A stretch of 64,000 bases of DNA, from positions 1,922,001 through 1,986,000 of the forward strand of contig NC_014507.1 in the NCBI RefSeq assembly GCF_000147875.1, written 5' to 3'. Position numbers and translations under genes: made by a program. The DNA comes from Methanolacinia petrolearia DSM 11571 (lineage in GTDB: Archaea > Halobacteriota > Methanomicrobia > Methanomicrobiales > Methanomicrobiaceae). Within the stretch, counting starts at the first letter, position 1; each line of letters opens with the position of its first letter. This document shows positions 1 through 64,000 of this stretch, piece after piece. Under the pieces are notes generated by a model, which did no database searches, was not told the DNA's origin, and saw nothing but the letters and a program-made list of their open reading frames with translations.

Positions 1-1133
1 CCTTCCATGTATGCATCGACTGCCTGGCGCATAGCAGCGGCCCCTGATCTCGTGCCATCCGGGTGTCCGTGGATACCCCCCCCCGCCTGCAGTACTATAT
101 CCGTCCCGAGAGTTTCAAGTTCGGCACGAACCTTCCCCGGGTGCAGACCACCGCTGGATACGGGGAACACAGGTCTGAACCCAAACATGGAGCCGGTCAG
201 CATTTTGTTGTCTCCAAGGATCTCCGAGGGATCATGACCCATCTTTCCGCTCACAGTTCCTGTATGGAGCTGATCTCCTCCGGCCATTCGCACGAGTTTT
301 GCAATAGGACGCATTGCAATGCCGTGCTCCGGGTTTCTCGTCATCGCAGCGTGCATCGTCCTGTGGATATGCAGGGGAACATTTCCCGTGTTTAATTCGG
401 AAAGAGCCTGGACTGCAGAAAAGCCACATGTGATGACATCTATCATAAGGGTGTTTGCACCACACTCAAGCGCCTGTTCGGCACGTTCTACGATCCTGTC
501 CGCCCTGTCCGAGACATTAACTGCATAAAGGATCTTTCTTCCTGTCTCGCTCATGGCATCGTCAAGCCTTGCCATTACCTCCTCCACACGATCTTTCATC
601 GGGCAGAACTCCTGATCTGTCAGGGTTTCATCGTCCTTGATGAAGTCTACTCCGCCGACAGCGGCTTCATATGCCACATGTGCAGTATCCTTCGGGTTCA
701 GGCCCACCTTGGGCTTTATTATCGTTCCGACATGAGGCCTTCGTGATTTTTCAGTTCCTATGAGCTTTCGGACTCCTTCCATTCCGAAAACAGGTCCTGA
801 AAAGTTACAAAGCTGCTCAGGGAACTCAACATCAAGAAGGCGAACGGAACAAAGTCTGCCAAGACCGAAAAGATTTCCGGCAACAACTGAGAGGTACTGG
901 GGAATATTCCCCTTTTCAAATATCTCTCCCGGATATCTTATTTTTGTGAGATAACCGTCCCTGTAGCTTTCAAGCGATTCCACGTGCCCGTCAAGCCTTC
1001 TTACATAATCGGCCCTTGTGGTGAGATCTGTCCATGTACCTGTCGTCTCTTCATCGGATATGGCCTGGGCGGCAAATTCAGGAGTGGTATTTTCATCGGG
1101 TATAAAATAATAAACTGCAATAACATCCTGCAT
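1..1133 (-). CDS. rbcL: Form III (archaeal) RuBisCO large subunit, 3' end cut by window edge
   Basis: Carboxylates ribulose-1,5-bisphosphate to two 3-phosphoglycerates. In methanogens form III enzymes serve the AMP/nucleoside salvage route or the reductive hexulose-phosphate pathway rather than a Calvin cycle. Reading the minus strand from the ATG at 1133 gives about 377 residues without a stop. Visible landmarks are GTIIKPK (~137-143, substrate-binding Lys), GVDFIKDDE (~161-169, the carbamylated Lys with its Asp and Glu metal ligands), HIHRTMHA (~255-262), the loop-6 Lys in GKMGHDP (~296-302) and SSGGLHPG (~326-333). The last ~40-50 residues should lie outside the window. All catalytic residues expected in this part are present, so it is a true RuBisCO and not a RuBisCO-like protein. 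It is divergent from the HAD gene. No phosphoribulokinase is seen here. Confidence 0.96.
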   Translation of the reverse strand, partial: MQDVIAVYYFIPDENTTPEFAAQAISDEETTGTWTDLTTRADYVRRLDGHVESLESYRDGYLTKIRYPGEIFEKGNIPQYLSVVAGNLFGLGRLCSVRLLDVEFPEQLCNFSGPVFGMEGVRKLIGTEKSRRPHVGTIIKPKVGLNPKDTAHVAYEAAVGGVDFIKDDETLTDQEFCPMKDRVEEVMARLDDAMSETGRKILYAVNVSDRADRIVERAEQALECGANTLMIDVITCGFSAVQALSELNTGNVPLHIHRTMHAAMTRNPEHGIAMRPIAKLVRMAGGDQLHTGTVSGKMGHDPSEILGDNKMLTGSMFGFRPVFPVSSGGLHPGKVRAELETLGTDIVLQAGGGIHGHPDGTRSGAAAMRQAVDAYME

Positions 1134-1226
1134 AATGCACTACCATCTATAATATCATATTAAAAAACTTTGTCAAAGAGACAATATTGAAAGGTTTACA
1201 TTCTGATATACTAATAGAGAATTAAC
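1134..1226. promoter_or_regulatory. Divergent promoter region, rbcL / HAD gene
   Basis: This 93-bp AT-rich gap separates two divergently transcribed genes and must hold both promoters. An imperfect dyad is visible (TTGTC at 1170-1174 and GACAA at 1180-1184), and a TATA-like stretch (TGATATACTA) lies just upstream of the plus-strand gene. Neither gene has a strong Shine-Dalgarno sequence, so leaderless transcripts are possible. Confidence 0.35.
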
Positions 1227-2036
1227 ATGAGTCTTGCAGTGGTTTTCGACAGCGCAGGCACCCTGCTGTATACGCTGAGAGTTGCAAAGGATATCCCAAA
1301 AGACAGAATCGTTGAAGGAGTTGAGACCACAACCCTGACATGTTCTGAAAAAGGAAGGTCTCTCATTCTTCTGTATGTCAATTCAAAGGAGTTCATCGAA
1401 GCAAAACCTGAAATGCTCCTCTCCGAATACCTCACACAAAAAGAGGTCTCTTTCGGTGTCGCATGCTCGAGCATCGTTACGACCACCGAAGAGATCTCCG
1501 AATTGCTATACGGGGACAAAAAAGCGACCTGCGAAGATCTCCAGACCTGTATCCGGAAGGTCTGGAGCTGCTGCAAAAAAATGCCTGTAGTGGCCCTCAA
1601 CAACGGCGTAATAGTAAATAAAAACATTAATTCAATCGAATTTGCCATTACCTCCGGGGGGAGACCTTTCCCCAATGCAAAAGATACAATACGTCTTCTT
1701 CACGAGAATAATATTGCATCATATGTTGCATCCGGAGACAGGACAGATAAACTAATAAAAATGGCCGATTATCTCGGCATTCCCCACGGGAATGTATTCG
1801 GAGTGGCCACCCCCGCCATGAAAGCGCAGATTGTTTCAGGCCTGAAGGAACAATATGACAAAGTAATAATGGTCGGCGACGGCATCAACGATCTGACGGC
1901 GATGAAAAAGGCCGACATCGCGATTCTGACCGAAGAGCAATACGATAAGAAACCGAAAGTCCTTGAGGATGCAGCAGATTATATCATCAAAGATGTTTCG
2001 GAAGTATTTGAGATCGCAAAGAAGTACAACTCCTGA
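1227..2036 (+). CDS. HAD-superfamily phosphatase, soluble P-type-ATPase-like
   Basis: A 269-residue cytoplasmic HAD hydrolase. Motif I is FDSAGTLL (nucleophile Asp8; the usual second Asp of DxD is replaced), motif II falls in YVASGDRTD (~168-176), and motif IV is the classic MVGDGINDLTAMKKADI (~212-228) shared with the P domain of P-type ATPases. No membrane segment is present, so it is not an ion pump. Between motifs I and II is a Cys-rich stretch (CSS at ~96, CEDLQTC, WSCC ~121-133) that might bind metal or a cluster. It ends 145 bp before atwA on the same strand, so a link to the methanogenesis-marker genes is possible but not shown. The substrate is unknown. Confidence 0.8.
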   Translation: MSLAVVFDSAGTLLYTLRVAKDIPKDRIVEGVETTTLTCSEKGRSLILLYVNSKEFIEAKPEMLLSEYLTQKEVSFGVACSSIVTTTEEISELLYGDKKATCEDLQTCIRKVWSCCKKMPVVALNNGVIVNKNINSIEFAITSGGRPFPNAKDTIRLLHENNIASYVASGDRTDKLIKMADYLGIPHGNVFGVATPAMKAQIVSGLKEQYDKVIMVGDGINDLTAMKKADIAILTEEQYDKKPKVLEDAADYIIKDVSEVFEIAKKYNS

Positions 2037-2181
2037 TTCTGTTCTTTTTCCCTTAACTCCTCTTCAATGGCAATTAAATGAATTCTGCTTAAAAATATAT
2101 CCTTTGTTACAATTTAATTCCAAAAAAGAATAATAATAAGATAAAAAAGCTACAGTAGTATTTAATAAGAGGTCTTGTCCT

Positions 2182-3792
2182 ATGGCTCCATTAATAACTG
2201 TAAAGGATTTATCCAAGGAATTCGACGGGAACCCTGTCCTGAAGAATATTAATTTTGAAATGGAAGAAGGCGAAATTCTGGGGATAATCGGTAGAAGCGG
2301 AGCGGGAAAAACGGTTTTGATGCATCTTATGAGAGGTGTGGATACACCCCCCACATCAGGATCGATAATCTTTCATATAGCCGCCTGTGAAAAATGCCAG
2401 AATGTCGAGCCCCCAAGCAAAGCCGGCGCGAAATGCCCCAAATGCGGGGGCAGCCTGAAGCCCGAGGACGTCGATTTCTGGGCGCCCGAAAATGAAAGAA
2501 TGAAGCGCAGGATAATGAGAAGAACCGCGATCATGTTCCAGCGCACATTCGCCCTCTACGGAGACGACAGGGTAATTGAAAACGTAATGCATGCCTTAAG
2601 CGACATCGGATACCCGGGAGAACAGCAGGTTTCAAGAGCGGCGGACCTTCTTGACGAAGTCAGGCTCTCGCACAGGATGATGCATATAGCAAGAGACCTT
2701 TCCGGAGGTGAAAAACAAAGGGTTGTTCTCGCAAGGCAGCTTGCAAAGGAGCCCTTCATGTTATGCGCCGATGAGCCTACAGGAACGCTCGACCCGAGAA
2801 CTGCCGATATCGTGCACGAGATGCTCTCGGAGGCATCGGCAAACAACGACATGGCAATGGTTGTCTCCTCGCATTTTTCGCAGATCATCGAGGATATCTG
2901 CCACAAGGCAATTCTCCTGGAAGATGGCGCAATCAAAGATATCGGAGATCCAAAGAAGATCGTCAAGACCTTCCTAAAAGATGCAACAGACACTGAAACA
3001 TTTGAAAAAGGGATTCTCGGCGAGAGCATTCTCCAGGCAAGAGATGTCGTCAAGAGATACATCACGGTTGACAGGGGAATGATAAAGGCTGTTGACGGAG
3101 TTTCCTTCAATGTCGCAGAGAGAGAGATATTCGGGATCATAGGTACAAGCGGTGCGGGGAAGACAACTCTTTCAAGGATCATATCCGGAATTATCGAGCC
3201 TACGAGCGGGGAGATGAACATCAGGATCGGCGAGCAGTGGATCGATATGACCAAACCCGGAATCCAGAACAGGGGGCGTGCCAAATCATACGTTGGCCTT
3301 TTGCACCAGGAATACGACCTATACCCCCACAGGACCATCCTCGACAACCTTACCGATTCAATCGGGCTTGAGTTCCCAAAAGAGCTTGCAATGAGAAAAG
3401 CCATAATAACACTCAAGATGGCAGGATTCAGCGAGGAGAAAAGCCATAAGATTCTTGACAGAATGCCCAGCCAGTTAAGCGAAGGTGAAAAACACAGGGT
3501 AGCCCTCGCGCAGGTCCTGATAAGGGAACCCAGGATCGTTCTTCTCGACGAACCAACAGGAACCATGGATCCGATTACAAAAATTGACGTTAAACACTCC
3601 ATCATGCATGCAAGAGAGGAGATCGACGAGACGTTCATCGTAGTATCGCATGACATGGATTTTGTGCGTGACATCTGCGACAGGGCAGCCCTTATGCGCC
3701 ACGGAAAGATTGTCAAGATCGGACCGACGAATGAAGTCCTCGAATACCTGACACAGGAAGAAAAAGAGATAATGGCAAATTCCAGCGCCTGA
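2182..3792 (+). CDS. atwA: Methyl-coenzyme M reductase activation component A2 (ABC ATPase)
   Basis: Cytoplasmic twin-cassette ATPase that supplies ATP hydrolysis for reductive activation of the F430 nickel of MCR. The 536 residues contain two ABC domains. The first has Walker A GRSGAGKT (~37-44), signature LSGGEKQR and Walker B FMLCADEPTG; the second has Walker A GTSGAGKTT (~320), signature LSEGEKHR and Walker B IVLLDEPTG. A zinc-ribbon-like insertion with two CxxC pairs (CEKC and CPKC, ~72-91) sits in the first cassette, which is typical of A2 and not of transporters. No membrane segments are present. GAGGT at 2170-2174 precedes the ATG. It heads a run of six marker genes with almost no gaps, which argues for one transcript. 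Confidence 0.95.
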   Translation: MAPLITVKDLSKEFDGNPVLKNINFEMEEGEILGIIGRSGAGKTVLMHLMRGVDTPPTSGSIIFHIAACEKCQNVEPPSKAGAKCPKCGGSLKPEDVDFWAPENERMKRRIMRRTAIMFQRTFALYGDDRVIENVMHALSDIGYPGEQQVSRAADLLDEVRLSHRMMHIARDLSGGEKQRVVLARQLAKEPFMLCADEPTGTLDPRTADIVHEMLSEASANNDMAMVVSSHFSQIIEDICHKAILLEDGAIKDIGDPKKIVKTFLKDATDTETFEKGILGESILQARDVVKRYITVDRGMIKAVDGVSFNVAEREIFGIIGTSGAGKTTLSRIISGIIEPTSGEMNIRIGEQWIDMTKPGIQNRGRAKSYVGLLHQEYDLYPHRTILDNLTDSIGLEFPKELAMRKAIITLKMAGFSEEKSHKILDRMPSQLSEGEKHRVALAQVLIREPRIVLLDEPTGTMDPITKIDVKHSIMHAREEIDETFIVVSHDMDFVRDICDRAALMRHGKIVKIGPTNEVLEYLTQEEKEIMANSSA

Positions 3793-3802
3793 GGTGATCT
3801 CA

Positions 3803-5353
3803 TTGATAAATATCATCCTCGACGGAAAGAGGATGGAGATGAAGGACGGATCTCTTCTTAAGGATCTGGTCCCCCAATTGTCCCCGAATTTTTCAGTTGC
3901 AATCATTAAACCTTCGGAATCTTCGGAGGTGACGACAGGCAGTTTCAGGATCGTTACCGATGAAGGGGAAGTGACGATCGAGCTTGAAGACAAACGAGCC
4001 CCCACTGCCGTAAGGGAACTCCTTATATCCTTATTCGAAAAAAAAGAACTGCTCCCAATGAAGATTAAATGGGACGACCGCTATTCTGCATCTTTCGGGC
4101 CGTTCTCAAGTAAAATCAGGCCAGATAAAAATGCACACAGGTATTCGAAAGGCGACCTGATCCTCGGATGCGGAGGTTATGATCCCGGTAATTCATATCT
4201 TATCTTTTCAAGAGCGGACCACATTGCCGATCACGGTTCTGATAAATCCGGAGGAATCGTGGGAAAAGTCGTAAGCGGGTTGGGTGTTCTCGGCAGATGG
4301 AAGAAAGGCAGCCTGATTACGGATTCCGAAAGAATAATCAGCAGAATAGAGACGGGAAATTCCTTTACTACAAAAGACAGGTCGCTACCTCTTGAGGACG
4401 GAATGGAGGTAGTATCCCGCCTGGAAATTTCTGCAACCGGCTTCAATGAAGATGCGATCGACCCGACAGGTTCGGCAAGTGTTGAACACATGCTTCATGC
4501 ACTCTCGAAAGAAAAATTTGAAGTTAATCTCAAGTCAAGCACATTCATCTCTGACGAAAGGCTGAAAGACAGTATCGTGCCGTATGAGATAAAAAATCCC
4601 CGCCTTAAAGGGAATGTAACGGTACGAACATCCGGGAGAAAGGCCGGCAGCGTATATATCTATCTCAAAGATCTCCCGAGCAGCCCCTCCCATACGACAA
4701 CGGGAAGAATAGAGCACGGACTGGAGCTTGCAAAACTTGCGTCGGAAGGAGATCGACTTCATGTGGTAGTGACACCCCCGCAGATCGATCTAAGGGGAAT
4801 GAGAATAAAAGACGCAATCACTGCAGCAAAAAAGAGAGAAATTTTGATCGACTACGACGACGACAGCCCCGACAGGATTGTCGTTGAACAAACTCCCCCG
4901 ACAACAATGGGAATTCTATCGGAGGGGAAGGTTTCAGTCAGAACAGTGTCCGAAGGGCATGTTATAAACATAAGGCTGGAAGATGAAAAAGCTCCGCGTA
5001 CGTGCAGGATATTCAGGGAACTGACCGGACTCCGGTGGTATAATATAGGCAGCCTTCCCCTGATCTTCAAATATGACGATGTAGCCCTCTTCAAGCCCAA
5101 AATACCGCAGAAGATTACAATCAATCTTGAAAACCTTCCCAAAGATGAAGTTCCCGCAAATTCGCTTGCCATTACGAACGATTCGAGAAAGGGTAAAGGC
5201 CTGATAGGAATCAGGAGAAACCCGAACAGGGAGTTCGGGCCCACTTCCGAGCCGTTTGAAGGGACAAATATTCTCGGAACCGTTCTCGACCCCGAAAAAC
5301 TGGATTCGCTAAAGGAAAATGAAACGATCTATTTCAAGGAGGAATCCGGATGA
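3803..5353 (+). CDS. Methanogenesis marker protein 3 (UPF0288 family)
   Basis: Marker 3 is found in essentially all methanogens, and biochemical work on component A3a links it to the MCR activation complex. I prefer a TTG start at 3803, because GAGGTGAT at 3791-3798 is a near-perfect Shine-Dalgarno sequence 4 bases upstream; an in-frame GTG at 3794 lies inside that site. This gives about 516 residues, the normal family size. The protein is soluble, rich in beta-strand-type sequence, and shows two similar blocks around charged EDKRAPT (~residue 60) and EDEKAPRT (~395) segments, which suggests an internal duplication. There is no Cys-rich cluster motif. It overlaps marker 6 by an ATGA. Confidence 0.92.
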   Translation: MINIILDGKRMEMKDGSLLKDLVPQLSPNFSVAIIKPSESSEVTTGSFRIVTDEGEVTIELEDKRAPTAVRELLISLFEKKELLPMKIKWDDRYSASFGPFSSKIRPDKNAHRYSKGDLILGCGGYDPGNSYLIFSRADHIADHGSDKSGGIVGKVVSGLGVLGRWKKGSLITDSERIISRIETGNSFTTKDRSLPLEDGMEVVSRLEISATGFNEDAIDPTGSASVEHMLHALSKEKFEVNLKSSTFISDERLKDSIVPYEIKNPRLKGNVTVRTSGRKAGSVYIYLKDLPSSPSHTTTGRIEHGLELAKLASEGDRLHVVVTPPQIDLRGMRIKDAITAAKKREILIDYDDDSPDRIVVEQTPPTTMGILSEGKVSVRTVSEGHVINIRLEDEKAPRTCRIFRELTGLRWYNIGSLPLIFKYDDVALFKPKIPQKITINLENLPKDEVPANSLAITNDSRKGKGLIGIRRNPNREFGPTSEPFEGTNILGTVLDPEKLDSLKENETIYFKEESG

Positions 5354-5820
5354 ATATTCTCAACCAGAACAAGACTTTGTACCAGGGATCGCTTACAAGA
5401 TATGTATTCGTCGAGTCCCCTAACATCACTCCCCAGCAGCTTGCCATAAGGGCGTATGAGATCTCTCATGGAGTTCTTGTAAAGGAGACCTGTTTCGGCC
5501 TCCAGATAACAGGGAGTCCTTCTGAAGTAAAAACCATAACCAACGAGCTCCGCAAGATGGACCCTGCTCATATTTTTACCAAAGACAGGGGATTTCCACC
5601 CGGAGATCCAAGGCGGTGCAGGGCGAATCTAGGCGGGGCAAGACCGGGGTACTACGGCCACGAATTTGAGATGGGGCTGGTGAGATATGTTTCAAAAGGC
5701 CTTGAAGGATTATACAACGGCAAAAAAGCTGACAAAAAGATGACCGAGCAGATCAAGCATAAAGAAGAGACCCTGCCTGCAAAAAAACTGGTTGAAATTA
5801 TTAAATCGGAAGGAGCGTGA
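5350..5820 (+). CDS. Methanogenesis marker protein 6
   Basis: A 156-residue soluble protein of the marker-6 family, a methanogen-restricted group that co-occurs with mcr and is implicated in assembly or activation of MCR. The start ATG lies in an ATGA overlap with the marker-3 stop and is preceded by GGAGGAATCC, so the two are translationally coupled. A conserved centre DRGFPPGDPRRCRANLGGA (~78-96) is rich in Arg and Gly and holds the only notable Cys besides one near residue 48. The C-terminal third is Lys-rich and helical. Function in detail is unknown; assignment rests on sequence pattern plus the fixed gene order 3-6-5-15-17-7. Confidence 0.9.
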   Translation: MNILNQNKTLYQGSLTRYVFVESPNITPQQLAIRAYEISHGVLVKETCFGLQITGSPSEVKTITNELRKMDPAHIFTKDRGFPPGDPRRCRANLGGARPGYYGHEFEMGLVRYVSKGLEGLYNGKKADKKMTEQIKHKEETLPAKKLVEIIKSEGA

Positions 5821-5825
5821 CAGCA

Positions 5826-6290
5826 ATGGCAAAGATATTCATATACCCCTCGACAAGCCTGATCCTTTCGGATATGGTCGAAAGATTCGGCCATGAAGCA
5901 CTTGGTGCGGCAATTCCGATAAGAGAACGAGTACAGACACCCGGACTGGATTCACCTCCTCTCCAGATGACCCCGGAAGACCCGAAAAAGGGCCTCAAAT
6001 ACGCTGCAGTCGAGGTCCCGTCGGGGGTCAGGGGGAGAATGGCACTCCTCGGGCCGCTCATCGAAGAGGCCGAGGCTGCAATAATAATCAGCGAGGCGGA
6101 TCTTGCCTTCGGCTGCATGGGATGCGCAAGGACGAATGAACTTGTAAAATTCCTTGTCAGGCAAAGAAAGGACATTCCTGTCCTGGATATAAGGTACCCC
6201 TCTAATGAAGATGAAGGACTTGCCTTCGTTACGGCAATCAAAGAATTTCTGGAAAATATCCCTAAAAAGAAGGGAGATGGCAAAAAATGA
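5826..6290 (+). CDS. Methanogenesis marker protein 5
   Basis: Marker 5 is a small soluble protein restricted to methanogens and relatives. The ATG at 5826 lies 10 bases after AGGAG (5811-5815); a GTG at 5817 would be only one base from that site and is less likely. About 154 residues begin [20 protein letters not shown] conserved segment [12 protein letters not shown] (~99-110) supplies a CxxC pair, a possible metal or redox site. The stop overlaps the start of marker 15 by ATGA. The exact role is not established; its place in the operon suggests a part in MCR maturation or activation. Confidence 0.88.
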
Positions 6291-7528
6291 CTGAACAACC
6301 TGTAAGAGTGGCACAGCTTTCATGCGGACCCGAACACAGCGGAGTCCAGAAAGAGATCTACGAGGCTGCTTCGATGGTCAATGCGGAGATGTTCTTCCCG
6401 GACGTAACACTGAAGGATATAAAAAAAGCATACGATGAATTCGGCCTTGATGCCAGGTCCGGCGATCTCAAACTCGCAATTGCAAGGGCAAAGGCGCTTG
6501 TCGATGGTGCAGTAGATGCGGATGCAGTATTCATCGCGACATGTTTCCGTTGTTCCGAAGCGGCAATAGTCAGAAACGAACTTCGCAGATATATTCACAA
6601 CAACTCCTCGCTTCCTGTAGTCAGCTACTCCTTTACAGAGAGGACGACGGCAGGAACTCTCCTTACGAGAATGGAGGCTCTTACGACAATCGCTAGAAGA
6701 AGAGCGCTCCTTGCAAGAGAAAAACAGGTCGGAATCACCCTCGGGGTGGATTCAGGTTCGTCAACAACAAAGGCCGTCGTCATGAAAGACAACGAGATCG
6801 TCGGCACGGGATGGACACCAACCACAGAAGTCATGAAGAGCGCCGAGAGTGTCGTAAAGACCGCACTTGAGGAGGCCGGCCTGAAGATGAAGGACATCGA
6901 AGCGATAGGCACTACGGGATACGGCAGGTACCTGATCGGGCATAAGATGAAGGCAGACCTGATCCAGGAGGAGCTGACCGTAAACTCGAAGGGTGCAGTG
7001 TACCTCGCAGACCGCCAGCATGGAGAAGCTACGGTCATCGATATAGGCGGGATGGACAACAAGGCGATATCCGTGCAGGATGGGATACCGGGAACCTTTA
7101 CAATGGGAGGAATCTGTGCGGGTGCTTCAGGCAGGTTCCTTGAGATGACCGCGAAAAGGCTCGGTGTGGACATAACCGAACTCGGCCCCCTTGCAGTCGC
7201 CGGAATGTCGAGGAATGTTCCGATGAACAGCTACTGCATCGTATTCGGTACACAGAGTCTCGTAAACGCCCTTGCCGAAGGACATACGAAAGAGGATGTC
7301 GCCGCAGCTGCATGTCACAGCGTCGCCGAACAGGTATTCGAGCAGCAGCTCCAGGAGGTCGATATCAAGGAACCAGTCATAATGGTGGGCGGAACCTCCC
7401 TTATTGAAGGTCTTGTAAAGGAGATGGGGAGGCTTTTGCAGACGGAAATAATCGTTCCTCCGTATTCACAGTATATCGGATCGGTGGGATCGGCCCTTCT
7501 TTCATCAGGGTTCTTAAAAGAAGGTTAA
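6287..7528 (+). CDS. Methanogenesis marker protein 15, BcrA/BadF-type ATPase
   Basis: A 413-residue protein of the 2-hydroxyacyl-CoA dehydratase activator (BcrA/BadF/HgdC) superfamily, whose members use ATP to push electrons to low potential through a [4Fe-4S] cluster at the dimer interface. An N-terminal ~150-residue domain has ATCFRCSE (CxxC). The ASKHA ATPase begins at [13 protein letters not shown] (~153) and continues with the adenosine motif [11 protein letters not shown] (~365). Two cysteines equivalent to the activator cluster ligands are visible, in [13 protein letters not shown] (~277) and [10 protein letters not shown] (~318). This supports a role as electron-pumping activator in the MCR system, although direct evidence for that is not in the sequence. 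Start overlaps marker 5. Confidence 0.92.
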
Positions 7529-7530
7529 TT

Positions 7531-8112
7531 ATGACTCTTGACTACTTTGAAGTGGAATGCAGCGAAGATAAAGGTGGCAATGCCTACCTTGAGATCGCAT
7601 CGGATATACTGAAGGATCTAAATCTCCTCTCGATCATTTCAAGGCTTCATATCTATATCGACCCTGAATTTCCGCTTTTCCTTGCTGTCGGCCAAATCCG
7701 TAAGATGCCCGGACTAATAAAGGCAGGAGACTTTACGAACATAATGGAGAAAGAAGGAAAGATTGTAATCGACATCGGCGACGAAACGCATCTCTCCAAT
7801 TTTCTCTCGAAATTATGGAGCAAATACGGAAGAGAGAACGTAGACCAGCCGGACAGATTTACGATCACTCTCAGTCCCGAAAGCAAAACTATCGAAGAGA
7901 TCGAGAATATCGTAGTCCTCGACCAGAGAGAGAATATCTATAAGGATATAATATACGCCATGCAGTGGATTGCACCCGAAGGATTCAGGATCAGGAAGGA
8001 AGGGCTTGACAAATCGATCTTCTATTACATCGCCAGCGAAAACACGATTCCGGAGGATATGGCTGATCAGATCATCTCCGATAAGATCAAAATTATGAAG
8101 GAGGGAAAATAA
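7531..8112 (+). CDS. Methanogenesis marker protein 17
   Basis: A 193-residue soluble protein matching the marker-17 family. It opens with DYFEVECSEDKGGNAYLEI and carries LFLAVGQIRKMPGLI in the middle. It starts two bases after the marker-15 stop and ends exactly before marker 7. Marker 17 has been reported among proteins co-purifying with the MCR activating fraction (component A3a); I recall this from the literature and cannot check it here. It has only one Cys and no recognisable catalytic motif, so a structural or docking role is likely. Confidence 0.9.
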   Translation: MTLDYFEVECSEDKGGNAYLEIASDILKDLNLLSIISRLHIYIDPEFPLFLAVGQIRKMPGLIKAGDFTNIMEKEGKIVIDIGDETHLSNFLSKLWSKYGRENVDQPDRFTITLSPESKTIEEIENIVVLDQRENIYKDIIYAMQWIAPEGFRIRKEGLDKSIFYYIASENTIPEDMADQIISDKIKIMKEGK

Positions 8113-9054
8113 ATGGTTCTGGTCCCGATCACATACAAAGGCGGGGTATTCAGGCATGACATCATCATTGACCTAATCGATGATCTCGGCGGCTATGTAG
8201 TCCAGAAGCACATGATTGCTCAGGAGGTTATACTCCAGTCCCTTGTTCCCAGGGAAGACATAGAGCTGATAAGAAAGACAGGACGCCCCCTCGGAGGAGA
8301 AGTAATCGAAGCGCCCCTTGTGGGAACAGAGATTGCAGTCGTAACTCCAAGTCTTGAAATCCACCATCTCCCGCATACTTCATGCGACGCCGCGGAATAC
8401 CTGAGGAGGGCGGGTGCCAAGACGAATATGATCGGTCTTGCACGTGGATTCGGCAAGAGAATCGCCAACCTGAATATAGAAGAGAGGGATGTCATCAACG
8501 AGCATGACTGTGCGGTATTTTTGCTTGGAAATTTTGAATCCTGCATCAAATATAAACTTCCTGCACTCAGAAGAGGAATCCGGGTTCCGATAATTCTTAC
8601 AGGCGGACCGGATACTAAGAAACTGAAGAAACTTGCAGATCCCCCTGTAGAAGGATATGTAGGTGGTATAGGAAGGATCGGCCACAGGATGCAGAAGCAG
8701 GAAGGCGAGATCGAATTCCTTGACAGGCTCGTCGATGAAGTTTCAGGTGTTCTTGAAAAAAGAAGAGAGGAGATAGCAAAAGATCCGTTGTCAATCTCGC
8801 CTGCGAGGCTGATGGCAGCAATCGACGATGAGCTCGGACTAAGCGAAACTTCAACCCACCCTACTCCGGTGACAGTGCAGATCGCCGGATTAAGAGTAAA
8901 GATCCCGTATGACAACTTTTCAGGAATGATCGGAGATATCGAGATCGAAAACGGAATTAAAGTTAAAGATGTTGCAGATCTCCTGCCTTCAAGAATGCGC
9001 AATTACATATGGATTCGGATTAAACCTTTTTCCGATACAAAAATAATAGTGTGA
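8113..9054 (+). CDS. Methanogenesis marker protein 7
   Basis: Last gene of the operon, 313 residues, beginning MVLVPITYKGGVFRHDIII. It matches the marker-7 family, which is reported with markers 3, 6 and 17 and McrC in the activation complex of MCR and is thought to help hold its metal clusters. Visible cysteines that could act as ligands are in HTSCDAAEYL (~95) and HDCAVF/ESCIKYK (~136-145). The centre resembles an alpha/beta fold (PIILTGGPDTKKLKKL, ~157-172). GGAGGG at 8101-8106, just before the ATG, is a clear ribosome site inside the end of marker 17. Confidence 0.92.
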   Translation: MVLVPITYKGGVFRHDIIIDLIDDLGGYVVQKHMIAQEVILQSLVPREDIELIRKTGRPLGGEVIEAPLVGTEIAVVTPSLEIHHLPHTSCDAAEYLRRAGAKTNMIGLARGFGKRIANLNIEERDVINEHDCAVFLLGNFESCIKYKLPALRRGIRVPIILTGGPDTKKLKKLADPPVEGYVGGIGRIGHRMQKQEGEIEFLDRLVDEVSGVLEKRREEIAKDPLSISPARLMAAIDDELGLSETSTHPTPVTVQIAGLRVKIPYDNFSGMIGDIEIENGIKVKDVADLLPSRMRNYIWIRIKPFSDTKIIV

Positions 9055-9099
9055 ACACAAATAACTTTGCATAAACACAAGTAGTATTGGGAGACGAAG

Positions 9100-9546
9100 G
9101 TGAAAGAAGTGGACTTTGAGAATGCACTGAAAAAGATTTCAGAGACAGGGAAAGAAAAATCCGCAAAAGAACTTCTTCAAAGAGTTGAAAGAGAAACCGG
9201 CGAGATACCCCTTATATATGAAAAGATGGCCAAGAAGCCGGAAGTCCTTATCTCTCACCTTCTATATAAATGCGCAGTTACCGAGACCAGCACCCTTGAA
9301 CCCAAGACCGTTGAACTGATATGCCTTGCCGTAGGCGCTGCACTCAACTGCCCTCACTGTACAGAGTATCATATGCGGGCAGCAAAAGCAAAAGGAGCAA
9401 CTAAAGATGAAATTCTGGAAGCTGTACTCCTTGCGGGATCTCTTGCACAGGCATCCGTTCTTGCTGATGCCTACAGGGTTATAGAAACAGACGAGGAAGG
9501 GTGCAAGGGTTCATGTGAATTAAACGGTTTTACTTTAAGAGATTAA
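9100..9546 (+). CDS. AhpD-like carboxymuconolactone decarboxylase family protein
   Basis: A 148-residue protein with the AhpD core. Glu72, then Cys84 and Cys87 in NCPHC, then His91 give the E-x11-CxxC-x3-H signature used for thiol-peroxide reduction chemistry. In AhpD this reduces peroxiredoxin partners; in archaea the electron donor is usually unknown. An extra Cys58 and a C-terminal CKGSCELN pair are unusual and could add a second redox site. The start is GTG at 9100 after GGGAG. It follows the marker operon by 45 bp and may be read through from it, but a T-rich tract closes its own 3' end. Likely function: oxidative-stress or thiol repair. Confidence 0.85.
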   Translation: MKEVDFENALKKISETGKEKSAKELLQRVERETGEIPLIYEKMAKKPEVLISHLLYKCAVTETSTLEPKTVELICLAVGAALNCPHCTEYHMRAAKAKGATKDEILEAVLLAGSLAQASVLADAYRVIETDEEGCKGSCELNGFTLRD

Positions 9547-9568
9547 AGAAATCTGTAACCTGCAGGAC

Positions 9569-9574
9569 TTTTTT
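9569..9574 (+). terminator. T-tract terminator after the AhpD-like gene
   Basis: A run of six T residues 23 bases downstream of the stop codon fits an archaeal oligo-U terminator and precedes a new promoter. No strong hairpin is visible. Confidence 0.45.
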
Positions 9575-9592
9575 CCCCTAGAAAACCGATTG

Positions 9593-9605
9593 CTTTTTAT
9601 ATTTA
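9593..9605 (+). promoter_or_regulatory. TATA-box promoter of DUF4013 gene
   Basis: CTTTTTATATTTA, preceded by ACCGATTG as a possible BRE, lies about 40 bases before the TTG start. The AGGAGGTG ribosome site downstream shows that this transcript has a leader. Only sequence resemblance supports the call. Confidence 0.5.
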
Positions 9606-9645
9606 TGAGTTTTCTATTCTATTATCTCTATAGGAGGTGTAAAAT

Positions 9646-10272
9646 TTGGGTATAGGAGATATGCTTGGAGACTCTTTTGAGTATACAAAAGAGACATTTA
9701 TCGGAAAATGGGTCAGGTGGATTATCCTGATCATATGCAGTATCATATTCCCGCTGATTATGGGATATTCACTGGAAGTAATGCGTGGTAAAAAACCTGC
9801 ACCCGAACCAGGGAACTGGGTGAAGACCCTTATTGACGGAATTTTGTATTTCATTATCAACTTTATCTACATGATTCCTGTCTGGATTCTTGCATTCATC
9901 TTCATCCTTCCGTCTTTAATGATGGCGTTCTCAGGTAATGTTACAGGAGCCATTGCGGTAGGCGGAATCGGATTTTTGATAACCGTGATCGTTGCAATCA
10001 TTCTCACCCTTATTGCCGTGATTGCTGTTGTCAGGTTTGCTAGAGAAGAAAAGTTTGGAGAGGCATTCAATTTCAGTGAAATTGTTGCAAAGATCAAGAG
10101 CATCGGCTGGATTAATCTTTTCATTAAGCTGCTTGTTGTGGAGATTATTATCGGAATAATTGCTATGATTCTGATGATGATTCCCTACGGCATAATATTG
10201 CTCATCATTCTGTCGCCCGCATTCACCGTATTTATGGCAAGATATATCTGCCTGATCTACGACAGTGCATAA
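9646..10272 (+). CDS. DUF4013 multi-pass membrane protein (copy 1)
   Basis: A 208-residue integral membrane protein with about five hydrophobic segments (roughly 24-45, 65-93, 103-128 and 158-200). It starts with TTG at 9646; AGGAGGTG eight bases upstream decides this start. The N-terminus GDMLGDSFEYTKETFIGKW and the LIxG/KTLIDG turn are typical of DUF4013, a family common in methanogens and of unknown function. A paralogue lies at 46925-47626 with the same GDxFxYxKE opening. There is no signal peptide and no catalytic motif. Confidence 0.85.
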   Translation: MGIGDMLGDSFEYTKETFIGKWVRWIILIICSIIFPLIMGYSLEVMRGKKPAPEPGNWVKTLIDGILYFIINFIYMIPVWILAFIFILPSLMMAFSGNVTGAIAVGGIGFLITVIVAIILTLIAVIAVVRFAREEKFGEAFNFSEIVAKIKSIGWINLFIKLLVVEIIIGIIAMILMMIPYGIILLIILSPAFTVFMARYICLIYDSA

Positions 10273-10291
10273 AAAAGAGAATTAAATTTCC

Positions 10292-10298
10292 TTTTTTT
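10292..10298 (+). terminator. T-tract terminator after DUF4013 copy 1
   Basis: Seven T residues 20 bases past the stop codon, with no gene on this strand for over 1.5 kb downstream. Confidence 0.5.
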
Positions 10299-10448
10299 AT
10301 CAAACATAAATACTCGTGGTCGTAGCACATGAACCGATTCCGGTGACAGGTTTTTTTAGGATGTCTGTAACCGGATCAATAACAAATCATGTTTTTCGGC
10401 TTTTTGTAAATATTTTGATTATTCGAAATCTTATAATTGAAAAAGCAT

Positions 10449-10966
10449 TTAAAGCCAGCTTTTGTCGCAGACATATGTACCTGCAACCATATCATGAAGG
10501 CCTTGTTTGCGCCTGGTAAAACCGATCATAATGAATCCGATGTACAATATAAGTGCAGAGATTATTTTGGCAATCCACCGGACAGTTGCTCTGCCAAAAG
10601 AGATCCTCTGGTACTCGGGATCGGTCACTACAAGACCGAATGCCCGTTTTCCGATTGTCGCCTGTTTCGATGAACTCTCCCGGTAGCAAAATAAAACCAT
10701 GGAAAAAATATGCAAAAGATATATGCCAAAGCCTCGATCCAGGCATCCGAACCCATCAACATAAAAGCAAGAAACACCACGACAAGACAAACGGCTCCAA
10801 TAATTATCGTATCAATGACATATGCCACAAAACGAATCCAAAAACCAGCATATATCTTCTTTTCAGATCCGGAAGGTTCATTAAATCCGCAGTTTGTGTA
10901 GATCTCTGCCCCCTTAAATTCCGGTTCATCTCCACAGTTCGGACAAAAGTTATACACCATGTCCAA
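10449..10966 (-). pseudogene. Zinc-ribbon RDD-family membrane protein, broken by a frameshift
   Basis: Two overlapping minus-strand frames together spell one RDD protein. The first (from the ATG at 10966) gives an N-terminal zinc-ribbon-like part (FCPNCG ... YTNCGF, last Cys pair incomplete) and the first RDD helices AGFWIRFVAYVIDTIIIG through PWFYFA. At about 10685-10695 the frame must shift by one base, after which the other frame continues with ESSSKQATIGKRAFGLVVTD, RWIAKIISALILYIGFIMIGF and the terminal RRKQGLHDMVAGTYV, the standard RDD ending. Without the shift the first frame ends in unrelated residues. It is either a real mutation or a sequencing error. RDD proteins are small membrane proteins, some acting in ion transport. 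Confidence 0.85.
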
Positions 10967-11011
10967 GTATTTAAATTAAAAAATTATTAAAAAAATCCCA
11001 TCAATACCAAG

Positions 11012-11662
11012 TCATGATCTCCTTTTCCCGGAGATAACAATAAACAAAGAAAGGACAAGGGACAGGATCAGTATGACCGGGGGAATCCCTGCGGCAGGAG
11101 TCGCCGTAGGGGTCACAGTGATCAGTTGAGTTGCTTTTACAGTTGTCGGACTCGTTGTAACTTTCTTAGTTGCAGTTGGCGTTGCAGTCTTTTCCTGGGT
11201 TTCGGAAGAGATGGAATAACCTGAATTATCAGATGAAGATATGCCCGTTACGGAGATGGAAGGATCAATCAGCTTAACCGACCTGGCAGAATATTCGGCG
11301 CCGCTGAGATCGTATCTTCCGAGAGGCCTTTCAACTGCATAAAAAGTATAAATGCCTGCGTCAGGAACCCCGTCTCCTGTTTTGGAATCCCAGGTATAAC
11401 TCCACCTGTTGTTAAACGCCTTAACAACGACAAAAGTCGATTCGTCACCGGATACTACCTCTTCATGAATATTTTCAGGATTTGCACCGTTTGAAGGCAG
11501 ATTCGGACCGGTTACAAAAAGATATATGTAATCCGAAGTGCATGACCCTCTCAGATCAACGGAGTTTCCGAGATACACCTCATCAACCGCAGAAACGGCT
11601 GCAATATTCAGGGATATAAAAATTAAGAATGCCATCGTGAACAATATAACGTGCTTTATCAT
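11012..11662 (-). CDS. Secreted cell-surface protein with Thr/Pro linker and C-terminal anchor
   Basis: The ATG at 11662 is chosen because GGTGAT stands just upstream and it opens a signal peptide (MIKHVILFTMAFLIFISLN, cleavage near VSA). The 216-residue protein then has a beta-sandwich domain typical of Methanomicrobiales surface proteins: VYLGNSVDLRGSC, the hallmark VTGPNLPSNG, and DAGIYTFYAVERPLGRYDL. A low-complexity Thr/Ala/Pro linker (~150-190) follows, then a hydrophobic helix (IPPVILILSLVLSLFIVI) and a basic GKRRS tail. It is probably exported, O-glycosylated in the linker and anchored at its C-terminus. The role, perhaps cell-envelope or S-layer associated, is not known. Confidence 0.8.
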   Translation of the reverse strand: MIKHVILFTMAFLIFISLNIAAVSAVDEVYLGNSVDLRGSCTSDYIYLFVTGPNLPSNGANPENIHEEVVSGDESTFVVVKAFNNRWSYTWDSKTGDGVPDAGIYTFYAVERPLGRYDLSGAEYSARSVKLIDPSISVTGISSSDNSGYSISSETQEKTATPTATKKVTTSPTTVKATQLITVTPTATPAAGIPPVILILSLVLSLFIVISGKRRS

Positions 11663-11820
11663 CTTATCACCAAAAAGATCCAACTGACAATTAATAACTG
11701 GCATACAAATAATATAATAACCATTATTTATCAGATTATTGTGAAAGGTATCGATTTTAACATCGATCTCCGCAAAAATAACAGACAAATATACAATATT
11801 TTCTACAGGTGTGGATCAAA

Positions 11821-12354
11821 ATGGAAAAGAAGAAGAAAATCCTCGTCGGTTATGCAACAAGATACGGTTCGACAAAAGGTGTCGCCGAAATAATAGGTAA
11901 TCAGCTATCAGAACTTGGATATGATGTTAAAATATCGGGTTTGATGGAAAAGATAGATCTCTCCGATATAGACGCGGCATTTATCGGAAGCCCCCTTCAT
12001 CTCGGAAAATGGCTCCCCGAAGCAAGAGAGTTCGTACAGTCAAGGAAGAGCGAACTGAACAGGGTACCGGTGATTGCCTTCACGACCGGAATCACGATCG
12101 CAGAACCGAACGAGCACAACCTTTTGAAGGCAAAATTTGCAATCGATGAGATTTCGCAATACATCATTCCCTTTGAGTCAGGATTCTTTGCAGGGAGGAT
12201 TTCGCGTGATCTCCTTAATGAAAGCGATCTTCAGCTTGTAAAAATGGCGAAGATACAGGACGGCAACTACATCGATCCTGAAAAAATAAAAGACTGGGTC
12301 ATTAAGACCTGCAATAATTTAAAAGAAGAAAGAGATAAACAAAAACATTTATGA
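11821..12354 (+). CDS. Flavodoxin-domain protein
   Basis: A 177-residue flavodoxin of the HemG/flavodoxin_5 type. The FMN phosphate loop is ILVGYATRYGSTKGVAE (~7-23), followed by AAFIGSPLHLGKWLPEA (~50-66), VIAFTTGIT and SGFFAGRIS. It should bind FMN and act as an electron carrier or menaquinone-independent oxidoreductase. The start ATG at 11821 is favoured over the in-frame GTG at 11809, because AGGTG sits at the GTG itself. It is divergent from the surface protein and is followed by a membrane protein and a second flavodoxin, so the three may form one redox unit. Confidence 0.85.
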   Translation: MEKKKKILVGYATRYGSTKGVAEIIGNQLSELGYDVKISGLMEKIDLSDIDAAFIGSPLHLGKWLPEAREFVQSRKSELNRVPVIAFTTGITIAEPNEHNLLKAKFAIDEISQYIIPFESGFFAGRISRDLLNESDLQLVKMAKIQDGNYIDPEKIKDWVIKTCNNLKEERDKQKHL

Positions 12355-12399
12355 AACAAAGGTTTCATGAACTGTTTCATGTAAATCACAACGTGATTT
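12351..12399. repeat. Two adjacent dyads at the flavodoxin 3' end
   Basis: ATGAAAC (12351-12357) pairs with GTTTCAT (12362-12368), and GTTTCAT recurs at 12374-12380. Next, AAATCAC (12383-12389) pairs with GTGATTT (12393-12399) around a 3-base loop. The block starts at the flavodoxin stop codon and ends 13 bases before the next gene, so it may be an operator for that gene or an RNA hairpin. Confidence 0.5.
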
Positions 12400-12412
12400 T
12401 CATGTAAATAAA

Positions 12413-13162
12413 GTGGTTGAGATGGAAGATAAAAACTGGCTGATATCACTTGCGGCAGGACTGATCGCCGCCTCAGCGGTTTTATATTATATCCATTACC
12501 TTGCATTTCACGACCTTCATCATATCGGCGTCTTCGCACTTCACGAACTTGCGTTTTTACCCATCGAAGTACTGATAGTCACTCTTGTAATCCACAGGAT
12601 GCTCGAGACAAGGGAGACAAGGAGGAAGCTCGAGAAGATGAACATGGTCATAGGAACCTTCTTCAGTGTTGCGGGAAGCCGCCTCCTCCGGTGCTTTGCG
12701 AATAGTGCAGGCGAGGCATTCCCATATAGAAAAGAACTCCATATCAATCAGGAATGGTCTGACAAGGATTTCGACAAAAGATCGAAAGAACTTAAAGGCA
12801 TGTCTTTCGAGATCGAGCTCTGCAACATCGATCTGAAAAAATTAAAATCATTTCTCGTCGAAAAAGAGGATTTTTTCGTAAGAATGCTCGAAAATCCGAT
12901 GCTGCTCGAAAACGAAACATTCACAGAACTGTTAAGAGCGGTATTTCATCTTACTGAAGAGCTCCATCATAGGCACGACCTCACCATCTGCCCGGAAAAA
13001 GACCTGGTACACCTGAAAGGAGATATCGACAGGGTGTTCGGACAGCTGATCGTGCAGTGGCTGGAGTATATGAAATACCTGAAAGCGAATTACCCGTATT
13101 TATTCTCTCTTGCCCTCAGGATGAACCCTTTTGATGAGAGTGCAGGTGTTATGATCAAATAA
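12413..13162 (+). CDS. Unrecognised protein with two N-terminal membrane helices
   Basis: About 249 residues from GTG at 12413; an ATG at 12422 is an alternative start. Two hydrophobic helices (~10-32 and ~40-62) are joined by a His-rich loop (HYLAFHDLHHIGVFALHE), which could bind metal or haem. A charged linker ETRETRRKLEKM follows, then a soluble helical domain of ~180 residues with EELHHRHDLTICPEKDLVHLKGDIDRVF near the end. I do not recognise a named family. The gene lies between two flavodoxin genes on the same strand, which suggests but does not prove a redox link. Confidence 0.7.
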   Translation: MVEMEDKNWLISLAAGLIAASAVLYYIHYLAFHDLHHIGVFALHELAFLPIEVLIVTLVIHRMLETRETRRKLEKMNMVIGTFFSVAGSRLLRCFANSAGEAFPYRKELHINQEWSDKDFDKRSKELKGMSFEIELCNIDLKKLKSFLVEKEDFFVRMLENPMLLENETFTELLRAVFHLTEELHHRHDLTICPEKDLVHLKGDIDRVFGQLIVQWLEYMKYLKANYPYLFSLALRMNPFDESAGVMIK

Positions 13163-13238
13163 CACGGTCAGGAGAATATTATTAAAACTAAGGCTAATAC
13201 TGGTACAGGTAAAACCCGGAGTGCAGCGGAGTATTACA

Positions 13239-14294
13239 ATGAACGGAACTGAAAAAATAATAGAATATCTTGAAAAAAACAAAGGAGAGATGATATCATC
13301 CCCGCGTTCTCTTTTCGGTGGTATGGATGCGGGAGAGTTCGAAATCACCGATATAAACCGTGAAAAAGAGTATATAACAATAAAACCGGAAGGTTCGATA
13401 GAACTGCCTTTCGAATTCAGCCTGATTAAAAAGGCGGTTGATCTTGTTCTCTCCGAAGGTGTCGTTTCTCTCGAATCCGAAGAAGACACAAACGGCCCGG
13501 TCGTCCTTGAAAAAAAACTCAAAGAGTGGCAGCTTGAAGAAAATCAGCAGATGCTCAATACAAAATTCGTCCCTTATATCGCAGACCTCATCGTCCTTTC
13601 GGGAGTCGCAGCATACGGCTGGGTAAAAACTCCCGAGGGAAAAAAGATCAGGGCAATCGCGGTCAAAGAGGCACAAAAAAACCCACAGAAAAAAGCGGCC
13701 AAAGATACTTCCGGGGACTGGGATCGGCTGGCCAAAAACGGTGCACAAAGACCCAAGGTTAAAAACGGTGGTGCATATACAAAGGAAAAAGCCGAGGTAC
13801 TTATTACATATGCAACAAGACACGGCTCCACCGCCGACATCGCATGGTCCATAGGAAACTCTTTTTCAGATGCCGGATTTAAAGCTGAAGTAAAGAAGAT
13901 ACAGAACGTGGACGATGTCAGACCTTACAAACTCGTCGTCATAGGAACCCCGATCTATGACAACAATGTCCTCCCGGAAGTTGTCAGCTTTGCAGACCTT
14001 CACAGGGACTGGCTCGATAAAAGGAAGGTGGCATTATTCGTTGTCGGGAGAACGCTCAGGAACAAGGACGACGAAAAGATACTCCAAACCGAAAAGATCA
14101 TCCAGAAGATCACAAACATCGTCGACATAGTCGATATCGGGATGTTCGCCGGGAAAGTGGCACCGGAAAACCTCCCGGTGAAAGAAAGACTGGGGGGAAT
14201 ATTCGGAGAAAAGCAGGCAGGCGACTTCAGGGACTGGAGAGAGATCGGGGAATGGTCGAAAGATCTCAGGAAAAAGATATTTTTTTCAGATTGA
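13239..14294 (+). CDS. Flavodoxin with an unrelated N-terminal domain
   Basis: A 351-residue two-part protein from the ATG at 13239, which has CGGAG upstream (an ATG-less extension to 13221 is unlikely). Residues 1-~110 form an unrecognised acidic domain, and ~120-185 contain a short hydrophobic stretch (YIADLIVLSGVAAYGWV) and a Lys-rich linker. Residues ~187-340 are a flavodoxin: VLITYATRHGSTADIAWSIG phosphate loop, VVIGTPIYDNNVLPE, VALFVVGRTL and IGMFAGKV. It should bind FMN and transfer electrons. It overlaps the end of purB tail-to-tail by 9 bases. Confidence 0.82.
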   Translation: MNGTEKIIEYLEKNKGEMISSPRSLFGGMDAGEFEITDINREKEYITIKPEGSIELPFEFSLIKKAVDLVLSEGVVSLESEEDTNGPVVLEKKLKEWQLEENQQMLNTKFVPYIADLIVLSGVAAYGWVKTPEGKKIRAIAVKEAQKNPQKKAAKDTSGDWDRLAKNGAQRPKVKNGGAYTKEKAEVLITYATRHGSTADIAWSIGNSFSDAGFKAEVKKIQNVDDVRPYKLVVIGTPIYDNNVLPEVVSFADLHRDWLDKRKVALFVVGRTLRNKDDEKILQTEKIIQKITNIVDIVDIGMFAGKVAPENLPVKERLGGIFGEKQAGDFRDWREIGEWSKDLRKKIFFSD

Positions 14295-15626
14295 AAGAGG
14301 GGTCAGTTTTTTAATAACATTCTCAACCTGCCACACGGCGGTTCCGATATAATTTTCAGGGTCCAGAAGCTCATTGATTCTTTCTTCAGACAGGTATTTT
14401 GCAACAGTCTCGTTTTCCATAAGGATTCCGGCAAGCGGCCTCTGCACCTCTATCGCTGTCATGCTCGAAACCCTGATAAGCTCATGAGCCTCCTGCCTGT
14501 CCATTCCTGACTTTGTAAGTTCGATCATAACCGACTCGGCCATGTTCACCCCGTGGAGAAGGTTAAGGTTGCGCCTGATATTTGCCTCGTTGATCTTTAC
14601 ACCATCAAGAACCTTGATCATAACCGCGAGTATGTGATCGGCCAGTATCGACGACTCGGGGAACGTGACCCTCTCGCATGAAGAGTTCGTCAGATCACGC
14701 TCGTCCCAGAGTGTATTGTTCAGAAGCGACGGCTCGACGAAAGAACGAACGATCCTTGCAAGACCGCAGACCTGCTCGGACTTTATCGGGTTCCTCTTAT
14801 GCGGCATTGTCGAGGATCCGACCTGCATCTTGCCGAAGGACTCCTCCATCTCCCCGATCTCCGACCTCTGCATCATCCTGATCTCGATCCCGATCTTGTC
14901 GAGAGTTGTTGCGATATTGGCAAGAAGCATGAAGTACTCCGCATACCTGTCCCTCTGGATAATCTGGTTGGAGACATCTACAGGATAGAGTTCGAGATAT
15001 TCCATCATGGAGACCATTACCTCGTAGCCCTTGTCTCCCATCGCGGCCATCGTCCCGACTGCCCCGGTCATCTGTCCTACTGCAACACGCGGCCTGAGCT
15101 GTTCGAGTCTCTCTATATGTCTTCCCACCTCGCTCGCCCAGATTGCAAATCTAAGGCCGTATGTCGTCGGCACTCCGATCTGTCCGTGGGTTCTTCCCGC
15201 ACAGACCAGGTTCTTCGTCTCGTCCGCTCTCTTCAGGAGAATCGCGAGAAGCGCCCTGAGCTTGGCCTCAATCAGGAACAGACTTTCCTTTACCTGAATA
15301 CCTGTTGCAGTATCGAGAATATCGTTCGATGTCGCACCGTAATGTATCCATCTCCCCGAGTCCCCGCACACCTCGGTCACCGCTCTTACGATCGACATCA
15401 TATCATGGTTGATCTCGTTCTCGATCTCCTTGGCCCTTTCAAGCGAGGCGGTTTTTGCCTTTGCCGCTATATCTTCCGATGCATCAATAGGGATCATCCC
15501 GTGTTTTGCCTGTGCCTTTGCAAGTGCAACTTCGGACTTTACAATAGCGGCAAACCTGTTTTCCTCGCTCCAGACAGCCTTCATATCCGGAGTTCCGTAG
15601 CGAAAATCTATCGGGTGTATTGCCAT
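14286..15626 (-). CDS. purB: Adenylosuccinate lyase
   Basis: Catalyses two fumarate-releasing steps of purine synthesis: SAICAR to AICAR, and adenylosuccinate to AMP. The 446 residues are the usual length. The fumarase-superfamily signature SSTMPHKRNP (~270-279) contains the flexible catalytic loop Ser, GRTHGQ (~144-149) the general-acid/base His, and HYGATSNDILDT (~94-105) the substrate-binding region. It is a soluble tetramer in the family. It stands alone on the minus strand, convergent with the flavodoxin gene. Confidence 0.97.
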   Translation of the reverse strand: MAIHPIDFRYGTPDMKAVWSEENRFAAIVKSEVALAKAQAKHGMIPIDASEDIAAKAKTASLERAKEIENEINHDMMSIVRAVTEVCGDSGRWIHYGATSNDILDTATGIQVKESLFLIEAKLRALLAILLKRADETKNLVCAGRTHGQIGVPTTYGLRFAIWASEVGRHIERLEQLRPRVAVGQMTGAVGTMAAMGDKGYEVMVSMMEYLELYPVDVSNQIIQRDRYAEYFMLLANIATTLDKIGIEIRMMQRSEIGEMEESFGKMQVGSSTMPHKRNPIKSEQVCGLARIVRSFVEPSLLNNTLWDERDLTNSSCERVTFPESSILADHILAVMIKVLDGVKINEANIRRNLNLLHGVNMAESVMIELTKSGMDRQEAHELIRVSSMTAIEVQRPLAGILMENETVAKYLSEERINELLDPENYIGTAVWQVENVIKKLTPLSI

Positions 15627-15703
15627 AGTGGTTTATATATTGGTATTTATCGATAAAATCAGTTGGGTAAAAAAAGCATAAGTGCAGTGAAGTCTGTCCT
15701 CTC

Positions 15704-15925
15704 TTATTCCTTTATCGTATACTCGGCATCGATGACATCCTTCTCCGATTCAGTTGGAAGTATCAGCCACGCGATGATATATGCAAGAATACCTGCTCCG
15801 TAGAAGAAACAGAACAGTATCCACAATATACGGATAATATTCGGGTCGATATCAAGATAAGGGCCGAGCCCGCCGCAGACACCGCCGAGAATTTTGTTCT
15901 TCTCAGATCTGTACAGCTTTTCCAT
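15704..15925 (-). CDS. PspC-domain small membrane protein
   Basis: A 73-residue protein beginning MEKLYRSEKNKILGGVCGGLG, the PspC signature. One or two hydrophobic helices follow (IIRILWILFCFFYGAGILAYIIAWLIL), then an acidic tail. The ATG at 15925 is preceded by AGGGTG; an 18-residue upstream extension lacks such a site. PspC proteins act in envelope stress sensing in bacteria; the archaeal role is undefined. Confidence 0.85.
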   Translation of the reverse strand: MEKLYRSEKNKILGGVCGGLGPYLDIDPNIIRILWILFCFFYGAGILAYIIAWLILPTESEKDVIDAEYTIKE

Positions 15926-15986
15926 AGAACACCCTGAAGAGAAATTGCATTCTAAACGCAATAATACAAATTGATCCACATAAAAT

Positions 15987-17993
15987 ATGTATATAATGGA
16001 AGGTCTGAAAGACTGGTTTCCCTACGAATCCTTTCGCCCGTACCAGGAAGAGATGCTGAATACGGCAGGGCTCTGCGCCGAAGAGGGCAGGATCTGCTTA
16101 ATCGACGCACCGACAGGAAGCGGGAAATCGAGTGTGGTCTCCGCACTACTCGCAAAAGCCAACGGGAAGAAGATAATAATAGCCGTGAGGACGATCAGTC
16201 AGCTCAATATTTTTCTGCGCGAACTGGAACTCATCAAAAAGAAGCAAAGCCGCCTGAAGGTGGCATATCTTGTCGGGAAGAGAAACATGTGCCCGATGGG
16301 AATCGACGGGGACGTCTACAGGATGTGTGAGGGCCTGAAGGCATTCTCATCGTCGCTGATGCGCGACCGTGCGCATAAAGGCTCCCTGATGCCGGCCGGC
16401 GATCCGGTGATTAAGAATCAGCTCAAGAGACAGGATCGCGATCATCCACTCCTCTGCCCGTATTTCATCAGGTCGAGGGTGTTCATAGAGAACGACGGGC
16501 TTAAGATGACCCCTTCGAATCTCCTGAGGACAAAGGCGGAACAGGTATCAAAGACACTCGTTCCTCCTGAAAAGATTCATGAGATGTGCGGGGAGCTATG
16601 CCCGTATGAGGTTATGCTCCAGGGCGCAAGGGATGCAGACGTCATACTGATGAACTTCCACCATCTCTTCAGCGAGACGATAAGGGAGCAGATGTACCAG
16701 TCGCTGAACATAGAGCCGTCTCAGACAATTCTGCTGATAGACGAGGCTCATAACTGCGGAGACACAATCCAGAGCATCCAGAGTGTCAGCATAAATGAAA
16801 GAACAGTCGAACTTTCGCAGAACGAACTGGCACACATGAGAGGAAGGATCGGGGGAGTCGAATCGATCGCCGCAATGCTCCCGCAGGTGACCGCATTCAT
16901 GGAGAGCCTGAAGAGGTCGACGAAGGCGGAGGACTGGTTCGATCCCGTAATGTTCTCGAAGTTCCTCCTAAGGGGATCGATCTACAACAGGCTCGACGAT
17001 ATAGTCGACGACCTCCTGAGAATCTACGAGGCAATCAGGGAGAAGAAATTCCAGGAAGGGGATTTCAGGGAGATCCCGACAGAAAGGATCATGGAGTTTT
17101 TCCTAAGGATACTCCAGGCGGGAACAGATCCTGCATATCTTTCCATCTACAGAAAAGACGAAGACGTAATCTCGCTGAGGGTCCAGAACATCGATCCGTC
17201 TTCGACATTAAGGGATATCGCAGGCGTTCACGCAGCTGTGATAATGATAAGCGGTACGTTGTCGCCTGTCGAGAGTTTTAGGAAACTGTATTTCAGGGAT
17301 GCTGACGCGACTACTCTTTCTCTTCCGAACGCATTTCCGAAGAAAAACAGGATGGTCTTCTGCGCAGGTGATATAACATCTGCTTACAGCATGAGGAAAG
17401 ACCCTGATAACCACGAAAGAATTCTTGGTTACATCAGGTCTTTTGCCGGCCTTAAAGGAAACCTCGCCGTCTACTTTCCGTCATATGAACTGCTGAATAT
17501 CTACTCGGAAGACCTTCCCTCGAAATTCAATAAAAAAGAGGTGTTCATAGAATCGCAGGATACCGGCACTGCAGCAGAAGACCTGAAGAAATTCCTCTCG
17601 CTCCCCGACTCAGGCAAATCGGGAATTATATTCGGGGTATGCGGGGGGAAATGGAGCGAAGGCCTTGATTACAGGGGCGAACTTTTAAACGGCGCTCTTG
17701 TAATCGGCCTTCCGCTTGCACCGTACAATGAAGTCAGGAGGATGATCATCCAGTACTTCAAAAACAGGTTCGGGGAAGAAGGCGAGTTCATATCATATAC
17801 GCTGCCGGCGATAAACAAGGCGCTTCAGGCGCTGGGCCGGGTTCTCAGGACACCCGATGACAGGGGCGTTCTTGTCCTCGGTGAATCGAGATTTCTCGAT
17901 AAGAAGATCAGAAAAGGCCTTCCGGAATGGATGCAGGAAGAACTTATCGAATGCAACCTCTCATCATTTACAAAGGATACTGAAAGATGGTAA
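15987..17993 (+). CDS. XPD/Rad3-type Fe-S DNA helicase
   Basis: A superfamily 2 5'-3' helicase for DNA repair, 668 residues (ATG at 15996 is an equally good start). Walker A is APTGSGKSS (~41-49) and Walker B is LLIDEAHNC (~249). Between them lie four cysteines in NMCPMG, RMCEG, LLCPYF and GELCPYE (~109-206), matching the [4Fe-4S] domain of XPD/FancJ/DinG. The C-terminal motor has ISGTLSPVESF, WSEGLDYRG (motif V) and ALGRVLRTPDDRG (motif VI, ~612-624). The start of ogt overlaps its last codons, which ties it to an alkylation-repair gene in one operon. Confidence 0.95.
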   Translation: MYIMEGLKDWFPYESFRPYQEEMLNTAGLCAEEGRICLIDAPTGSGKSSVVSALLAKANGKKIIIAVRTISQLNIFLRELELIKKKQSRLKVAYLVGKRNMCPMGIDGDVYRMCEGLKAFSSSLMRDRAHKGSLMPAGDPVIKNQLKRQDRDHPLLCPYFIRSRVFIENDGLKMTPSNLLRTKAEQVSKTLVPPEKIHEMCGELCPYEVMLQGARDADVILMNFHHLFSETIREQMYQSLNIEPSQTILLIDEAHNCGDTIQSIQSVSINERTVELSQNELAHMRGRIGGVESIAAMLPQVTAFMESLKRSTKAEDWFDPVMFSKFLLRGSIYNRLDDIVDDLLRIYEAIREKKFQEGDFREIPTERIMEFFLRILQAGTDPAYLSIYRKDEDVISLRVQNIDPSSTLRDIAGVHAAVIMISGTLSPVESFRKLYFRDADATTLSLPNAFPKKNRMVFCAGDITSAYSMRKDPDNHERILGYIRSFAGLKGNLAVYFPSYELLNIYSEDLPSKFNKKEVFIESQDTGTAAEDLKKFLSLPDSGKSGIIFGVCGGKWSEGLDYRGELLNGALVIGLPLAPYNEVRRMIIQYFKNRFGEEGEFISYTLPAINKALQALGRVLRTPDDRGVLVLGESRFLDKKIRKGLPEWMQEELIECNLSSFTKDTERW

Positions 17994-18466
17994 TGAGAAA
18001 GGGGGCCTGCCGTTTTGGGTACTGGTGGGTTCAGGTCGAATGGAGCGGCGATACGATTCACAGGATCCAGTTCTCACGGAAAGGCGATGAGAGTTACATC
18101 CCCCCCCAGATCAGGCAGTTTGTCAAAGGAAAGAGCACGCAAATCGCCGGCCTGAAATCTATTGCCTTATCGGACGGCCACCCTTACAGGGAGATCTACG
18201 AATCGGTGAAAGAGATACCCTATGGCGAAGTGAAAACCTACTCGGAGATCGGCACCGAGACAGGTTTTCATGCCAGAACAATCGGTGTTGCTATGAGAAG
18301 AAACCCGACACCGCTGATCATCCCCTGCCACAGGGTTGTTGCAAAAAACGGGATCGGCGGCTTTACACCGGAGATCGATATAAAGAAGGCGCTGCTTGAT
18401 ATGGAAAAGAAAAACAGCACTACTCCTATTACCAAAAAAAACAAAAATAAAATGGAAGAATCATGA
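17987..18466 (+). CDS. ogt: Methylated-DNA--protein-cysteine methyltransferase
   Basis: Transfers the alkyl group of O6-alkylguanine to its own Cys in a suicide reaction. Its 159 residues include the helix-turn-helix region VKEIPYGEVKTYSEIG (~71-86), the Arg finger in GVAMRRNP, and the active-site motif LIIPCHRVV (~109-117) with the acceptor Cys. The Lys/Asn-rich tail NTTPITKKNKNK-type segment is not conserved. It starts inside the helicase gene (7-base overlap) and ends in an ATGA overlap with panE. Confidence 0.95.
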   Translation: MVMRKGACRFGYWWVQVEWSGDTIHRIQFSRKGDESYIPPQIRQFVKGKSTQIAGLKSIALSDGHPYREIYESVKEIPYGEVKTYSEIGTETGFHARTIGVAMRRNPTPLIIPCHRVVAKNGIGGFTPEIDIKKALLDMEKKNSTTPITKKNKNKMEES

Positions 18467-19377
18467 AGATTGCATTTTTGGGAGCCGGTGCGGTTGGCCT
18501 CTCTGTAGCAGGAATGCTGTCACGCGTATGCGACGTTTATGCAGTCTGCCGTAAAAGGCATTCCGACGCAATACAATCGCAAGGGCTGATCCTTTCCGGC
18601 ATCTGGGGAGAGCACAACTTCAGATTCCCATGCGGAGAGACTCTCCCGCCTGATGAGAAATTCGACTACATATTCATTACATCGAAATCGCAGGACACCC
18701 GCGAGATCTGCCGGACGAATTCTGAAGCAATAAAAGATTCGAGCGTAATCAGTCTCCAGAACGGTATCGGTAACGAGGAGATTATCTCGGAGTTCACCGA
18801 CAGCGTTATCGGCGGGATGATAATTACAGGGTTCGAATGGAGAGGAAACGGCAAGGTTCATGTCTCGGTACAGGCAGCACCCATGAGGATCGGCCGTTTC
18901 CCATCCGGCCCCGACAAGGATGTAAACTCTCTTGCAGATATCATCCAAAAAGCAGGAATCGATGTAATCACCGATGAAAATATCAGAGGTGCCCTCTGGG
19001 GAAAGACCATGTATAACTGCGCACTAAACCCCATCGGTGCAATTATGCAGGTTCCATACGGCGAACTCCTGAATGACAATGCATGGTCAGTTATCAGAGA
19101 TATTGTCCATGAAGCCTTTGATGTGTGCAGGGCGGAAGGAGTGACCCTCGAATGGTCGTCACCGGATAAATATCTCGCTTTCCTTCATGATACGCAGATC
19201 CCGTCTACGGCAGAACACCACTCTTCCATGTACCAGGATATTTCAGCCGGAAAGAAGACAGAGATCGATTTCATCAATGGGGCGATTGTTGAAAAAGGGA
19301 ATCTCCATAATATCGACACTCCAGTGAACAGGACGATCGTAAATATGATAAAATTCAGGGAGTCGCTGAACAAATAA
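18463..19377 (+). CDS. panE: 2-dehydropantoate 2-reductase
   Basis: NAD(P)H-dependent reduction of ketopantoate to pantoate for coenzyme A synthesis. The 304 residues start with the Rossmann motif FLGAGAVGLSVAG (~5-17). FITSKSQDT (~69) and SLQNGIGNEE (~97-106, the Asn of the family NG motif) follow. The catalytic Lys lies in ALWGKTMYNCALNPIGA (~182-198), and the C-terminal helical domain carries SSMYQDISAGKKTEIDFINGAIV (key residues SM, D, K/RxTEID, NG). In archaea product feedback by CoA has been described for this family. Translationally coupled to ogt. Confidence 0.95.
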   Translation: MKIAFLGAGAVGLSVAGMLSRVCDVYAVCRKRHSDAIQSQGLILSGIWGEHNFRFPCGETLPPDEKFDYIFITSKSQDTREICRTNSEAIKDSSVISLQNGIGNEEIISEFTDSVIGGMIITGFEWRGNGKVHVSVQAAPMRIGRFPSGPDKDVNSLADIIQKAGIDVITDENIRGALWGKTMYNCALNPIGAIMQVPYGELLNDNAWSVIRDIVHEAFDVCRAEGVTLEWSSPDKYLAFLHDTQIPSTAEHHSSMYQDISAGKKTEIDFINGAIVEKGNLHNIDTPVNRTIVNMIKFRESLNK

Positions 19378-19395
19378 ATTGAAGGGGACGGATCT

Positions 19396-20001
19396 TTGAG
19401 AAGCGCAATTATTCTTGCAGGAGGTGAGGCAAAACGGGCAGGGGGCCGTGAGAAATACAGGTTCAGGTACGACGGGGTGCAGTTCATCCAGAGGCTGATT
19501 ACCTCCTTGTCAGGAATCACCGACGAGATAATTGTAGTTGCACGCGACGAAGATCACTGCAGCAGTTTTAAAGACCTGCAGGATCTCTCCGGTGTCGTCA
19601 TTGTATGCGACATCAGAAAGAAGATCGGCCCTCTCGGCGGGATGCATGCGGGAATACAATCCTGCAACGGAGAACTGGTGTTCGTAACAGCATGCGACAT
19701 GCCCTGTATCCACCCTGAAGTCGTCACAAGGCTTTTCGATTCAATAGACGGCCATGACGCAGTAATTCCCAAGTGGAATGAAGAGATGATAGAACCCCTT
19801 CATGCTGTTTACAGGAAATCTGCTCTGACCGAATACCTTGCCGAGCATAAATCTCTCTCCATAAGATCCCTCATCCGCAGTATAGACGCCGTATATGTCG
19901 ATGCCGAATCTTTCAGGGATGTCGACCCGGATCTCGAGACGTTCATGAATATAAACTCCCTGGAAGAACTCGAAAAGATCAACGGGACCCCGGATAAATA
20001 G
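19396..20001 (+). CDS. mobA: Molybdenum cofactor guanylyltransferase
   Basis: Transfers GMP from GTP to molybdopterin to give the MGD form used by formylmethanofuran and formate dehydrogenases. A TTG start at 19396 is supported by AAGGGGACGG upstream. The 201 residues contain the nucleotide motif IILAGGEAKRAGGREK (~5-20), the GPLGGMHAG loop (~77-85) and VTACDMPCIHP (~96-106; Asp for Mg). It follows panE by 18 bases and is followed by rlmH after 2 bases, so it belongs to the same operon. Confidence 0.92.
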   Translation: MRSAIILAGGEAKRAGGREKYRFRYDGVQFIQRLITSLSGITDEIIVVARDEDHCSSFKDLQDLSGVVIVCDIRKKIGPLGGMHAGIQSCNGELVFVTACDMPCIHPEVVTRLFDSIDGHDAVIPKWNEEMIEPLHAVYRKSALTEYLAEHKSLSIRSLIRSIDAVYVDAESFRDVDPDLETFMNINSLEELEKINGTPDK

Positions 20002-20003
20002 CG

Positions 20004-20489
20004 ATGCCCCTGACTGTTTTGATAACCGGTGCAGGAAAGGTGAAAGAGCCTTTCCTCCGTGACGGAATACAGGAATACAAAAAAAGACTTTCGGGCTATG
20101 TCAAAATTTCGCTGGAAGAGGTGCCTGACGAAAGTATCCCGCAGAATATGTCGGAGCAGGTGAAACACAGGATACTTGATACCGAAGGCGAGAATATTTT
20201 AAAAAAAGTTAAAGACGACGATATCGTCGTTCTTCTCGACCTTAAAGGCGATCTCTGGAATTCGGAGAGGCTTGCAGGCATTCTAAAGAATGCAGAACTC
20301 TCGACCTCAGGAAGGCTGGTCTTCGTAATCGGAGGGACACTCGGAGTTTCAGATAAACTAATTAAGAGAGCTAACTACCGCTGGTGCCTCTCCCCGCTCA
20401 CATTTCCCCACCAGATGGTAAGGCTCATTGTCCTCGAACAGCTCTTCAGGGCATGCAAGATTAACAGGGGAGAGGTTTATCACCGGTAA
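20004..20489 (+). CDS. rlmH: 23S rRNA (pseudouridine1915-N3)-methyltransferase
   Basis: A SPOUT-class SAM methyltransferase acting on the helix-69 pseudouridine of 23S rRNA. Its 161 residues match the small single-domain RlmH. LDLKGDLWNSE (~75) is the equivalent of the DxRG segment, FVIGGTLGVSDKL (~108-120) is the glycine-rich SAM-binding knot, and LSPLTFPHQMVRLIVLEQLFRACKINRGEVYHR-type ending (~129-161) is diagnostic, with the terminal YHR. The last gene of the five-gene run that begins with the helicase. Confidence 0.94.
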   Translation: MPLTVLITGAGKVKEPFLRDGIQEYKKRLSGYVKISLEEVPDESIPQNMSEQVKHRILDTEGENILKKVKDDDIVVLLDLKGDLWNSERLAGILKNAELSTSGRLVFVIGGTLGVSDKLIKRANYRWCLSPLTFPHQMVRLIVLEQLFRACKINRGEVYHR

Positions 20490-20659
20490 TTTTGGACATT
20501 TGGTCTTTTAAGGGCATAAGCCCCGGACGGGGCAGCCCCCTACTCAGGTTTTCTTCGCTTCGCTCCGCAAACCTTCGCAATTGTGATAACCCGGCCTAGT
20601 CCTCGACCTGAATTTTATTTCAGTCAGATGATTTTTTCCTGAGCGAGTTGGGGACGCTC

Positions 20660-20730
20660 GCCCGTCCCCACTCGCGATTTATCGCCATGAGGGGGCGGGT
20701 TATAGGGAGGGGGAATCGTCCCCCTCCCTT
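20660..20730. repeat. 71-bp GC-rich hairpin repeat, copy A
   Basis: Starts GCCCGTCCCC, has CCATGAGGGGG in the middle and ends in a hairpin GGGAGGGGG - AATCGT - CCCCCTCCC. It aligns without gaps to copy B at 20955-21025, differing at about 12 of 71 positions by my count; stem bases are conserved while loop bases differ. Confidence 0.85.
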
Positions 20731-20954
20731 CATAAATAACAAATAAAAATATTTCCAAAGGCAACCCTTGCGCGATTCGCTTCGCGAAACGCCCTGACCT
20801 CAGGGCTTCGCGCTATCGCGATAACCCGGCCTGGACGCTACCCTCTCGGGTAGCCTCGGCCGGGGAAAAGATCTGAGACGGGTAGATCAATGACAAAGAA
20901 ATCATGTTTGGATTTTAAAAAACTGAAAATTTTTATGGAGCAAAGGGGGCCCTT

Positions 20955-21025
20955 GCCCGTCCCCGCATGCGACCTATCACCATGAGGGGGAGGGTCTAAG
21001 GGAGGGGGAAACTTCCCCCTCCCTT
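20955..21025. repeat. 71-bp GC-rich hairpin repeat, copy B
   Basis: Same orientation as copy A, 295 bp further on. Ends in GGGAGGGGG - AAACTT - CCCCCTCCC. The exact conservation of the stem against a changed loop suggests selection on, or transposition of, the hairpin. Confidence 0.85.
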
Positions 21026-21076
21026 TAGCAACCCACCTTTCAACATACAATGAAAAAATCAAAATGAGATTTTACC

Positions 21077-21844
21077 TCAAAAAAAATTCTTCCGTCCCGA
21101 AGCGTCTCTTGAATATTTGCCGAACTCAGGACTCTTCAAAAGCTCATCGCCCCTGAACACAGGGCCATCCCTGCAGACCCTCAATCCTGTTGAGTCCATG
21201 CAGCACGACCCGCAGATCCCGACCCCGCATTTCATGTATCTCGCAAGCGAGAACTGGGTTCTTTCTTCGGCGCATTTTTCTCTGACGACAGAGAGAACGC
21301 CTTTCATCATCATCTCCGGGCCGCATACGCATATGGTGTCATATTCATCAAGGTCAGTCTCCCGTAAAAGATCGGTCACGAAACCGTGATGACCGTAAGA
21401 GCCGTCGTCCGTCGAAATTTTAACTTCACCACAGTTGCCGAGCCGATCCCTGAACGGGATCTCGGATTCCTTCTGGGCTCCCAAAAGGAATGTCTCAACT
21501 CTCCCTGAAAGGGCGATCGTTCGCAGCGGTGCGGCACCGACACCACCGGCAACGGCAAGTACTTTACCCTTGGGTGAGAAGCCGTTGCCAAGCGGTCCTT
21601 TTATTCCGAGCCTCTGTCCTTCTTTATATGAAAACAGTGCCTCTGTCGCCTCACCGATTTTCTGTACTGTTATCGAGTTCTCCGAGGAAAATCCCATAGG
21701 AACTTCGTCCACTCCCGGAACCCACACCATGCAGAACTGGCCCGGATTGATTATGAACTTCCTGTCGAATTCAATAGTTCTTATATTGGGCGTTTCTTCG
21801 AATACGCTGGTCACCGTAACAGGGATCGACCTCTGATCACTCAT
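21077..21844 (-). CDS. pyrK: Dihydroorotate dehydrogenase electron transfer subunit
   Basis: FAD/[2Fe-2S] subunit that passes electrons from PyrD to NAD in class 1B dihydroorotate dehydrogenase. The ATG at 21844 overlaps the pyrD stop and has GGGGTG upstream (a GTG at 21850 is possible). Its ~255 residues comprise a ferredoxin-reductase-like FAD domain (FIINPGQFCMVWVPG), an NAD-binding domain (VAGGVGAAPLRTIA, ~100; VCGPEMMMKGV) and the C-terminal cluster-binding motif CGVGICGSCC with a further Cys in RVCRDGPVF. Forms a complex with the next gene upstream. Confidence 0.95.
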   Translation of the reverse strand: MSDQRSIPVTVTSVFEETPNIRTIEFDRKFIINPGQFCMVWVPGVDEVPMGFSSENSITVQKIGEATEALFSYKEGQRLGIKGPLGNGFSPKGKVLAVAGGVGAAPLRTIALSGRVETFLLGAQKESEIPFRDRLGNCGEVKISTDDGSYGHHGFVTDLLRETDLDEYDTICVCGPEMMMKGVLSVVREKCAEERTQFSLARYMKCGVGICGSCCMDSTGLRVCRDGPVFRGDELLKSPEFGKYSRDASGRKNFF

Positions 21845-22727
21845 GCGCACACCCCACTATCTCTTCGGCAGACACTCCGTCCCCGGAGTATAATTCACCG
21901 GATATCTTTTCGAATATATCGACACCGTTCAGAACTGCACTTCCAATCTCCACTGCACTCGCCCCTGCCATCATCATCTCGATAACATTGTCCGCCGATG
22001 AGACCCCGCCGCATCCTACGATCGGGATGTCGCATGCTTCATAGAGATCCCATACGCATTTAACCGCAATGGGGAAGATCGCATCACCTGAAAGCCCGCC
22101 GGAACCGTTGCCGAGCATCGGCTTCCTGAGATCGGTGGATATCCTCATGGCACGGACCGTATTGATTGCAACCAGGGCCGAGGCCCCGGCCCTCTCCGCG
22201 GCGGCTCCGCAGTCGGCAATACTCGTGACATTCGGGGTTAGCTTGACCCATACGGGTTTTCCGGTTTTCGAGACCGCACGGGTGCATTCATAAACCAGAT
22301 CAGGGTCAGATCCAATCTGCGCCCCGTAACCTTCCGCATGCGGGCACGATACGTTCAGCTCGAAACCCGCCGCACTGTCCATAAACCATGAAGCAACCTC
22401 TGCAAACTCCTCCGGGTTCGCGCCGAATATGCTGGCGATTACCGGTTTGCCCTTCAGGGGAGCGATCTCCTCAGTGAAATCACGCGAAGGGTTTGGAAGC
22501 CCCATCGCGTTGATTACAGCGCCGTCGAGAACCTGAACGCAAGGACCCTTGTGACCTTCCTTGGGGTAAGGCCCGATAGACTTCGTAACCACACCGCCGG
22601 CACCGGACTCAAGAACCCTGTTTAAGGATGCGCCGGTTGTTCCCAGAACACCTGCCGCAAGAATAAGATGATTTTTCAGATCGATTCCGCCCACGGAGAC
22701 GGAATCTTTTAAATTCAACGTTATCAT
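21837..22727 (-). CDS. pyrD: Dihydroorotate dehydrogenase, class 1B catalytic subunit
   Basis: Oxidises dihydroorotate to orotate in pyrimidine synthesis with FMN. The 296-residue TIM barrel shows LILAAGVLGTTG (~21), NAMGLPNPS (~74), the catalytic base Cys in FELNVSCPHAEGYG (~125-138; Cys rather than Ser marks class 1), VKLTPNV (~161), INTVRAM and the FMN-phosphate motif IVGCGGVSSADN (~241) with GASAVEIGSA. Overlaps pyrK, with which it functions. Confidence 0.96.
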   Translation of the reverse strand: MITLNLKDSVSVGGIDLKNHLILAAGVLGTTGASLNRVLESGAGGVVTKSIGPYPKEGHKGPCVQVLDGAVINAMGLPNPSRDFTEEIAPLKGKPVIASIFGANPEEFAEVASWFMDSAAGFELNVSCPHAEGYGAQIGSDPDLVYECTRAVSKTGKPVWVKLTPNVTSIADCGAAAERAGASALVAINTVRAMRISTDLRKPMLGNGSGGLSGDAIFPIAVKCVWDLYEACDIPIVGCGGVSSADNVIEMMMAGASAVEIGSAVLNGVDIFEKISGELYSGDGVSAEEIVGCAHE

Positions 22728-22786
22728 CAGGAATAGAAATTAAATTGTAGCTATTATTATTTTAGCATAATCCAAACCATCTATGA

Positions 22787-23653
22787 ATGACAGTCCTCTC
22801 GATACTGGGCGCAGGCAAGATCGGCGGCGAGGTTGCATTTCTATCCGCGGCCACCGGAATTGCCGGTGAAATAAATCTTTTCGACATAAACAAACCCCTC
22901 CTTGAGGCTCAGAAGCTTGATCTTCTCCATACCGGACTCGACATCACTATCGATACCGATCCTGAAAACATCCGCAACTCCGATATCATTCTCTTTGCCG
23001 CAGGAATGGCAAGGAATCCACAGATAAAGACCAGGGCAGATCTTCTCGACGTCAATATCCGCGTCGCGTCCGAGTGCATGAAATGCATAAGCGGTTTTGA
23101 TGGGGTGTTCATTACCGTTACAAACCCGATGGACGCTCTAAATTATTATCTCTGCACAAAAGGCGGGATTGAAAGAGAGAAGTGCATCGGCTTCGGCGGA
23201 CAGCTTGACACGGCAAGACTCCACCTGTTCCTGAAGGAGAAAGGAATTGCCCCCGACAATACCGCGCAGGCCCTGGGAGAGCACGGGGAGTTTCAGGTTC
23301 CTATCTTCTCGGGTCTTGAGGATGAAGTCCCGACCGACCTGCGCGAGGAGATCCTCATTAAGATGCGTGGAGCGAGTATGCCGGTCATCAAGGGAAAAGG
23401 CGGAACGGTATTCGGCCCGGCCCAGAATATAGTCGACCTTATCAGAATTATTTCACAGGATTTGCGCGAGACTGTTCCGTGCTCCTGTGCCCTCGACGGT
23501 GAATACGGGATCTCCTCCTGCTCGATAGGAGTCCCGGCAGTTATCGGACGCGAAGGCATACTACGGATCGAAGAAACAAATCTTGACGAATGGGAGACGA
23601 ACAAGATGAAAGAAGCGGCAGAACACCTGAAGACACTCTGTGGGAGATTCTGA
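22787..23653 (+). CDS. mdh: Malate dehydrogenase (LDH/MDH superfamily)
   Basis: NAD(P)-dependent interconversion of malate and oxaloacetate, part of the partial reductive TCA route of methanogens. The 288 residues show the Rossmann motif ILGAGKIGG (~6-14) with Asp at the end of strand 2 (FDINK, favouring NAD). The Arg in GMARNPQIKTR (~74-84) sits where malate enzymes have Arg and lactate enzymes Gln. TVTNPMDAL (~111) and the catalytic His in LGEHGEFQVP (~163-172) complete the site. It begins a long plus-strand run of core genes. A second ATG four bases upstream is out of frame. Confidence 0.93.
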   Translation: MTVLSILGAGKIGGEVAFLSAATGIAGEINLFDINKPLLEAQKLDLLHTGLDITIDTDPENIRNSDIILFAAGMARNPQIKTRADLLDVNIRVASECMKCISGFDGVFITVTNPMDALNYYLCTKGGIEREKCIGFGGQLDTARLHLFLKEKGIAPDNTAQALGEHGEFQVPIFSGLEDEVPTDLREEILIKMRGASMPVIKGKGGTVFGPAQNIVDLIRIISQDLRETVPCSCALDGEYGISSCSIGVPAVIGREGILRIEETNLDEWETNKMKEAAEHLKTLCGRF

Positions 23654-23654
23654 G

Positions 23655-26057
23655 ATGGATCAGAAACAGGAGCAGGAACCATCACAGCCGGTCTCTGTCG
23701 CCATCAACCAGGTCGAATACTCGAATACTGCCGAAGGGTCGATCGTACATATCCTCGGCCGGGACGAGTCGGGGAAGGCTCACGAAATCAGGGTGAAAGG
23801 ATTCAGGCCGTATTTTTATGCACCTGTCGGGCAGGTTGAAAAGGTCCCTACTCCGGATTCGGCCGAAGTCGACTTTACACACGAATACACCTCGATAAGA
23901 GGCGAAAAACTCCGAAGGATCTATACGAGGACTCCGGGAGATGTCAGAGATGTAAGGGACAGGTACACTCATTTCGAAGCCGACATCCTCTTCACCACGC
24001 GATTTACGATCGACTGCGGCATCACCGGCGGTATTACAGCACCTTCCGAATATGCGGATTATACAGATATCAGCCCATGTAGCCTGAGCGTCTCACCCCG
24101 TGTCTGCATGATGGATATCGAATGCGAGGACCTAAACGGCTTCCCAGATCCCAACCGCGACAGGATCAACTGCATCACATGCTGGGACTCATACGACGAT
24201 CATTATACCACTTTCTTCTGGAAGAACGAGGATTCGCCGTTTAAAGGCAGCATCAAACCGTCGCTGGAGAATCATACGGTGCAGGAGTTTGATAGCGAGA
24301 AAGGACTCCTGATGGCACTGGTATCCTACATACGCGAAAAAGATCCCGATATAATGTCGGGCTGGAATTTCGTAGACTTCGATATCCCCTACACTCTCGG
24401 CAGGATGAAGAACCTGAACATTCACGAGGATGCACTTTCAAGACTCCCCGGCGTTTCTTCCAGAGCTCCCGTGAGAGGCAGGGCCATATTCGACCTTCTC
24501 ACAGCATACAAAAAGATGCAGGGAGCAAGGAAAGAATCATACAGGCTCGACGCAATCGGGGAAGAAGAACTCGGCGAGGGAAAGATCAGGTACAGCGGGA
24601 CGATATCAGAACTCTGGATCGAAGACCCGCAGACCCTTGTCGACTATAACCTGAAGGATGTCGAACTCTGCGTCGGGATAAACAAAAAGAACGATATTAT
24701 CGAGTTCTACCAGGAGATTGCAAGATATGTCGGATGCCCGCTCGACAACACAATAAATTCCTCGAACATTGTCGATATATTCGTCCTTCGAAAGGCTCAC
24801 GGGAAGTACGTGCTTCCGTCGAAGGGATTTGCAAATGCAGAGGAGTTCGAGGGTGCGACTGTATTCGACCCGTCGCTCGGGGTGAAAGAGAACGTCGTTG
24901 TCCTCGACCTGAAATCCCTCTACCCGATGTGTATGATGACGATCAACGCATCGCCGGAGACCAAAGATCCTAACGGCGAACTGCATGCCCCTAACGGGAT
25001 CAGGTTCAGGAAAGAGCCCGACGGTCTCACGAGGAGCATAATCAGCGATCTGCTTGCCGAAAGGGACGAAAAGAAGGCACTCAGGAATAAATACGAATAC
25101 GGATCCCCCGAGTACAAACTCTACGACATCCAGCAGAACGTCATGAAGGTAATAATGAACACCTACTACGGTGTCAGCGGATATGCAAGGTTCAGGCTGT
25201 ACGACAGGGAGATCGGGTCAGCCGTAACATCGGTCGGACGGGCGATAATCGAGCATACGCGAAATGTCATCGAGAAGATGGGATTCACCGTCCTCTACGG
25301 GGATACCGACAGCTGCATGATCCAGCTTCCTCCACTCGACAGGGGAGAGACCATCAACACCGCACGTGAGATCGAAGCGGAGCTCAACTCAAGTTACTCC
25401 ACCTTTGCAAAGGAAGTGCTCGGGGCCGAGAAGCACTACTTCTCGATAAAATTCGAAAAGATCTACAAGCGGTTCTTTCAGGCAGGACGCAAGAAGAGAT
25501 ACGCGGGACACCTTGTCTGGAAAGAGGGACAGGATATTGACAAGATAGACATCGTCGGATTCGAGATGAAGAGAAGCGACTCCTCCCACATGACCAAAGT
25601 GGTCCAGCTCCACGTGATGGAGCTGATCCTGAAGGGATCCGAGATCTCAGAACTCAAGGCATATCTCAAAGAGATAATCACCGGGTACAGGAAAGGAAGA
25701 TATTCACTCGATGACATCGGCGTTCCGGGAGGGATCGGCAAGGCCCTCGATGCATATGAAACCAAGGACGCCCAGGTCCGCGGTGCGATGTATTCTAATA
25801 AATATCTCGGGACTGATTTCAAGAGAGGCAGCAAACCGAAGCGTGTCTACGTCAAAAATGTCACATCGAAGTATCCCAAGACGGATGTAATATGTTTCGA
25901 GTATGCCGACCAGGTGCCCCCTGAATTCATAGTGGACTACGAGACCATGCTTGAAAAGAGCATCAAGCAGCCTATATCGAGAATTATAGAGGCTATAGGG
26001 CTGAAGTGGGATGATATCGACCCGTCGAGAACGACGCTCTTCGATTTCGGAATGTAG
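23655..26057 (+). CDS. polB: Family B DNA polymerase
   Basis: Replicative or repair DNA polymerase with proofreading. ATG at 23655 is one base after the mdh stop; an in-frame ATG at 23640 lies within mdh. The ~800 residues carry exonuclease motifs MMDIECED (~150), NFVDFDIPY (~242) and YNLKDVELC (~330), then polymerase motif A DLKSLYPMCMM (~418), motif B in MNTYYGVSGYARFR (~500) and motif C YGDTDS (~550), all with catalytic Asp residues intact. The KKRYAGHLVWKEG segment (~620) belongs to the thumb. No intein is present. Length is typical for archaeal PolB. Confidence 0.96.
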   Translation: MDQKQEQEPSQPVSVAINQVEYSNTAEGSIVHILGRDESGKAHEIRVKGFRPYFYAPVGQVEKVPTPDSAEVDFTHEYTSIRGEKLRRIYTRTPGDVRDVRDRYTHFEADILFTTRFTIDCGITGGITAPSEYADYTDISPCSLSVSPRVCMMDIECEDLNGFPDPNRDRINCITCWDSYDDHYTTFFWKNEDSPFKGSIKPSLENHTVQEFDSEKGLLMALVSYIREKDPDIMSGWNFVDFDIPYTLGRMKNLNIHEDALSRLPGVSSRAPVRGRAIFDLLTAYKKMQGARKESYRLDAIGEEELGEGKIRYSGTISELWIEDPQTLVDYNLKDVELCVGINKKNDIIEFYQEIARYVGCPLDNTINSSNIVDIFVLRKAHGKYVLPSKGFANAEEFEGATVFDPSLGVKENVVVLDLKSLYPMCMMTINASPETKDPNGELHAPNGIRFRKEPDGLTRSIISDLLAERDEKKALRNKYEYGSPEYKLYDIQQNVMKVIMNTYYGVSGYARFRLYDREIGSAVTSVGRAIIEHTRNVIEKMGFTVLYGDTDSCMIQLPPLDRGETINTAREIEAELNSSYSTFAKEVLGAEKHYFSIKFEKIYKRFFQAGRKKRYAGHLVWKEGQDIDKIDIVGFEMKRSDSSHMTKVVQLHVMELILKGSEISELKAYLKEIITGYRKGRYSLDDIGVPGGIGKALDAYETKDAQVRGAMYSNKYLGTDFKRGSKPKRVYVKNVTSKYPKTDVICFEYADQVPPEFIVDYETMLEKSIKQPISRIIEAIGLKWDDIDPSRTTLFDFGM

Positions 26058-26084
26058 AGGCAACGATAAAATCAGGATTATATT

Positions 26085-27086
26085 ATGAGCATTAAGATTA
26101 CGGGATGGATGGAGCACGGGGGAAAGATCCTCTCGAACGAAGAGATCATGAACGTGACCAGGGGAGACTCACCTCTTCTTTGCAGTTGTGGCGGCGAATT
26201 TTACCTTGAATGGGACGACTGCCGGGCGAGGGATCATCTCGGCATCATTCCCGGAGATTGTCCGCCGGGAAAGATCGTGTGCAACGGAAAGGATGTCTGC
26301 AGCATCTGCCCGGAGATCCCGGATCTCAGTCTTGACGATGCAATAATACAGTCCATCCGGCTCAGGAGCGATGAAGGCGTTGTGGCCTTCTCGGGCGGTG
26401 TAGATTCTGCGCTTGTCGCGGCGATCTCCGGAAGGCCGGCAGTAACTGTAGGCATCAGCGGCTGCCACGACATCATTCATTCGAAAGAGGTTGCAGAGCT
26501 GGCAGGACTGAAATCTCATACGATCTGTGAGATTGAACCCGACGAGATAGAACCGGTGTTGAAAAAGGTTCTCAGGGTAATCCCGAGGAAGACACCGCTC
26601 GACGCATCGATCGCGGCCACGCTCTTCTTTGTTGCAAGGTGGGCGTCCGAAAACGGGCATAAGAGAGTACTTGCAGGGCAGGGTGCCGATGAACTGTTCG
26701 GCGGCTACGCCCGCTATCTCGAGCCCGGCGATCCTGCCGAAAAGCTGAAAACGGATTTCGAAAGCCTCGCTGTTCAGTCCAAACGAGATCAGGCGGTTGC
26801 CTCGATTCACGGTACATATGTCTCGTGCCCGTACCTTGACATGAGAGTGGTGCGCGCTTCAAAGGCACTACCACCAGGCGGAATGGTCCGTGATGGTATC
26901 CGAAAATACCCCCTGAGAGCGGTCGCAGCATCGCATATGCCCGAAGAAGCAGCCTTTTACAGCAAGAAAGCGATGCAATACGGGAGCGGAGTGTGGAAAG
27001 AAATCCAGAGACTTGCACGTAAAAACGGTTATAAAAATTCGGTGCAACGGTACATAGATCAATTGATTAATCAAATTAATCCCTGA
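26085..27086 (+). CDS. Asparagine-synthetase-like PP-loop protein with reduced N-terminal domain
   Basis: The C-terminal two thirds match the asparagine synthetase B ATP-pyrophosphatase domain: PP-loop AFSGGVDSALVA (~101-112), LAGQGADELFGGYARY (~202-217) and CPYLDMRVV (~250). The first ~95 residues are a shrunken remnant of the glutaminase domain. EWDDCRARDHLGIIPG resembles the ARDxLGIKP turn, but the protein does not begin with the catalytic Cys2, so it cannot use glutamine by the usual route. Cysteines in LLCSCGG and VCSICP could instead bind metal. It sits directly before gatCAB, the Asp-tRNA(Asn) amidotransferase, so asparagine metabolism is a plausible theme. Ammonia-dependent asparagine synthesis or another AMP-forming ligation are the alternatives. 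Confidence 0.85.
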   Translation: MSIKITGWMEHGGKILSNEEIMNVTRGDSPLLCSCGGEFYLEWDDCRARDHLGIIPGDCPPGKIVCNGKDVCSICPEIPDLSLDDAIIQSIRLRSDEGVVAFSGGVDSALVAAISGRPAVTVGISGCHDIIHSKEVAELAGLKSHTICEIEPDEIEPVLKKVLRVIPRKTPLDASIAATLFFVARWASENGHKRVLAGQGADELFGGYARYLEPGDPAEKLKTDFESLAVQSKRDQAVASIHGTYVSCPYLDMRVVRASKALPPGGMVRDGIRKYPLRAVAASHMPEEAAFYSKKAMQYGSGVWKEIQRLARKNGYKNSVQRYIDQLINQINP

Positions 27087-27097
27087 GGGTTCATTAA

Positions 27098-27367
27098 ATG
27101 GTCACAAAGGAAGAAGTTGAAAAAATAGCGCAACTGGCTGACATTACAATAGATAAAGAAAAATTGAGCGGCTTTACCGGTCAGTTCAATAATATACTGG
27201 AATACTTTGACATACTTGACAGTGTCGGGATGGATGAGATGGAAGAGTCTGATCTCTATAATGTGCTGAGGGAAGATGTCGTGACGCCTCCGCTCACACA
27301 GGAGGAGGCGCTTGAAAATGCCGGCGAGACCGAGGAAGGATTCATCGTGGCGCCAAAGGTGATGTAA
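27098..27367 (+). CDS. gatC: Asp/Glu-tRNA amidotransferase subunit C
   Basis: Small subunit that wraps around GatA and stabilises the GatCAB complex, which converts Asp-tRNA(Asn) (and Glu-tRNA(Gln) in many organisms) to the amide. The 89 residues show the family pattern VEKIAQLADITI (~8), the central FNNILEYFDILDSVGMDEM (~30-48), and the C-terminal REDVVTPPLTQEEALENAG with the final EGFIVAPKVM. Stop and gatA start overlap by one base. Confidence 0.95.
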   Translation: MVTKEEVEKIAQLADITIDKEKLSGFTGQFNNILEYFDILDSVGMDEMEESDLYNVLREDVVTPPLTQEEALENAGETEEGFIVAPKVM

Positions 27368-28671
27368 TGCCGGATATTTTTGAAATTACATGCGAAGATA
27401 AGAACAACGCCTTTATAACCCTCCTCAAATCCGCGGAATACGAAAAGGGCGGGATTCTCTCCGGGATACCCGTCGCCGTCAAGGACAACATATCTACAAA
27501 GGGAATCGAGACTACAGCCGGCTCGAAGATTCTTCAGGGATATATCCCGCCATACGATGCACACGTTGTCGCGATGTTGAAAAAAGAGGGCGCAGCGATC
27601 GTGGGCAAGACGAACATGGATGAATTCGGAATGGGAACGACCACCGAAAATTCGGCATTCGGCCCCACCACAAACCCCTGCGATCCGACAAGAGTGCCGG
27701 GAGGATCGTCAGGCGGAAGTGCCGCGGCCATCGCCTCGGGGATGGTTCCGATGGCTCTCGGCAGCGATACGGGAGGATCGATCAGGTGCCCTGCCTCGTT
27801 CTGCGGAATCGTAGGACTAAAGCCGACATACGGAAGAGTCTCCCGTTACGGCCTGATCGCATACTCGAATTCTCTCGAACAGATCGGCCCGATGGCAAAG
27901 GACGTTAGCGGAGTCTCAACCCTGATGAAGATAATCTCCGTCCCGGACGAATTCGATTCGACCGCATACCACAACCAGTATAACCACGATCCCGATCCTG
28001 AGAGCATCAAAGGAAAGAAGATCGGAATACCCTCGGAATATTTTGGTGAGGGCGTGGACGAGAGAGTCGCTGAAAAAATACGGGATGCCATTGGTGTCCT
28101 CGAAGAGCTCGGGGCCGAGACCGTGGAGTGCAGCATTCCCAGCATGAGCTACGCACTTGCGGCATACTATGTCACGTGCACGAGCGAGGCATCGTCGAAT
28201 CTCTCAAGGTTTGACGGGATAAGATTCGGCCCGAAGGTTGATGCAAAGCGTCGCTGGCATGAAGAGTTCAGGGACTTCAGGGGCGAATACTTCGGCGAAG
28301 AGGTAATCAGGAGGATCATGCTCGGAACCTTCGCCCTCTCTGCCGGATATTACGGGAAGTATTATGCAAAAGCACAGGTTGCAAAGCAGAACGTAAGAAA
28401 AGACTTCCTCAGGGTCTTAAAGGAAGTCGACGTGCTCGCAGGGCCGACCATGCCGAATATCGCCTATAAGCTTGGCGAAAAGAGCGATCCCCTGGAGATG
28501 TACCTGAGCGACATCCTGACCGTTCCCGCAAACCTTGCAGGAGTTCCGGCGATATCGGTTCCGTGCGGAAAGGTGGAGAATATGCCGGTCGGCCTCCAGA
28601 TCATCGGAAAGCACTTCGACGACGAGACGGTGATTGACACCGCAGCAGCATACGAACAGGAGGCAGCGTAA
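27367..28671 (+). CDS. gatA: Asp/Glu-tRNA amidotransferase subunit A
   Basis: Glutaminase subunit of GatCAB, an amidase-signature enzyme that releases ammonia for transfer to GatB. Its 434 residues are somewhat short because the N-terminal helix region is reduced, as in other Methanomicrobiales. The Ser-cisSer-Lys triad is visible as Lys39 in PVAVKDNIS, the cis-Ser in GGSSGGSAAAIASG (~113-126) and the nucleophile Ser in GSDTGGSIRCPASFCG (~137-152). The C-terminal DILTVPANLAGVPAISVPCG is typical. Follows gatC without a gap. Confidence 0.96.
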   Translation: MPDIFEITCEDKNNAFITLLKSAEYEKGGILSGIPVAVKDNISTKGIETTAGSKILQGYIPPYDAHVVAMLKKEGAAIVGKTNMDEFGMGTTTENSAFGPTTNPCDPTRVPGGSSGGSAAAIASGMVPMALGSDTGGSIRCPASFCGIVGLKPTYGRVSRYGLIAYSNSLEQIGPMAKDVSGVSTLMKIISVPDEFDSTAYHNQYNHDPDPESIKGKKIGIPSEYFGEGVDERVAEKIRDAIGVLEELGAETVECSIPSMSYALAAYYVTCTSEASSNLSRFDGIRFGPKVDAKRRWHEEFRDFRGEYFGEEVIRRIMLGTFALSAGYYGKYYAKAQVAKQNVRKDFLRVLKEVDVLAGPTMPNIAYKLGEKSDPLEMYLSDILTVPANLAGVPAISVPCGKVENMPVGLQIIGKHFDDETVIDTAAAYEQEAA

Positions 28672-28672
28672 A

Positions 28673-30130
28673 ATGAGCGAAACGGGCGAACAGAAAATCG
28701 ACGTGAACAAACTCAAAGTCATCATCGGACTTGAGATTCACTGCCAGCTCAATACTAAGACCAAGCTGTTCTGCGGATGCTCGACCGATTACAGGGACAG
28801 CGAACCCAATTCCCATGTATGCCCGATATGCCTGGGCCTTCCCGGAGCGCTGCCCAAACTCAACAGGCAGGCTGTAATATACGCCCTAAAGGTTGCCAAG
28901 GCGCTCAACCTCGAGATCCCTGAATACTCGGAATTTTCAAGGAAGAACTACTTCTATCCGGACCTCCCGAAGGGCTACCAGATCAGCCAGTACGACAAGC
29001 CGGTCGCGATCAACGGCATTCTCTCGGTGGACGACGACGAAGGGCACGAGAAAAATATCCGCATCAGGAGGATACACCTCGAAGAGGATCCCGGGAGACT
29101 TGTCCATAAAACCAGCAGGGATCGTGCGGGATATTCGCTCGTCGATTACAACCGTTCTTCCATTCCGCTGATCGAGATCGTCACCGAACCCGATCTTTCA
29201 TCTCCGAAGGAGGCACGCCGCTTCCTGAACAAACTCAGGACGACGCTCGAATACCTCGAAGTCTTTGACGGAGAAAAGGAAGGATCCATCAGGGTCGATG
29301 CGAACATCTCGCTCGAAGGACACAACAGGGTTGAATGCAAGAACATCTCATCTTACAAAGGTGTTGAAAAGGCGCTCACCTTCGAGATAACAAGACAGAG
29401 GAACATGATCCGCAGGGGCCAGGAGATCCTGATGGAGACCCGTCACTTCATGGAGGCACGAGGAATCACCCAGGGATCGAGATCAAAAGAGGAGGAGAAC
29501 GATTACCGCTACTTCCCCGAACCAGATCTCAGGCCCCTTAAGGTCAGTGAATGGGCCGACGACATCGAGCTTCCCGAACTGCCGGACGCACGCCGCGAGC
29601 GGTTCATGAAAACATACGGGATCTCGCTCAACCACTCGAAGACCCTTACAGGAGATCTCAAAGTCGCCGACTTCTATGAGAAGATCGCAACATGCGACCC
29701 GGTTCTTACTGCGACCCTTGTCGCAGACACGCTTCTCGGGGAGCTTTACTACAGGGACATGAAGATAACTGATGTGCCTCCCGACTGCTTCAAAGATCTC
29801 GTTGTCCTGCTGAAAGACAACGAGATTACAGACAGGGTCTCGGTGGATATCCTCCGCATGATCCTTGACGGGATAAAGGAAGGAAAAGAGCCGGAGATGC
29901 CTTCGGATATGGTGCACCGCCTGGGCCTGTCAAAAGGTGGCGATGATGAATTCGGGGATATCATCGCAAAAGTCATCGAAGCCAACCCGCAGGCTGTGGA
30001 CGATTTCAAATCAGGCAACACAAACGCAGTCAACTTCCTTGTAGGCCAGGTAATGAAAGAGACAAGAGGCCGGGCCGATCCCAAGGCGATTGCACCGAAA
30101 ATCATAAAGCATATCGGGGATATGGAGTAG
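28673..30130 (+). CDS. gatB: Asp/Glu-tRNA amidotransferase subunit B
   Basis: Kinase/transferase subunit that phosphorylates the tRNA-linked carboxylate and amidates it. The ATG at 28673, after AGGAGG, is chosen over an in-frame ATG inside gatA. The 485 residues show IGLEIHCQLNTKTKLFCGCS (~15-34; conserved His), CPICLGLPGALP with the zinc-site cysteines, KNYFYPDLPKGYQISQYD, and DYNRSSIPLIEIVTEPD. The C-terminus is a YqeY-like tRNA-binding tail (NFLVGQVMKETRGRADP). It is GatB and not the archaeal GatE. Confidence 0.96.
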   Translation: MSETGEQKIDVNKLKVIIGLEIHCQLNTKTKLFCGCSTDYRDSEPNSHVCPICLGLPGALPKLNRQAVIYALKVAKALNLEIPEYSEFSRKNYFYPDLPKGYQISQYDKPVAINGILSVDDDEGHEKNIRIRRIHLEEDPGRLVHKTSRDRAGYSLVDYNRSSIPLIEIVTEPDLSSPKEARRFLNKLRTTLEYLEVFDGEKEGSIRVDANISLEGHNRVECKNISSYKGVEKALTFEITRQRNMIRRGQEILMETRHFMEARGITQGSRSKEEENDYRYFPEPDLRPLKVSEWADDIELPELPDARRERFMKTYGISLNHSKTLTGDLKVADFYEKIATCDPVLTATLVADTLLGELYYRDMKITDVPPDCFKDLVVLLKDNEITDRVSVDILRMILDGIKEGKEPEMPSDMVHRLGLSKGGDDEFGDIIAKVIEANPQAVDDFKSGNTNAVNFLVGQVMKETRGRADPKAIAPKIIKHIGDME

Positions 30131-30137
30131 AATTCAG

Positions 30138-32936
30138 ATGCACCTTATCATTGCGGAAAAGAACATCGCTGCACAAAGAATCGCAGGGATACTGGCTGAA
30201 AACAAGAAACCGTCCGTAAAGCGCGAAGAAGGTGTAAACACATACTCTTTTGACGACAAGGTTGCAATCGGTCTCAGGGGTCATGTTGTCGAGATCGATT
30301 TTGAGCCGGGCTACAGCAACTGGCGAAGCGAAACTCATACGCCAAAAAGCCTGATAGATGCCGGAACGATCAAGAAGCCGACAGAGAAACGGATTGTTCA
30401 GCTGATCAAAAGACTTGCAAAAAAAGCGGATCACGTAATCATTGCAACCGATTTTGACAGGGAAGGAGAGCTCATCGGCAAAGAAGCCTACGAGATCGTT
30501 CGTGCGGCGAATAAAACGGTCCCGATAAAGAGAGCGAGATTCAGCGCCATTACAAAACAGGAGATCACGAGCGCCTTCGCAAATCCCGCCGAACTCGATT
30601 TCAACCTCGCGGAGGCAGGAGAGGCGAGGCAGGTAGTTGATCTGATCTGGGGTGCATCGCTCACGCGTTTCATCAGCCTTGCGGCAAAAAGGGGCGGAAA
30701 TAATATCCTAAGTGTCGGCAGGGTCCAGAGCCCGACGCTTGCGATGATCGTCGACCGCGAAAAAGAGATCGAAGCCTTTGTTCCCGAGCCTTACTGGATG
30801 ATCAGTCTCGATTCCGAGACGGAAGAAGAAAAGTTCGAGGCCAGGCACACAGAAGGCAAATTCTGGGATAAAGAATCAGCGGAAAGATCCCTGAAGGGTA
30901 CAAAAGAGCCTCTAACTGTCATTGATATAAAAGAAGGTACAAGAGCGGATCACGCCCCGACACCGTTCGATACAACCGCATACATCGTAGCCGCATCAAG
31001 GCTCGGACTTTCTGCTTCCAACGCGATGAGGATCGCAGAAGAGCTCTACATGAACGGTTATATCTCCTATCCGAGGACCGACAATACAATCTACCCGTCA
31101 TCCCTCGATCTAAAGGGAATCCTTACCGAACTTAAGAAATCTCCTTTCAAGCGTGAGGTTGAATGGGTCTCAGCAAATATGCGTCCTAGCCCGACACGCG
31201 GTAAGAAGTCGAGCACTGACCACCCGCCGATCCACCCGACCGCAGCCGCAAGCAAAGGCGATATGGACGAGACAGCGTGGAAGGTATACGAACTTGTCGT
31301 AAGGCGCTTCCTCGCGACGTTGTCCCCCGATGCGAGATGGAAGACTCTCAAGTACACCTTCGACGCAGGCGGCGAACCATATGCATCTACCGGACAGAGG
31401 CTGGACTACGAAGGCTACAGGATCGTCTATACATACAGCCAGGCAAAGGAGCAGGCACTGCCCGTACTTGCCGCAGGTGAAAAACTGCCGATCCTCGACA
31501 TAAGGCTGGAGGAGAAGGAGACGCTTCCGCCGCCGAGGTACTCCCAGAGCAAACTGATCCAGGTCATGGAAGAGCTGGGCCTGGGAACAAAATCGACACG
31601 CCATGACGTGATAGGAAAACTCTTTTCACGCCGCTATGTCGAAGGAAATCCGCTTAAACCCACTCTTGTCGGGAGGGCGGTGACCGAGTCCCTCGAAGAT
31701 CATGCAGGTCTTATAACAAAGCCGGATATGACCAGAACTCTCGAAGAGCATATGGAGGAGATCAAGAAGAGCATTCTCTCCAAGGATTCGGTCGTGCAGG
31801 AATCGCGGGAGATGCTCCACGAAATATTCGAGTCACTCGAAGCAAATCAGGAAGATATTGGTTCTGAGATCATGGACAAGACTGCCGAGGAGAGGGTCGT
31901 CGGGAAATGCCCGGTATGCGGTAAAAGTCTCATGATCCGGACGACCAAAGGGATGGCACAGTTCATCGGGTGCACCGGATACCCGGACTGCAGTTTCAAT
32001 ATCGGGCTCCCCTCCGGTCAGTGGGGCAAGGCGATCCGTGACAACAAGATCTGTGAGATACACGGAATGAATCACATCAGGCTAGTCAGGAAAGGTTCGC
32101 CACCGTGGGATCTCGGCTGTCCCCTGTGCAATCATATCAGCTCCAATCTTGAAACCCTGAATATGATCCCTTCGATATCCAAAGATCTGATCTCGAATCT
32201 GCACTCACATAATATCTACACGGTATACGAGATCGCAAACGAAAATCCTGAAAAGTTATCGAAAGTTACCGGAATTTCAAAGGAGGACTCTGAAAAACTT
32301 ATCCGGGAGGCAGACGAAGTCCTTGAACTACTCAGGAAGAGATCGGAGCTGAAAAAATTCGTCAGGAAAATCATTCCCCCGAAGAGAGGAAGAAGCCATG
32401 CAAAAGTACTCAACATGTTCTTTGATGCAGGGATCGTGGACATGGAATCACTGGCCCGTGCGGACAAGAAGACGCTTGAGAAGATGAAGCTCTCCGCAGA
32501 AGAGGCGGAATCCCTGAGCCACGAGGCAAGGCTGGTATATAACAAGGCCCTCCTGAAAGAGTACGGCGTCCCTGCAGTGAGCCTGAAAAAATACTTTGAT
32601 GCGGGATTTGTCACGCCCGAAGACTTCTGTTATATCCACCCGGCATATCTGAGTGCTAAAACCGGCCTGAACATTGATACAGTTTACAAGCACGCCGCAA
32701 TTGTGTGCGAAGCAACAGGTGTCAGGCTACCGGAGAAGGTATCGAAAAAAGAGCTTGAATCGGGCAGGATCGAGCTTCTCTCAATAGAAGGCCTCGGCGA
32801 GGCTATGCTCGAAAAACTGTATATGGCCGGCATCGTCAGCAGGAAAAAATTATGCAGTGCAGACCCTGAACAGATCTCAAAATTAACAGGCATTCCATCT
32901 GAAAAGATAACTTATTTTCAGGAAGAATGCAAATAA
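30138..32936 (+). CDS. topA: DNA topoisomerase I (type IA)
   Basis: Relaxes negative supercoils by a single-strand passage mechanism. The 932 residues open with a Toprim domain (LIIAEKNIAAQRIA; acidic triad DFDREGELIGKEA at ~105). The active-site Tyr is in NGYISYPRTDNTIYP (~306-320). A four-Cys zinc finger CPVCGKSL ... GCTGYPDC (~590-616) follows. The last ~250 residues carry several helix-hairpin-helix segments (YTVYEIANENPEKLSKVTG, LLSIEGLGEAMLEKLYMAG), an extension seen in archaeal TopA proteins of this lineage. Starts 8 bases after gatB. Confidence 0.95.
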   Translation: MHLIIAEKNIAAQRIAGILAENKKPSVKREEGVNTYSFDDKVAIGLRGHVVEIDFEPGYSNWRSETHTPKSLIDAGTIKKPTEKRIVQLIKRLAKKADHVIIATDFDREGELIGKEAYEIVRAANKTVPIKRARFSAITKQEITSAFANPAELDFNLAEAGEARQVVDLIWGASLTRFISLAAKRGGNNILSVGRVQSPTLAMIVDREKEIEAFVPEPYWMISLDSETEEEKFEARHTEGKFWDKESAERSLKGTKEPLTVIDIKEGTRADHAPTPFDTTAYIVAASRLGLSASNAMRIAEELYMNGYISYPRTDNTIYPSSLDLKGILTELKKSPFKREVEWVSANMRPSPTRGKKSSTDHPPIHPTAAASKGDMDETAWKVYELVVRRFLATLSPDARWKTLKYTFDAGGEPYASTGQRLDYEGYRIVYTYSQAKEQALPVLAAGEKLPILDIRLEEKETLPPPRYSQSKLIQVMEELGLGTKSTRHDVIGKLFSRRYVEGNPLKPTLVGRAVTESLEDHAGLITKPDMTRTLEEHMEEIKKSILSKDSVVQESREMLHEIFESLEANQEDIGSEIMDKTAEERVVGKCPVCGKSLMIRTTKGMAQFIGCTGYPDCSFNIGLPSGQWGKAIRDNKICEIHGMNHIRLVRKGSPPWDLGCPLCNHISSNLETLNMIPSISKDLISNLHSHNIYTVYEIANENPEKLSKVTGISKEDSEKLIREADEVLELLRKRSELKKFVRKIIPPKRGRSHAKVLNMFFDAGIVDMESLARADKKTLEKMKLSAEEAESLSHEARLVYNKALLKEYGVPAVSLKKYFDAGFVTPEDFCYIHPAYLSAKTGLNIDTVYKHAAIVCEATGVRLPEKVSKKELESGRIELLSIEGLGEAMLEKLYMAGIVSRKKLCSADPEQISKLTGIPSEKITYFQEECK

Positions 32937-32948
32937 AATAGTGATTTC

Positions 32949-33638
32949 ATGAACAGCAACTGGCGTGAATGGCGACATATTACAAAACTCGACCCTGACA
33001 AATCGATCAGGCCCGGCGAGGTCGAGGCTATAGCAACAAGCGGTACCGATGCCCTGATGCTTTCAGGAACTCTGAATGTTACTAAGGAGAACGTAACCGA
33101 ACTAAGGGAGCAGGTAAAAGAGTACGGTCTTCCGCTCGTCGTCGAACCTGCCGATCCTTCCGGAGTCATCTTCGATGACATCCACGGTCTCTTCGTTCCA
33201 AGCGTCCTGAACACCCCCGAACCGGTATGGATTGTAGGAAAACACGAGTACTGGGTCAAAAATACAAAAAATATCCCCTGGGATCTGGTCGTTCCTGAAG
33301 CATATATCGTTCTTAATCCCAATTCATCTGTGGGCAGGGTAACAAGAGCGGTCTGTAATCTGCCTGCCGAGGATGTCGCCGCCTTCGCCACGGTTGCAGA
33401 CAGGTACTTCAAATTCCCCATAGTTTATATCGAGTATTCGGGAACCTTCGGGAATCCTGAGATCGTGAAAGCCGCATCGGAGGCTGTCGAAGATGCCCTG
33501 CTGTATTACGGTGGCGGCATCAACTCAAAGGAAAAAGCCGCCGAGATGGCAAAGTACGCTGACACGATAGTCGTCGGAAACGCAGTATATGACAACGGTG
33601 CGACTGTACTCAGGGAAACCGTCCGTGCTGTAAAATAA
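32949..33638 (+). CDS. (S)-3-O-geranylgeranylglyceryl phosphate synthase
   Basis: Makes the first ether bond of archaeal membrane lipids by joining geranylgeranyl diphosphate and sn-glycerol-1-phosphate. The 229-residue TIM barrel of the PcrB family shows ITKLDPDKSI (~11-20; Mg-binding Asp), GTDALMLSGTLNVT, PLVVEPADPSG (~58-68), the conserved IVYIEYSGTFGNPE (~161-174), YYGGGINSKEKA (~184) and VVGNAVYDN with the phosphate-binding glycines. Diagnostic of an archaeal host. Confidence 0.95.
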   Translation: MNSNWREWRHITKLDPDKSIRPGEVEAIATSGTDALMLSGTLNVTKENVTELREQVKEYGLPLVVEPADPSGVIFDDIHGLFVPSVLNTPEPVWIVGKHEYWVKNTKNIPWDLVVPEAYIVLNPNSSVGRVTRAVCNLPAEDVAAFATVADRYFKFPIVYIEYSGTFGNPEIVKAASEAVEDALLYYGGGINSKEKAAEMAKYADTIVVGNAVYDNGATVLRETVRAVK

Positions 33639-34381
33639 TGCCCGAGATCGAGATCGTCCTCTGCGAACCTCTCTACGAGGGGAATATCGGCTTCGCTGCC
33701 AGGGTAATGAAGAACTTCGGGTTTTACAACCTGACCCTGATCAACCCCCCGGATATCGGAGATGAGGCAAGGGCAAGGTCTTCACATGCAAGAGATGTCC
33801 TTGAAAATGCAAGGCACGTCACATCTCTTGACGAAGTGATAGAAGAGTCGAACATTCTCGTTGCAACGACCGGCGGCCTTTCAAAGACCGTCACCCATGC
33901 GATGAGGATGCCCTACTACGAGCCCTCCGAACTTCGCGACATGATAAAGGATATCGAAGGGCGGGTCTCGATAATATTCGGAAGGGAGAACTGGGGGCTC
34001 TCCAACGAAGAGATAATGAAGTGCGATATAATATGCACGATTCCCACCTCGCCGGAATATCCTATTGTAAATATCTCGCACGCAGTCGGGGTGATCGTCT
34101 ACGAACTTGCAAATATTCCACGGGGGACGTACCCGATGGCGTCCCGAATCGAAGTAGATGCCTTCTACGATCATCTCGACCGCTTCCTCGATACAATTAA
34201 CCACCCGGACTACAAACGTGAAAACACTCTCACGATGATGAGAAGGATCTTCGGGAGGACGAACCTGACTATCCGCGAGGTATCGACCATGCACGGCATC
34301 CTCCGGAGAACGGAGCAGTTGATCCTCGGGGACGAGTTTGAAAAAACTGAAAATGATAAGAAGACGAGCGGCGGGGATTAG
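33638..34381 (+). CDS. trmJ: TrmJ-type SPOUT RNA 2'-O-methyltransferase
   Basis: A SAM-dependent methyltransferase of the SpoU/TrmJ group, expected to methylate the ribose of tRNA position 32. The 247 residues show the N-terminal signature LCEPLYEGNIGFAARVMKNFGF (key residues P, GN, G, AR, NFG; ~8-29), motif II IIFGRENWGLSNEE (~109-122) and motif III CTIPTSPEYPIVNISHAVGV (~130-149), all conserved. The C-terminal helical extension is the TrmJ dimer/tRNA region. The stop of the previous gene overlaps its ATG by one base. Last gene of the run from mdh. Confidence 0.93.
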   Translation: MPEIEIVLCEPLYEGNIGFAARVMKNFGFYNLTLINPPDIGDEARARSSHARDVLENARHVTSLDEVIEESNILVATTGGLSKTVTHAMRMPYYEPSELRDMIKDIEGRVSIIFGRENWGLSNEEIMKCDIICTIPTSPEYPIVNISHAVGVIVYELANIPRGTYPMASRIEVDAFYDHLDRFLDTINHPDYKRENTLTMMRRIFGRTNLTIREVSTMHGILRRTEQLILGDEFEKTENDKKTSGGD

Positions 34382-34532
34382 GATTCATACATAGCCGAAA
34401 ATGGATTTCTCTTTATTATATGCTTTAATTTCACCGAAAACCCCCTTTGTACATGAAGAATTTAATAATCGAAATAAAAGTAAAAAAACTTAAGAAGACA
34501 ATTCAGGTAGAGAAAGAAGATACACCATTCAC

Positions 34533-35780
34533 CTAAACTGCCGTATCCCTGTTGCAGAGGTCGTCCCTGCCGAAGAAATAAAGAACTCCTCCTTCACTTA
34601 TGGCTGAGATATAAGAGCCATCTTCACTCACCTCGACGTCAGTAACTCCACCTATAGTGGTATAATTTCCGATCAGATCTCCTGAACCGTTCAGGCAGTA
34701 TATCTCAGAATTATTTGACCCTGCCACGATCAGATCTCCGGATGAATCTGTTTTGATACTCCTGATAATGCTCTCCGTACCATAAGTCCAGAGAAGAGAA
34801 CCGGTCCGGTTGAAGAAAAAGATCGTACCATCGTCTGAGACCGAGACTATACTGGAACCGTCAGAAGTAATATCTGTTACGCAGAACGGTCTTTCTCCTT
34901 TGTATCTCCAGAGACGGGTCCCGTTATTGCTGAACATGTAGACATAGCGATCCAGTGAACCAGCGGCAAGGTAGGTGCCGTCATCACTAAGGGCAACGTA
35001 CTGGCCGGGATTGGTGTATCTGTACCTGTAAGTATAACCAGCATCGATTGGTCCATAAGTTGTATAATCCAGGATCTTAGCCCCGTTGTTGGAGAAAAGA
35101 TATACCTTATTATAATCTGTTCCGGCAGCGACATATTCGCCGTCAGGAGTTATATCAACGCTTGTTACTTCAAATGAAGATTTATATGCATTTTCCATCC
35201 ACAGAAGCGAACCGTTTACTGAAAAGAACATTATTTTTGCAATTCCTGATGGGTTATGCTCCGTCCCTGCAACGATATACCGCCCGTCAGAGCTTATTTT
35301 TATACTACTTACTGGTCCACCTGTCGTATAGTTCCAGAGAAACATACCATTTTCATCAAAGCAGCTGACGACTCCGTGATCCTGATTACCTACAATCATA
35401 GACGAACCGGCAACCGTTATTCCACCAGAACTTACATCGATACATTCTATGGCCTCAATAGTGCTGAAATTCTGGACTGTGCCTTCACTCACGTTGAAAG
35501 AATACATCTGGCTGGAGCCCGATACAACAACAATTTCCCCGCTATCACTCATTGCAAGATAGGTGAGATGAAATAATTGCAGGTTGTTAGACTGCATTTG
35601 CAGGCCTTTAAACTGCCACGGAGGAGTGAGATAGTTTGACGAAGATACATTGTCAACAGGTTTTTCTTCTGTCCCACCGTTTGAAGTATGAGTCAGGATT
35701 GTAAAGACCAAAAAAATGACGATGACGATTAAGAGATTCGTGAATAGTATCCTTCCTTTCAATGTCTTTTTTAATTTCAT
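34533..35780 (-). CDS. Membrane-anchored PQQ/WD-like beta-propeller protein, copy B
   Basis: A 415-residue protein with one N-terminal signal-anchor helix (FTNLLIVIVIFLVFTILT, ~13-30) and a long extracellular part built of about seven ~40-residue blades. Blades carry the pattern DGxYxAAGSxDxxVYxFxxNGTxLW, as in PQQ-type or WD40 propellers (examples: DGEYVAAGTDYNKVYLFSNNG, ~205). It is Asn/Ser/Thr-rich with many N-glycosylation sites (NGT, NGS, NYT). It is a paralogue of 37931-39157; the last ~310 residues are nearly identical, and 34561-34985 reads as the same DNA. Not a quinoprotein enzyme as far as can be seen; binding or sensing at the cell surface is more likely. ATG has GGTGATGA upstream. 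Confidence 0.82.
   Translation of the reverse strand: MKLKKTLKGRILFTNLLIVIVIFLVFTILTHTSNGGTEEKPVDNVSSSNYLTPPWQFKGLQMQSNNLQLFHLTYLAMSDSGEIVVVSGSSQMYSFNVSEGTVQNFSTIEAIECIDVSSGGITVAGSSMIVGNQDHGVVSCFDENGMFLWNYTTGGPVSSIKISSDGRYIVAGTEHNPSGIAKIMFFSVNGSLLWMENAYKSSFEVTSVDITPDGEYVAAGTDYNKVYLFSNNGAKILDYTTYGPIDAGYTYRYRYTNPGQYVALSDDGTYLAAGSLDRYVYMFSNNGTRLWRYKGERPFCVTDITSDGSSIVSVSDDGTIFFFNRTGSLLWTYGTESIIRSIKTDSSGDLIVAGSNNSEIYCLNGSGDLIGNYTTIGGVTDVEVSEDGSYISAISEGGVLYFFGRDDLCNRDTAV
34561..34985. repeat. 425-bp tract identical to 37959-38383
   Basis: Read side by side the two tracts show no difference, at a constant offset of 3398 bp; the first mismatch is A at 34986 against G at 38384. Flanking parts of the same two genes differ at many sites, so the identity marks a recent gene conversion. 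Confidence 0.85.
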
Positions 35781-35799
35781 CTGTTTTCATCACCGCCTT

Positions 35800-37173
35800 T
35801 TACGCACAAGCACAGGCACCAACCACGAGAATCGCCGGCAAGTTCTCAAACAGGGTAGTATTTATCGGAGACCCGGTCATATTACCGAGATCAAGAATTC
35901 CAATGCGTGACGCAGTCATCCAGTACCGCCAGTAAGTACGATGATTAGGCCATCCGACTATTTCATAGCCCAATGCCGGCTCAGTGCAATCGGTGATATT
36001 TAAGGATTCTGAATAGATGATTTTTTCACTTCCCGGCAGTTGTGTGACGAATCTTACTGACCCGTTCATTGTCAGCCGGGTCAGTTCATTTCCGGATTCA
36101 TCTGCTTTCCAGATATCTCCCTGATCGGTAAATATGAAACCATCGACAGCGTCGCTCCATTGCAATGAAGTATACCTTGAGGAGTAATTGTAATCATACA
36201 TAGGTACCTCGGTTTCGCCGGCAGGACCAATAATAAGGAGATGATTTTCATACGGATGATAGGTAAAATTTGATATATATGCGAACCGATTTGAAGACGG
36301 TTTCCAGGCGAATTCCGAAATTCTGTAGGAATTACTTATGTTAACCGGGATACGGCTGATCACGGAGCCGTCAATGCCGACATCAACCAAAAGGAACTGA
36401 CCAGATCCCCCTTCAAGATCTTCCCCGGAGATAAAAGAAATACTCTCTCCGTCATCACTCCACCGGATAGTGTCCTCCAGTCCTGCCTTACGAATACTAC
36501 AGAGTATATTGCGGTACGTTTCGAACCCGTTCAAATTAGGAAGGGTATAGATCTGACTGCTACTGGAATTATCCACAGAAATGATGTTTACCGTGATATT
36601 TTCTTCATTATACAATATATACGCCAGGAAACGCCCGTCCGGACTCCATGCAGCCGCCCAGGCATCCGAACTGTTTACAAGCAGATATTCATCGTTCGTA
36701 TCAACTGAGACCATCCAGATTCCTTCATTTGAATAACGAAAACCATCCATAGGAGTTCCGGATTTTTCAAGTCCTTTGATTGCTATCGCATCACCCTTCG
36801 GACTCCATAATGGAACTCCAAAGATGTTGAGATTAGATATTTGATGCTTGCCGGAACCGTCGCTTTTCATAAGGAACAAATGCGGATCATCTTCTGCACA
36901 TCCCAGACACGAATAGCTACAGCTGCACGGCTCTTTCCATTCCATGCATGAAAGTGCAATCTCAGTCCCGTCAGGACTTCCAACGGCATAATTGCACGAT
37001 TCCCCGCAGAAGGTTAAATTTGAGATCTCATATGGTGATGATAACTGAGGCTGAACGGGAGAGAGGGTAAAGTTGGATTCAGCTACGGCCGGCACCAGAA
37101 TAAATATTGAAATGAACAATATGGCTACCAGTCCGCGTATATGACCGTTCCTTAGAATCTTAATATTAAACAT
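35800..37173 (-). CDS. Secreted TolB-like beta-propeller protein, copy B (tail frameshifted)
   Basis: A 457-residue exported protein. A signal peptide (LVAILFISIFILVPAVAES, ~14-32) leads into TolB/WD40-like blades with repeated SPDGxxIAxxxx and SxDGESISFIS elements (LSPVQPQLSSPYEISNLTF; WSPDGRFLAYI; WSPKGDAIAIKG). A Cys-rich insert CMEWKEPCSCSYSCLGCAED (~76-95) may be disulphide-bonded or metal-binding. Its paralogue at 39164-40507 ends in a hydrophobic helix plus HKRR. Here the frame ends in ACACA, while the +1 frame would give a PVLVRKRR ending at 35790, so the C-terminal anchor has probably been lost by an indel. Confidence 0.8.
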   Translation of the reverse strand: MFNIKILRNGHIRGLVAILFISIFILVPAVAESNFTLSPVQPQLSSPYEISNLTFCGESCNYAVGSPDGTEIALSCMEWKEPCSCSYSCLGCAEDDPHLFLMKSDGSGKHQISNLNIFGVPLWSPKGDAIAIKGLEKSGTPMDGFRYSNEGIWMVSVDTNDEYLLVNSSDAWAAAWSPDGRFLAYILYNEENITVNIISVDNSSSSQIYTLPNLNGFETYRNILCSIRKAGLEDTIRWSDDGESISFISGEDLEGGSGQFLLVDVGIDGSVISRIPVNISNSYRISEFAWKPSSNRFAYISNFTYHPYENHLLIIGPAGETEVPMYDYNYSSRYTSLQWSDAVDGFIFTDQGDIWKADESGNELTRLTMNGSVRFVTQLPGSEKIIYSESLNITDCTEPALGYEIVGWPNHRTYWRYWMTASRIGILDLGNMTGSPINTTLFENLPAILVVGACACA

Positions 37174-37203
37174 TTTATCATCTTTTTGTACGACATCCCG
37201 TCA

Positions 37204-37797
37204 TTATAAACTGAAATTTTTTTCATATGCTTCATATTTAAAGGGAGAGCCCCTGCTGCTGAGGTACTCCATATAATTGCTCCTGATCTTCGTTTTGTTA
37301 AGATCTATATCTTCAGGAAGAGAGTACCACCTTTCGACTGTAACCCCGTACAGGGGAGAACTTAAATCATCCACGTCAGAATCGTCATATGCAGGTGTAA
37401 TGACAATTTTTGACGGATAGATCTCCTCATTTTCATACAGAAGACTGATATTGGCCGCATCAAATGCATACCAATTAAATGGCGCAAGACCGCAATACTT
37501 GTTTAATGGAACAGTGTTGTAGATTGTACTCGAGGTAATGAGTGTGTTGTCTACAACTCTTCTCGTTGAGTCTTCGTATATCGGTGAAAAGTAGGGCATC
37601 GTAAAACAAGAAAAGTCTACCTGCTGGCATTCTTTCCCTGTTTCATGAGGAGGAATATAAATGAGAACTTCAGTTTTTGGGCTGCAATTCGATTGCTCGG
37701 CAGGCTGATCCCAGGAACAGATAATGTACGTGCAGGCGTTTGTAGCAATCAGCAGGATAACAACCAGAAGAAAAAATACATTCTTTTCCATTTTCAT
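37204..37797 (-). CDS. Exported protein of unknown function between propeller modules
   Basis: About 197 residues. The ATG at 37797 has GGGAG five bases upstream; GTG at 37800 and ATG at 37791 are alternatives. A hydrophobic N-terminus (VFFLLVVILLIATNACTYIICSW) is a signal peptide or anchor, possibly a lipobox-like NAC site. The rest is acidic and Tyr/Ser-rich with paired cysteines (SNCS, KECQQVDFSCF, KYCG), suggesting an extracellular folded domain. No family is recognised. It has no counterpart on the other side of the duplication, so it was inserted into or kept in only one module. Confidence 0.65.
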   Translation of the reverse strand: MKMEKNVFFLLVVILLIATNACTYIICSWDQPAEQSNCSPKTEVLIYIPPHETGKECQQVDFSCFTMPYFSPIYEDSTRRVVDNTLITSSTIYNTVPLNKYCGLAPFNWYAFDAANISLLYENEEIYPSKIVITPAYDDSDVDDLSSPLYGVTVERWYSLPEDIDLNKTKIRSNYMEYLSSRGSPFKYEAYEKNFSL

Positions 37798-37930
37798 CAC
37801 TTCTCCCTTCCAGATAGATCACCAGACCTGTACACCTGAATCATCCACCTGCCACAATTATATTATTTACAGGAAACAACGTTCCTTCCATTGACTCATT
37901 TAATATTTCAGATGGAAAAACACCATTCAT

Positions 37931-39157
37931 CTAAACCACCATACTCCCATTGCATAGATCGTCCCTGCCGAAGAAATAAAGAACTCCTCCTTCACTTATG
38001 GCTGAGATATAAGAGCCATCTTCACTCACCTCGACGTCAGTAACTCCACCTATAGTGGTATAATTTCCGATCAGATCTCCTGAACCGTTCAGGCAGTATA
38101 TCTCAGAATTATTTGACCCTGCCACGATCAGATCTCCGGATGAATCTGTTTTGATACTCCTGATAATGCTCTCCGTACCATAAGTCCAGAGAAGAGAACC
38201 GGTCCGGTTGAAGAAAAAGATCGTACCATCGTCTGAGACCGAGACTATACTGGAACCGTCAGAAGTAATATCTGTTACGCAGAACGGTCTTTCTCCTTTG
38301 TATCTCCAGAGACGGGTCCCGTTATTGCTGAACATGTAGACATAGCGATCCAGTGAACCAGCGGCAAGGTAGGTGCCGTCATCGCTAAGGGCAACATATT
38401 GACCGGGATTGATATCTCTATACCTGTAAGTATAACCGGTATCGATTGGTCCGTAAGTTGTATAATCCAGGATCTCAGTCCCGTTGTTGGAGAAAAGATA
38501 TACCTTGTTATAATCTGTTCCGGCAGCGACATATTCGCCGTCAGGAGTTATATCAACGCTTGTTACTTCAAATGAAGTTTTATATGCATTTTCCATCCAC
38601 AGAAGCGAACCGTTTACTGAAAAAAATATTATTTTTGCAATTCCTGAGGGGTTATGCTCCGTCCCCGCAACAATATATCGGCCGTCAGAGCTTATTTTTA
38701 TACTACTTACCGTTCCGCCTGTCGTATAGTTCCAGAGAAGCTTACCGTTTTCGTCAAAGCAGCTGACGACTCCGTGATCCTGATTATCTACAATAATAGA
38801 CGAACCGGCAACAGTTATTCCGCCGAAACTTACATCGATACATTCTATTCGTGGCTGCAGATCACTTAAATTTTGAACAGTTCCTTCATTCACGTTAAAG
38901 GAATACATCAGGCGGGAGCCTGATACAATAACAATTTCCCCGTTATCGCTCATTGCAAGATAAGCCGGGTAAAATACTTGAGGGCTAAACTGCCAAGGAG
39001 GAGTAAGATTATTGGTCGAAGATATATTGCCAACAGATTTCTCTTCAGTCTCAACCTTTGAAGTATGACCCAGAATTGTAAAGACAAGAAAAATGGCAAT
39101 GATGATTAAGAGAACTGCGAATATTGTCTTTATTCTTATTAACTCTCTCAATTTCAT
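37931..39157 (-). CDS. Membrane-anchored PQQ/WD-like beta-propeller protein, copy A
   Basis: About 408 residues from the ATG at 39157 (GGCGATGA upstream; a TTG at 39160 is adjacent). An N-terminal anchor helix (TIFAVLLIIIAIFLVFTILG) is followed by about seven propeller blades, the same architecture as copy B at 34533-35780. The N-terminal third has diverged (for example FSPQVFYPAY against FKGLQMQSNN), while the C-terminal two thirds are almost identical. It follows the TolB-like copy A after 6 bases, so the pair is translationally linked. Extracellular; function unknown. Confidence 0.82.
   Translation of the reverse strand: MKLRELIRIKTIFAVLLIIIAIFLVFTILGHTSKVETEEKSVGNISSTNNLTPPWQFSPQVFYPAYLAMSDNGEIVIVSGSRLMYSFNVNEGTVQNLSDLQPRIECIDVSFGGITVAGSSIIVDNQDHGVVSCFDENGKLLWNYTTGGTVSSIKISSDGRYIVAGTEHNPSGIAKIIFFSVNGSLLWMENAYKTSFEVTSVDITPDGEYVAAGTDYNKVYLFSNNGTEILDYTTYGPIDTGYTYRYRDINPGQYVALSDDGTYLAAGSLDRYVYMFSNNGTRLWRYKGERPFCVTDITSDGSSIVSVSDDGTIFFFNRTGSLLWTYGTESIIRSIKTDSSGDLIVAGSNNSEIYCLNGSGDLIGNYTTIGGVTDVEVSEDGSYISAISEGGVLYFFGRDDLCNGSMVV
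37959..38383. repeat. 425-bp tract identical to 34561-34985
   Basis: Partner of the conversion tract in copy B. Homology continues on both sides with mismatches and reaches past the stop codon (ACACCATTCA, found near both 3' ends), so the original duplication was larger than the identical tract. Confidence 0.85.
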
Positions 39158-39163
39158 CAATTT

Positions 39164-40507
39164 TCATCGCCTTTTATGCCCAATCACAACCAACACCCCC
39201 GTCGCAAGAATCACTGCCAGAATATCAAATATCGGAGAAGGAATTGAGGATTCAACCGGTTTATCAAGATCCATAACCCCGATGCGAGACGCAGTTGTCC
39301 AGTTCTGCCAAATCTTCTCCTGCTGCGGCCAACCGATACCGAAGTAGCCTAATTGCGGTTCGCAATCGGTTACTTTTTCATTCTCATTAAAGACGATGCA
39401 ACTACCATTCGGCTGCCATGAAAAGGATCTAATCGAGCCGTTCATTGTCAACCTGGTGACATCAGTGCCGTCAGGGTTAATCACCCAGATATCACCGTGA
39501 TAAGAATAGCCAAGGCGGGTTCCGTCAGGATTCCATGATAATAAAGTATGATAGCCTTCTTTTGTCAGAGGAATATCGGTTCCCTCTATAGGATCAACAA
39601 TCCTAACCAGATTTGTATTGTTAAACGACGTGTTTGTCAGGTAAGCAAAAATATCAGAGCAAGGATTCCAGGCAACCATCGAAACCCGGTAATCCGAATC
39701 TGTTACAACTGGAATTTCATTGACCTGCCCTGTTTCGACATTGACCCTGACGAGCAGATATTGCCCATATGAAGTTCGGTTTTCCTGTGACAAAAATACG
39801 ACCTCTTTGCCGTCTTCCGTCCATTTGATTGACTGTTGGATCCACTGCGGATCGGAAACCTGATTCAGTTCACGGCTAAGAGAAGTACTTAGATTGAATA
39901 TTTTCAGCACATAGGCATTCTGCTCATAATTGCAAGTACCGTCTACGTTTTTTTCCAGACATATGCCTTTAACCTTGGAAAGATATGCAATATTCGAACC
40001 GTCAGGACTCCAGGAATATGACAACACAGAATCATTAAAAAGAAATTGCTGATTCGATCCGTCCTTTGCAACCAGCCAATAACCCTTGTTTTCAGGATTT
40101 TGAAAAGAGTCGGTGTATTCGCCTCCAAGAATAAGAAGATGGGTCCCTTGTGGATTCCAGGAAGGAACTGACAGAACCGTTAGATTGCTCAATATTCTCC
40201 TGTCTGAACCATCACTGTTCATAATATTAAGCAGAGCTGGTCCTTCGACACACCCCTCCCACAAACTCGTACAGTTACATGGTTCTTTCCATTTTCTGCA
40301 TACAAACGCGATTTCACATCCGTCGAGACTCCATCCAGGAGAATTGCATGATTCTCCAGTATTTGTCATAATAGAGTAGTTGTACACTGATGTGAAAAGA
40401 GGTTCATCAGGGGAGAGGGTGAAATCCGTTGCTGCAGATACTGTTACAGCAAGAAGCCCAAACGAGACAATTATCAACGCCTTAATGCATGATTTTGATC
40501 TGTCCAT
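39164..40507 (-). CDS. Secreted TolB-like beta-propeller protein, copy A
   Basis: A 447-residue exported protein. A signal peptide (ALIIVSFGLLAVTVSAAT) precedes LSPDEPLFTSVYNYS and TolB-like blades with WSPDGSNIAYLS, WTEDGKEVVFLS, WNPDGTRLGYS and WQPNGSCIVFN. The Cys-rich insert CRKWKEPCNCTSLWEGCVEG (~70-89) corresponds to that in copy B. It ends in a hydrophobic helix (ILAVILATGVLVVIG) and HKRR, a C-terminal membrane anchor. It is first in the five-gene minus-strand block. Such propellers often bind peptides, sugars or partner proteins; no enzyme motif is visible. Confidence 0.82.
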   Translation of the reverse strand: MDRSKSCIKALIIVSFGLLAVTVSAATDFTLSPDEPLFTSVYNYSIMTNTGESCNSPGWSLDGCEIAFVCRKWKEPCNCTSLWEGCVEGPALLNIMNSDGSDRRILSNLTVLSVPSWNPQGTHLLILGGEYTDSFQNPENKGYWLVAKDGSNQQFLFNDSVLSYSWSPDGSNIAYLSKVKGICLEKNVDGTCNYEQNAYVLKIFNLSTSLSRELNQVSDPQWIQQSIKWTEDGKEVVFLSQENRTSYGQYLLVRVNVETGQVNEIPVVTDSDYRVSMVAWNPCSDIFAYLTNTSFNNTNLVRIVDPIEGTDIPLTKEGYHTLLSWNPDGTRLGYSYHGDIWVINPDGTDVTRLTMNGSIRSFSWQPNGSCIVFNENEKVTDCEPQLGYFGIGWPQQEKIWQNWTTASRIGVMDLDKPVESSIPSPIFDILAVILATGVLVVIGHKRR

Positions 40508-40534
40508 TTAAGATTTCACCATGTCAATCAATAA

Positions 40535-42265
40535 TTATTGAATTATACCGAAATTTAACACAAATTCTTCTTCTCCGGGAGAACCAGGTACTTCCCGTCG
40601 TGTCCATTGAATACGGGCACCAAATTGTCCCTGTTGCGGATTACGCGAGTTTGGTTCCAGTGGATTATCATCTGATGAATATCTTAATTTCAGGCAAATA
40701 TTGGGTCTATAATAATCCTCAATTTCACCAGGTCCTATAGCCCGGACTCTTGTTAATACAATCTCATTGCCAGACATATCTGCCAAAGGAAAAGGCAACT
40801 CCCCATTTTCATCATAAGTCCATTGAATTTCCGACTGGAAATCGATATTAACTATCAATTCGCCTGAAGTAACGGGCAGTTTCCTGATACATCTCCAGAC
40901 TCCCTGATCATCAGTTGCACAGGCTTTTAACACAGAACGGTCTCTCAAGTCAAGCCGCATTGTATGTACTAGATCACATGTCAATTTCATACAGCCATAC
41001 TGTGCTATGCCGTCAGGGTCAATCCAGCATGGATCAGGAGGGTCCTCCGGTTCATTGCACCGACTGCCACCGTCACTATCCCACATATATGCTGTTGATG
41101 CGATAAACTTGTGAATTGAATCTTCCGAAAAATCACGCTGGAAAAAAATTGCACCTTTTTTCTGGTCATGATCCTCATAGAGATAAGCATGACTCGGTAT
41201 GAGGAGTTTATAATCTCCCTCATCTGAAAAGGAGGATTCGTCATGAAAAGGCAGATCGTTCATTCTTGCCTCGAATTCATAACCCAATATTACATATTTT
41301 TTCGATTGCAAATCATCATAGTATCTTGCTTCAAACTCAATCGCAGCCTGATCAATACCTATAATCAATGTCCATTGCCATGTGACAGGATCCGACGTCA
41401 CTCCGTCACTTTTAGCGATAATTGATACAGTGTGCTCTCCAAGATGTGAAGCATCTTTCATATATGCGATAAAATCAGGACTTTGCTCAAAGGTTACATT
41501 TGTATCACCCTGAATTGCTTCTTTTGTATCTACAGTATCATCATCCACTTTCAGTTCCAGCAGTGCAGGCAGGTTGGCCTGAACAGTTATGACAGGTGGA
41601 TCATTATTCATTCTGGATGAAACAAGAGAATCCGTCAAGGGATTGATTTTATTTACCACCAGATTTTCAAAGATCTCCCAGGACCATGTAAAGGAATCGC
41701 TCCCGATTGAATTAACCGCAGATACAACTACGGTATGCATCCCTCCGGAATAACTAAAGAAATTACATTCCCACGTTGCGCTTTCCACAGCACGAAACCT
41801 TCTCTTTTCCTGCCCGTCAATCGTGAAAATAATTGTTGCAGGGTGATCGATTGTTACATCAAAGGTCCTTATATTCGATCCACCAAGTACATCGGAGATG
41901 CTATCCTGCTCAGGGCTTTTACTAATAATATGAGGCGGCACTGTTATGGGGTTTTGTGTGATAACCTCAGAAACTACTCTTTCTGTAGATCCATTATCGT
42001 TTTCAGCAACAATACGAATTTCATGAGGAGTCGGATCATCAGGATCGGGATCAACAACATCCGAATTAAATAGCCATGAAAAATGTGTTACAAGTTGTTC
42101 TGTTACAAACGCCACTGCGCCATCAAAAAACACTCTAATTATTGATGCTTCGTCAACAAAAATCTCAAACTGCCGTGCAAAAAAACTCTCTAGGGTATCT
42201 AGAATACAGTCTTCCTCAGGCTCCATCGAAGTTATAACCGGAGGATACACAACTGGTCCGCACAT
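40535..42265 (-). CDS. Ig-like multi-domain protein without signal peptide
   Basis: A 576-residue protein of unrecognised family. The first ~290 residues hold at least three Ig/cadherin-like repeats of about 90 residues, each opening with PPxIxxxxPxxDSIxD and ending in a WSWEI/WQWTL/FSWLF strand (VITSMEPEEDCILD; HIISKSPEQDSISD; VNKINPLTDSLVS). The C-terminal half differs, with a Cys-rich segment DGGSRCNEPEDPPDPCW (~415) and CMKLTC. No signal peptide or anchor is visible. The ATG immediately follows the TAG of the NTPase gene and has GGAGGTG upstream, so the two are coupled. Possibly a surface, adhesion or particle component exported by another route. Confidence 0.7.
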   Translation of the reverse strand: MCGPVVYPPVITSMEPEEDCILDTLESFFARQFEIFVDEASIIRVFFDGAVAFVTEQLVTHFSWLFNSDVVDPDPDDPTPHEIRIVAENDNGSTERVVSEVITQNPITVPPHIISKSPEQDSISDVLGGSNIRTFDVTIDHPATIIFTIDGQEKRRFRAVESATWECNFFSYSGGMHTVVVSAVNSIGSDSFTWSWEIFENLVVNKINPLTDSLVSSRMNNDPPVITVQANLPALLELKVDDDTVDTKEAIQGDTNVTFEQSPDFIAYMKDASHLGEHTVSIIAKSDGVTSDPVTWQWTLIIGIDQAAIEFEARYYDDLQSKKYVILGYEFEARMNDLPFHDESSFSDEGDYKLLIPSHAYLYEDHDQKKGAIFFQRDFSEDSIHKFIASTAYMWDSDGGSRCNEPEDPPDPCWIDPDGIAQYGCMKLTCDLVHTMRLDLRDRSVLKACATDDQGVWRCIRKLPVTSGELIVNIDFQSEIQWTYDENGELPFPLADMSGNEIVLTRVRAIGPGEIEDYYRPNICLKLRYSSDDNPLEPNSRNPQQGQFGARIQWTRREVPGSPGEEEFVLNFGIIQ

Positions 42266-43324
42266 CTACTCCACCTCCAGCAGACCTTCGCCAATCAGGT
42301 ATTGCGGGAGAATCCAACCGTTGCAGAACAGAATATTTCCGTCCCGCCATACAGGCTCCCTGTCGGGGATGGGCCTGAATGTGGTGAATTTACGGTTATA
42401 CCCGGATAATGAATCGTCTGCATCTTTCGTTCCCTTGTTCCTGATAATATTATTCAGGTTCCCGATGAAGGAATCAAAATCCGTATCGACCCTGAGGTCG
42501 GGATCTTTTCTCACGACATCCTCGTATACTCCCGGCTGGTAGCAGATCACCGGATGGCTCTCCGGCCGGTCACGGAACTTCAATTTGTCCTGGAGGGAAT
42601 CGCCTATGACTGCGATATCATAGCTCTCCTTCCTATACCTCATCATGAACTTCGCGTACTGGGAACTGTACCATCGCATATGCGGGAATATATCCCAGTA
42701 CTCATCCGGGAAAGCACCGACCGTAATGAGCCTCTTGTCGCTGACCGGAAAAGTATATTTAGGATCGATCTCATCATAGACCAGCGCGCCGGTGTTGTGG
42801 ACATAACCGCCGCTGTCAAGGAACGGACTGCCCAATTTCTCCATCGCCCCGATAACAACCCTCTGTACATTCCTGTCAAGGAAATAGTCCCGGAAATCAG
42901 ATGGTCTGCATTCACCCTTTCCATCCTCTGGAATCCAGTTGTTCTCGTAGTATTTGAGGATGTAATCGTCCCATGAACCGAGATGCTCCGAAGAGATCAC
43001 CTCGTTTACATTCTCAAAGAGCTGGAGGTATGCAATATCCGCCGGTGATTTGCCGAGAGTTATCTCCATCAGGTAGATATCGAACCCTGCCGGAACCCAT
43101 CTTTCGAATTCCGCTTTGCTAGCCGCCGCTTCAAGAGGAATGGAATAATGGTAGATATTCTTCTTGATATAGGACTTGAAATCATTCTGCCCTTTGTTTG
43201 CCTGAAGGCATGCTACTTTGTAACCCTTGCTGCTGAAATGGTTGTACAGTTCGAGTATCATTTTCGTCTTTCCCTGTCCGGGGACCGAAGAAAATACGTA
43301 AATCTTTGGAAGTGTTGCTGTCAT
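42266..43324 (-). CDS. P-loop NTPase of the BioD/CobQ-like type
   Basis: A 352-residue soluble protein starting KIYVFSSVPGQGKTKMILEL (P-loop PGQGKT at ~15-20), followed by GYKVACLQANKGQNDF (~34-49) and FDIYLMEITLG (~80, Walker-B-like acidic strand). This resembles dethiobiotin synthetase/CobQ amidoligase-like ATPases in the first ~130 residues. The remainder includes RVVIGAMEKLGSPFLDSGG, YDIAVIGDSLQDKL and a Trp/Pro-rich tail. I cannot name the substrate. It has GGTGGGG before its ATG and runs directly into the Ig-like gene; a radical SAM gene diverges 117 bp away. Confidence 0.72.
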   Translation of the reverse strand: MTATLPKIYVFSSVPGQGKTKMILELYNHFSSKGYKVACLQANKGQNDFKSYIKKNIYHYSIPLEAAASKAEFERWVPAGFDIYLMEITLGKSPADIAYLQLFENVNEVISSEHLGSWDDYILKYYENNWIPEDGKGECRPSDFRDYFLDRNVQRVVIGAMEKLGSPFLDSGGYVHNTGALVYDEIDPKYTFPVSDKRLITVGAFPDEYWDIFPHMRWYSSQYAKFMMRYRKESYDIAVIGDSLQDKLKFRDRPESHPVICYQPGVYEDVVRKDPDLRVDTDFDSFIGNLNNIIRNKGTKDADDSLSGYNRKFTTFRPIPDREPVWRDGNILFCNGWILPQYLIGEGLLEVE

Positions 43325-43441
43325 TTTGCCCCACCATAGTTTATAATAAATGATAAAAACGTAATATAAGTTATTACTTTTGTTAGGGATGTTAACTTAA
43401 CAAGGCACACGGAATACACAAATGACACATGATGGTGAAAG

Positions 43442-44170
43442 ATGAATAACCCGGATAACAGGATACCTCCGATCCTCCAGGTCGAACCCTCGACAGATTG
43501 CAACCTCGACTGCCCTTTCTGTCTCAGAAAAAAATACTCGCAGAAAGGAGAGAACATGACCTTTGAAATATTTAAAGAAGCCGTCGATAAGCATGGCTTC
43601 AGGTACCTCTCTCTTCACGGATGGGGGGAACCTCTTATGAACCCATATCTCATCGATATGAGAAAATACGGTTCAGGAAAAGGGATCTCAGTCAATTTCA
43701 CGACTAACGCAACACTCATTAAAGAAAATACAGATAAACTGCTCGACTCGGGACTGGAAATTGTTGCGTTCAGCCTCCCCGATATATCCATGTTCAACCC
43801 GGAAATCAGGCATAACATAGAACATTTCATAACATGCAGAAACCGCAGGAAACCGGATTATCCAAAAACATATATCAATGTCGCTCTGATGGAGAGGAAC
43901 TTCGACACCGTAAAGAAGGTTCTCTCCATTTCAAAGGAGCTTGATGTCGATGCCGTAAACTTCGAAAGGTCGTACCCGTGGAGACCGGAATACACCGAAA
44001 AAGAAGAGATGATATTTAAGAGTATAATAAATTCTGCGGAAAAATTAGAATGCAGGGCAGTCGTTCCCCTGCCGCACACCCTCCCCTGCAGGCTCTTCAA
44101 TACGACACTCTTCATGAGATGGAACGGTGACGTGACGCCGTGCTGCTACAGGCCGGATCACGTACTGTGA
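43442..44170 (+). CDS. Radical SAM/SPASM-type protein, cut short by an in-frame TGA
   Basis: A 242-residue radical SAM protein with the cluster motif CNLDCPFC (~18-25), a GGE-like SLHGWGEPLMNP (~57-68) and TTNATLI (~87). The C-terminal region begins a SPASM-like auxiliary cluster site (LPCRLF, DVTPCCYRPDHVL) and then meets TGA at 44168-44170. The same frame continues for 32 more codons with a matching SPASM ending (see next entry). As written, the protein lacks the last two cluster cysteines. Members modify peptides or other substrates; the target here is unknown. Confidence 0.82.
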   Translation: MNNPDNRIPPILQVEPSTDCNLDCPFCLRKKYSQKGENMTFEIFKEAVDKHGFRYLSLHGWGEPLMNPYLIDMRKYGSGKGISVNFTTNATLIKENTDKLLDSGLEIVAFSLPDISMFNPEIRHNIEHFITCRNRRKPDYPKTYINVALMERNFDTVKKVLSISKELDVDAVNFERSYPWRPEYTEKEEMIFKSIINSAEKLECRAVVPLPHTLPCRLFNTTLFMRWNGDVTPCCYRPDHVL

Positions 44171-44269
44171 AACATAATGAAAGATGATTTTGAGAACATA
44201 ATATCAAGACGAGAAAATTTCCGGAGAAATATGACCGAAGATCCTGTGTGTATCTCGTGCGGTATTTAA
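44171..44269 (+). pseudogene. Detached SPASM C-terminus of the radical SAM gene
   Basis: In the same frame, after the TGA, 32 codons read NIMKDDFENIISRREN, then FRRNMTEDPVCISCGI, and end at TAA 44267-44269. The CISC pair is the expected end of an SPASM domain. The residue at the TGA is usually Gly (VLGNI), so one GGA-to-TGA change would explain it. Confidence 0.75.
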
Positions 44270-44388
44270 AGTTAGCACTTCCTCCCCGCGTTTAATCACA
44301 TCATCAAAAAACATCCGCCAATAAAATTTTCTCCTTTTCCCCTGACCCCGGATACTTCTATTATCATATAGAAACAAAATTATTCCAG

Positions 44389-44940
44389 ATGATTCTCGTT
44401 GACTGGCAGCTGCAGGACTGGATTCGGAGAGGGTTCATCAAAATCGAGCCCTTCGACAATGCATATATCCAGCCGAACTCGGTGGACATCAGGCTGGGAA
44501 ACCATTTTGTATGGTACGATGAGTGTGATGAGGTTATCGATCCCTATGACAGGGAGAGCATAGAGTCACATTACCAGGAAAAACATGCAGACTATATCGA
44601 TATCCCGCCGGGAATGTTCCTCCTCGCCGAAACACTCGAAACAATAACCCTTCCCGAAGATGTCGTCGCAACCATCGAAGGGAAGAGCAGCATCGCAAGA
44701 CTCGGCATCACCCTCCACCAGACCGGAGGATGGATCGATGCAGGATTCTCGGGATCCATCACGCTTGAGATCTGCAATGCAAACCAGCGCCCCGTAAGAC
44801 TTCACGCGGGAATGCCCATCGGACAGCTGGTCTTCTACACGACCGAAAAGGCGGAAAAACCCTACGGTGCAAAAGGCGATGCAAAGTACCTTAACCAGAA
44901 GAATGCAACCCTTTCGAGATATCACCAGAACAAACACTGA
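44389..44940 (+). CDS. dcd: dCTP deaminase
   Basis: Deaminates dCTP to dUTP for dTTP supply; some archaeal members also hydrolyse dUTP to dUMP. The 183-residue jelly-roll protein shows [15 protein letters not shown] (~26-40), the active-site segment [25 protein letters not shown]-type region (~103-127, with Ser, Arg and catalytic Glu nearby) and [10 protein letters not shown] (~144). It is alone between the radical SAM gene and thrS. I cannot tell mono- from bifunctional forms by eye. Confidence 0.95.
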
Positions 44941-45002
44941 ACGATTATTCGATAGCATAAAGTTAGAACAAAACCAATTTTTTAGGAAAACCGGAGAGAA
45001 AA

Positions 45003-46835
45003 ATGCGACTTCTATTGATTCATTCTGATAATATAGAATACAAAGCCCAGAAGAAAACTCCCGTTGCAGAGGAGAACATCATCAAAGAGGATGAGATGCA
45101 GGAGGCGCTTACCGCTTTCTGCGCCGTGGAAAAGATGGATGAGGACGATATTGCCGGTGTCTCATCGAAAACAGCGGCAGATATCCTCGAAACAGCAAAA
45201 CAGCTCGGCGTCACGAACATCATGATCTACCCCTACGCACACCTGTCATCCGATCTTTCCTCGCCTGCAAAGGCGGTCGAGGCCCTGTCGAAGATCGAGG
45301 ACGAATGCCGTATTAACGGGGAATTTACAGTCAAGAGAGCGCCTTTCGGCTGGTACAAGTCATTCACATTATCCTGCAAAGGCCACCCCCTCTCAGAACT
45401 CTCACGCACAATAACGCCCGGCGAAGAGGGAAAAACCGAGAAGAAGACTGTAGAGCACAACTTCTTCGTTCTCACCCCCGAAGGCGAGAAGAAGGACTAC
45501 AAAGAATATGCAGACGATTCGCCTCTCGGAAAGCTGATCAAAAAAGAGACAGGAATGAGCGTGGAGTCCGGAAAAGAGCCGTTGCACGTAGAACTGATGC
45601 GCGCAAAGGAGCTCGTCGACTACGAACCCCTCTCAGATGTCGGCCACCACAGGTGGATGCCGAAGGGAAAGATCATAAGGGACCTTCTCTCCGACTACGT
45701 CCTCGGTCTTGTCCTTAACTACGGCGGCATGCCCGTTGAGACCCCGGTGATGTACGACCTGGACAACCATGCCATCAACGAGCACGCGGGAAAATTCGGC
45801 GAGAGGCAGTACAGGTTCAAGTCGGGCAACAGGAACATGATGCTCAGGTTCGCCGCATGCTTCGGGATGTTCTCGATAATGCACGACATGCATATATCCC
45901 CCAACACCCTCCCGATGAAGATGTACGAACTCTCCACGTACTCCTTCAGGCACGAGCAGAAAGGCGAATGCATCGGCTTAAAGAGGCTTCGTGCATTTAC
46001 CATGCCCGATATGCACTCCATGTGCCTCGACATGAACCAGACGCTCGAGTGCTTTGAAGAGCAGCTAATGATGGGCTGGCAGACGGGAAAAGATCTCGAA
46101 TACCCGCTTGCGGCAGTATTCAGGTGCACCGAGGACTTTTACAAAGACCACGAGGAATGGGTCAAAAAGATCGTCCGCATGTCCGAAGTTCCTGTTCTCA
46201 TCGAGACACTCTCAGACAGGGTCCACTACTGGATAGCCAAGATCGATCTCGCCGCAATCGACGGACAGGGAAGACCGATCGAAAACCCGACGGTCCAGAT
46301 CGATGTAGAGAGTGCCGAGAGATTCGATATCAAATACTACTCGGTCAGGAACGAAGAGGTAAGGCCGCCGATCATCCACTGCTCGCCCACGGGAAGTATA
46401 GAGCGTGTGATCTGTGCACTCCTTGAGAACACCGCATCGCAGGAGGTTCCGATGCTTCCGGTATGGCTCTCGCCGACACAGGTAAGGATTCTCCCCGTCT
46501 CCTCGAAGCACACCGAATACGCAGGAGAACTCTGCAAAAAGATCAACGGTGCAGGCGTAAGGTGCGACTTCGACGACCGCGAAGAGAGCGTCGGAAAGAA
46601 GATCCGTGAAGCAGGAATGGACTGGGTGCCCTATGTAGTAGTCGTAGGAGATTCGGAGATAGAATCCGGAAAACTTCCTGTCACCATAAGGAGCATGTCG
46701 AAGCCGAAAGCTCCCTATAAGGAAGAGATGACGGCAGAGGACCTTATATCAAAGGTTAAGGAAGATATAGGCAACAGGCCGTTCAGGCCGATGTATACAT
46801 CCAAAAAACTATCGGCCAAACCCAGATTCATCTGA
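45003..46835 (+). CDS. thrS: Threonyl-tRNA synthetase, archaeal type
   Basis: Charges tRNA(Thr). The 610 residues begin with the archaeal N-terminal D-Tyr-deacylase-like editing domain ([18 protein letters not shown], ~1-140), which removes Ser from mischarged tRNA and replaces the bacterial editing domain. The class II core has motif 2 [19 protein letters not shown] (~316-334), zinc-site Cys and His ([11 protein letters not shown]) and motif 3 further on. The C-terminal anticodon domain shows [15 protein letters not shown] (~480). ATG follows GGAGAG. A T-tract closes the gene. Confidence 0.96.
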
Positions 46836-46851
46836 TCTCCCAAAACCACCC

Positions 46852-46859
46852 TTTTTTTT
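46852..46859 (+). terminator. T-tract terminator after thrS
   Basis: Eight T residues 17 bases after the thrS stop, before a separately promoted gene. Confidence 0.55.
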
Positions 46860-46924
46860 AAGACAATAAGACGAATGACTTAAATCCTTACAGATCGATT
46901 TTAGATTGTACATTGGTGGTAGAA

Positions 46925-47626
46925 ATGGCGAATAATATTATTGGAGATGCCTTCTCTTATGCAAAAGAAGGTCTTCTGGGCAACTTTACAAAATGGATCC
47001 TGGTTATTGTTCTTGCATTAATCCAGGGGATCACATTATGCATCATTCCGGTTCTCAACGGGTACATCGTAAGGATCTACTCCGGAGAAAAAACACTCCC
47101 CGAGGTCAATCAGTGGGGCAAACTGTTCGTTGACGGGTGGAAGTACAACATCATAGCAATACTCTACGCGATTCCTGCGATTATCGTAGCGGTTGTTCTC
47201 GGATTTTTCACCATATTGTCATTTTCAGAGATGACAACGATAATTTCGGGAGGGAATGCGGCGGGAGTAATCGAACTTGTCACAGGTATAATTACAGTTC
47301 TGTTCATCCTCCTGATCGTGCTTATGATACTCTCGCTGTTCCTCATGATGGGACTGGTGCGTCTGGGAAAAACAGGCAAGATTGGAGAAGCATTCAGTTT
47401 CGGTGCAATCAACAAGCAGATCTCAGGCGGTGTCGGATGGCTAGGGTACATCGGATACGTAATCCTTCTCTGGATACTCGGGTTGATTTTAATGCTGATA
47501 ATCGCGGCAATTAACATCCTGCTTCTCCCGCTGGGAATACTTGTCATGCTGCTGGTTCTTCCCGCATGGTCCGTATTCGCCGCAAAATACATGACAAACA
47601 TCTATGACGCAGGCGAATCAGCCTGA
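46925..47626 (+). CDS. DUF4013 multi-pass membrane protein (copy 2)
   Basis: About 233 residues from ATG 46925, which has GGTGG upstream; GTG codons at 46913 and 46916 are in frame but lie in that site. Opening MANNIIGDAFSYAKEGLLGN matches the other copy at 9646. Five to six hydrophobic segments follow, with the family turn LPEVNQWGKLFVDGWKYN between the first two helices and KIGEAFSFGAINKQI in a cytoplasmic loop. Function unknown; the family often sits near stress or transport genes. Confidence 0.85.
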   Translation: MANNIIGDAFSYAKEGLLGNFTKWILVIVLALIQGITLCIIPVLNGYIVRIYSGEKTLPEVNQWGKLFVDGWKYNIIAILYAIPAIIVAVVLGFFTILSFSEMTTIISGGNAAGVIELVTGIITVLFILLIVLMILSLFLMMGLVRLGKTGKIGEAFSFGAINKQISGGVGWLGYIGYVILLWILGLILMLIIAAINILLLPLGILVMLLVLPAWSVFAAKYMTNIYDAGESA

Positions 47627-47631
47627 AATAC

Positions 47632-47638
47632 TTTTTTT
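47632..47638 (+). terminator. T-tract after DUF4013 copy 2
   Basis: Seven T residues directly after the stop codon and nine bases before the next start; termination may be partial. Confidence 0.35.
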
Positions 47639-47646
47639 CAAACGCC

Positions 47647-48831
47647 ATGAGAGGAAGATGGAGAATTATACCTGCATTTCTGCTGGCTTTATTCATACTG
47701 CTCTCATTCATACAGCCTGTTATTGCATCTGAAGAAACGGAAGACGAATTTCAGGACCGGCTTTCCGGGCTGCTTGAAGAGTCGAACAATTCGATAACGG
47801 TCTTTTACAGCAACAGCTGCAGCGCCTGCAAAAAAGTAGTGCCCGAGATAATCGAACTTGCAAAGGAATACCCGGAAATATCCTTCAATTATTTCGATTT
47901 GTATGGGTCTGATGAAAACAGAACTATAATGCTGGCATTCGGGGAAAAATACGGAGTTGAATACCCAGCATACCCGGTAGTGTTTACAGGTGACTGCACG
48001 GTTCTCGAAGGAAAAAGCAAGATTGAGCTTTACCTTAGAAAAGTTCTGGAAGCCCATAAAAACGGGTATATCCCCGATGCCGAATATGAATCATCACTGT
48101 GGTCCGCCCAGTCACCGCCATCTGAAGCATCCAACGGAACAGCAACGGACGACAACAGGAAGATCTCGCTGCTGCTGGTAATACTATCCGGACTTGCCGA
48201 CGGAATAAATCCGTGTGCCTTATCCGTTCTGGCTCTCCTTCTTGCTACCCTCGCGGGTATGAATTCGAGAAAAAAGATCCTCCTCGGCGGTCTTGTATAC
48301 ACCTTCGCTGTATTCCTGTTCTATATAATGGCCGGGCTCGGAATCCTGACGATAATAAACTATTCAGGCTTTTCAGGCATTTTTTCGATTGCCGCAGGGA
48401 TCGTTGCACTAATAGCAGGAATAATAACCCTTACAGGCGGGATATGGGAAGGAAAAACAGTATCTCCCGGAATCCCGGTGTCAAAGAGACCTGCTATAAA
48501 GAAGATAATGGAGAGAGCATCCATCCCTGCCGCGTTCGTACTCGGTATGATGGTGGGACTTTTCGAACTGCCTTGTACCGGCGGGATCTACATCGCAATT
48601 CTCGGTCTCCTCTCGTCCCGGATGACATTCTACGAGGGCCTCCCCTATCTCCTGGTATACAACCTGATGTTCGTCGTCCCGCTGATCGCAATAATACTTG
48701 CAGTGGCTTTCGGGCTTTCACCTGAAAAAGTGGACAGCTGGAGAGATTCGAATAAAAAATTATTGAAGATCGGAATAGGCCTTATTTTAATTGCAATGGG
48801 CCTGTATATTCTTGCCGGATATTTGTTCTAA
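47647..48831 (+). CDS. Thioredoxin-CcdA fusion (DsbD-like thiol transporter)
   Basis: A 394-residue membrane protein. A signal peptide (IIPAFLLALFILLSFIQPVIAS) is followed by an extracytoplasmic thioredoxin-like domain with FYSNSCSACKKVVPE (~58-72, CxxC active site). Then comes a CcdA/DsbD transmembrane domain of six helices with the two redox cysteines in INPCALSVLALLLAT (~190) and GLFELPCTGGIYIAI (~303). It should move reducing power from cytoplasmic thioredoxin to the outside face, for example to keep exported thiols or cofactors reduced. The thioredoxin part precedes the CcdA part, the reverse of DsbD gamma. Confidence 0.88.
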   Translation: MRGRWRIIPAFLLALFILLSFIQPVIASEETEDEFQDRLSGLLEESNNSITVFYSNSCSACKKVVPEIIELAKEYPEISFNYFDLYGSDENRTIMLAFGEKYGVEYPAYPVVFTGDCTVLEGKSKIELYLRKVLEAHKNGYIPDAEYESSLWSAQSPPSEASNGTATDDNRKISLLLVILSGLADGINPCALSVLALLLATLAGMNSRKKILLGGLVYTFAVFLFYIMAGLGILTIINYSGFSGIFSIAAGIVALIAGIITLTGGIWEGKTVSPGIPVSKRPAIKKIMERASIPAAFVLGMMVGLFELPCTGGIYIAILGLLSSRMTFYEGLPYLLVYNLMFVVPLIAIILAVAFGLSPEKVDSWRDSNKKLLKIGIGLILIAMGLYILAGYLF

Positions 48832-48868
48832 AATAAAAATCAAGGGATTAAGAGATTAATCCCGCTGT

Positions 48869-49777
48869 TTATTCTTCAGCATGTCTCGACTGGTAGATGC
48901 AGTCCTGGATATCCTCGCCGAGTTTGCCGATTGCATCCGAACGGCATCTCTGGCAATGCCTCATCTGGCGGACAAAGGGAGAGCATTTGTCCTGCATCTC
49001 ACGCTTTTCTTTTGGTGTGGGCGGGGTCACATCACTGAATTTATACTGTGGTATAACAGGGATCAGGTTGAATGTGAATACCCCCATCTCGCCGACCTTC
49101 TTAGCAATGTCGACAATATGATGGTCGTTTACTCCCGGGATGAATACGGTATTGATCTTTACAAGGATCTTATTCGCAACAGCCATCTCGATACCTTTGA
49201 GCTGCTGGGAGAGAAGTTTTTCCGCGGCCTCTCTTCCGTGGAGTTTTTTGCCTTCCCATTCGACGAACGAATAGATCTTCTCGCCTATTGCCGGGTCTAC
49301 CGCGTTAAGGGTGACTGTAATATTTCCTACATCGTATTCGATGAGACGGTCGAGGCTTTCCGGAAGCAGGAGTCCGTTTGTACTGAGACATTTGATAGGT
49401 GTTGGATATTCCTCCTTCAGGAGTCTCAGCGTCTCAAATGTCTCCTCGTTTGCAAGAGGGTCCCCCGGGCCGGCTATTCCGATGACTTTTATATACGGAT
49501 ATTTGTCGAGAACCTCGCCCACGAGTTTTACAGCTTCCTCCGGCTTCAGGACTTCGCTGCAAACCCCCGGTCTGCTCTCGTTTACGCAATCAAAATCCCT
49601 TACACAATAATTGCACTGTATATTGCACTTCGGAGCAACCGGAAGGTGCATTCTCCCGGACTTATGGCACGCCTCCTTGCTGTAGCAGGGATGCTCGTTT
49701 ATCTTCCTCAACTGCTCGGGGTCATAAGGGATCTCCTTTCCCTCAATTAAAACAGTAGGATAGCCGTCATCACTCAT
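48869..49777 (-). CDS. nifB: NifB-type radical SAM protein, short archaeal form
   Basis: NifB builds the [8Fe-9S-C] core (NifB-co, L-cluster) from Fe-S precursors by a radical SAM carbide insertion. The 302 residues lack the NafY/NifX tail, as in methanogens. Landmarks are HPCYSKEACHKSGRMHLPVA (~29-48), the SAM cluster site CNIQCNYC (Cys51, Cys55, Cys58), FDCVNESRPGV (~62-72), GIAGPGDPLAN (~100) and the C-terminal CQRCRSDAIG (~277). No nitrogenase genes are in the window; a role in nitrogen fixation elsewhere in the genome or in supplying clusters for MCR activation are both possible. Confidence 0.92.
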   Translation of the reverse strand: MSDDGYPTVLIEGKEIPYDPEQLRKINEHPCYSKEACHKSGRMHLPVAPKCNIQCNYCVRDFDCVNESRPGVCSEVLKPEEAVKLVGEVLDKYPYIKVIGIAGPGDPLANEETFETLRLLKEEYPTPIKCLSTNGLLLPESLDRLIEYDVGNITVTLNAVDPAIGEKIYSFVEWEGKKLHGREAAEKLLSQQLKGIEMAVANKILVKINTVFIPGVNDHHIVDIAKKVGEMGVFTFNLIPVIPQYKFSDVTPPTPKEKREMQDKCSPFVRQMRHCQRCRSDAIGKLGEDIQDCIYQSRHAEE

Positions 49778-49894
49778 GTCAAAACCAAATAGAAGTCTAC
49801 CTGATTGGTAAAAAACGTAATGAAAGATCTATTACAGTACTAAATACCGGTTATACTCGTCAGTATTATTAGAGCAAAAGTAGATCTTACTCTT

Positions 49895-50431
49895 ATGGCA
49901 AATATTCGGATAATAGCTATAATGGTCATTGCCGCAATTCTCGCCGTATTTTCAGCGGGATGTTCCGACAACGGAGCGGGAGAGGCCACCGGAACCGCTA
50001 CACCCACGGCGGTTCTTACAGCAACAGCGACCAAAACCCCGGCAGGCGGCTCTTCAGGAGAATACTCGATCGACGAAGATCTCCCGTCAGGGATCGATGT
50101 CGATATCAGCGCAAGCGTGGTGGATTCCGGAACCCTGCTGATAAAATACGACTTTAATCTGACCTCGATGGGAACTGCAATGGGCCAGAAAGGCTGGAAG
50201 ATCCTTGCAACTGCATATGCATACAACCCCGATAAAGTGGAAGACGGCTTTTCGGTAAATTCATACGACGATATTATTTCTGCCGGACTTCCCTACAAAA
50301 CTAATAACATACAGGTATTCCCGAGCAATTTATACCCGGGAAAAGCTGAAGTCTCCACAAATGCCGACAGCGGCATGAGGCTCGATACCAATGATTACTA
50401 CGTATACGGTGTCGTCCTGAGAGAAGCCTGA
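49895..50431 (+). CDS. Lipoprotein with Thr/Ala linker, paralogue 1
   Basis: A 178-residue exported protein with a lipobox at VFSAGCSDNG (Cys23), so it is probably lipid-anchored outside the cell. A Thr/Ala-rich linker (~30-50) is followed by a ~120-residue beta-rich domain: VDSGTLLIKYDFNLTSMG, ATAYAYNPDKVEDGF and VNSYDDIISAGLPYKTNNIQVFP. The same plan, including DDxIxAGxPYK and YPxxxxxGxA, is found in the next gene, so the two arose by duplication. Function unknown. Confidence 0.78.
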   Translation: MANIRIIAIMVIAAILAVFSAGCSDNGAGEATGTATPTAVLTATATKTPAGGSSGEYSIDEDLPSGIDVDISASVVDSGTLLIKYDFNLTSMGTAMGQKGWKILATAYAYNPDKVEDGFSVNSYDDIISAGLPYKTNNIQVFPSNLYPGKAEVSTNADSGMRLDTNDYYVYGVVLREA

Positions 50432-50441
50432 AACAAAAAAC

Positions 50442-50447
50442 TTTTTT
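50442..50447 (+). terminator. T-tract between the twin lipoprotein genes
   Basis: Six T residues just after the first lipoprotein stop; possible terminator or partial stop before the second gene, which starts 22 bases on. Confidence 0.35.
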
Positions 50448-50468
50448 ATTTCAACGTGATTTTTCATT

Positions 50469-51008
50469 ATGGATACAAGGATCATTATCATTGCAGTACT
50501 ATTGGGAGCTGGAATCTTTCTTGCCGGGTGCACCTCCACGCAAAGTTACAATCCTGATACTACTGCTCCTGTTACTGAAACCGCAACACCAACTGCCTCA
50601 GTAACTGCAATGCCTACTTACGCTGTGACCGAACCTGTCCGGGTTATCGGGGATGACATTACTTCGATAAAGATCACGGTAGATGCATCGGAAACGGGAA
50701 CAAATACGCTAAATGTTTTTGTCCATTACGATTCATCGACTCTTCCTTCAACCGGAACCGGATCCGAGCTCATGGCGACCCTGTTTGCATACAATTATGC
50801 AGATGTTCCCTATGGTTTCGACCCGAAGACATCGGACGACGTGATCAACGCCGGCATTCCCTACAAGAGGGTTGCAAGTGTGGTCTACCCGAACAACAAA
50901 GTGAATGCAGGTGCAGAATTGCCGACGGATTCCGTGCAGGGTTCTTTGAACATAGCCAAACCCTACAACTATGGTGCAATTATTGAGAAGACCGGAACAA
51001 GGCAATGA
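50469..51008 (+). CDS. Lipoprotein with Thr/Pro linker, paralogue 2
   Basis: A 179-residue lipoprotein with lipobox FLAGCTSTQ (Cys21), a Thr/Pro linker and a domain matching the previous gene: TNTLNVFVHYDSS, ATLFAYNYADVPYGF, TSDDVINAGIPYKRVASVVYPNNKVNAGAE. Sequence identity with its neighbour is low in the linker and higher around the DDxIxAGxPYK core. Extracellular and membrane-anchored. No catalytic residue pattern is visible. Confidence 0.78.
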   Translation: MDTRIIIIAVLLGAGIFLAGCTSTQSYNPDTTAPVTETATPTASVTAMPTYAVTEPVRVIGDDITSIKITVDASETGTNTLNVFVHYDSSTLPSTGTGSELMATLFAYNYADVPYGFDPKTSDDVINAGIPYKRVASVVYPNNKVNAGAELPTDSVQGSLNIAKPYNYGAIIEKTGTRQ

Positions 51009-51067
51009 TTGATACGGATGGAAAAGAAACAGGAAATGAGAAATATCATTTTTAAGGGGGGACTAAA

Positions 51068-51298
51068 ATGGTTTTAAAGAAATTATGCGACCTTTCGGCC
51101 GGAGAAAAAGGAAAAATCTCGGAATTTTCGGGATATCAGAACGAATCGGAATGCATGGGTCTTTATCCCGGGATGATGATCGAGGTCCTGACCAGGGACT
51201 CCTCAAAAGGGCCGTGTATCATAAAAACCGAAAGCGGCCGGATGGAAATCGTCATGAAACGGGAGATTGCCTCTCATATGCAGGTGGAAAAAGATTAA
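51068..51298 (+). CDS. feoA: FeoA-domain protein
   Basis: A 76-residue SH3-like FeoA protein (MVLKKLCDLSAGEKGKISEF; MGLYPGMMIEVL; EIVMKREIASHMQV). FeoA partners FeoB in ferrous iron uptake; here no feoB follows, so it acts in trans or serves as a stand-alone regulator. AAGGGGGG lies just upstream of the ATG. Overlaps the 3' end of the convergent aldehyde dehydrogenase gene by 4 bases. Confidence 0.88.
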   Translation: MVLKKLCDLSAGEKGKISEFSGYQNESECMGLYPGMMIEVLTRDSSKGPCIIKTESGRMEIVMKREIASHMQVEKD

Positions 51299-52728
51299 TC
51301 GGCGACCGGTTTTTGTCTGATTATCATAATCTTCTGTTCGGTCATCTCTGCCAGTGCATATGCCGGCCCTTCTCGCCCGAAGCCGGACATCTTCACTCCG
51401 CCGTATGGCATAACATCGACCCTGAACGTGGGGATATCGTTGATGATCACCCCGCCTGCTTCGATCTTTTCATATGCATAAAATGCATTCCCGATATCGG
51501 AAGTAAACACTCCCGCCTGAAGGCCGTATACTGAATTATTGGCCAGATCCATGGCTTCGCTGAATTTTTCATAAGGTGTGACCGTAACTACCGGTGCAAA
51601 GATCTCCGTGGAGTTGATCTCCATCCCAGGTGTCGCAGCTGTAAGAATTGTGGGGGAGATTGTCTTCCCGTCATATTTCCCGCCGGATATGATCTTTGCA
51701 CCGCCGGAGATTGCCGCCTGAACCTTACGCCATGCCTCCCCTGCCGCCTCTTCAGAGATCAACGGTCCGACAAATGTATCAGCTTTACCCGGATCTCCGT
51801 ATTTCAGCGATTCAAATGAGGATGATAACCTTTCAAGAAACTCCCGGAAGACATCATTCTGAACAAATACCCGCTGCACCGATATGCAGACCTGTCCGGC
51901 ATTTGCGCAGGCGCCGGTTGCGATCCTTGGTGCGGCATATCCCAGGTCGGCATCGCTGTGAACTATTGCTGCGGCATTTCCACCAAGTTCGAGAGATACT
52001 TTCTTTTTTCCGGCAATGCTCTTCAGGTGCCATCCTACACCGGGGCTTCCGGTAAAGCTCAGGAATGCGATTCTTTCATCACGAACCATCTTTTCCGCAA
52101 GACGGGACTCGCATGGGATCACGCTTACAGCTTCGGGAGGATAGCCTGCTTCAAGAACAAGTTCCCCGAGAAGAAGCCCGGACACCGGTGTTTTCGAGGC
52201 AGGCTTCAGGATAAACGGGTTTCCGGCCGCTATTGCCGGCCCGAGCTTGTGGCATGCAAGATTGAGGGGATAATTGAACGGAGTTATTGCAAGGACGGTT
52301 CCTACCGGGAATCGCCTGGAAAAACAGGTGTAGTCTCTTCCGGCTTCCGTCCGGTCGAGCGGGATGATCTCTCCCGTCTGCCTGACGGCTTCTTCTCCCG
52401 AGATCTTTATCGTCTCTATCGAACGGTCGACCTCGGCGGAGGCAAGCGACCTGACTTTCCCCCCCTCTTTAATCAGAATCTCAATAAATTTATCCCTGTT
52501 TTCTCCGATCAGTTCTGCAAGTCTTTCAAGAATCCGCATCTTCTCGTAACCTGCAAGAGCCGAGGTCTTCTTAAACGCCTCACCTGAGCCGGCTATAGCT
52601 TCTTCGATCTCTTCTTCCCCGCAGAGGCAGATCCGGTCGAAGACATCGCCGGTGTATGGATTTATTACGTCGAGATGCCTGTCGCTCCGTTTTCTTTTAC
52701 CGCATACTATGAATTCCCGGGCGTTCAT
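51295..52728 (-). CDS. NAD(P)-dependent aldehyde dehydrogenase, possibly lactaldehyde dehydrogenase
   Basis: A 477-residue enzyme of the aldehyde dehydrogenase superfamily. The catalytic Glu is in SLELGGNAA (~249), the nucleophile Cys in NAGQVCISVQRV (~280-291), the cofactor loop in FTGSPGVG (~224) and PFNYPLNLACHK (~150) marks the N-terminal fold. In methanogens such genes are often annotated as lactaldehyde dehydrogenase (CofA, lactate for coenzyme F420). The alternative is a non-phosphorylating glyceraldehyde-3-phosphate or succinate semialdehyde enzyme. Neighbours do not decide. Confidence 0.85.
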   Translation of the reverse strand: MNAREFIVCGKRKRSDRHLDVINPYTGDVFDRICLCGEEEIEEAIAGSGEAFKKTSALAGYEKMRILERLAELIGENRDKFIEILIKEGGKVRSLASAEVDRSIETIKISGEEAVRQTGEIIPLDRTEAGRDYTCFSRRFPVGTVLAITPFNYPLNLACHKLGPAIAAGNPFILKPASKTPVSGLLLGELVLEAGYPPEAVSVIPCESRLAEKMVRDERIAFLSFTGSPGVGWHLKSIAGKKKVSLELGGNAAAIVHSDADLGYAAPRIATGACANAGQVCISVQRVFVQNDVFREFLERLSSSFESLKYGDPGKADTFVGPLISEEAAGEAWRKVQAAISGGAKIISGGKYDGKTISPTILTAATPGMEINSTEIFAPVVTVTPYEKFSEAMDLANNSVYGLQAGVFTSDIGNAFYAYEKIEAGGVIINDIPTFRVDVMPYGGVKMSGFGREGPAYALAEMTEQKIMIIRQKPVAD

Positions 52729-52761
52729 GATCCATAATCACCGTGATCTGTTAAAAATCAA

Positions 52762-52959
52762 TCATTCATGTTTCCGTTTTCCGGCAAAGAACGATTCGAT
52801 GAAGCCCAGGATATAATATGTAATTACAATTACGGCAGCAAAGACCAGGATAAATGACAGAGTGTCGCCAAGAATGCTGTTGATCATATTTCCCGCAGCC
52901 AGGGCCACGAGAACGGAGATGAACAATTTTATGAGCTCGATTCTTTCCTCAAAGAACAT
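52762..52959 (-). CDS. Small membrane protein of unknown function
   Basis: About 65 residues from the ATG at 52959. Two hydrophobic segments (IKLFISVLVALAAGNMI and FILVFAAVIVITYYILGFI) are flanked by acidic (FFEERIE) and basic (AGKRKHE) ends. No clear ribosome site, so it could be leaderless; a longer 100-residue reading exists but its first 35 residues are polar and atypical. Confidence 0.55.
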   Translation of the reverse strand: MFFEERIELIKLFISVLVALAAGNMINSILGDTLSFILVFAAVIVITYYILGFIESFFAGKRKHE

Positions 52960-53103
52960 TGAATAATTATTGTTTTTCAGGGATTTATCGGTTGGCGGTA
53001 TCGTGCGGTTTCTAACCGTTGATCGCAAAATATACTGATCCCGGATCAAAAATAAACCCGGCAACCTGATTATTAAAAAAATGTTAATGGAGATCTGATC
53101 ATC

Positions 53104-54423
53104 CTAATTTCGCTGGACAGTGGGCTTTCCGGGGGATGAGAACTTCATTCTCAGGTATTGTGCAAGATAAAACACTCCTATCAATCCGGCCAGGATCCCG
53201 AACGATGCATACAGACCTGCATATGATCCGACAACCGCAAAGACGGGAACTACGGCCAGGGATGAGCAGAACTGCCCCGTGTTCAGGGATACGGACCATC
53301 CACCCATTACTTTGCCGACTATGGGTCTCGGAGTAACCGACATCAGCCAGCTCAGGAGCGTGGGTATGATAAGGCCGTTTGCCGCACCGATTATTATTAC
53401 TGCTATTCCAGCCGGGAGCAGCGAACCCGATAAACCCATCATGACAAATCCCAGGCAAAGCAGGATATAAGAGAGTGCAAGGACGGATACCCTGTGCATA
53501 CTGGCGGTAATTCTCCAGTAAAATATCCCTGCCAGTGCCGAGACAAAACCCATCAGTCCCAGGAAAAGGCCGCTGAGAAGTGCATGATTCGAAAATATTC
53601 CTCCGGCCTGTACTGGCCCGGCGGTGTTGATGATATCAGCTATCAGGTACGGCAGTTTTGTCGGCAGTAAAAAGAACATAACCATGCTCAGGAACAAAGT
53701 TGCATATACCAGACCAATTTCAAAAAGCGGAGTGGTATATCCTGTTTTTTTCCCGGAAACATGTATAGGATTCTCAACTTTATCGACGGGTCTCCCGGAA
53801 CCAGCATTTTGGATCGGTTCCGGTTCCCTCAGCGGCTCTCTCATCGTCACAAGGACACCTGCGAGGATCACGATTCCGAGGAGGTAGATTAAAAACGACA
53901 TTCTCCACGAAATTGTGGCGAGTATTCCTCCGCTGGTCTCAAGAATCAGGACGCCTATTCCCATAGAGGCAGCCTGGTACCCGAGGATTTTTGCACGTGC
54001 GATTCCCGTATAGTAATCCGTGATAAGAGCACTTGTTGTGACGGTTATCCCGGCGATTCCTATGCCGAGGATGATTCTTCCCGCAAGAATTGCCGAAAGC
54101 GAATTAAGAAAAAATCCCGAAACCCCTGCAAAGGAAAATATAAGCAGGGAAGCAGAAAGTACAGGTATCCTCCCTGTCCTGTCCGATAAGATTCCGATAA
54201 AGAAACCGCTGAACGCGATTGCGAGCGAAGGGAGGGTGATTATCAGGGAGACCATTGCTTCCGAAGCATCGGGGAACGATTCGCTGATTAAGGGGAGCGC
54301 AGGAGCGACTGCTGCACCGCCCATGAGGATGAGCATGGATGAAAGAAGCAAAAACGCAGTCGTCCATTTTGAAGGTTTAAACTTTGTTTGCTTGAATATT
54401 GAGAGGATTTGTGAATTTTGCAT
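53104..54423 (-). CDS. Major facilitator superfamily transporter
   Basis: A 439-residue membrane protein with about 12 helices and the MFS loop 2-3 signature GILSDRTGRIPVLSAS (~77-92), plus a cytoplasmic mid-loop of charged residues (REPLREPEPIQ, ~195-225). The first helix region MLILMGGAAVAPALPLISESFP is typical of drug/H+ antiporters of the DHA1 group, so export of a small molecule is the best guess. Substrate unknown. Stands alone on the minus strand. Confidence 0.88.
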   Translation of the reverse strand: MQNSQILSIFKQTKFKPSKWTTAFLLLSSMLILMGGAAVAPALPLISESFPDASEAMVSLIITLPSLAIAFSGFFIGILSDRTGRIPVLSASLLIFSFAGVSGFFLNSLSAILAGRIILGIGIAGITVTTSALITDYYTGIARAKILGYQAASMGIGVLILETSGGILATISWRMSFLIYLLGIVILAGVLVTMREPLREPEPIQNAGSGRPVDKVENPIHVSGKKTGYTTPLFEIGLVYATLFLSMVMFFLLPTKLPYLIADIINTAGPVQAGGIFSNHALLSGLFLGLMGFVSALAGIFYWRITASMHRVSVLALSYILLCLGFVMMGLSGSLLPAGIAVIIIGAANGLIIPTLLSWLMSVTPRPIVGKVMGGWSVSLNTGQFCSSLAVVPVFAVVGSYAGLYASFGILAGLIGVFYLAQYLRMKFSSPGKPTVQRN

Positions 54424-54589
54424 CCTTACACGTTAAGATCATTTTGTTAAATAGCTGGTGCTCCCGGAATGAATAGCAATACTTTGAAATATTTGGAGGG
54501 TGCAGGAAGGATGATTTCATAAAGTGATTCACGGATGGATCATGTTCTCACGCAAAATCCAAAATCATCTCAATGTAAATTATATTCTT

Positions 54590-54820
54590 ATGGCAACCGA
54601 TGATGAAACGATAACGATAAGCCATGAAACCCGGATGAAACTTGCCAGACTGCGGAAGGTAGGCCAGTCATACGATTCCCTGATTTCGACTATGGCGGAT
54701 CAGGTGATGGAAACGTCAGAATATGGTGAGGGCTGGGATGTGGAAAAGATTGACAGCAACATGAAAAAAATCCGGGAGACAAGCACTTTTACACCTTTGA
54801 AAGCGATTCCGCGAAGGTGA
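54590..54820 (+). CDS. Putative antitoxin (toxin partner decayed)
   Basis: A 76-residue protein MATDDETITISHETRMKLAR, continuing LRKVGQSYDSLISTMADQV, a pattern common in small archaeal antitoxins of VapB/RelB-like type that precede RelE or PIN toxins. The ATG at 54590 is preferred over an upstream in-frame ATG, because the extra 22 residues are not family-like. It is followed within 10 bases by a RelE-like remnant. Assignment rests on size, pattern and context. Confidence 0.6.
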   Translation: MATDDETITISHETRMKLARLRKVGQSYDSLISTMADQVMETSEYGEGWDVEKIDSNMKKIRETSTFTPLKAIPRR

Positions 54821-54828
54821 GATAAATC

Positions 54829-54960
54829 TCAAACTTTGAGATCGTCCTGAGTAAAAAGGCAATCAAGTACCTTGACTGGATGACGTATCTGCCTGTACGG
54901 ATTGAAAATAACAACGATTGGATCAACCGCAAAAAATATTTGATTCGGGGCGACAGATAA
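54829..54960 (+). pseudogene. Remnant of a RelE/ParE-type toxin
   Basis: Just after the antitoxin, one frame reads ISNFEIVLSKKAIKYLDWM, the usual start of a RelE toxin, but a stop codon precedes it and no start codon is present. It then jumps to VRIENNNDWINRKKYLIRG, resembling the RIENNxI...RKNIYD end of the fold. About 40 central residues are missing and the ending is shifted. This is a deleted toxin. Confidence 0.55.
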
Positions 54961-54968
54961 AAGAGTAC

Positions 54969-55163
54969 ATGCGGACCGTAGAGATATCAGATTCAATATA
55001 CAATGAAATAATGTCCCGGAGAAAAGGCAGGGAATCAATAAGCAAGACCATAGAGCGGGAACTAAAACCGATCGAAAAATGTGCGGCAGTTAAGGAATTA
55101 GAAAAATTAATGAAAGAACCACGTTATAAACTTTCAGATGTAGAAAAAGAATTAGGCATTTAA
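54969..55163 (+). CDS. Putative antitoxin, second TA pair
   Basis: A 64-residue protein MRTVEISDSIYNEIMSRRKG, then RESISKTIERELKPIEK, with a Lys/Glu-rich C-terminus (KELEKLMKEPRYKLSDVEKELGI-type helix). The N-terminal strand plus helix looks like a ribbon-helix-helix or VapB/RelB DNA-binding fold. Its last codons overlap by four bases with the convergent toxin-like gene. Convergent order is unusual for toxin-antitoxin pairs, so the pairing is an inference. Confidence 0.55.
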   Translation: MRTVEISDSIYNEIMSRRKGRESISKTIERELKPIEKCAAVKELEKLMKEPRYKLSDVEKELGI

Positions 55164-55447
55164 CAAGACTTGATCCAATTGTGGTACTCTTTTTCAGTCA
55201 TTATCTTTAGAACTATTGCATGTCTGTCTGGTTTTGTTCCTTCAATCACATAAATCGCGACATGGTTATAAGGGATGTGTAAACGCCAGTAATCCTTGCA
55301 GTTTCCTTTCAATTCGTGTTTGTTACATGAGTTTATATTTACAAATAAATATTCTTCAAGGCACATTTTAAGCTTAATAATAACGTTTTTGCTGATTGAT
55401 GGGTTTTTCTTAAGATATACCTTTACACTACGATTAATTTCAATCAT
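55160..55447 (-). CDS. RelE/YafQ-like toxin
   Basis: A 95-residue basic protein, MIEINRSVKVYLKKNPSISK, with ELKGNCKDYWRLHIPYNHVAIYVI (~45-68) corresponding to the RelE core (LKGxxxxxxRxRxGDYRVIY) and a final MTEKEYHNWIK. Such proteins cleave mRNA at the ribosome. Key basic and aromatic residues of the family are partly present (Arg55, Tyr60), so activity is uncertain. Located tail-to-tail with a putative antitoxin. AT-rich codon use unlike the core genes. Confidence 0.6.
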   Translation of the reverse strand: MIEINRSVKVYLKKNPSISKNVIIKLKMCLEEYLFVNINSCNKHELKGNCKDYWRLHIPYNHVAIYVIEGTKPDRHAIVLKIMTEKEYHNWIKSC

Positions 55448-55804
55448 ATTACCCGCTTGAATAATTATATAGAGGCTTTACAATAATTATCTATTGGATA
55501 ATTGAGAATTTCGCCCGTATAAACGGATCTCCATGATCTATACTTTTTCGTGCTTTCTCCTTACCCCGTGCCAGGAAGGGTTTATTCTCCCTGTGACCAG
55601 ATCATCTTTCGGCTTGCCTTTGTTCGTGAAACGGGTTATGTCCAGACTTTCAAAACATCTAATATGGGACAAAGGCTAAACCCCCCACTAAATTTAAACA
55701 GAATTCTTAAACTCGTAATGTGTGCAGGATGAAAGTGAGCAGAATTAACGAGATTTCGTTAATACAGAATACCTTTATGATTTCATGAATTCAAAGCATT
55801 CAAC
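55448..55804. other. Gene-free stretch with one copy of a direct repeat
   Basis: 357 bp with no convincing gene; a 60-codon open frame here has no ribosome site or recognisable pattern. It holds the left copy of the 39-bp direct repeat (55710-55748) and an inverted word AACGAGATTTCGTT at 55747-55760. Composition becomes AT-rich to the right. Confidence 0.6.
55710..55748. repeat. 39-bp direct repeat, left copy
   Basis: AACTCG, five variable bases, then TGTGCAGGATGAAAGTGAGC and AGAATTAA. The last 28 bases differ from the right copy (56342-56369) at two positions only. It frames the membrane gene at 55805-56299. Confidence 0.75.
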
Positions 55805-56299
55805 ATGGAACTTCAATTAGTCTTTAATCTTATTCTTCTATATCTAACATTGATTTTAACTCTCTTTGGTCTCGCTAGTTTAATACATGAAGGATTGGGG
55901 GCTCCGGCAATAAGTTCAGTTGTGCTGTCAATAATAGTGGTTTTTTCGATTTATTTCATAATTGAAAAAAAAAAGAATACTTCTAATAAACGGATCAATC
56001 TGACAGTAATATTAATGATATTAGGCCTTTTTGCTTTTCTTCTCGCTATATTCATTGTTTATTACAATGGCTTTATTGAACCAACAATATCACTATCTCT
56101 AACAATTTCGCTCATATCGTTCATTATTGCAACATTTGTCTTTTATTTTAATAGCCTTAATTCATATTATAATGAAAAAGAAAATAAAGAGAATCAAAAA
56201 GCAATTATGGAACAATTCATAAAACTAAATGAAAAAGTTGAGGCCTTACAGAAATTAATTGATTTAAAAGAGAATACGGGCTCAGGAGAAGATCAATAA
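55805..56299 (+). CDS. Four-helix membrane protein with coiled-coil tail
   Basis: A 164-residue protein of unknown family. Four hydrophobic segments (~5-27, 32-52, 66-88, 92-117) are followed by a charged heptad-like tail (NEKENKENQKAIMEQFIKL, EKVEALQKLIDLKE) typical of a cytoplasmic coiled coil. Strong A/T bias and Ile/Asn/Lys-rich composition differ from core genes and suggest transfer. It is enclosed by direct repeats and faces another membrane protein gene. The plan (membrane helices plus coiled coil) is found in some phage-defence effectors, but nothing specific supports that here. Confidence 0.65.
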   Translation: MELQLVFNLILLYLTLILTLFGLASLIHEGLGAPAISSVVLSIIVVFSIYFIIEKKKNTSNKRINLTVILMILGLFAFLLAIFIVYYNGFIEPTISLSLTISLISFIIATFVFYFNSLNSYYNEKENKENQKAIMEQFIKLNEKVEALQKLIDLKENTGSGEDQ

Positions 56300-56330
56300 T
56301 CCTAATAATATCAAAAAAAATAATCTTCTG

Positions 56331-56369
56331 AACTCGCTACCTGTGCAGGATGAAAGTGAACAAAATTAA
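56331..56369. repeat. 39-bp direct repeat, right copy
   Basis: Right partner of 55710-55748. Its last bases include the stop codon of the minus-strand gene that follows, so the repeat may originally be the 3' end of such a gene duplicated on the left. Confidence 0.75.
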
Positions 56370-57388
56370 TCCTCAGCTTTTATATCGCTCAGCGAGAGCC
56401 TATATTCTGATCGATATTTTTCAATTAGCCGATCAACTAATGTAATTATCTCGTCATCTAAATCAGCTAACTTTTCTAAATTATATTCAATAGCTGTCTT
56501 TGATGGATCTATATGATTTTTATCTAATTTTTCGAAGATTTCATTTATATTACGATTAAGATCAATTATAATACCTCTGGAAGGTTCAGGAATTATCTCA
56601 ATATATTGAGAATATTCAATAAATATTTGATAAAATATAGCTTCATGGATACAATCGATGATATCATCTAAATATATAAAAATATTTGAACAACCATCAC
56701 TACCATCTTTAGAGCAAATAGTGCAATATACTCCCTCCCTATCATAAGTCTCTAATTCAAACTCATCCATGGGATATGGTTGAGTATTAATCTGATCATT
56801 TAGACTTTCTTTAATTAGGGCAGTAATTTTTTTAGAGTCAATATACTCTTTAATCTTTTCTAGAGCTTCATGAACCTCATTATAACAATCTCTTCTTCTA
56901 GACAATTTTGTATCTAATTCTGGAAGGTCTATAGCAATTTCATTTAACAAAATATGAAAATAATAGGGAGCATCAGGATAAACATCATCTATGCAATAAA
57001 AATTTTGGCATTTTATATTACAAAATTTTAAGCATCCCCAATGACTATTATAAGATAACCATTTATATTTTTTATTAGAGAAAAGTTCAGATTCAATTTC
57101 TAATTCGGATTTTATACGATTCAAGATTAATCTAATTCTATCGAGAATTTGGCCTTTTTTCTGTTGTTCAAGAGACAAATCTAAAGTTTTTTTATTATAT
57201 ATTAGAGTAATAAATGTGACAACTGCTAGGGCAATAGTGCCCACTGCAACTAATAAATCACAAAAATCCGAAAAATTCAAAGATATCCATGTTTGTAGCC
57301 CTGTTAAGAATGACATAATATAAAAGACTGGTTGTATATATAAAAACAAAATGGAATAAAGAAGTAAATTTATTATTACCATACTCAA
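56366..57388 (-). CDS. AT-rich membrane protein with large cytosolic domain, unknown function
   Basis: A 340-residue protein; ATG at 57316 (MSFLTGLQTW) is a possible shorter start. One or two N-terminal hydrophobic helices (IINLLLYSILFLYIQPVFYIM; LLVAVGTIALAVVTFITLIY) precede a ~270-residue soluble helical domain. It has two Cys pairs (WGCLKFCNIKCQNFYC ~120-133 and YCTICSKDGSDGC ~224-236), which could bind zinc, and long helices with acidic ends. I do not recognise the family. Composition is very AT-rich, as in the neighbouring island genes. Confidence 0.65.
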   Translation of the reverse strand: MSMVIINLLLYSILFLYIQPVFYIMSFLTGLQTWISLNFSDFCDLLVAVGTIALAVVTFITLIYNKKTLDLSLEQQKKGQILDRIRLILNRIKSELEIESELFSNKKYKWLSYNSHWGCLKFCNIKCQNFYCIDDVYPDAPYYFHILLNEIAIDLPELDTKLSRRRDCYNEVHEALEKIKEYIDSKKITALIKESLNDQINTQPYPMDEFELETYDREGVYCTICSKDGSDGCSNIFIYLDDIIDCIHEAIFYQIFIEYSQYIEIIPEPSRGIIIDLNRNINEIFEKLDKNHIDPSKTAIEYNLEKLADLDDEIITLVDRLIEKYRSEYRLSLSDIKAED

Positions 57389-57543
57389 TACTTCAATTTT
57401 AAAAAGATAATATTAACTTATTTTTTGTACCATATGATTTAATAATATACCTAATTCAGGTGAACCTCTTTTCAAACCCCATGTTACACTTTTAGAACAC
57501 CCCATTAATGGTCTAAAAATACCAACTAAACAGAAGTCAAAGT

Positions 57544-57571
57544 GTACGCATGTGTACGTACACATACGTAC
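57544..57571. promoter_or_regulatory. 28-bp palindrome before the RHH gene (likely operator)
   Basis: The left half GTACGCATGTGTAC and right half GTACACATACGTAC are complementary except at one pair, with a perfect 12-bp centre GTGTACGTACAC. It directly abuts the ribosome site AGGAG (57572-57576). Ribbon-helix-helix proteins bind such symmetric sites, so autoregulation is likely. Confidence 0.75.
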
Positions 57572-57585
57572 AGGAGAAAAGAGAA

Positions 57586-57849
57586 ATGAATAAAGGAGAA
57601 AAACCGAAAAAACGTGAGATCCATAGAGTTAGAAAAAGACTGTCTCTCACAATAGATCCAGATAATCACGACTATATTAAAAATAACGGCTTAAACGCTT
57701 CCCGATTGATGGATACGACCTTAAATGAGCTTAGAAATAAAACAAATGGAGAATTGGTCTTTATACTCGAAAACAAGAATAATACATGGGCCCGCTGCGA
57801 TTCGAACGCAGGATCTTCGCCGTGTAAAGGCGACGTCATAACCAGCTAG
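57586..57849 (+). CDS. Ribbon-helix-helix regulator whose 3' end runs into tRNA-Val
   Basis: An 87-residue basic protein from the ATG at 57586 (AGGAG upstream; an earlier ATG lies inside the palindrome). KKREIHRVRKRLSLTID (strand) and PDNHDYIKNNGLNASRLMDT (two helices) give a CopG/MetJ-like ribbon-helix-helix fold at ~8-50. The last ~22 codons (after NTWARCDSNAG) are encoded by the antisense strand of the tRNA gene, so the original C-terminus was replaced or is fortuitous. This is the mark of an element inserted at the tRNA 3' end. It probably represses itself through the 28-bp palindrome. Confidence 0.72.
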   Translation: MNKGEKPKKREIHRVRKRLSLTIDPDNHDYIKNNGLNASRLMDTTLNELRNKTNGELVFILENKNNTWARCDSNAGSSPCKGDVITS

Positions 57850-57860
57850 ACCACGAGCCC
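57787..57860 (-). tRNA. tRNA-Val (anticodon UAC)
   Basis: Reads on the minus strand as a full cloverleaf. The acceptor 5' GGGCTCG (57860-57854) pairs with CGGGCCC (one G-T pair) plus discriminator A. The anticodon stem TCGCC/GGCGA closes the loop TTTACAC with anticodon TAC, and the T arm is CTGCG-TTCGAAT-CGCAG. CCA is not encoded. There is no intron. Confidence 0.95.
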
Positions 57861-57948
57861 CTTGCAGGTTCTGCCCAATAAATTAGGTTTTACGATATAT
57901 TAAGATGTTGGATTTTCATTTTGAAAATGATATTTTTCTTCTTTTAAG

Positions 57949-58884
57949 TCATTCGTTTTTCAGCATGTCTGCGGCTTTTTTTATCTTCTCCAGGGTCTCT
58001 TCTGAAACGGCGGGATATGAATCGTGAAGGGAGATTAGTTTCGAGGCGATGATATCGGACACGATCGTCCTTGCAACCCATTTGTAATCGGCAGGAATAA
58101 TATACCACGGAGCGCTCTTTGTGCTCGTATTATTCAGCATATCCTCGTATGCTCTGATGTAATTATCCCAGAACTTTCTCTCCGCAATATCCGAGGGCGA
58201 TATCTTCCAGTATTTGCTCTCGTTTTCGAAACGGGCGAGAAGCCGTTCCTTCTGCTTTTCTTTGGAGATATGAAGGAAAAATTTCAGGACGACCGTTCCG
58301 CTGTTAGAAAGATGCCTTTCATATGAATTAATATCCTCATATCTCATCTTCCAGAATTCATCGTGAAACTCTTTTTGTGGAAGATGGCGTCCTTCAAGTA
58401 TTTCCGGGTGGACTTTTGTGATCAGGACCTCTTCGTAATAAGAACGGTTGAAGATGCCGATCTCCCCTCTTTTCGGAAGCTTGAGGTTGCATCTCCAGAA
58501 ATAATCATGATCCAGCTCCTCTTTCGACGGAACATCGAAACTGCTCACCCTGCATCCCTGGGGATTTACGCCGGACATTACATGCTTGATGAGGCTGTCT
58601 TTGCCGGCCGTATCCATCCCCTGAATAATTACAAGAAGGGAGTAGGTGTTATTCGCCCACAAAAGGGACTGCCCGCGTGCCAGATCTTCACGGTTTTTTT
58701 CAAGAATATCCTTCGCTTTATTTTTTACCTCTTCCTTCTGGAAGTAAGCTATCTCATCACTCACTTTCCATCCGGTATCATAATCCCTGAGTTTAACTTT
58801 CTGACCTTCATCGATCCTGAATTTTGCAATAAGTTCTTCTGCCAGCACAGAGTTTTCCCCGTTGAATATCAAATACGCAGGCAC
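57949..58884 (-). CDS. ppk2: Polyphosphate kinase 2 family protein
   Basis: Transfers phosphate between polyphosphate and nucleotides. The 311 residues carry the PPK2 core: Walker A IIQGMDTAGKDSLIKHV (~89-105), NPQGCRVSSFDVPSKEE (~108-124), DYFWRCNLKLPKRGEIGIFNRSYYEEVL-type region with Walker B FNRSYYE (~146-152), and the lid KEKQKERLLARFENESKYWK (~208-227). A single domain makes it the one-domain PPK2 type. Whether it prefers ADP/GDP or AMP cannot be told here. It is near the phosphate permease genes 1.9 kb away, consistent with phosphate storage. Confidence 0.92.
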   Translation of the reverse strand: MPAYLIFNGENSVLAEELIAKFRIDEGQKVKLRDYDTGWKVSDEIAYFQKEEVKNKAKDILEKNREDLARGQSLLWANNTYSLLVIIQGMDTAGKDSLIKHVMSGVNPQGCRVSSFDVPSKEELDHDYFWRCNLKLPKRGEIGIFNRSYYEEVLITKVHPEILEGRHLPQKEFHDEFWKMRYEDINSYERHLSNSGTVVLKFFLHISKEKQKERLLARFENESKYWKISPSDIAERKFWDNYIRAYEDMLNNTSTKSAPWYIIPADYKWVARTIVSDIIASKLISLHDSYPAVSEETLEKIKKAADMLKNE

Positions 58885-58986
58885 AATATTTCATTTTTTT
58901 TAAACAGGACATGACAGTTGAAACAATTTTATAATTCAATAAATACAATTTTTATTATCCTATTATAAAAACGCGGTGATTATTTC

Positions 58987-60711
58987 TTGAAAAAAATACT
59001 AATTCTCTGTAAAAATCCGGAATTACAGAATATTATTGAAAAAATTATTAAGAGAACCGGAGAGATCATCGAACCCCATTACTGTACATCCATAGAAAAA
59101 GCAAGACAAAGGATATTTCAGGAGGACTACTGGCTTATCATCTCAGGATTTACAATTTCTGAAATAGGCGGACCAGGATTTATTAAAGAATTACAGGATT
59201 CCGGGAAGAACGTTCCGTTTATCTTCCTGACAGGACTCGAAAAAAGAGAAACGGATGTGGACGGGACTCAGGCTGATCCGGAATATATCTTTATCAACGA
59301 CAAAAATCCCACAGAAACAGTGGAAATACTGGAAAAAATAATCCCGGAGATCCTGATGCATAAAGACAAAAATCCTGAAAAACATCTCAACGAAGCAAGA
59401 TATAAATCACTGGTTGAATCGATGGACGATTCAATCTATATGGTCGACAGGGAATGCCGCTATCTTTTCATGAATAAAAAGCATCTCGAAAGGATCGGAA
59501 GATCGGCCGAATTGTTCAAAGCAAGGAGTTACAACGATTTTCATACAGATGAAGAGACAGGAAATTTTTCCGGAAATATTCGTCGCCTGTTCTCTACAGG
59601 AGAAAATATCGAAGAAAAATATGAAAAGAACGGGAAAAAGTACCTGAGAACATTCACACCCGTGAGGGACATCAATGACGAAAGGATCATCGCCGCCAGC
59701 ATTACCTCCGGCGAGACTGACGATGCAGATACTTTCGAAAAGGATATTTCGTCATATATCGTCGACGGCAATTGCAGGTACCTGTCAATCAACAGGCATC
59801 ACATGGAGATCCTCGGGATAAACTGTGAAGATCTCTTCATCGGAAGAAATTACGAGGAATTTCATCCGGAAGGCAAAACCGAAAAATTCTCCTCGATGGT
59901 AGGGGAGGTTTTCAATACGGGAGAGACCCTTAGAGACGAATATGAATCAGGCAAATCGCATTTTACAAGACGATTCTGCCCTGTTAAGGATATACTGACC
60001 AGTGAAGTCGTAGCGGTGACCATAGTTTCTACAAATATAACAGAACAGAAACTGACTGAAAAGAGCCTGATAGAGGCAAATAAAAAATTAAACCTTTTAA
60101 ACAGCATCACCCGGCACGATATCCTCAACCAGATGACCGTTCTTTTGGGATACCTCGATCTATCAGCAGCCGGATGCCAGGATGAAACCCAAAAAGTTTA
60201 CCTTGAAAAACAAAAAAAGGCTGCTGACACCATTTATCACCAGATTTTATTTACAAGGGATTACCAGGACATCGGTGTCAGTACTCCGGCATGGCAGGAC
60301 GTCTCCGCACTAATAGATCGCACGTCAGGAATGCTGAGGCATGATAATATTGAAATCAAAAATCGCTGCGGAGATCTGAAAATCTTTGCTGATCCTCTCC
60401 TCGAAAAAGTATTCTACAATCTTACAGATAATGCAATCCGGCACGGGGGCAGCATCTCAAAGATCACTTTTTGCTCCGAGAAAATACCCCACGGGATCAA
60501 ACTGAACTGTGAGGACGACGGCAGGGGAATTCCTGATGAACACAAAGAGAGGATATTCAGGCAGGGGTTCGGTAAAAACACCGGCCTCGGACTTTTTTTA
60601 ATCAGGGAAATCCTTTCAATAACAGGACTCGAAATACATGAGACAGGCTGTTACGGAAAAGGGGCGAAGTTCGAAATAACGATCCCGGACATGATGTATT
60701 CTGAGTGCTGA
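58987..60711 (+). CDS. PAS-domain sensor histidine kinase with degenerate receiver
   Basis: A 574-residue soluble kinase with TTG start at 58987 (GGTGAT upstream). Residues ~1-125 have a response-regulator fold, but the acidic pocket and phosphoacceptor Asp are lost (ILILCKNPE in place of VDDE; WLIISGFT in place of LSDFxMP). Two PAS domains follow (~135-240 and ~250-350; repeated DxxCRYLxxN). The dimerisation helix carries the phospho-His in NSITRHDILNQMT (His376), and the HATPase domain shows NLTDNAIRHGG (N box, ~480), DDGRGIP (~513) and KNTGLGLFL. No membrane helix, so it senses a cytoplasmic cue; no response regulator is adjacent. Confidence 0.9.
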   Translation: MKKILILCKNPELQNIIEKIIKRTGEIIEPHYCTSIEKARQRIFQEDYWLIISGFTISEIGGPGFIKELQDSGKNVPFIFLTGLEKRETDVDGTQADPEYIFINDKNPTETVEILEKIIPEILMHKDKNPEKHLNEARYKSLVESMDDSIYMVDRECRYLFMNKKHLERIGRSAELFKARSYNDFHTDEETGNFSGNIRRLFSTGENIEEKYEKNGKKYLRTFTPVRDINDERIIAASITSGETDDADTFEKDISSYIVDGNCRYLSINRHHMEILGINCEDLFIGRNYEEFHPEGKTEKFSSMVGEVFNTGETLRDEYESGKSHFTRRFCPVKDILTSEVVAVTIVSTNITEQKLTEKSLIEANKKLNLLNSITRHDILNQMTVLLGYLDLSAAGCQDETQKVYLEKQKKAADTIYHQILFTRDYQDIGVSTPAWQDVSALIDRTSGMLRHDNIEIKNRCGDLKIFADPLLEKVFYNLTDNAIRHGGSISKITFCSEKIPHGIKLNCEDDGRGIPDEHKERIFRQGFGKNTGLGLFLIREILSITGLEIHETGCYGKGAKFEITIPDMMYSEC

Positions 60712-60811
60712 ACAAGGTACCGGAATCCGGATCTTTAAACCTTATCATATACGGGCGAACTAATTTTAATCAGCAGACAAAATAAGACAACAGGGAAGAC
60801 CAAATCCGGAT

Positions 60812-61861
60812 TTGGTACAGGAGGCAAAAAGTACGCTGATAATAATCATAATTGCAGTCCTGATGGCATTCTTCTTCACCTTTACCAACGGCTTTCAGGA
60901 TGCAAGCGCCATTGCAGCGACATTCATCGCATCCAAATCAGCGAGCCCGAGGAAAGGGATCATCTTTGTGGCCTTTTTCGCCTTCCTGGGAGCAATGCTC
61001 GGGGGAACGGCGGTCGCGTTTACGATCTCGGAACTTTTCACCACAGATTCGGGGATCACCACGGTATATGTTATGGCAGTAGGTCTGCTAAGTGCAACCG
61101 CCTGGAATCTTATAACATGGAAGTTCGGTCTCCCTTCATCCTCGACACACGGGTTAATCGGAGGGTTGACCGGATCGGCAGTAGCGGCAGCAGGAATAGG
61201 AAGTGTGTACTGGGGGTTTTCTGAACTGATCCTTCCGCCGCATGAACTGACGGGATTCACGAAAATAATATTTTTCCTGGTAATTTCAGTCATAATCGGC
61301 TTTGTCGGCAGCTATCTGCTTCAAAAAACAGCTTCATTCATGCTGAGGAATTCAAAACGCACTGTAAACAAAAGTATCATCCGGCTGAACTGGATCGCTG
61401 TTGCATTGATGTCGTTCAGCAACGGTTCAAACGACTCCCAGAAAGAACTCGGTATAATTGCACTCGTACTGTTCAGTGCAGGCGAGATGGCGGTTCTTGA
61501 CGTTCCCCTGTGGGCAAGGATCATATGTGCGGTCCTTTTGGGGCTCGGTACGCTTAGCGGAGGGTGGAGAATAATGAAAACGCTCGGTGACAGGATATTC
61601 AAACTACATCCCCTACATTCCTTCGATTCCCAGCTGTCTTCCGGAATCTCTGTAGCTCTTTCAACCAGCCTGGGTGCACCGGTCTCATCAACCCATATCA
61701 TTTCGACCTCGATTATCGGTGTCGGAGCCGCAGAAAACCCAAAGAAGGTCAAATGGTCGACAGGACGGGATATCGTGACAGCAATGATAATGACCATACC
61801 CGTTACAATGGTTATATCAGGTACAATCTACTACTTCATCTCATACCTGACAGGGATCTGA
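60812..61861 (+). CDS. pit: PiT-family inorganic phosphate permease
   Basis: A 349-residue permease with about ten helices. The PiT signature occurs twice in inverted repeat form: FTNGFQDASAIAATFIASK (~24-42) and FSNGSNDSQKELGIIALVL (~200-218). GLPSSSTHGLIGG (~108) and GAPVSSTHIISTSIIGVG (~291) are the paired ion/phosphate sites. The start is uncertain: TTG 60812 lies before an AGGAGG at 60819-60824, and a CTG at 60836 after it is the alternative. DUF47 partner follows after 4 bases. Imports phosphate with H+ or Na+. Confidence 0.92.
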   Translation: MVQEAKSTLIIIIIAVLMAFFFTFTNGFQDASAIAATFIASKSASPRKGIIFVAFFAFLGAMLGGTAVAFTISELFTTDSGITTVYVMAVGLLSATAWNLITWKFGLPSSSTHGLIGGLTGSAVAAAGIGSVYWGFSELILPPHELTGFTKIIFFLVISVIIGFVGSYLLQKTASFMLRNSKRTVNKSIIRLNWIAVALMSFSNGSNDSQKELGIIALVLFSAGEMAVLDVPLWARIICAVLLGLGTLSGGWRIMKTLGDRIFKLHPLHSFDSQLSSGISVALSTSLGAPVSSTHIISTSIIGVGAAENPKKVKWSTGRDIVTAMIMTIPVTMVISGTIYYFISYLTGI

Positions 61862-61865
61862 TAAT

Positions 61866-62510
61866 ATGACAGGAAAATCGAAGGTGACCGCAAAGATAAA
61901 AATCCTCGACAATATCTTCCCGCCAGAATACGATTTCAAAGGAATGCTTGAGGAGCAGGCGGAGAGCACACAAAAAGGAGTAGGAACGTTCGTGTTCTGG
62001 CTCAGGGATGTCCCGCTGAAAGATCCCCGGAATATCGACAAAATTGCAGCAGAAGTCGACGATTTAAGGCACAACCTGGAGCAGAAGATGGTGGAGGCAT
62101 TCTCGACTCCGTTTGACAGGCAGGACATGTATACCCTCTCGAGGCATATGGACTATATCCTGAACCATACGAAAGAGACGGCAAGGGAGATGTATTCCTT
62201 CGGTGTTTCGCCTGATGAGGCAATAATTAATATGGCCGAACAGATATTCAGGGGGACGGGACTAATGGTCGATGCAGTCAGGGCAATGAACAACGAGGAA
62301 TCGAAGGTTGAAGAATATATCAGGATGGCAAGAAAGTCGATGCATGAAATCGATGATACCTATATCGAAAGTATGGCCGAACTCCTCCATACCGAAGATC
62401 CCATGAATGCATTGAGAAAGGGGGAGATATACCATCATTTAAGGGAGATTGAAAGAGCTCTCAGGAGGGCGGTCGATCTTCTCCATAAGGCATTTTTGGG
62501 GATGAACTGA
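61866..62510 (+). CDS. DUF47/PhoU-like phosphate transport regulator
   Basis: A 214-residue all-helical soluble protein of the DUF47 (Pit accessory) family, structurally like PhoU. Acidic metal-binding repeats characteristic of the fold are visible as EVDDLRHNLEQKM (~61) and EIDDTYIESM (~161). It is thought to restrain the adjacent PiT permease according to phosphate state. The tail LREIERALRRAVDLLHKA (~193-210) matches the family end. Four bases after the permease gene; same operon. Confidence 0.92.
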   Translation: MTGKSKVTAKIKILDNIFPPEYDFKGMLEEQAESTQKGVGTFVFWLRDVPLKDPRNIDKIAAEVDDLRHNLEQKMVEAFSTPFDRQDMYTLSRHMDYILNHTKETAREMYSFGVSPDEAIINMAEQIFRGTGLMVDAVRAMNNEESKVEEYIRMARKSMHEIDDTYIESMAELLHTEDPMNALRKGEIYHHLREIERALRRAVDLLHKAFLGMN

Positions 62511-62640
62511 TCATTCCCCGCAATTCTGATATATTTTATAGATCGACGCGATTATCAAAATTAACAATAATTCCGGTTAAAAACAATATTCCACTGATAC
62601 GAAATAATAAATATAAACGATTTTAAATTACCCCTTACCA

Positions 62641-64000
62641 ATGGACCTTAGAACAAAGGTAGTAGTCCTGTATCTTTGCATAACATTAATGATAATATTA
62701 TTCATAGGGATAGCCCTCCCTATATCATTAGAGGACGAAAATATCCATGTTATCTCTGAGAAATCGATTGAAACACTAAACCATATAGATTTTGCACTTA
62801 CAAATTATATAGAGCATTCAAAATATGATGTCTACGCCTTGTCTCTCAATGAAAATATCGAGACCGACGATACATCCGGATTTTCCAATTTTTTAAATAA
62901 TTCCGATAATTGCGGGTATTCTTCGAACGAAACAGAACAGAAAATCATTAAGGTGCTAAGAGATTTTCAATACACACACCCATATGTCCAGTCCGCCTAC
63001 CTGGGCTATGAAAACGGAGCATTCATAAGATCACAGCAACTGGGAAATATTACGACCTATGATCCCAGAACAAGACCATGGTATACTCTTGCAAAAGGGA
63101 ACCCGGGAGAGGTGGTAATTACACAGCCATATAAACCAATAACATCTTCCGACATAAAGATTGGAATCTCAAAGGCCATTGTGGATCAAAACGGGATCGT
63201 ATACGGCGTTGTAGGCACGGATATCACCCTGATAAACCTGACAAATTACATCTCAGGTATAAAAACGGACAATGAAGAAGGAGTGATAATGACCGACCGG
63301 AACGGAGTCATCCTTGCAAGCGGGAATTCATCTCTGCTTTTTTCAGACATTCAAAATATACTAAAGGATCAGACCGATAATTTCCTGAATACGGATGAAG
63401 GCTTTATAGTTATTAACGATTCATATTTTATCTATTATACATCCCCGGAACTTGGATGGAAGATCGGGGAGATTATTCCGTTCAGGATCTTAAACGAGCA
63501 GATTTACGAATCATTTATCCAGATCCTCATCTTCGTGGTATTTGCACTGGTTCTTCTCAGCATAATAACCATTTTTATGATAAATCGCACGGTGATCAGT
63601 CCGATTTCAGAACTAACCGAAGTCAGCAGGAGAATTGCCGAGACCAAAGATCTCGACCAGAAGATCAATACGGATATCGGCGATGACGAGATCGCGACAC
63701 TTGCCCGTTCTCTGAAATCGATGGTCGATACAATCCGCCAGGACGACCTGGAAAGGAAAGAGATGGAAAAGCAGGTCGCAATTTCAATAAAACAGATCGA
63801 GGATAATATAAGCAAATTGTCTATACTGAACGACGAGATCAGAAATCCGCTGACAGTTATCCTCGCCTGGGCCGAGATGGTCGAGGATGATAAGACCAAA
63901 GAATTACTGCTTAAACAGATATATGAAATTGATTCCAAGATTACAGATCTCGACAGGGGATGGCTGCAGTCTGAGAAGGTCTGGAAGTTCCTGCACCGGT
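62641..64000 (+). CDS. Cache-HAMP sensor protein with histidine-kinase-like end, 3' end cut by window
   Basis: At least 453 residues. A first membrane helix (VVVLYLCITLMIILFIGIAL, ~7-26) and a second (FIQILIFVVFALVLLSIITIFM, ~293-314) enclose a ~265-residue extracellular dCache domain (YDPRTRPWYTLAKG, GVVGTDITL). HAMP (ISPISELTEVSRRIAETKDLD) and a coiled linker lead to NDEIRNPLTVILAWAEMVED, where the expected phospho-His of a dimerisation helix is replaced by Asn/Glu-Ile. The last residues DRGWLQSEKVWKFLHR resemble the terminal segment of Methanomicrobiales proteins that have no ATPase domain, so it may lack kinase activity. The gene starts without a clear ribosome site. Confidence 0.85.
   Translation, partial: MDLRTKVVVLYLCITLMIILFIGIALPISLEDENIHVISEKSIETLNHIDFALTNYIEHSKYDVYALSLNENIETDDTSGFSNFLNNSDNCGYSSNETEQKIIKVLRDFQYTHPYVQSAYLGYENGAFIRSQQLGNITTYDPRTRPWYTLAKGNPGEVVITQPYKPITSSDIKIGISKAIVDQNGIVYGVVGTDITLINLTNYISGIKTDNEEGVIMTDRNGVILASGNSSLLFSDIQNILKDQTDNFLNTDEGFIVINDSYFIYYTSPELGWKIGEIIPFRILNEQIYESFIQILIFVVFALVLLSIITIFMINRTVISPISELTEVSRRIAETKDLDQKINTDIGDDEIATLARSLKSMVDTIRQDDLERKEMEKQVAISIKQIEDNISKLSILNDEIRNPLTVILAWAEMVEDDKTKELLLKQIYEIDSKITDLDRGWLQSEKVWKFLHR

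Follow-up and report, generated by a model that had tools for sequence, protein, structure and literature searches.

In Methanomicrobiales, the paralogs mtrA-1 and mtrA-2 undergo concerted evolution, with gene conversion homogenising one domain of the pair (PMC4632066). Recombination in surface-gene islands has been described for the cell-wall genomic island of Haloquadratum walsbyi (PMC4535781), and highly repetitive WD40 propellers of prokaryotes offer a parallel within a single fold family (PMC5587647, PMC9218822). The locus of Methanolacinia petrolearia described here resembles each of these systems in part. As with mtrA, a paralog pair from the same archaeal order has been homogenised in one domain while the remainder differs (PMC4632066). 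However, mtrA genes belong to core methanogenesis and their conversion is very long-lasting, whereas here the genes are accessory, one recent tract is present and exchange between species is added. As in the Haloquadratum island, surface-protein genes are under purifying selection and owe their diversity to homologous recombination and mobile elements (PMC4535781), but that case rests on population fosmid data from a halophile, and ours concerns two paralogs with another gene set in a single methanogen genome. In the repetitive WD40 propellers, blades are amplified within one gene; in our pair, two genes swap half a propeller. The recombination mechanism is thus ordinary and already known, and the example is unusually well resolved.

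The window, a stretch of 64,000 nt to which all positions below refer unless a locus is named, comes from the complete genome of M. petrolearia SEBR 4847 (2,843,290 bp) and carries two modules on the minus strand. Module 1 consists of orf198 (37204-37800), TolB1 (35800-37173, 457 aa, a secreted TolB-like propeller) and PQQ1 (34533-35780, 415 aa), which combines an N-terminal membrane anchor with a WD40/PQQ-type propeller read as eight-bladed from the strand list of its structural model. The small product of orf198, the first gene of the module, is secreted or lipoprotein-like and gave no match in Pfam. Module 2 consists of orf352 (42266-43324), encoding the P-loop NTPase-like protein that is the hallmark of the cassette discussed below, orf576 (40535-42265, a mosaic Ig-like protein), TolB2 (39164-40507, a secreted TolB-like propeller with a hydrophobic C-terminal anchor ending in HKRR) and PQQ2 (37931-39160, 409 aa, the paralog of PQQ1). 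The original prediction described a two-gene module duplicated in tandem. Two pairs of TolB-like and WD40/PQQ-like genes do lie on the minus strand, but they form no clean two-gene repeat: orf198 sits between the copies, and copy 2 is placed behind orf576 and orf352. The proteins share 86% identity overall for PQQ1/PQQ2 and 37% for TolB1/TolB2. A gene remnant (34400-34532, minus strand) has its counterpart in a 208-aa gene that follows PQQ in another genus of the same family (G017). TolB1 itself ends in ...GACACA, and an anchor-like C-terminal tail (RKRR) lies out of frame in 35781-35900 (minus strand); the end of TolB1 is nearly the same in the sister species, and the anchor-like tail is kept by TolB2 and by a Methanoculleus relative (L070).

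Both PQQ proteins score above the Pfam cut-off for WD40/PQQ_2 and an AlphaFold2 model of PQQ1 (pLDDT 78) consists of an N-terminal helix and a propeller, so that profile and fold agree on membership of the WD40/PQQ beta-propellers. The solved structures closest in fold are WD40-type propellers of a generic kind, for example 2ymu and the designed Cake8. An identity as BamB failed the equivalog test (about 40 bits against a cut-off of 285). The TolB-like proteins match PD40/DPPIV_N and TIGR02800 (TolB) weakly; at 30.5 and 52.3 bits they fall far under the equivalog cut-off of 343, and we call them TolB-like only, not TolB of the Tol-Pal system. Hydrophobic N-termini are present, a surface location is predicted, and the PQQ genes of both copies would encode membrane-anchored extracellular beta-propellers. 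Judging from fold, membrane anchor and neighbours, the most probable role of these proteins is in binding or as a scaffold at the cell surface.

The two PQQ genes share an identical tract of 425 nt, located at 34561-34985 in PQQ1 and at 37959-38383 in PQQ2 (both minus strand). Alignment of the copies at the DNA level bore out the predicted identity at an offset of 3398, with 0 mismatches and a sharp drop of identity at both ends; in the whole genome the tract occurs in these two places only, with no third copy. It encodes residues 266-407, from strand 2 of blade 5 to the end of blade 8, and its upstream edge adjoins a poorly modelled variable loop of PQQ1. The middle region next to it differs by 6.6% between the copies and the 5' part of the genes by about 20%. 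With the neighbouring stretch diverging by 6.5%, a run of 425 identical bases would be expected with a probability of 4e-13. In an alignment of four sequences with 351 variable columns, the longest run of columns in which copy 1 equals copy 2 is 75, and the maximum over 20,000 permutations is 34, none of them reaching the observed run. Synonymous differences between the copies amount to 0 over 99.7 sites inside the tract, against a dS of 0.20 in the middle and 0.51 in the N-terminal part beside it. The silent sites of TolB1 and TolB2 are saturated, with a dN of 0.63.

Saturation in one gene pair together with a tract free of silent differences in the other points to recombination, rather than to recent duplication or constraint. 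Without recombination, a tandem duplication of recent date under strong C-terminal constraint could draw on the C-terminal half being the most conserved part of the gene in another genus, but it is refuted by the silent sites and contradicted by the saturated TolB pair, and we regard it as practically discounted. An assembly in which the consensus copied one tract onto the other deserves slightly more thought: the genome was assembled from 454 and Illumina reads, and the tract is about as long as a 454 read. However, the sequence was finished with a paired 9.5-kb library to an error below 1 in 100,000 (PMC3035365), and a true copy-1 tract resembling that of the sister species would differ by about 7% from copy 2, when the adjacent middle, at 6.6%, was resolved without trouble. 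Such an artefact is therefore very unlikely as the source of the identity. Sharp-edged identity, homogenised silent sites and a topology switch against a species outgroup, the marks of conversion between paralogs, are all present. The gene pairs very probably split long ago and the tract arose recently by homologous recombination between paralogs, and the gene conversion proposed at the outset gains the backing of a sister genome and an outgroup.

Comparison with the sister species of the same genus (G001) adds a further layer. The sister carries copy 1 only, with orf198, TolB1 and PQQ1 followed directly by dcd, and lacks the block 37802-44346, which holds PQQ2, TolB2, orf576, orf352 and a radical-SAM gene. 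We dropped a clean transposon insertion as an account of this 6.5-kb block: the sister has 204 unrelated bases there, and no clean edges. The flanks align at 94% identity, and silent divergence of the flanking genes is 0.15-0.32. Over 72 kb aligned to the sister, the median is 65 differences per kb and the 5th percentile 36. The stretch 35032-36126 shows 6 differences in 1095 nt, compared with about 65 per kb, and contains the kilobase of lowest divergence in the alignment (5 per kb); divergence this far under the species background is what homologous import between species leaves. In the tract, copy 1 differs from the sister at 31 positions (7.3%, dS 0.26), which is the ordinary species level. 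Site patterns follow the same boundaries. From 35780 to 35032, copy 1 agrees with the sister at 97 sites and with copy 2 at 1; from 34985 to 34561, the counts are 0 and 31; behind the tract, they are 8 and 1. Both switches in copy 1 fall inside one stretch of 46 nt (34986-35031, minus strand) of mixed site pattern, which encodes the variable loop that links blades 4 and 5, together with the edge of this loop. On these patterns, PQQ1 is evidently a mosaic in which recombination between paralogs and recombination between species meet in one gene. Further upstream, TolB1 36127-36900 is the stretch most variable against the sister (8-19 differences per 100 nt, dN below dS), and this divergence hot spot is perhaps another imported allele.

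The order and direction of these events can be proposed with some preference. Two long-separated propeller gene copies, 3.4 kb apart in direct orientation, would still be exchanging DNA by homologous recombination. In the M. petrolearia lineage, PQQ1 would have overwritten by gene conversion some 880 nt of PQQ2, comprising its middle and 3' part and corresponding to about 35440-34561. Later, homologous DNA of the sister lineage would have replaced 1.1 kb of copy 1 at 35032-36126, that is, the 3' end of TolB1 and the first two thirds of PQQ1. This import would have restored the difference in the middle, so that 425 nt of the converted tract were left identical. The dS between copy 2 and the sister lies at the ordinary species level in the middle (0.21) and the tract (0.26), given a background of 0.15-0.32, and far above it in the N-terminal part (0.51), the pattern expected of a sequence derived from copy 1 no earlier than the divergence of the species. 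We prefer import into M. petrolearia over transfer the other way, as the edge of the import falls together with that of the conversion. The direction rests on few sequences: apart from M. petrolearia, only a single sister genome and a single outgroup have the PQQ gene.

The opposite direction would have copy 1, sister-like over its full length, receiving the 425-nt tract from copy 2 recently. Copy 1 does depart from the sister exactly in the tract, and the divergence of copy 2 stays at the same level from the middle through the tract. Total identity is also fitted slightly better by such a very recent event: the supposedly later import diverges by 0.55%, a rate at which about 2.3 differences would be expected in the tract and none would occur with a chance of about 0.1, although the import may have come from a strain other than the sequenced sister. 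Conversion from copy 2 to copy 1 nevertheless calls for three events (an old conversion from copy 1 to copy 2, the import and the conversion back), against two. We hold it for a real but minority option, and mildly favour the history in which conversion from copy 1 to copy 2 preceded the sister-type import, its order and direction being our inference.

Selection for variation finds little place in this picture. The original prediction had seen the propeller face as under selection or varying like an antigen, and conversion would then be kept because it reshuffles propeller faces. The surface-type genes, the patchy cassette and the mosaic orf576 would suit such a locus, as would a hot spot of TolB1 at 36400-36600 (dN 0.16, dS 0.50). 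However, dN/dS stays below 1 in each part with enough changes, at 0.41 (N-terminal part, between copies), 0.18 (middle, between copies) and 0.12 (tract, copy 1 against the sister), which indicates purifying selection; neither the copies nor the sister comparison has the nonsynonymous excess of an antigenic or phase variation locus. Conversion here also takes variation away. The predicted divergence of the N-terminal parts is true of the paralogs only; between species, that part of copy 1 is nearly invariant (1 nonsynonymous change, no synonymous one). Against G017, constraint is strongest in the C-terminal half (dN 0.06, elsewhere 0.23-0.30), so that constraint and recombination would suffice without selection for variation, and we consider selected antigen variation quite unlikely.

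Copy 2 is part of a patchy cassette of a P-loop protein, an Ig-like protein, TolB and PQQ, and both copies probably derive from such a laterally moving cassette of surface-protein genes. In G017, the module is missing at this place, where spoU directly adjoins dcd, and the PQQ gene sits elsewhere, behind orf352-like and orf576-like genes and a transposase. PQQ1 and PQQ2 show a pS of 0.44-0.58 to their G017 relative, far below the 0.82-0.94 of six flanking genes in the same genomes, which implies that the PQQ gene moved between genera. The patchiness of the cassette and its transfer between genera are thus well evidenced at the level of sequence comparison. An alignment search of the order found members of the PQQ clade nowhere but in G000 (twice), G001 and G017, apart from a single distant match; a single-protein scan of genome contigs with PQQ2 gave no match. 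Relatives of orf352 occur in 17 of the 232 genomes of the class, and also in named records of Methanoculleus, Methanolobus, Methanococcoides, Methanoregula and Methanomethylovorans. Ig-like proteins stand behind them in most loci inspected, with TolB-like propellers in several, and the gene order of module 2 is matched in Methanoculleus UBA208 (L070) and Methanococcoides seepicolus (L072). In orf576, residues 1-200 resemble another copy in the M. petrolearia genome and residues 200-576 resemble Methanoculleus; exchange of N- and C-terminal parts thus appears twice in the cassette, in PQQ and in orf576.

Several other features of these loci were recorded. We withheld an enzyme name for orf352, which has only weak matches to the P-loop classes SRP54/FtsY/MeaB/ParF (TM about 0.3) and for which structure comparison found no clear solved relative. 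Its relative in Methanolobus psychrotolerans (L074 7893-9014) starts with what resembles a twin-arginine export signal (MNRRTFLKAVGAAGAAA); if true, this would place a P-loop protein outside the cell. The radical-SAM gene adjoining the cassette (43442-44170, plus strand) has an in-frame TGA and stops about 33 codons short of its L041 and L044 relatives, losing the last cysteine motif through the early stop. Defence-system models gave no match save the generic radical-SAM/viperin similarity of this neighbouring gene. A second orf352/orf576/radical-SAM cassette is found in the same genome (L041 7471-11930 and 12041-12131, contig about 110 kb), accompanied by the leftover fragment of a third orf352 start. 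Decayed or partial cassettes, with orf352 broken, truncated or cut by the contig end, occur at L044, L045 (G022) and L043 (G002). In two unrelated genera (L042 4227-8413 and L073 2399-7752), a CobN-like chelatase gene and an ABC ATPase immediately precede the cassette; the ATPase gene of G017 is truncated where the cassette begins. Two copies of an element of 85-91 bp lie at 20650-20734 and 20936-21025, and a further one, 82% identical, at L041 4407-4501; no tRNA was found at the copies.

On a broader and speculative reading, to which we give low credence, the cassette would be a surface system of methanogens that has no name yet and spreads laterally. Recombination would exchange halves of its binding proteins among paralogs, across species and across genera, much as recognition or antigen loci are shuffled elsewhere, with this system as their archaeal equivalent. 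The locus records at base level how recombination between paralogs and between species has come together in a single archaeal gene, and it draws attention to an uncharacterised cassette that moves from one methanogen genus to another. A further lesson is that a tree built from surface genes of this type may blend several histories within one gene.

Follow-up and report, generated by a model that had tools for sequence, protein, structure and literature searches.

Suicidal tyrosine integrases are already known from archaea. According to the accessible part of a review of archaeal tyrosine recombinases, those with the PF16795 domain are split into int(N) and int(C), target variable tRNA genes and have yielded no consensus on the expression of the two halves, int(N) being cited there as transcribed in some integrated Sulfolobus elements (PMC8371274). 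Int(N) pieces are left unannotated, according to one paper. In the Thermococcales plasmids pTN3 and pT26-2, a PF16795 integrase is split at an attP inside its own gene and int(N) stays at the tRNA; the SSV1-type integrases of the Fuselloviridae share the catalytic family and the split mechanism. The integrases of the Archaeoglobus pleomorphic proviruses ApPV1 and AvPV1 belong to the same family (39% and 25% identity) and start at an att-like duplicate of the 3' end of a tRNA, as in the family described here; one att of AvPV1 overlaps tRNA-Gly, as stated in the accessible part of PMC10919331.

A second likeness is to ribbon-helix-helix (RHH) autorepressors such as CcdA, namely an RHH signature combined with an array of palindromic operator units at the start of the gene itself; CopG and proteins of the Arc/MetJ type are further RHH autorepressors. 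The present family differs from these in its fusion to a tyrosine recombinase and in having no toxin partner, and its operator binding is putative. In word searches, the accessible text of the review mentions neither an RHH/operator module nor Methanomicrob- or Methanoculleus (PMC8371274), and RHH, ribbon and CopG do not occur in the accessible text of two plasmid papers, one of them on the pT26-2 family (PMC6972569). Titles and abstract openings in the open literature gave no description of an archaeal RHH domain joined to an integrase, so absence from the literature is unproven.

Here we describe a gene of the methanogen Methanolacinia petrolearia DSM 11571 (2.84-Mb genome, one contig), located in a stretch of 64,000 nucleotides that we refer to as the window. 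The gene is very probably an int(N) piece of a suicidal tyrosine integrase from the archaeal Phage_integr_3 (PF16795) group, to which the pTN3, pT26-2 and SSV integrases belong. It differs from the plasmid systems in that the hosts are Methanomicrobiales, in that helically phased arrays of the unit TGTNCGNACA precede the gene, and in that the window retains an orphan int(N) only.

An RHH reading frame that ends inside tRNA-Val(tac)

The gene occupies positions 57586-57849 on the plus strand (best start ATG 57586, stop codon 57847-57849) and encodes a product of 87 aa. Its 3' end opens into the antisense of the 3' end of tRNA-Val(tac) (57787-57860, minus strand), the presumed attachment site, which spells residues 68-87 and the stop, i.e. 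21 codons; the preliminary description had correctly reported such an antisense ending, estimating it at about 22 codons. This att-encoded tail, WARCDSNAGSSPCKGDVITS plus stop (57787-57849, plus strand), has homologs in relatives that run on into an integrase.

Residues 16-52 (57631-57741, plus strand) form the RHH part. The RHH assignment in the preliminary description was weak by Pfam alone, the window protein matching CcdA below cut-off (E 0.022), and became firmer with a family profile, whose sole PDB match was CcdA (2adl, E 0.0027) across the RHH part. The AF2 model places helices at residues 25-34 and 38-52 (mean pLDDT 74) and assigns no strand in the monomer; a Foldseek search with the RHH model gave no significant match. 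Based on the profile match to CcdA, the two modelled helices and the sequence pattern, we assign this part to the RHH DNA-binding domains, which consist of a beta-strand and two helices.

To the left of the gene lies AT-rich DNA (GC 0.28-0.34 at 55-58 kb). The sister species (genome G060) aligns to 44347-55808 (94.5%) and 57460-60748 (89%) with different DNA between, which leaves 1.65 kb (55809-57459), from the syntenic left flank to the operator region, as species-specific DNA and presumed remnant of an element or its cargo; it holds two ORFs of 164 and 340 aa. The AT-rich DNA had been proposed to be an element now without an integrase. The base composition stands, but the RHH gene is no cargo of such an element, being itself the N-terminus of its integrase, and the extent of the element is uncertain, as only 55809-57459 is specific relative to the sister species. 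The second tRNA-Val 3' end that had been predicted to the left was found neither in the window (up to 3 mismatches allowed) nor in the 15 kb to the left, where the best match in a sliding comparison, 20 of 35 bases, equalled that of the inverted control. A catalytic domain of the PF16795 type with the R..K..R..Y residues, i.e. an Int(C), was likewise not found in the whole genome (profile, E≤0.1), so the window gene is an orphan. With neither Int(C) nor a far-end att in the window, we class the locus as an orphan fragment only and read the split at this locus solely through homology to its relatives.

The tRNA-Val(tac) of the sister species also carries an Int(N), which is frameshifted and contains stops. 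Its RHH stretch aligns poorly with that of the window, whereas the flanks are 89-95% identical, and the T arms of the two tRNAs differ by compensating changes. We therefore rejected orthology of the two Int(N) copies and read them as separate integrations, each bringing its own tRNA 3' end.

Several further features were observed to the left of the gene. A 39-nt direct repeat, 85% identical between its copies (55710-55748 and 56331-56369), flanks the 164-aa ORF, and the sister species has the left copy only. About 180 bp of apparently non-coding DNA within 55533-55737 recur with approximately 71% identity near all three tRNA-Val Int(N) loci of genome G013 (L041, L042 and L043), and had no match in Rfam at gathering thresholds. 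Positions 54918-55447 may encode a toxin-antitoxin pair (weak VAPB_antitox and YafQ matches); a possible pair of this kind also lies near the Int(N) of G013:C1, its order relative to the equivalent of 55595-55737 being swapped. PADLOC gave no match for the four window proteins tested.

Recurrence at tRNA genes and link to an integrase

The 67 residues preceding the tRNA were used as a query against 199 genomes of the order, and relatives were found in 42 of them, the window's own genome included. We fetched 65 homologous places for reading, to which the window locus adds a sixty-sixth. A tRNA on the opposite strand adjoined the 3' end of the RHH stretch in 58 of the 65 (Val with tac, cac or gac, Ala, Thr, Met, Lys, Phe, Ile, Asn and Arg), and seven had no adjoining tRNA. 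By hand count, the frame was open into or through the tRNA at 45 of 59 tRNA-abutting loci, the window included; stops within the match occurred in 15 of the 65 fetched places. Of eight places tested in another family of the phylum, five showed the antisense-tRNA arrangement, two lay at the 5' end of a tRNA-Leu on the same strand and one had no tRNA (L147 and L149 belong to the order and are not among these eight). The two tRNA-Leu cases, L152 and L155, enter the 5' end of a tRNA-Leu(gag), where the attachment side is possibly different. Within the family, 30 tRNA-Val loci were read; Int(N) was present at six of the nine tRNA-Val(tac) loci and absent from three. A scan of genome contigs with the single window protein returned two relatives, and the same scan of viral contigs none; with the integrase profile, the viral contigs gave one distant match.

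A second, partial copy of the tRNA 3' end was detected upstream in direct orientation at eight loci, at distances of 1.3-13.4 kb. At one of these, L061, an ORF that starts inside the second tRNA copy encodes a tyrosine recombinase in the same direction as the RHH ORF. Protein searches found relatives of this integrase in 18 of the 199 genomes, and 16 of 19 integrase places start in or just after the antisense of a tRNA 3' end, e.g. WARRDSNSRPPPCEGDV or MDPAGFEPAASTLRT (judged by eye). All four integrase representatives tested matched PF16795, Archaeal phage integrase (E 2e-14 to 2e-33). In an 11-row profile the catalytic residues were invariant, and this profile matched the crystal structures 3vcf, 4dks and 3uxu ('Probable integrase') with E 1e-11; these are presumably structures of the SSV1 integrase.

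Six Int(N)/Int(C) pairs could be matched by their tRNA. In five of them, the RHH and integrase parts share one frame without stops through an exact core of 24-59 bp; in the sixth (G012) the two are out of frame, and its Int(N) also contains a stop. An unsplit 434-aa ORF was found in G100:C13, with the RHH part at residues 61-108 (iE 1.7e-11) and the integrase at 165-433 (iE 1.4e-109), and another unsplit copy, in G090:C17, is interrupted by one in-frame stop in the segment from RHH to att. In relatives of the window gene, the homologous N-terminus thus precedes att and the catalytic domain in one frame. Among described systems, the N-terminus of the pTN3 integrase matched the RHH profile (iE 1.1e-7), that of pGE2 did so weakly (iE 0.007) and that of pT26-2 marginally (iE 0.073). 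The SSV6 integrase differs, its N-terminal domain being PF07935 and not RHH, as do the annotated ApPV1 and AvPV1 integrases, which lack the N-terminal part and in whose records the RHH profile never scored better than iE 0.02. The att linker of integrase relatives at Methanosarcina-like loci, L163 among them, is likewise spelled by a tRNA, and the N-terminal part ahead of it is a different one; Pfam gave nothing above cut-off for this part, and these loci point to an exchange of N-terminal modules among suicidal integrases.

Together, the tRNA adjacency, the shared frame, the unsplit ORF and pTN3 indicate that the window gene represents an orphan Int(N), derived from an archaeal suicidal integrase. 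The original circular element would have carried a single ORF composed of an RHH domain, a linker spelled by attP (the tRNA 3' end in antisense) and a catalytic domain. Its promoter would have borne an array of 10-bp palindromes, most likely bound by the RHH domain, through which the integrase would act as its own transcriptional repressor. The recombination of attP with tRNA-Val would then have cut the gene in two, leaving promoter, operator and RHH part at the tRNA, where the frame now reads into the antisense strand, and placing the catalytic part at the far end, to be lost later with most of the element. Counting against this origin are the missing Int(C) and second att in the window, the out-of-frame G012 pair and the G090 stop, the iE of only 0.073 for pT26-2 and the different N-terminal domain of SSV6, the 7 of 65 places without a tRNA together with the same-strand (2/8) and tRNA-less (1/8) places of the other family, and the non-significant Foldseek result.

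The preliminary description had taken the arrangement for what is left when DNA inserts at a tRNA 3' end, which the second att copies at eight loci and the in-frame split integrases in five of six pairs bear out. It had also proposed that the same arrangement in distant relatives without an insertion would speak against this; the arrangement does occur widely (58 of 65 places in the order, and in the other family), but the relatives show evidence of insertion. The overlap of its RHH gene with the tRNA holds; the gene itself is not free-standing and is the N-terminal part of an integrase split by integration. A related alternative, that the RHH protein is an excisionase or regulator of the element encoded by its own gene beside attP, is improbable: the differing frames in G012 and the stop in G090 speak for it, yet in five of six pairs RHH and integrase share an uninterrupted frame, in one ORF they are not split at all, and pTN3 encodes its integrase as one protein that has this N-terminus. 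We rejected a separate gene because of the frame test and the unsplit ORF. That a CcdA-like antitoxin gene ends in a tRNA by chance is hardly credible although both the weak Pfam match and the profile's only PDB match are to CcdA, given that no toxin gene adjoins it (beside it lie the tRNA and a divergent ORF that matches no toxin), that the related sequences occur at tRNAs and in fusion with integrases, and that the toxin-antitoxin-like pair of the window is separate, 2 kb away.

A putative phased operator array before int(N)

Directly upstream of the gene lies a 30-bp near-palindrome, TGTACGCATGTGTACGTACACATACGTACA (57543-57572), in which 14 of 15 pairs match and which consists of three adjoining 10-bp units, TGTACGCATG, TGTACGTACA and CATACGTACA. 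Its 3' end abuts a Shine-Dalgarno GGAG (57573-57576, plus strand). It had been described as a 28-bp palindrome at the ribosome site; its near-perfect symmetry and its position hold, with the length corrected to 30 bp and one pair mismatched. None of 100 shuffles of the 145-nt upstream region reached its palindrome score. The middle unit is exact, and each outer unit has two mismatches.

The exact unit TGTNCGNACA was present upstream of 34 of 64 Int(N) loci (two of the 66 were dropped as their upstream sequence was too short) and in none of 590 control windows from the same loci; since the motif was derived from these Int(N) loci, only the contrast with the controls counts. Two units spaced by 10 bp, one or both of them exact, occurred at 22 of 64 loci versus 0 of 590 controls, and unit spacings were mostly 10 (43 cases) and 20 (31 cases). 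A Shine-Dalgarno-like match followed the last unit within 12 nt in 27 of 45 loci, in 19 of them at offset 0. A TATA-like box, ATTAATGG (57504-57511, plus strand), may mark the int promoter; its position agrees with a T/A-rich box (CTTTAAG, TTTATGG) that many of the 45 relatives in the alignment show, as read by eye, approximately 30 nt upstream of the operator. In pTN3, one exact TGTNCGNACA unit lies just inside the integrase start. The earlier proposal of a strong operator candidate is upheld by the unit counts and the shuffles. The helical phasing of the 10-bp array fits an autoregulation of the integrase by its RHH domain, and the self-control switch of the window gene appears to be still in place.

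The variable base of the operator partly tracks RHH residue 20, with H paired to C, N or K to G, and S, Y, A or T to A, and exceptions exist. Columns 18 and 20, which lie in the strand, rank near the top for covariation; columns 27 and 34 are equally strong, so the link between residue 20 and the variable base is only suggestive, and we did not take it as proof.

Scar or repressor

Searched with profiles (cut-offs 1e-3 for Int(N) and 1e-4 for Int(C)), 34 genomes of the order contained Int(N), 11 contained Int(C) and 8 contained both. Int(C) was thus missing from 26 of 34 Int(N) genomes, and Int(N) from 3 of 11 Int(C) genomes. This excess could result from shielding by the tRNA or from selection.

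The more probable reading is that Int(N) is an inert or nearly inert, decaying scar and that the intact window copy is merely young. Decayed copies occur at many loci. The sister copy is both broken and of a different lineage, so the window Int(N) may post-date the split of the two species. The excess of orphan Int(N) over orphan Int(C) and the retention of both operator and frame in the window sit less easily with an inert scar.

These same observations leave some room for a second reading, possible but distinctly less likely, in which orphan Int(N) is a living repressor that is expressed from its own promoter, binds TGTNCGNACA arrays and silences incoming integrase promoters, thereby conferring immunity or restraining excision. 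Besides the excess (26/34 versus 3/11) and the intact ORF and operator, it could draw on the accessible part of PMC8371274, which cites int(N) transcripts from some Sulfolobus elements in the integrated state, and on dN/dS values. The latter were 0.24 for the window gene versus that of G013:C1, and 0.37, 0.24 and 0.42 when three syntenic orphans located at tRNA-Met were compared with one another; nine pairs, picked for gap-free alignment, were computed in all. However, a dN/dS between elements reflects selection while the elements were whole, and the tRNA-Met test is small: with only three orthologs found, it is no more than suggestive. Moreover, many copies are decayed (stops in 15 of 65 places), the sister copy is frameshifted with stops, and the essential tRNA next door would also shield Int(N) from deletion. 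Rather unlikely, too, is the more specific proposal that orphan Int(N) copies, outlasting the catalytic half and the cargo by a long time, are chromosomal immunity or control genes which would silence related incoming integrases through helically phased TGTNCGNACA arrays, with a specificity given by the RHH strand. If it were true, the splitting of an integrase would not be only suicide and would set free an RHH repressor with a promoter under its own control.

Whether scar or repressor, Int(N) pieces, so far treated as pseudogenes, gain an identity, consisting of an RHH domain and a matching operator array, and orphan copies far outnumber the catalytic halves. Why self-destroying integrases persist, and what the remaining half does, can be addressed by a binding assay and gene deletion. 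An RHH frame running into a tRNA, combined with a TGTNCGNACA array, can further serve as a search key for decayed elements in methanogen genomes.

At the three syntenic orphan loci at tRNA-Met (L074, L082 and L084), the frame is kept and the DNA between Int(N) and the left remnant differs between species, which points to a turnover of cargo behind a constant Int(N). The att-bounded elements carry genes of restriction and defence types, namely a type I system (L048), a type II methylase (L061), HmaB (L078) and a type IV enzyme (L092); five proteins from these four elements were tested. At L076 and L048, a second Int(N)-like tail was seen by eye before the att copy lying upstream, a trace to be expected if elements had integrated in tandem at one tRNA.
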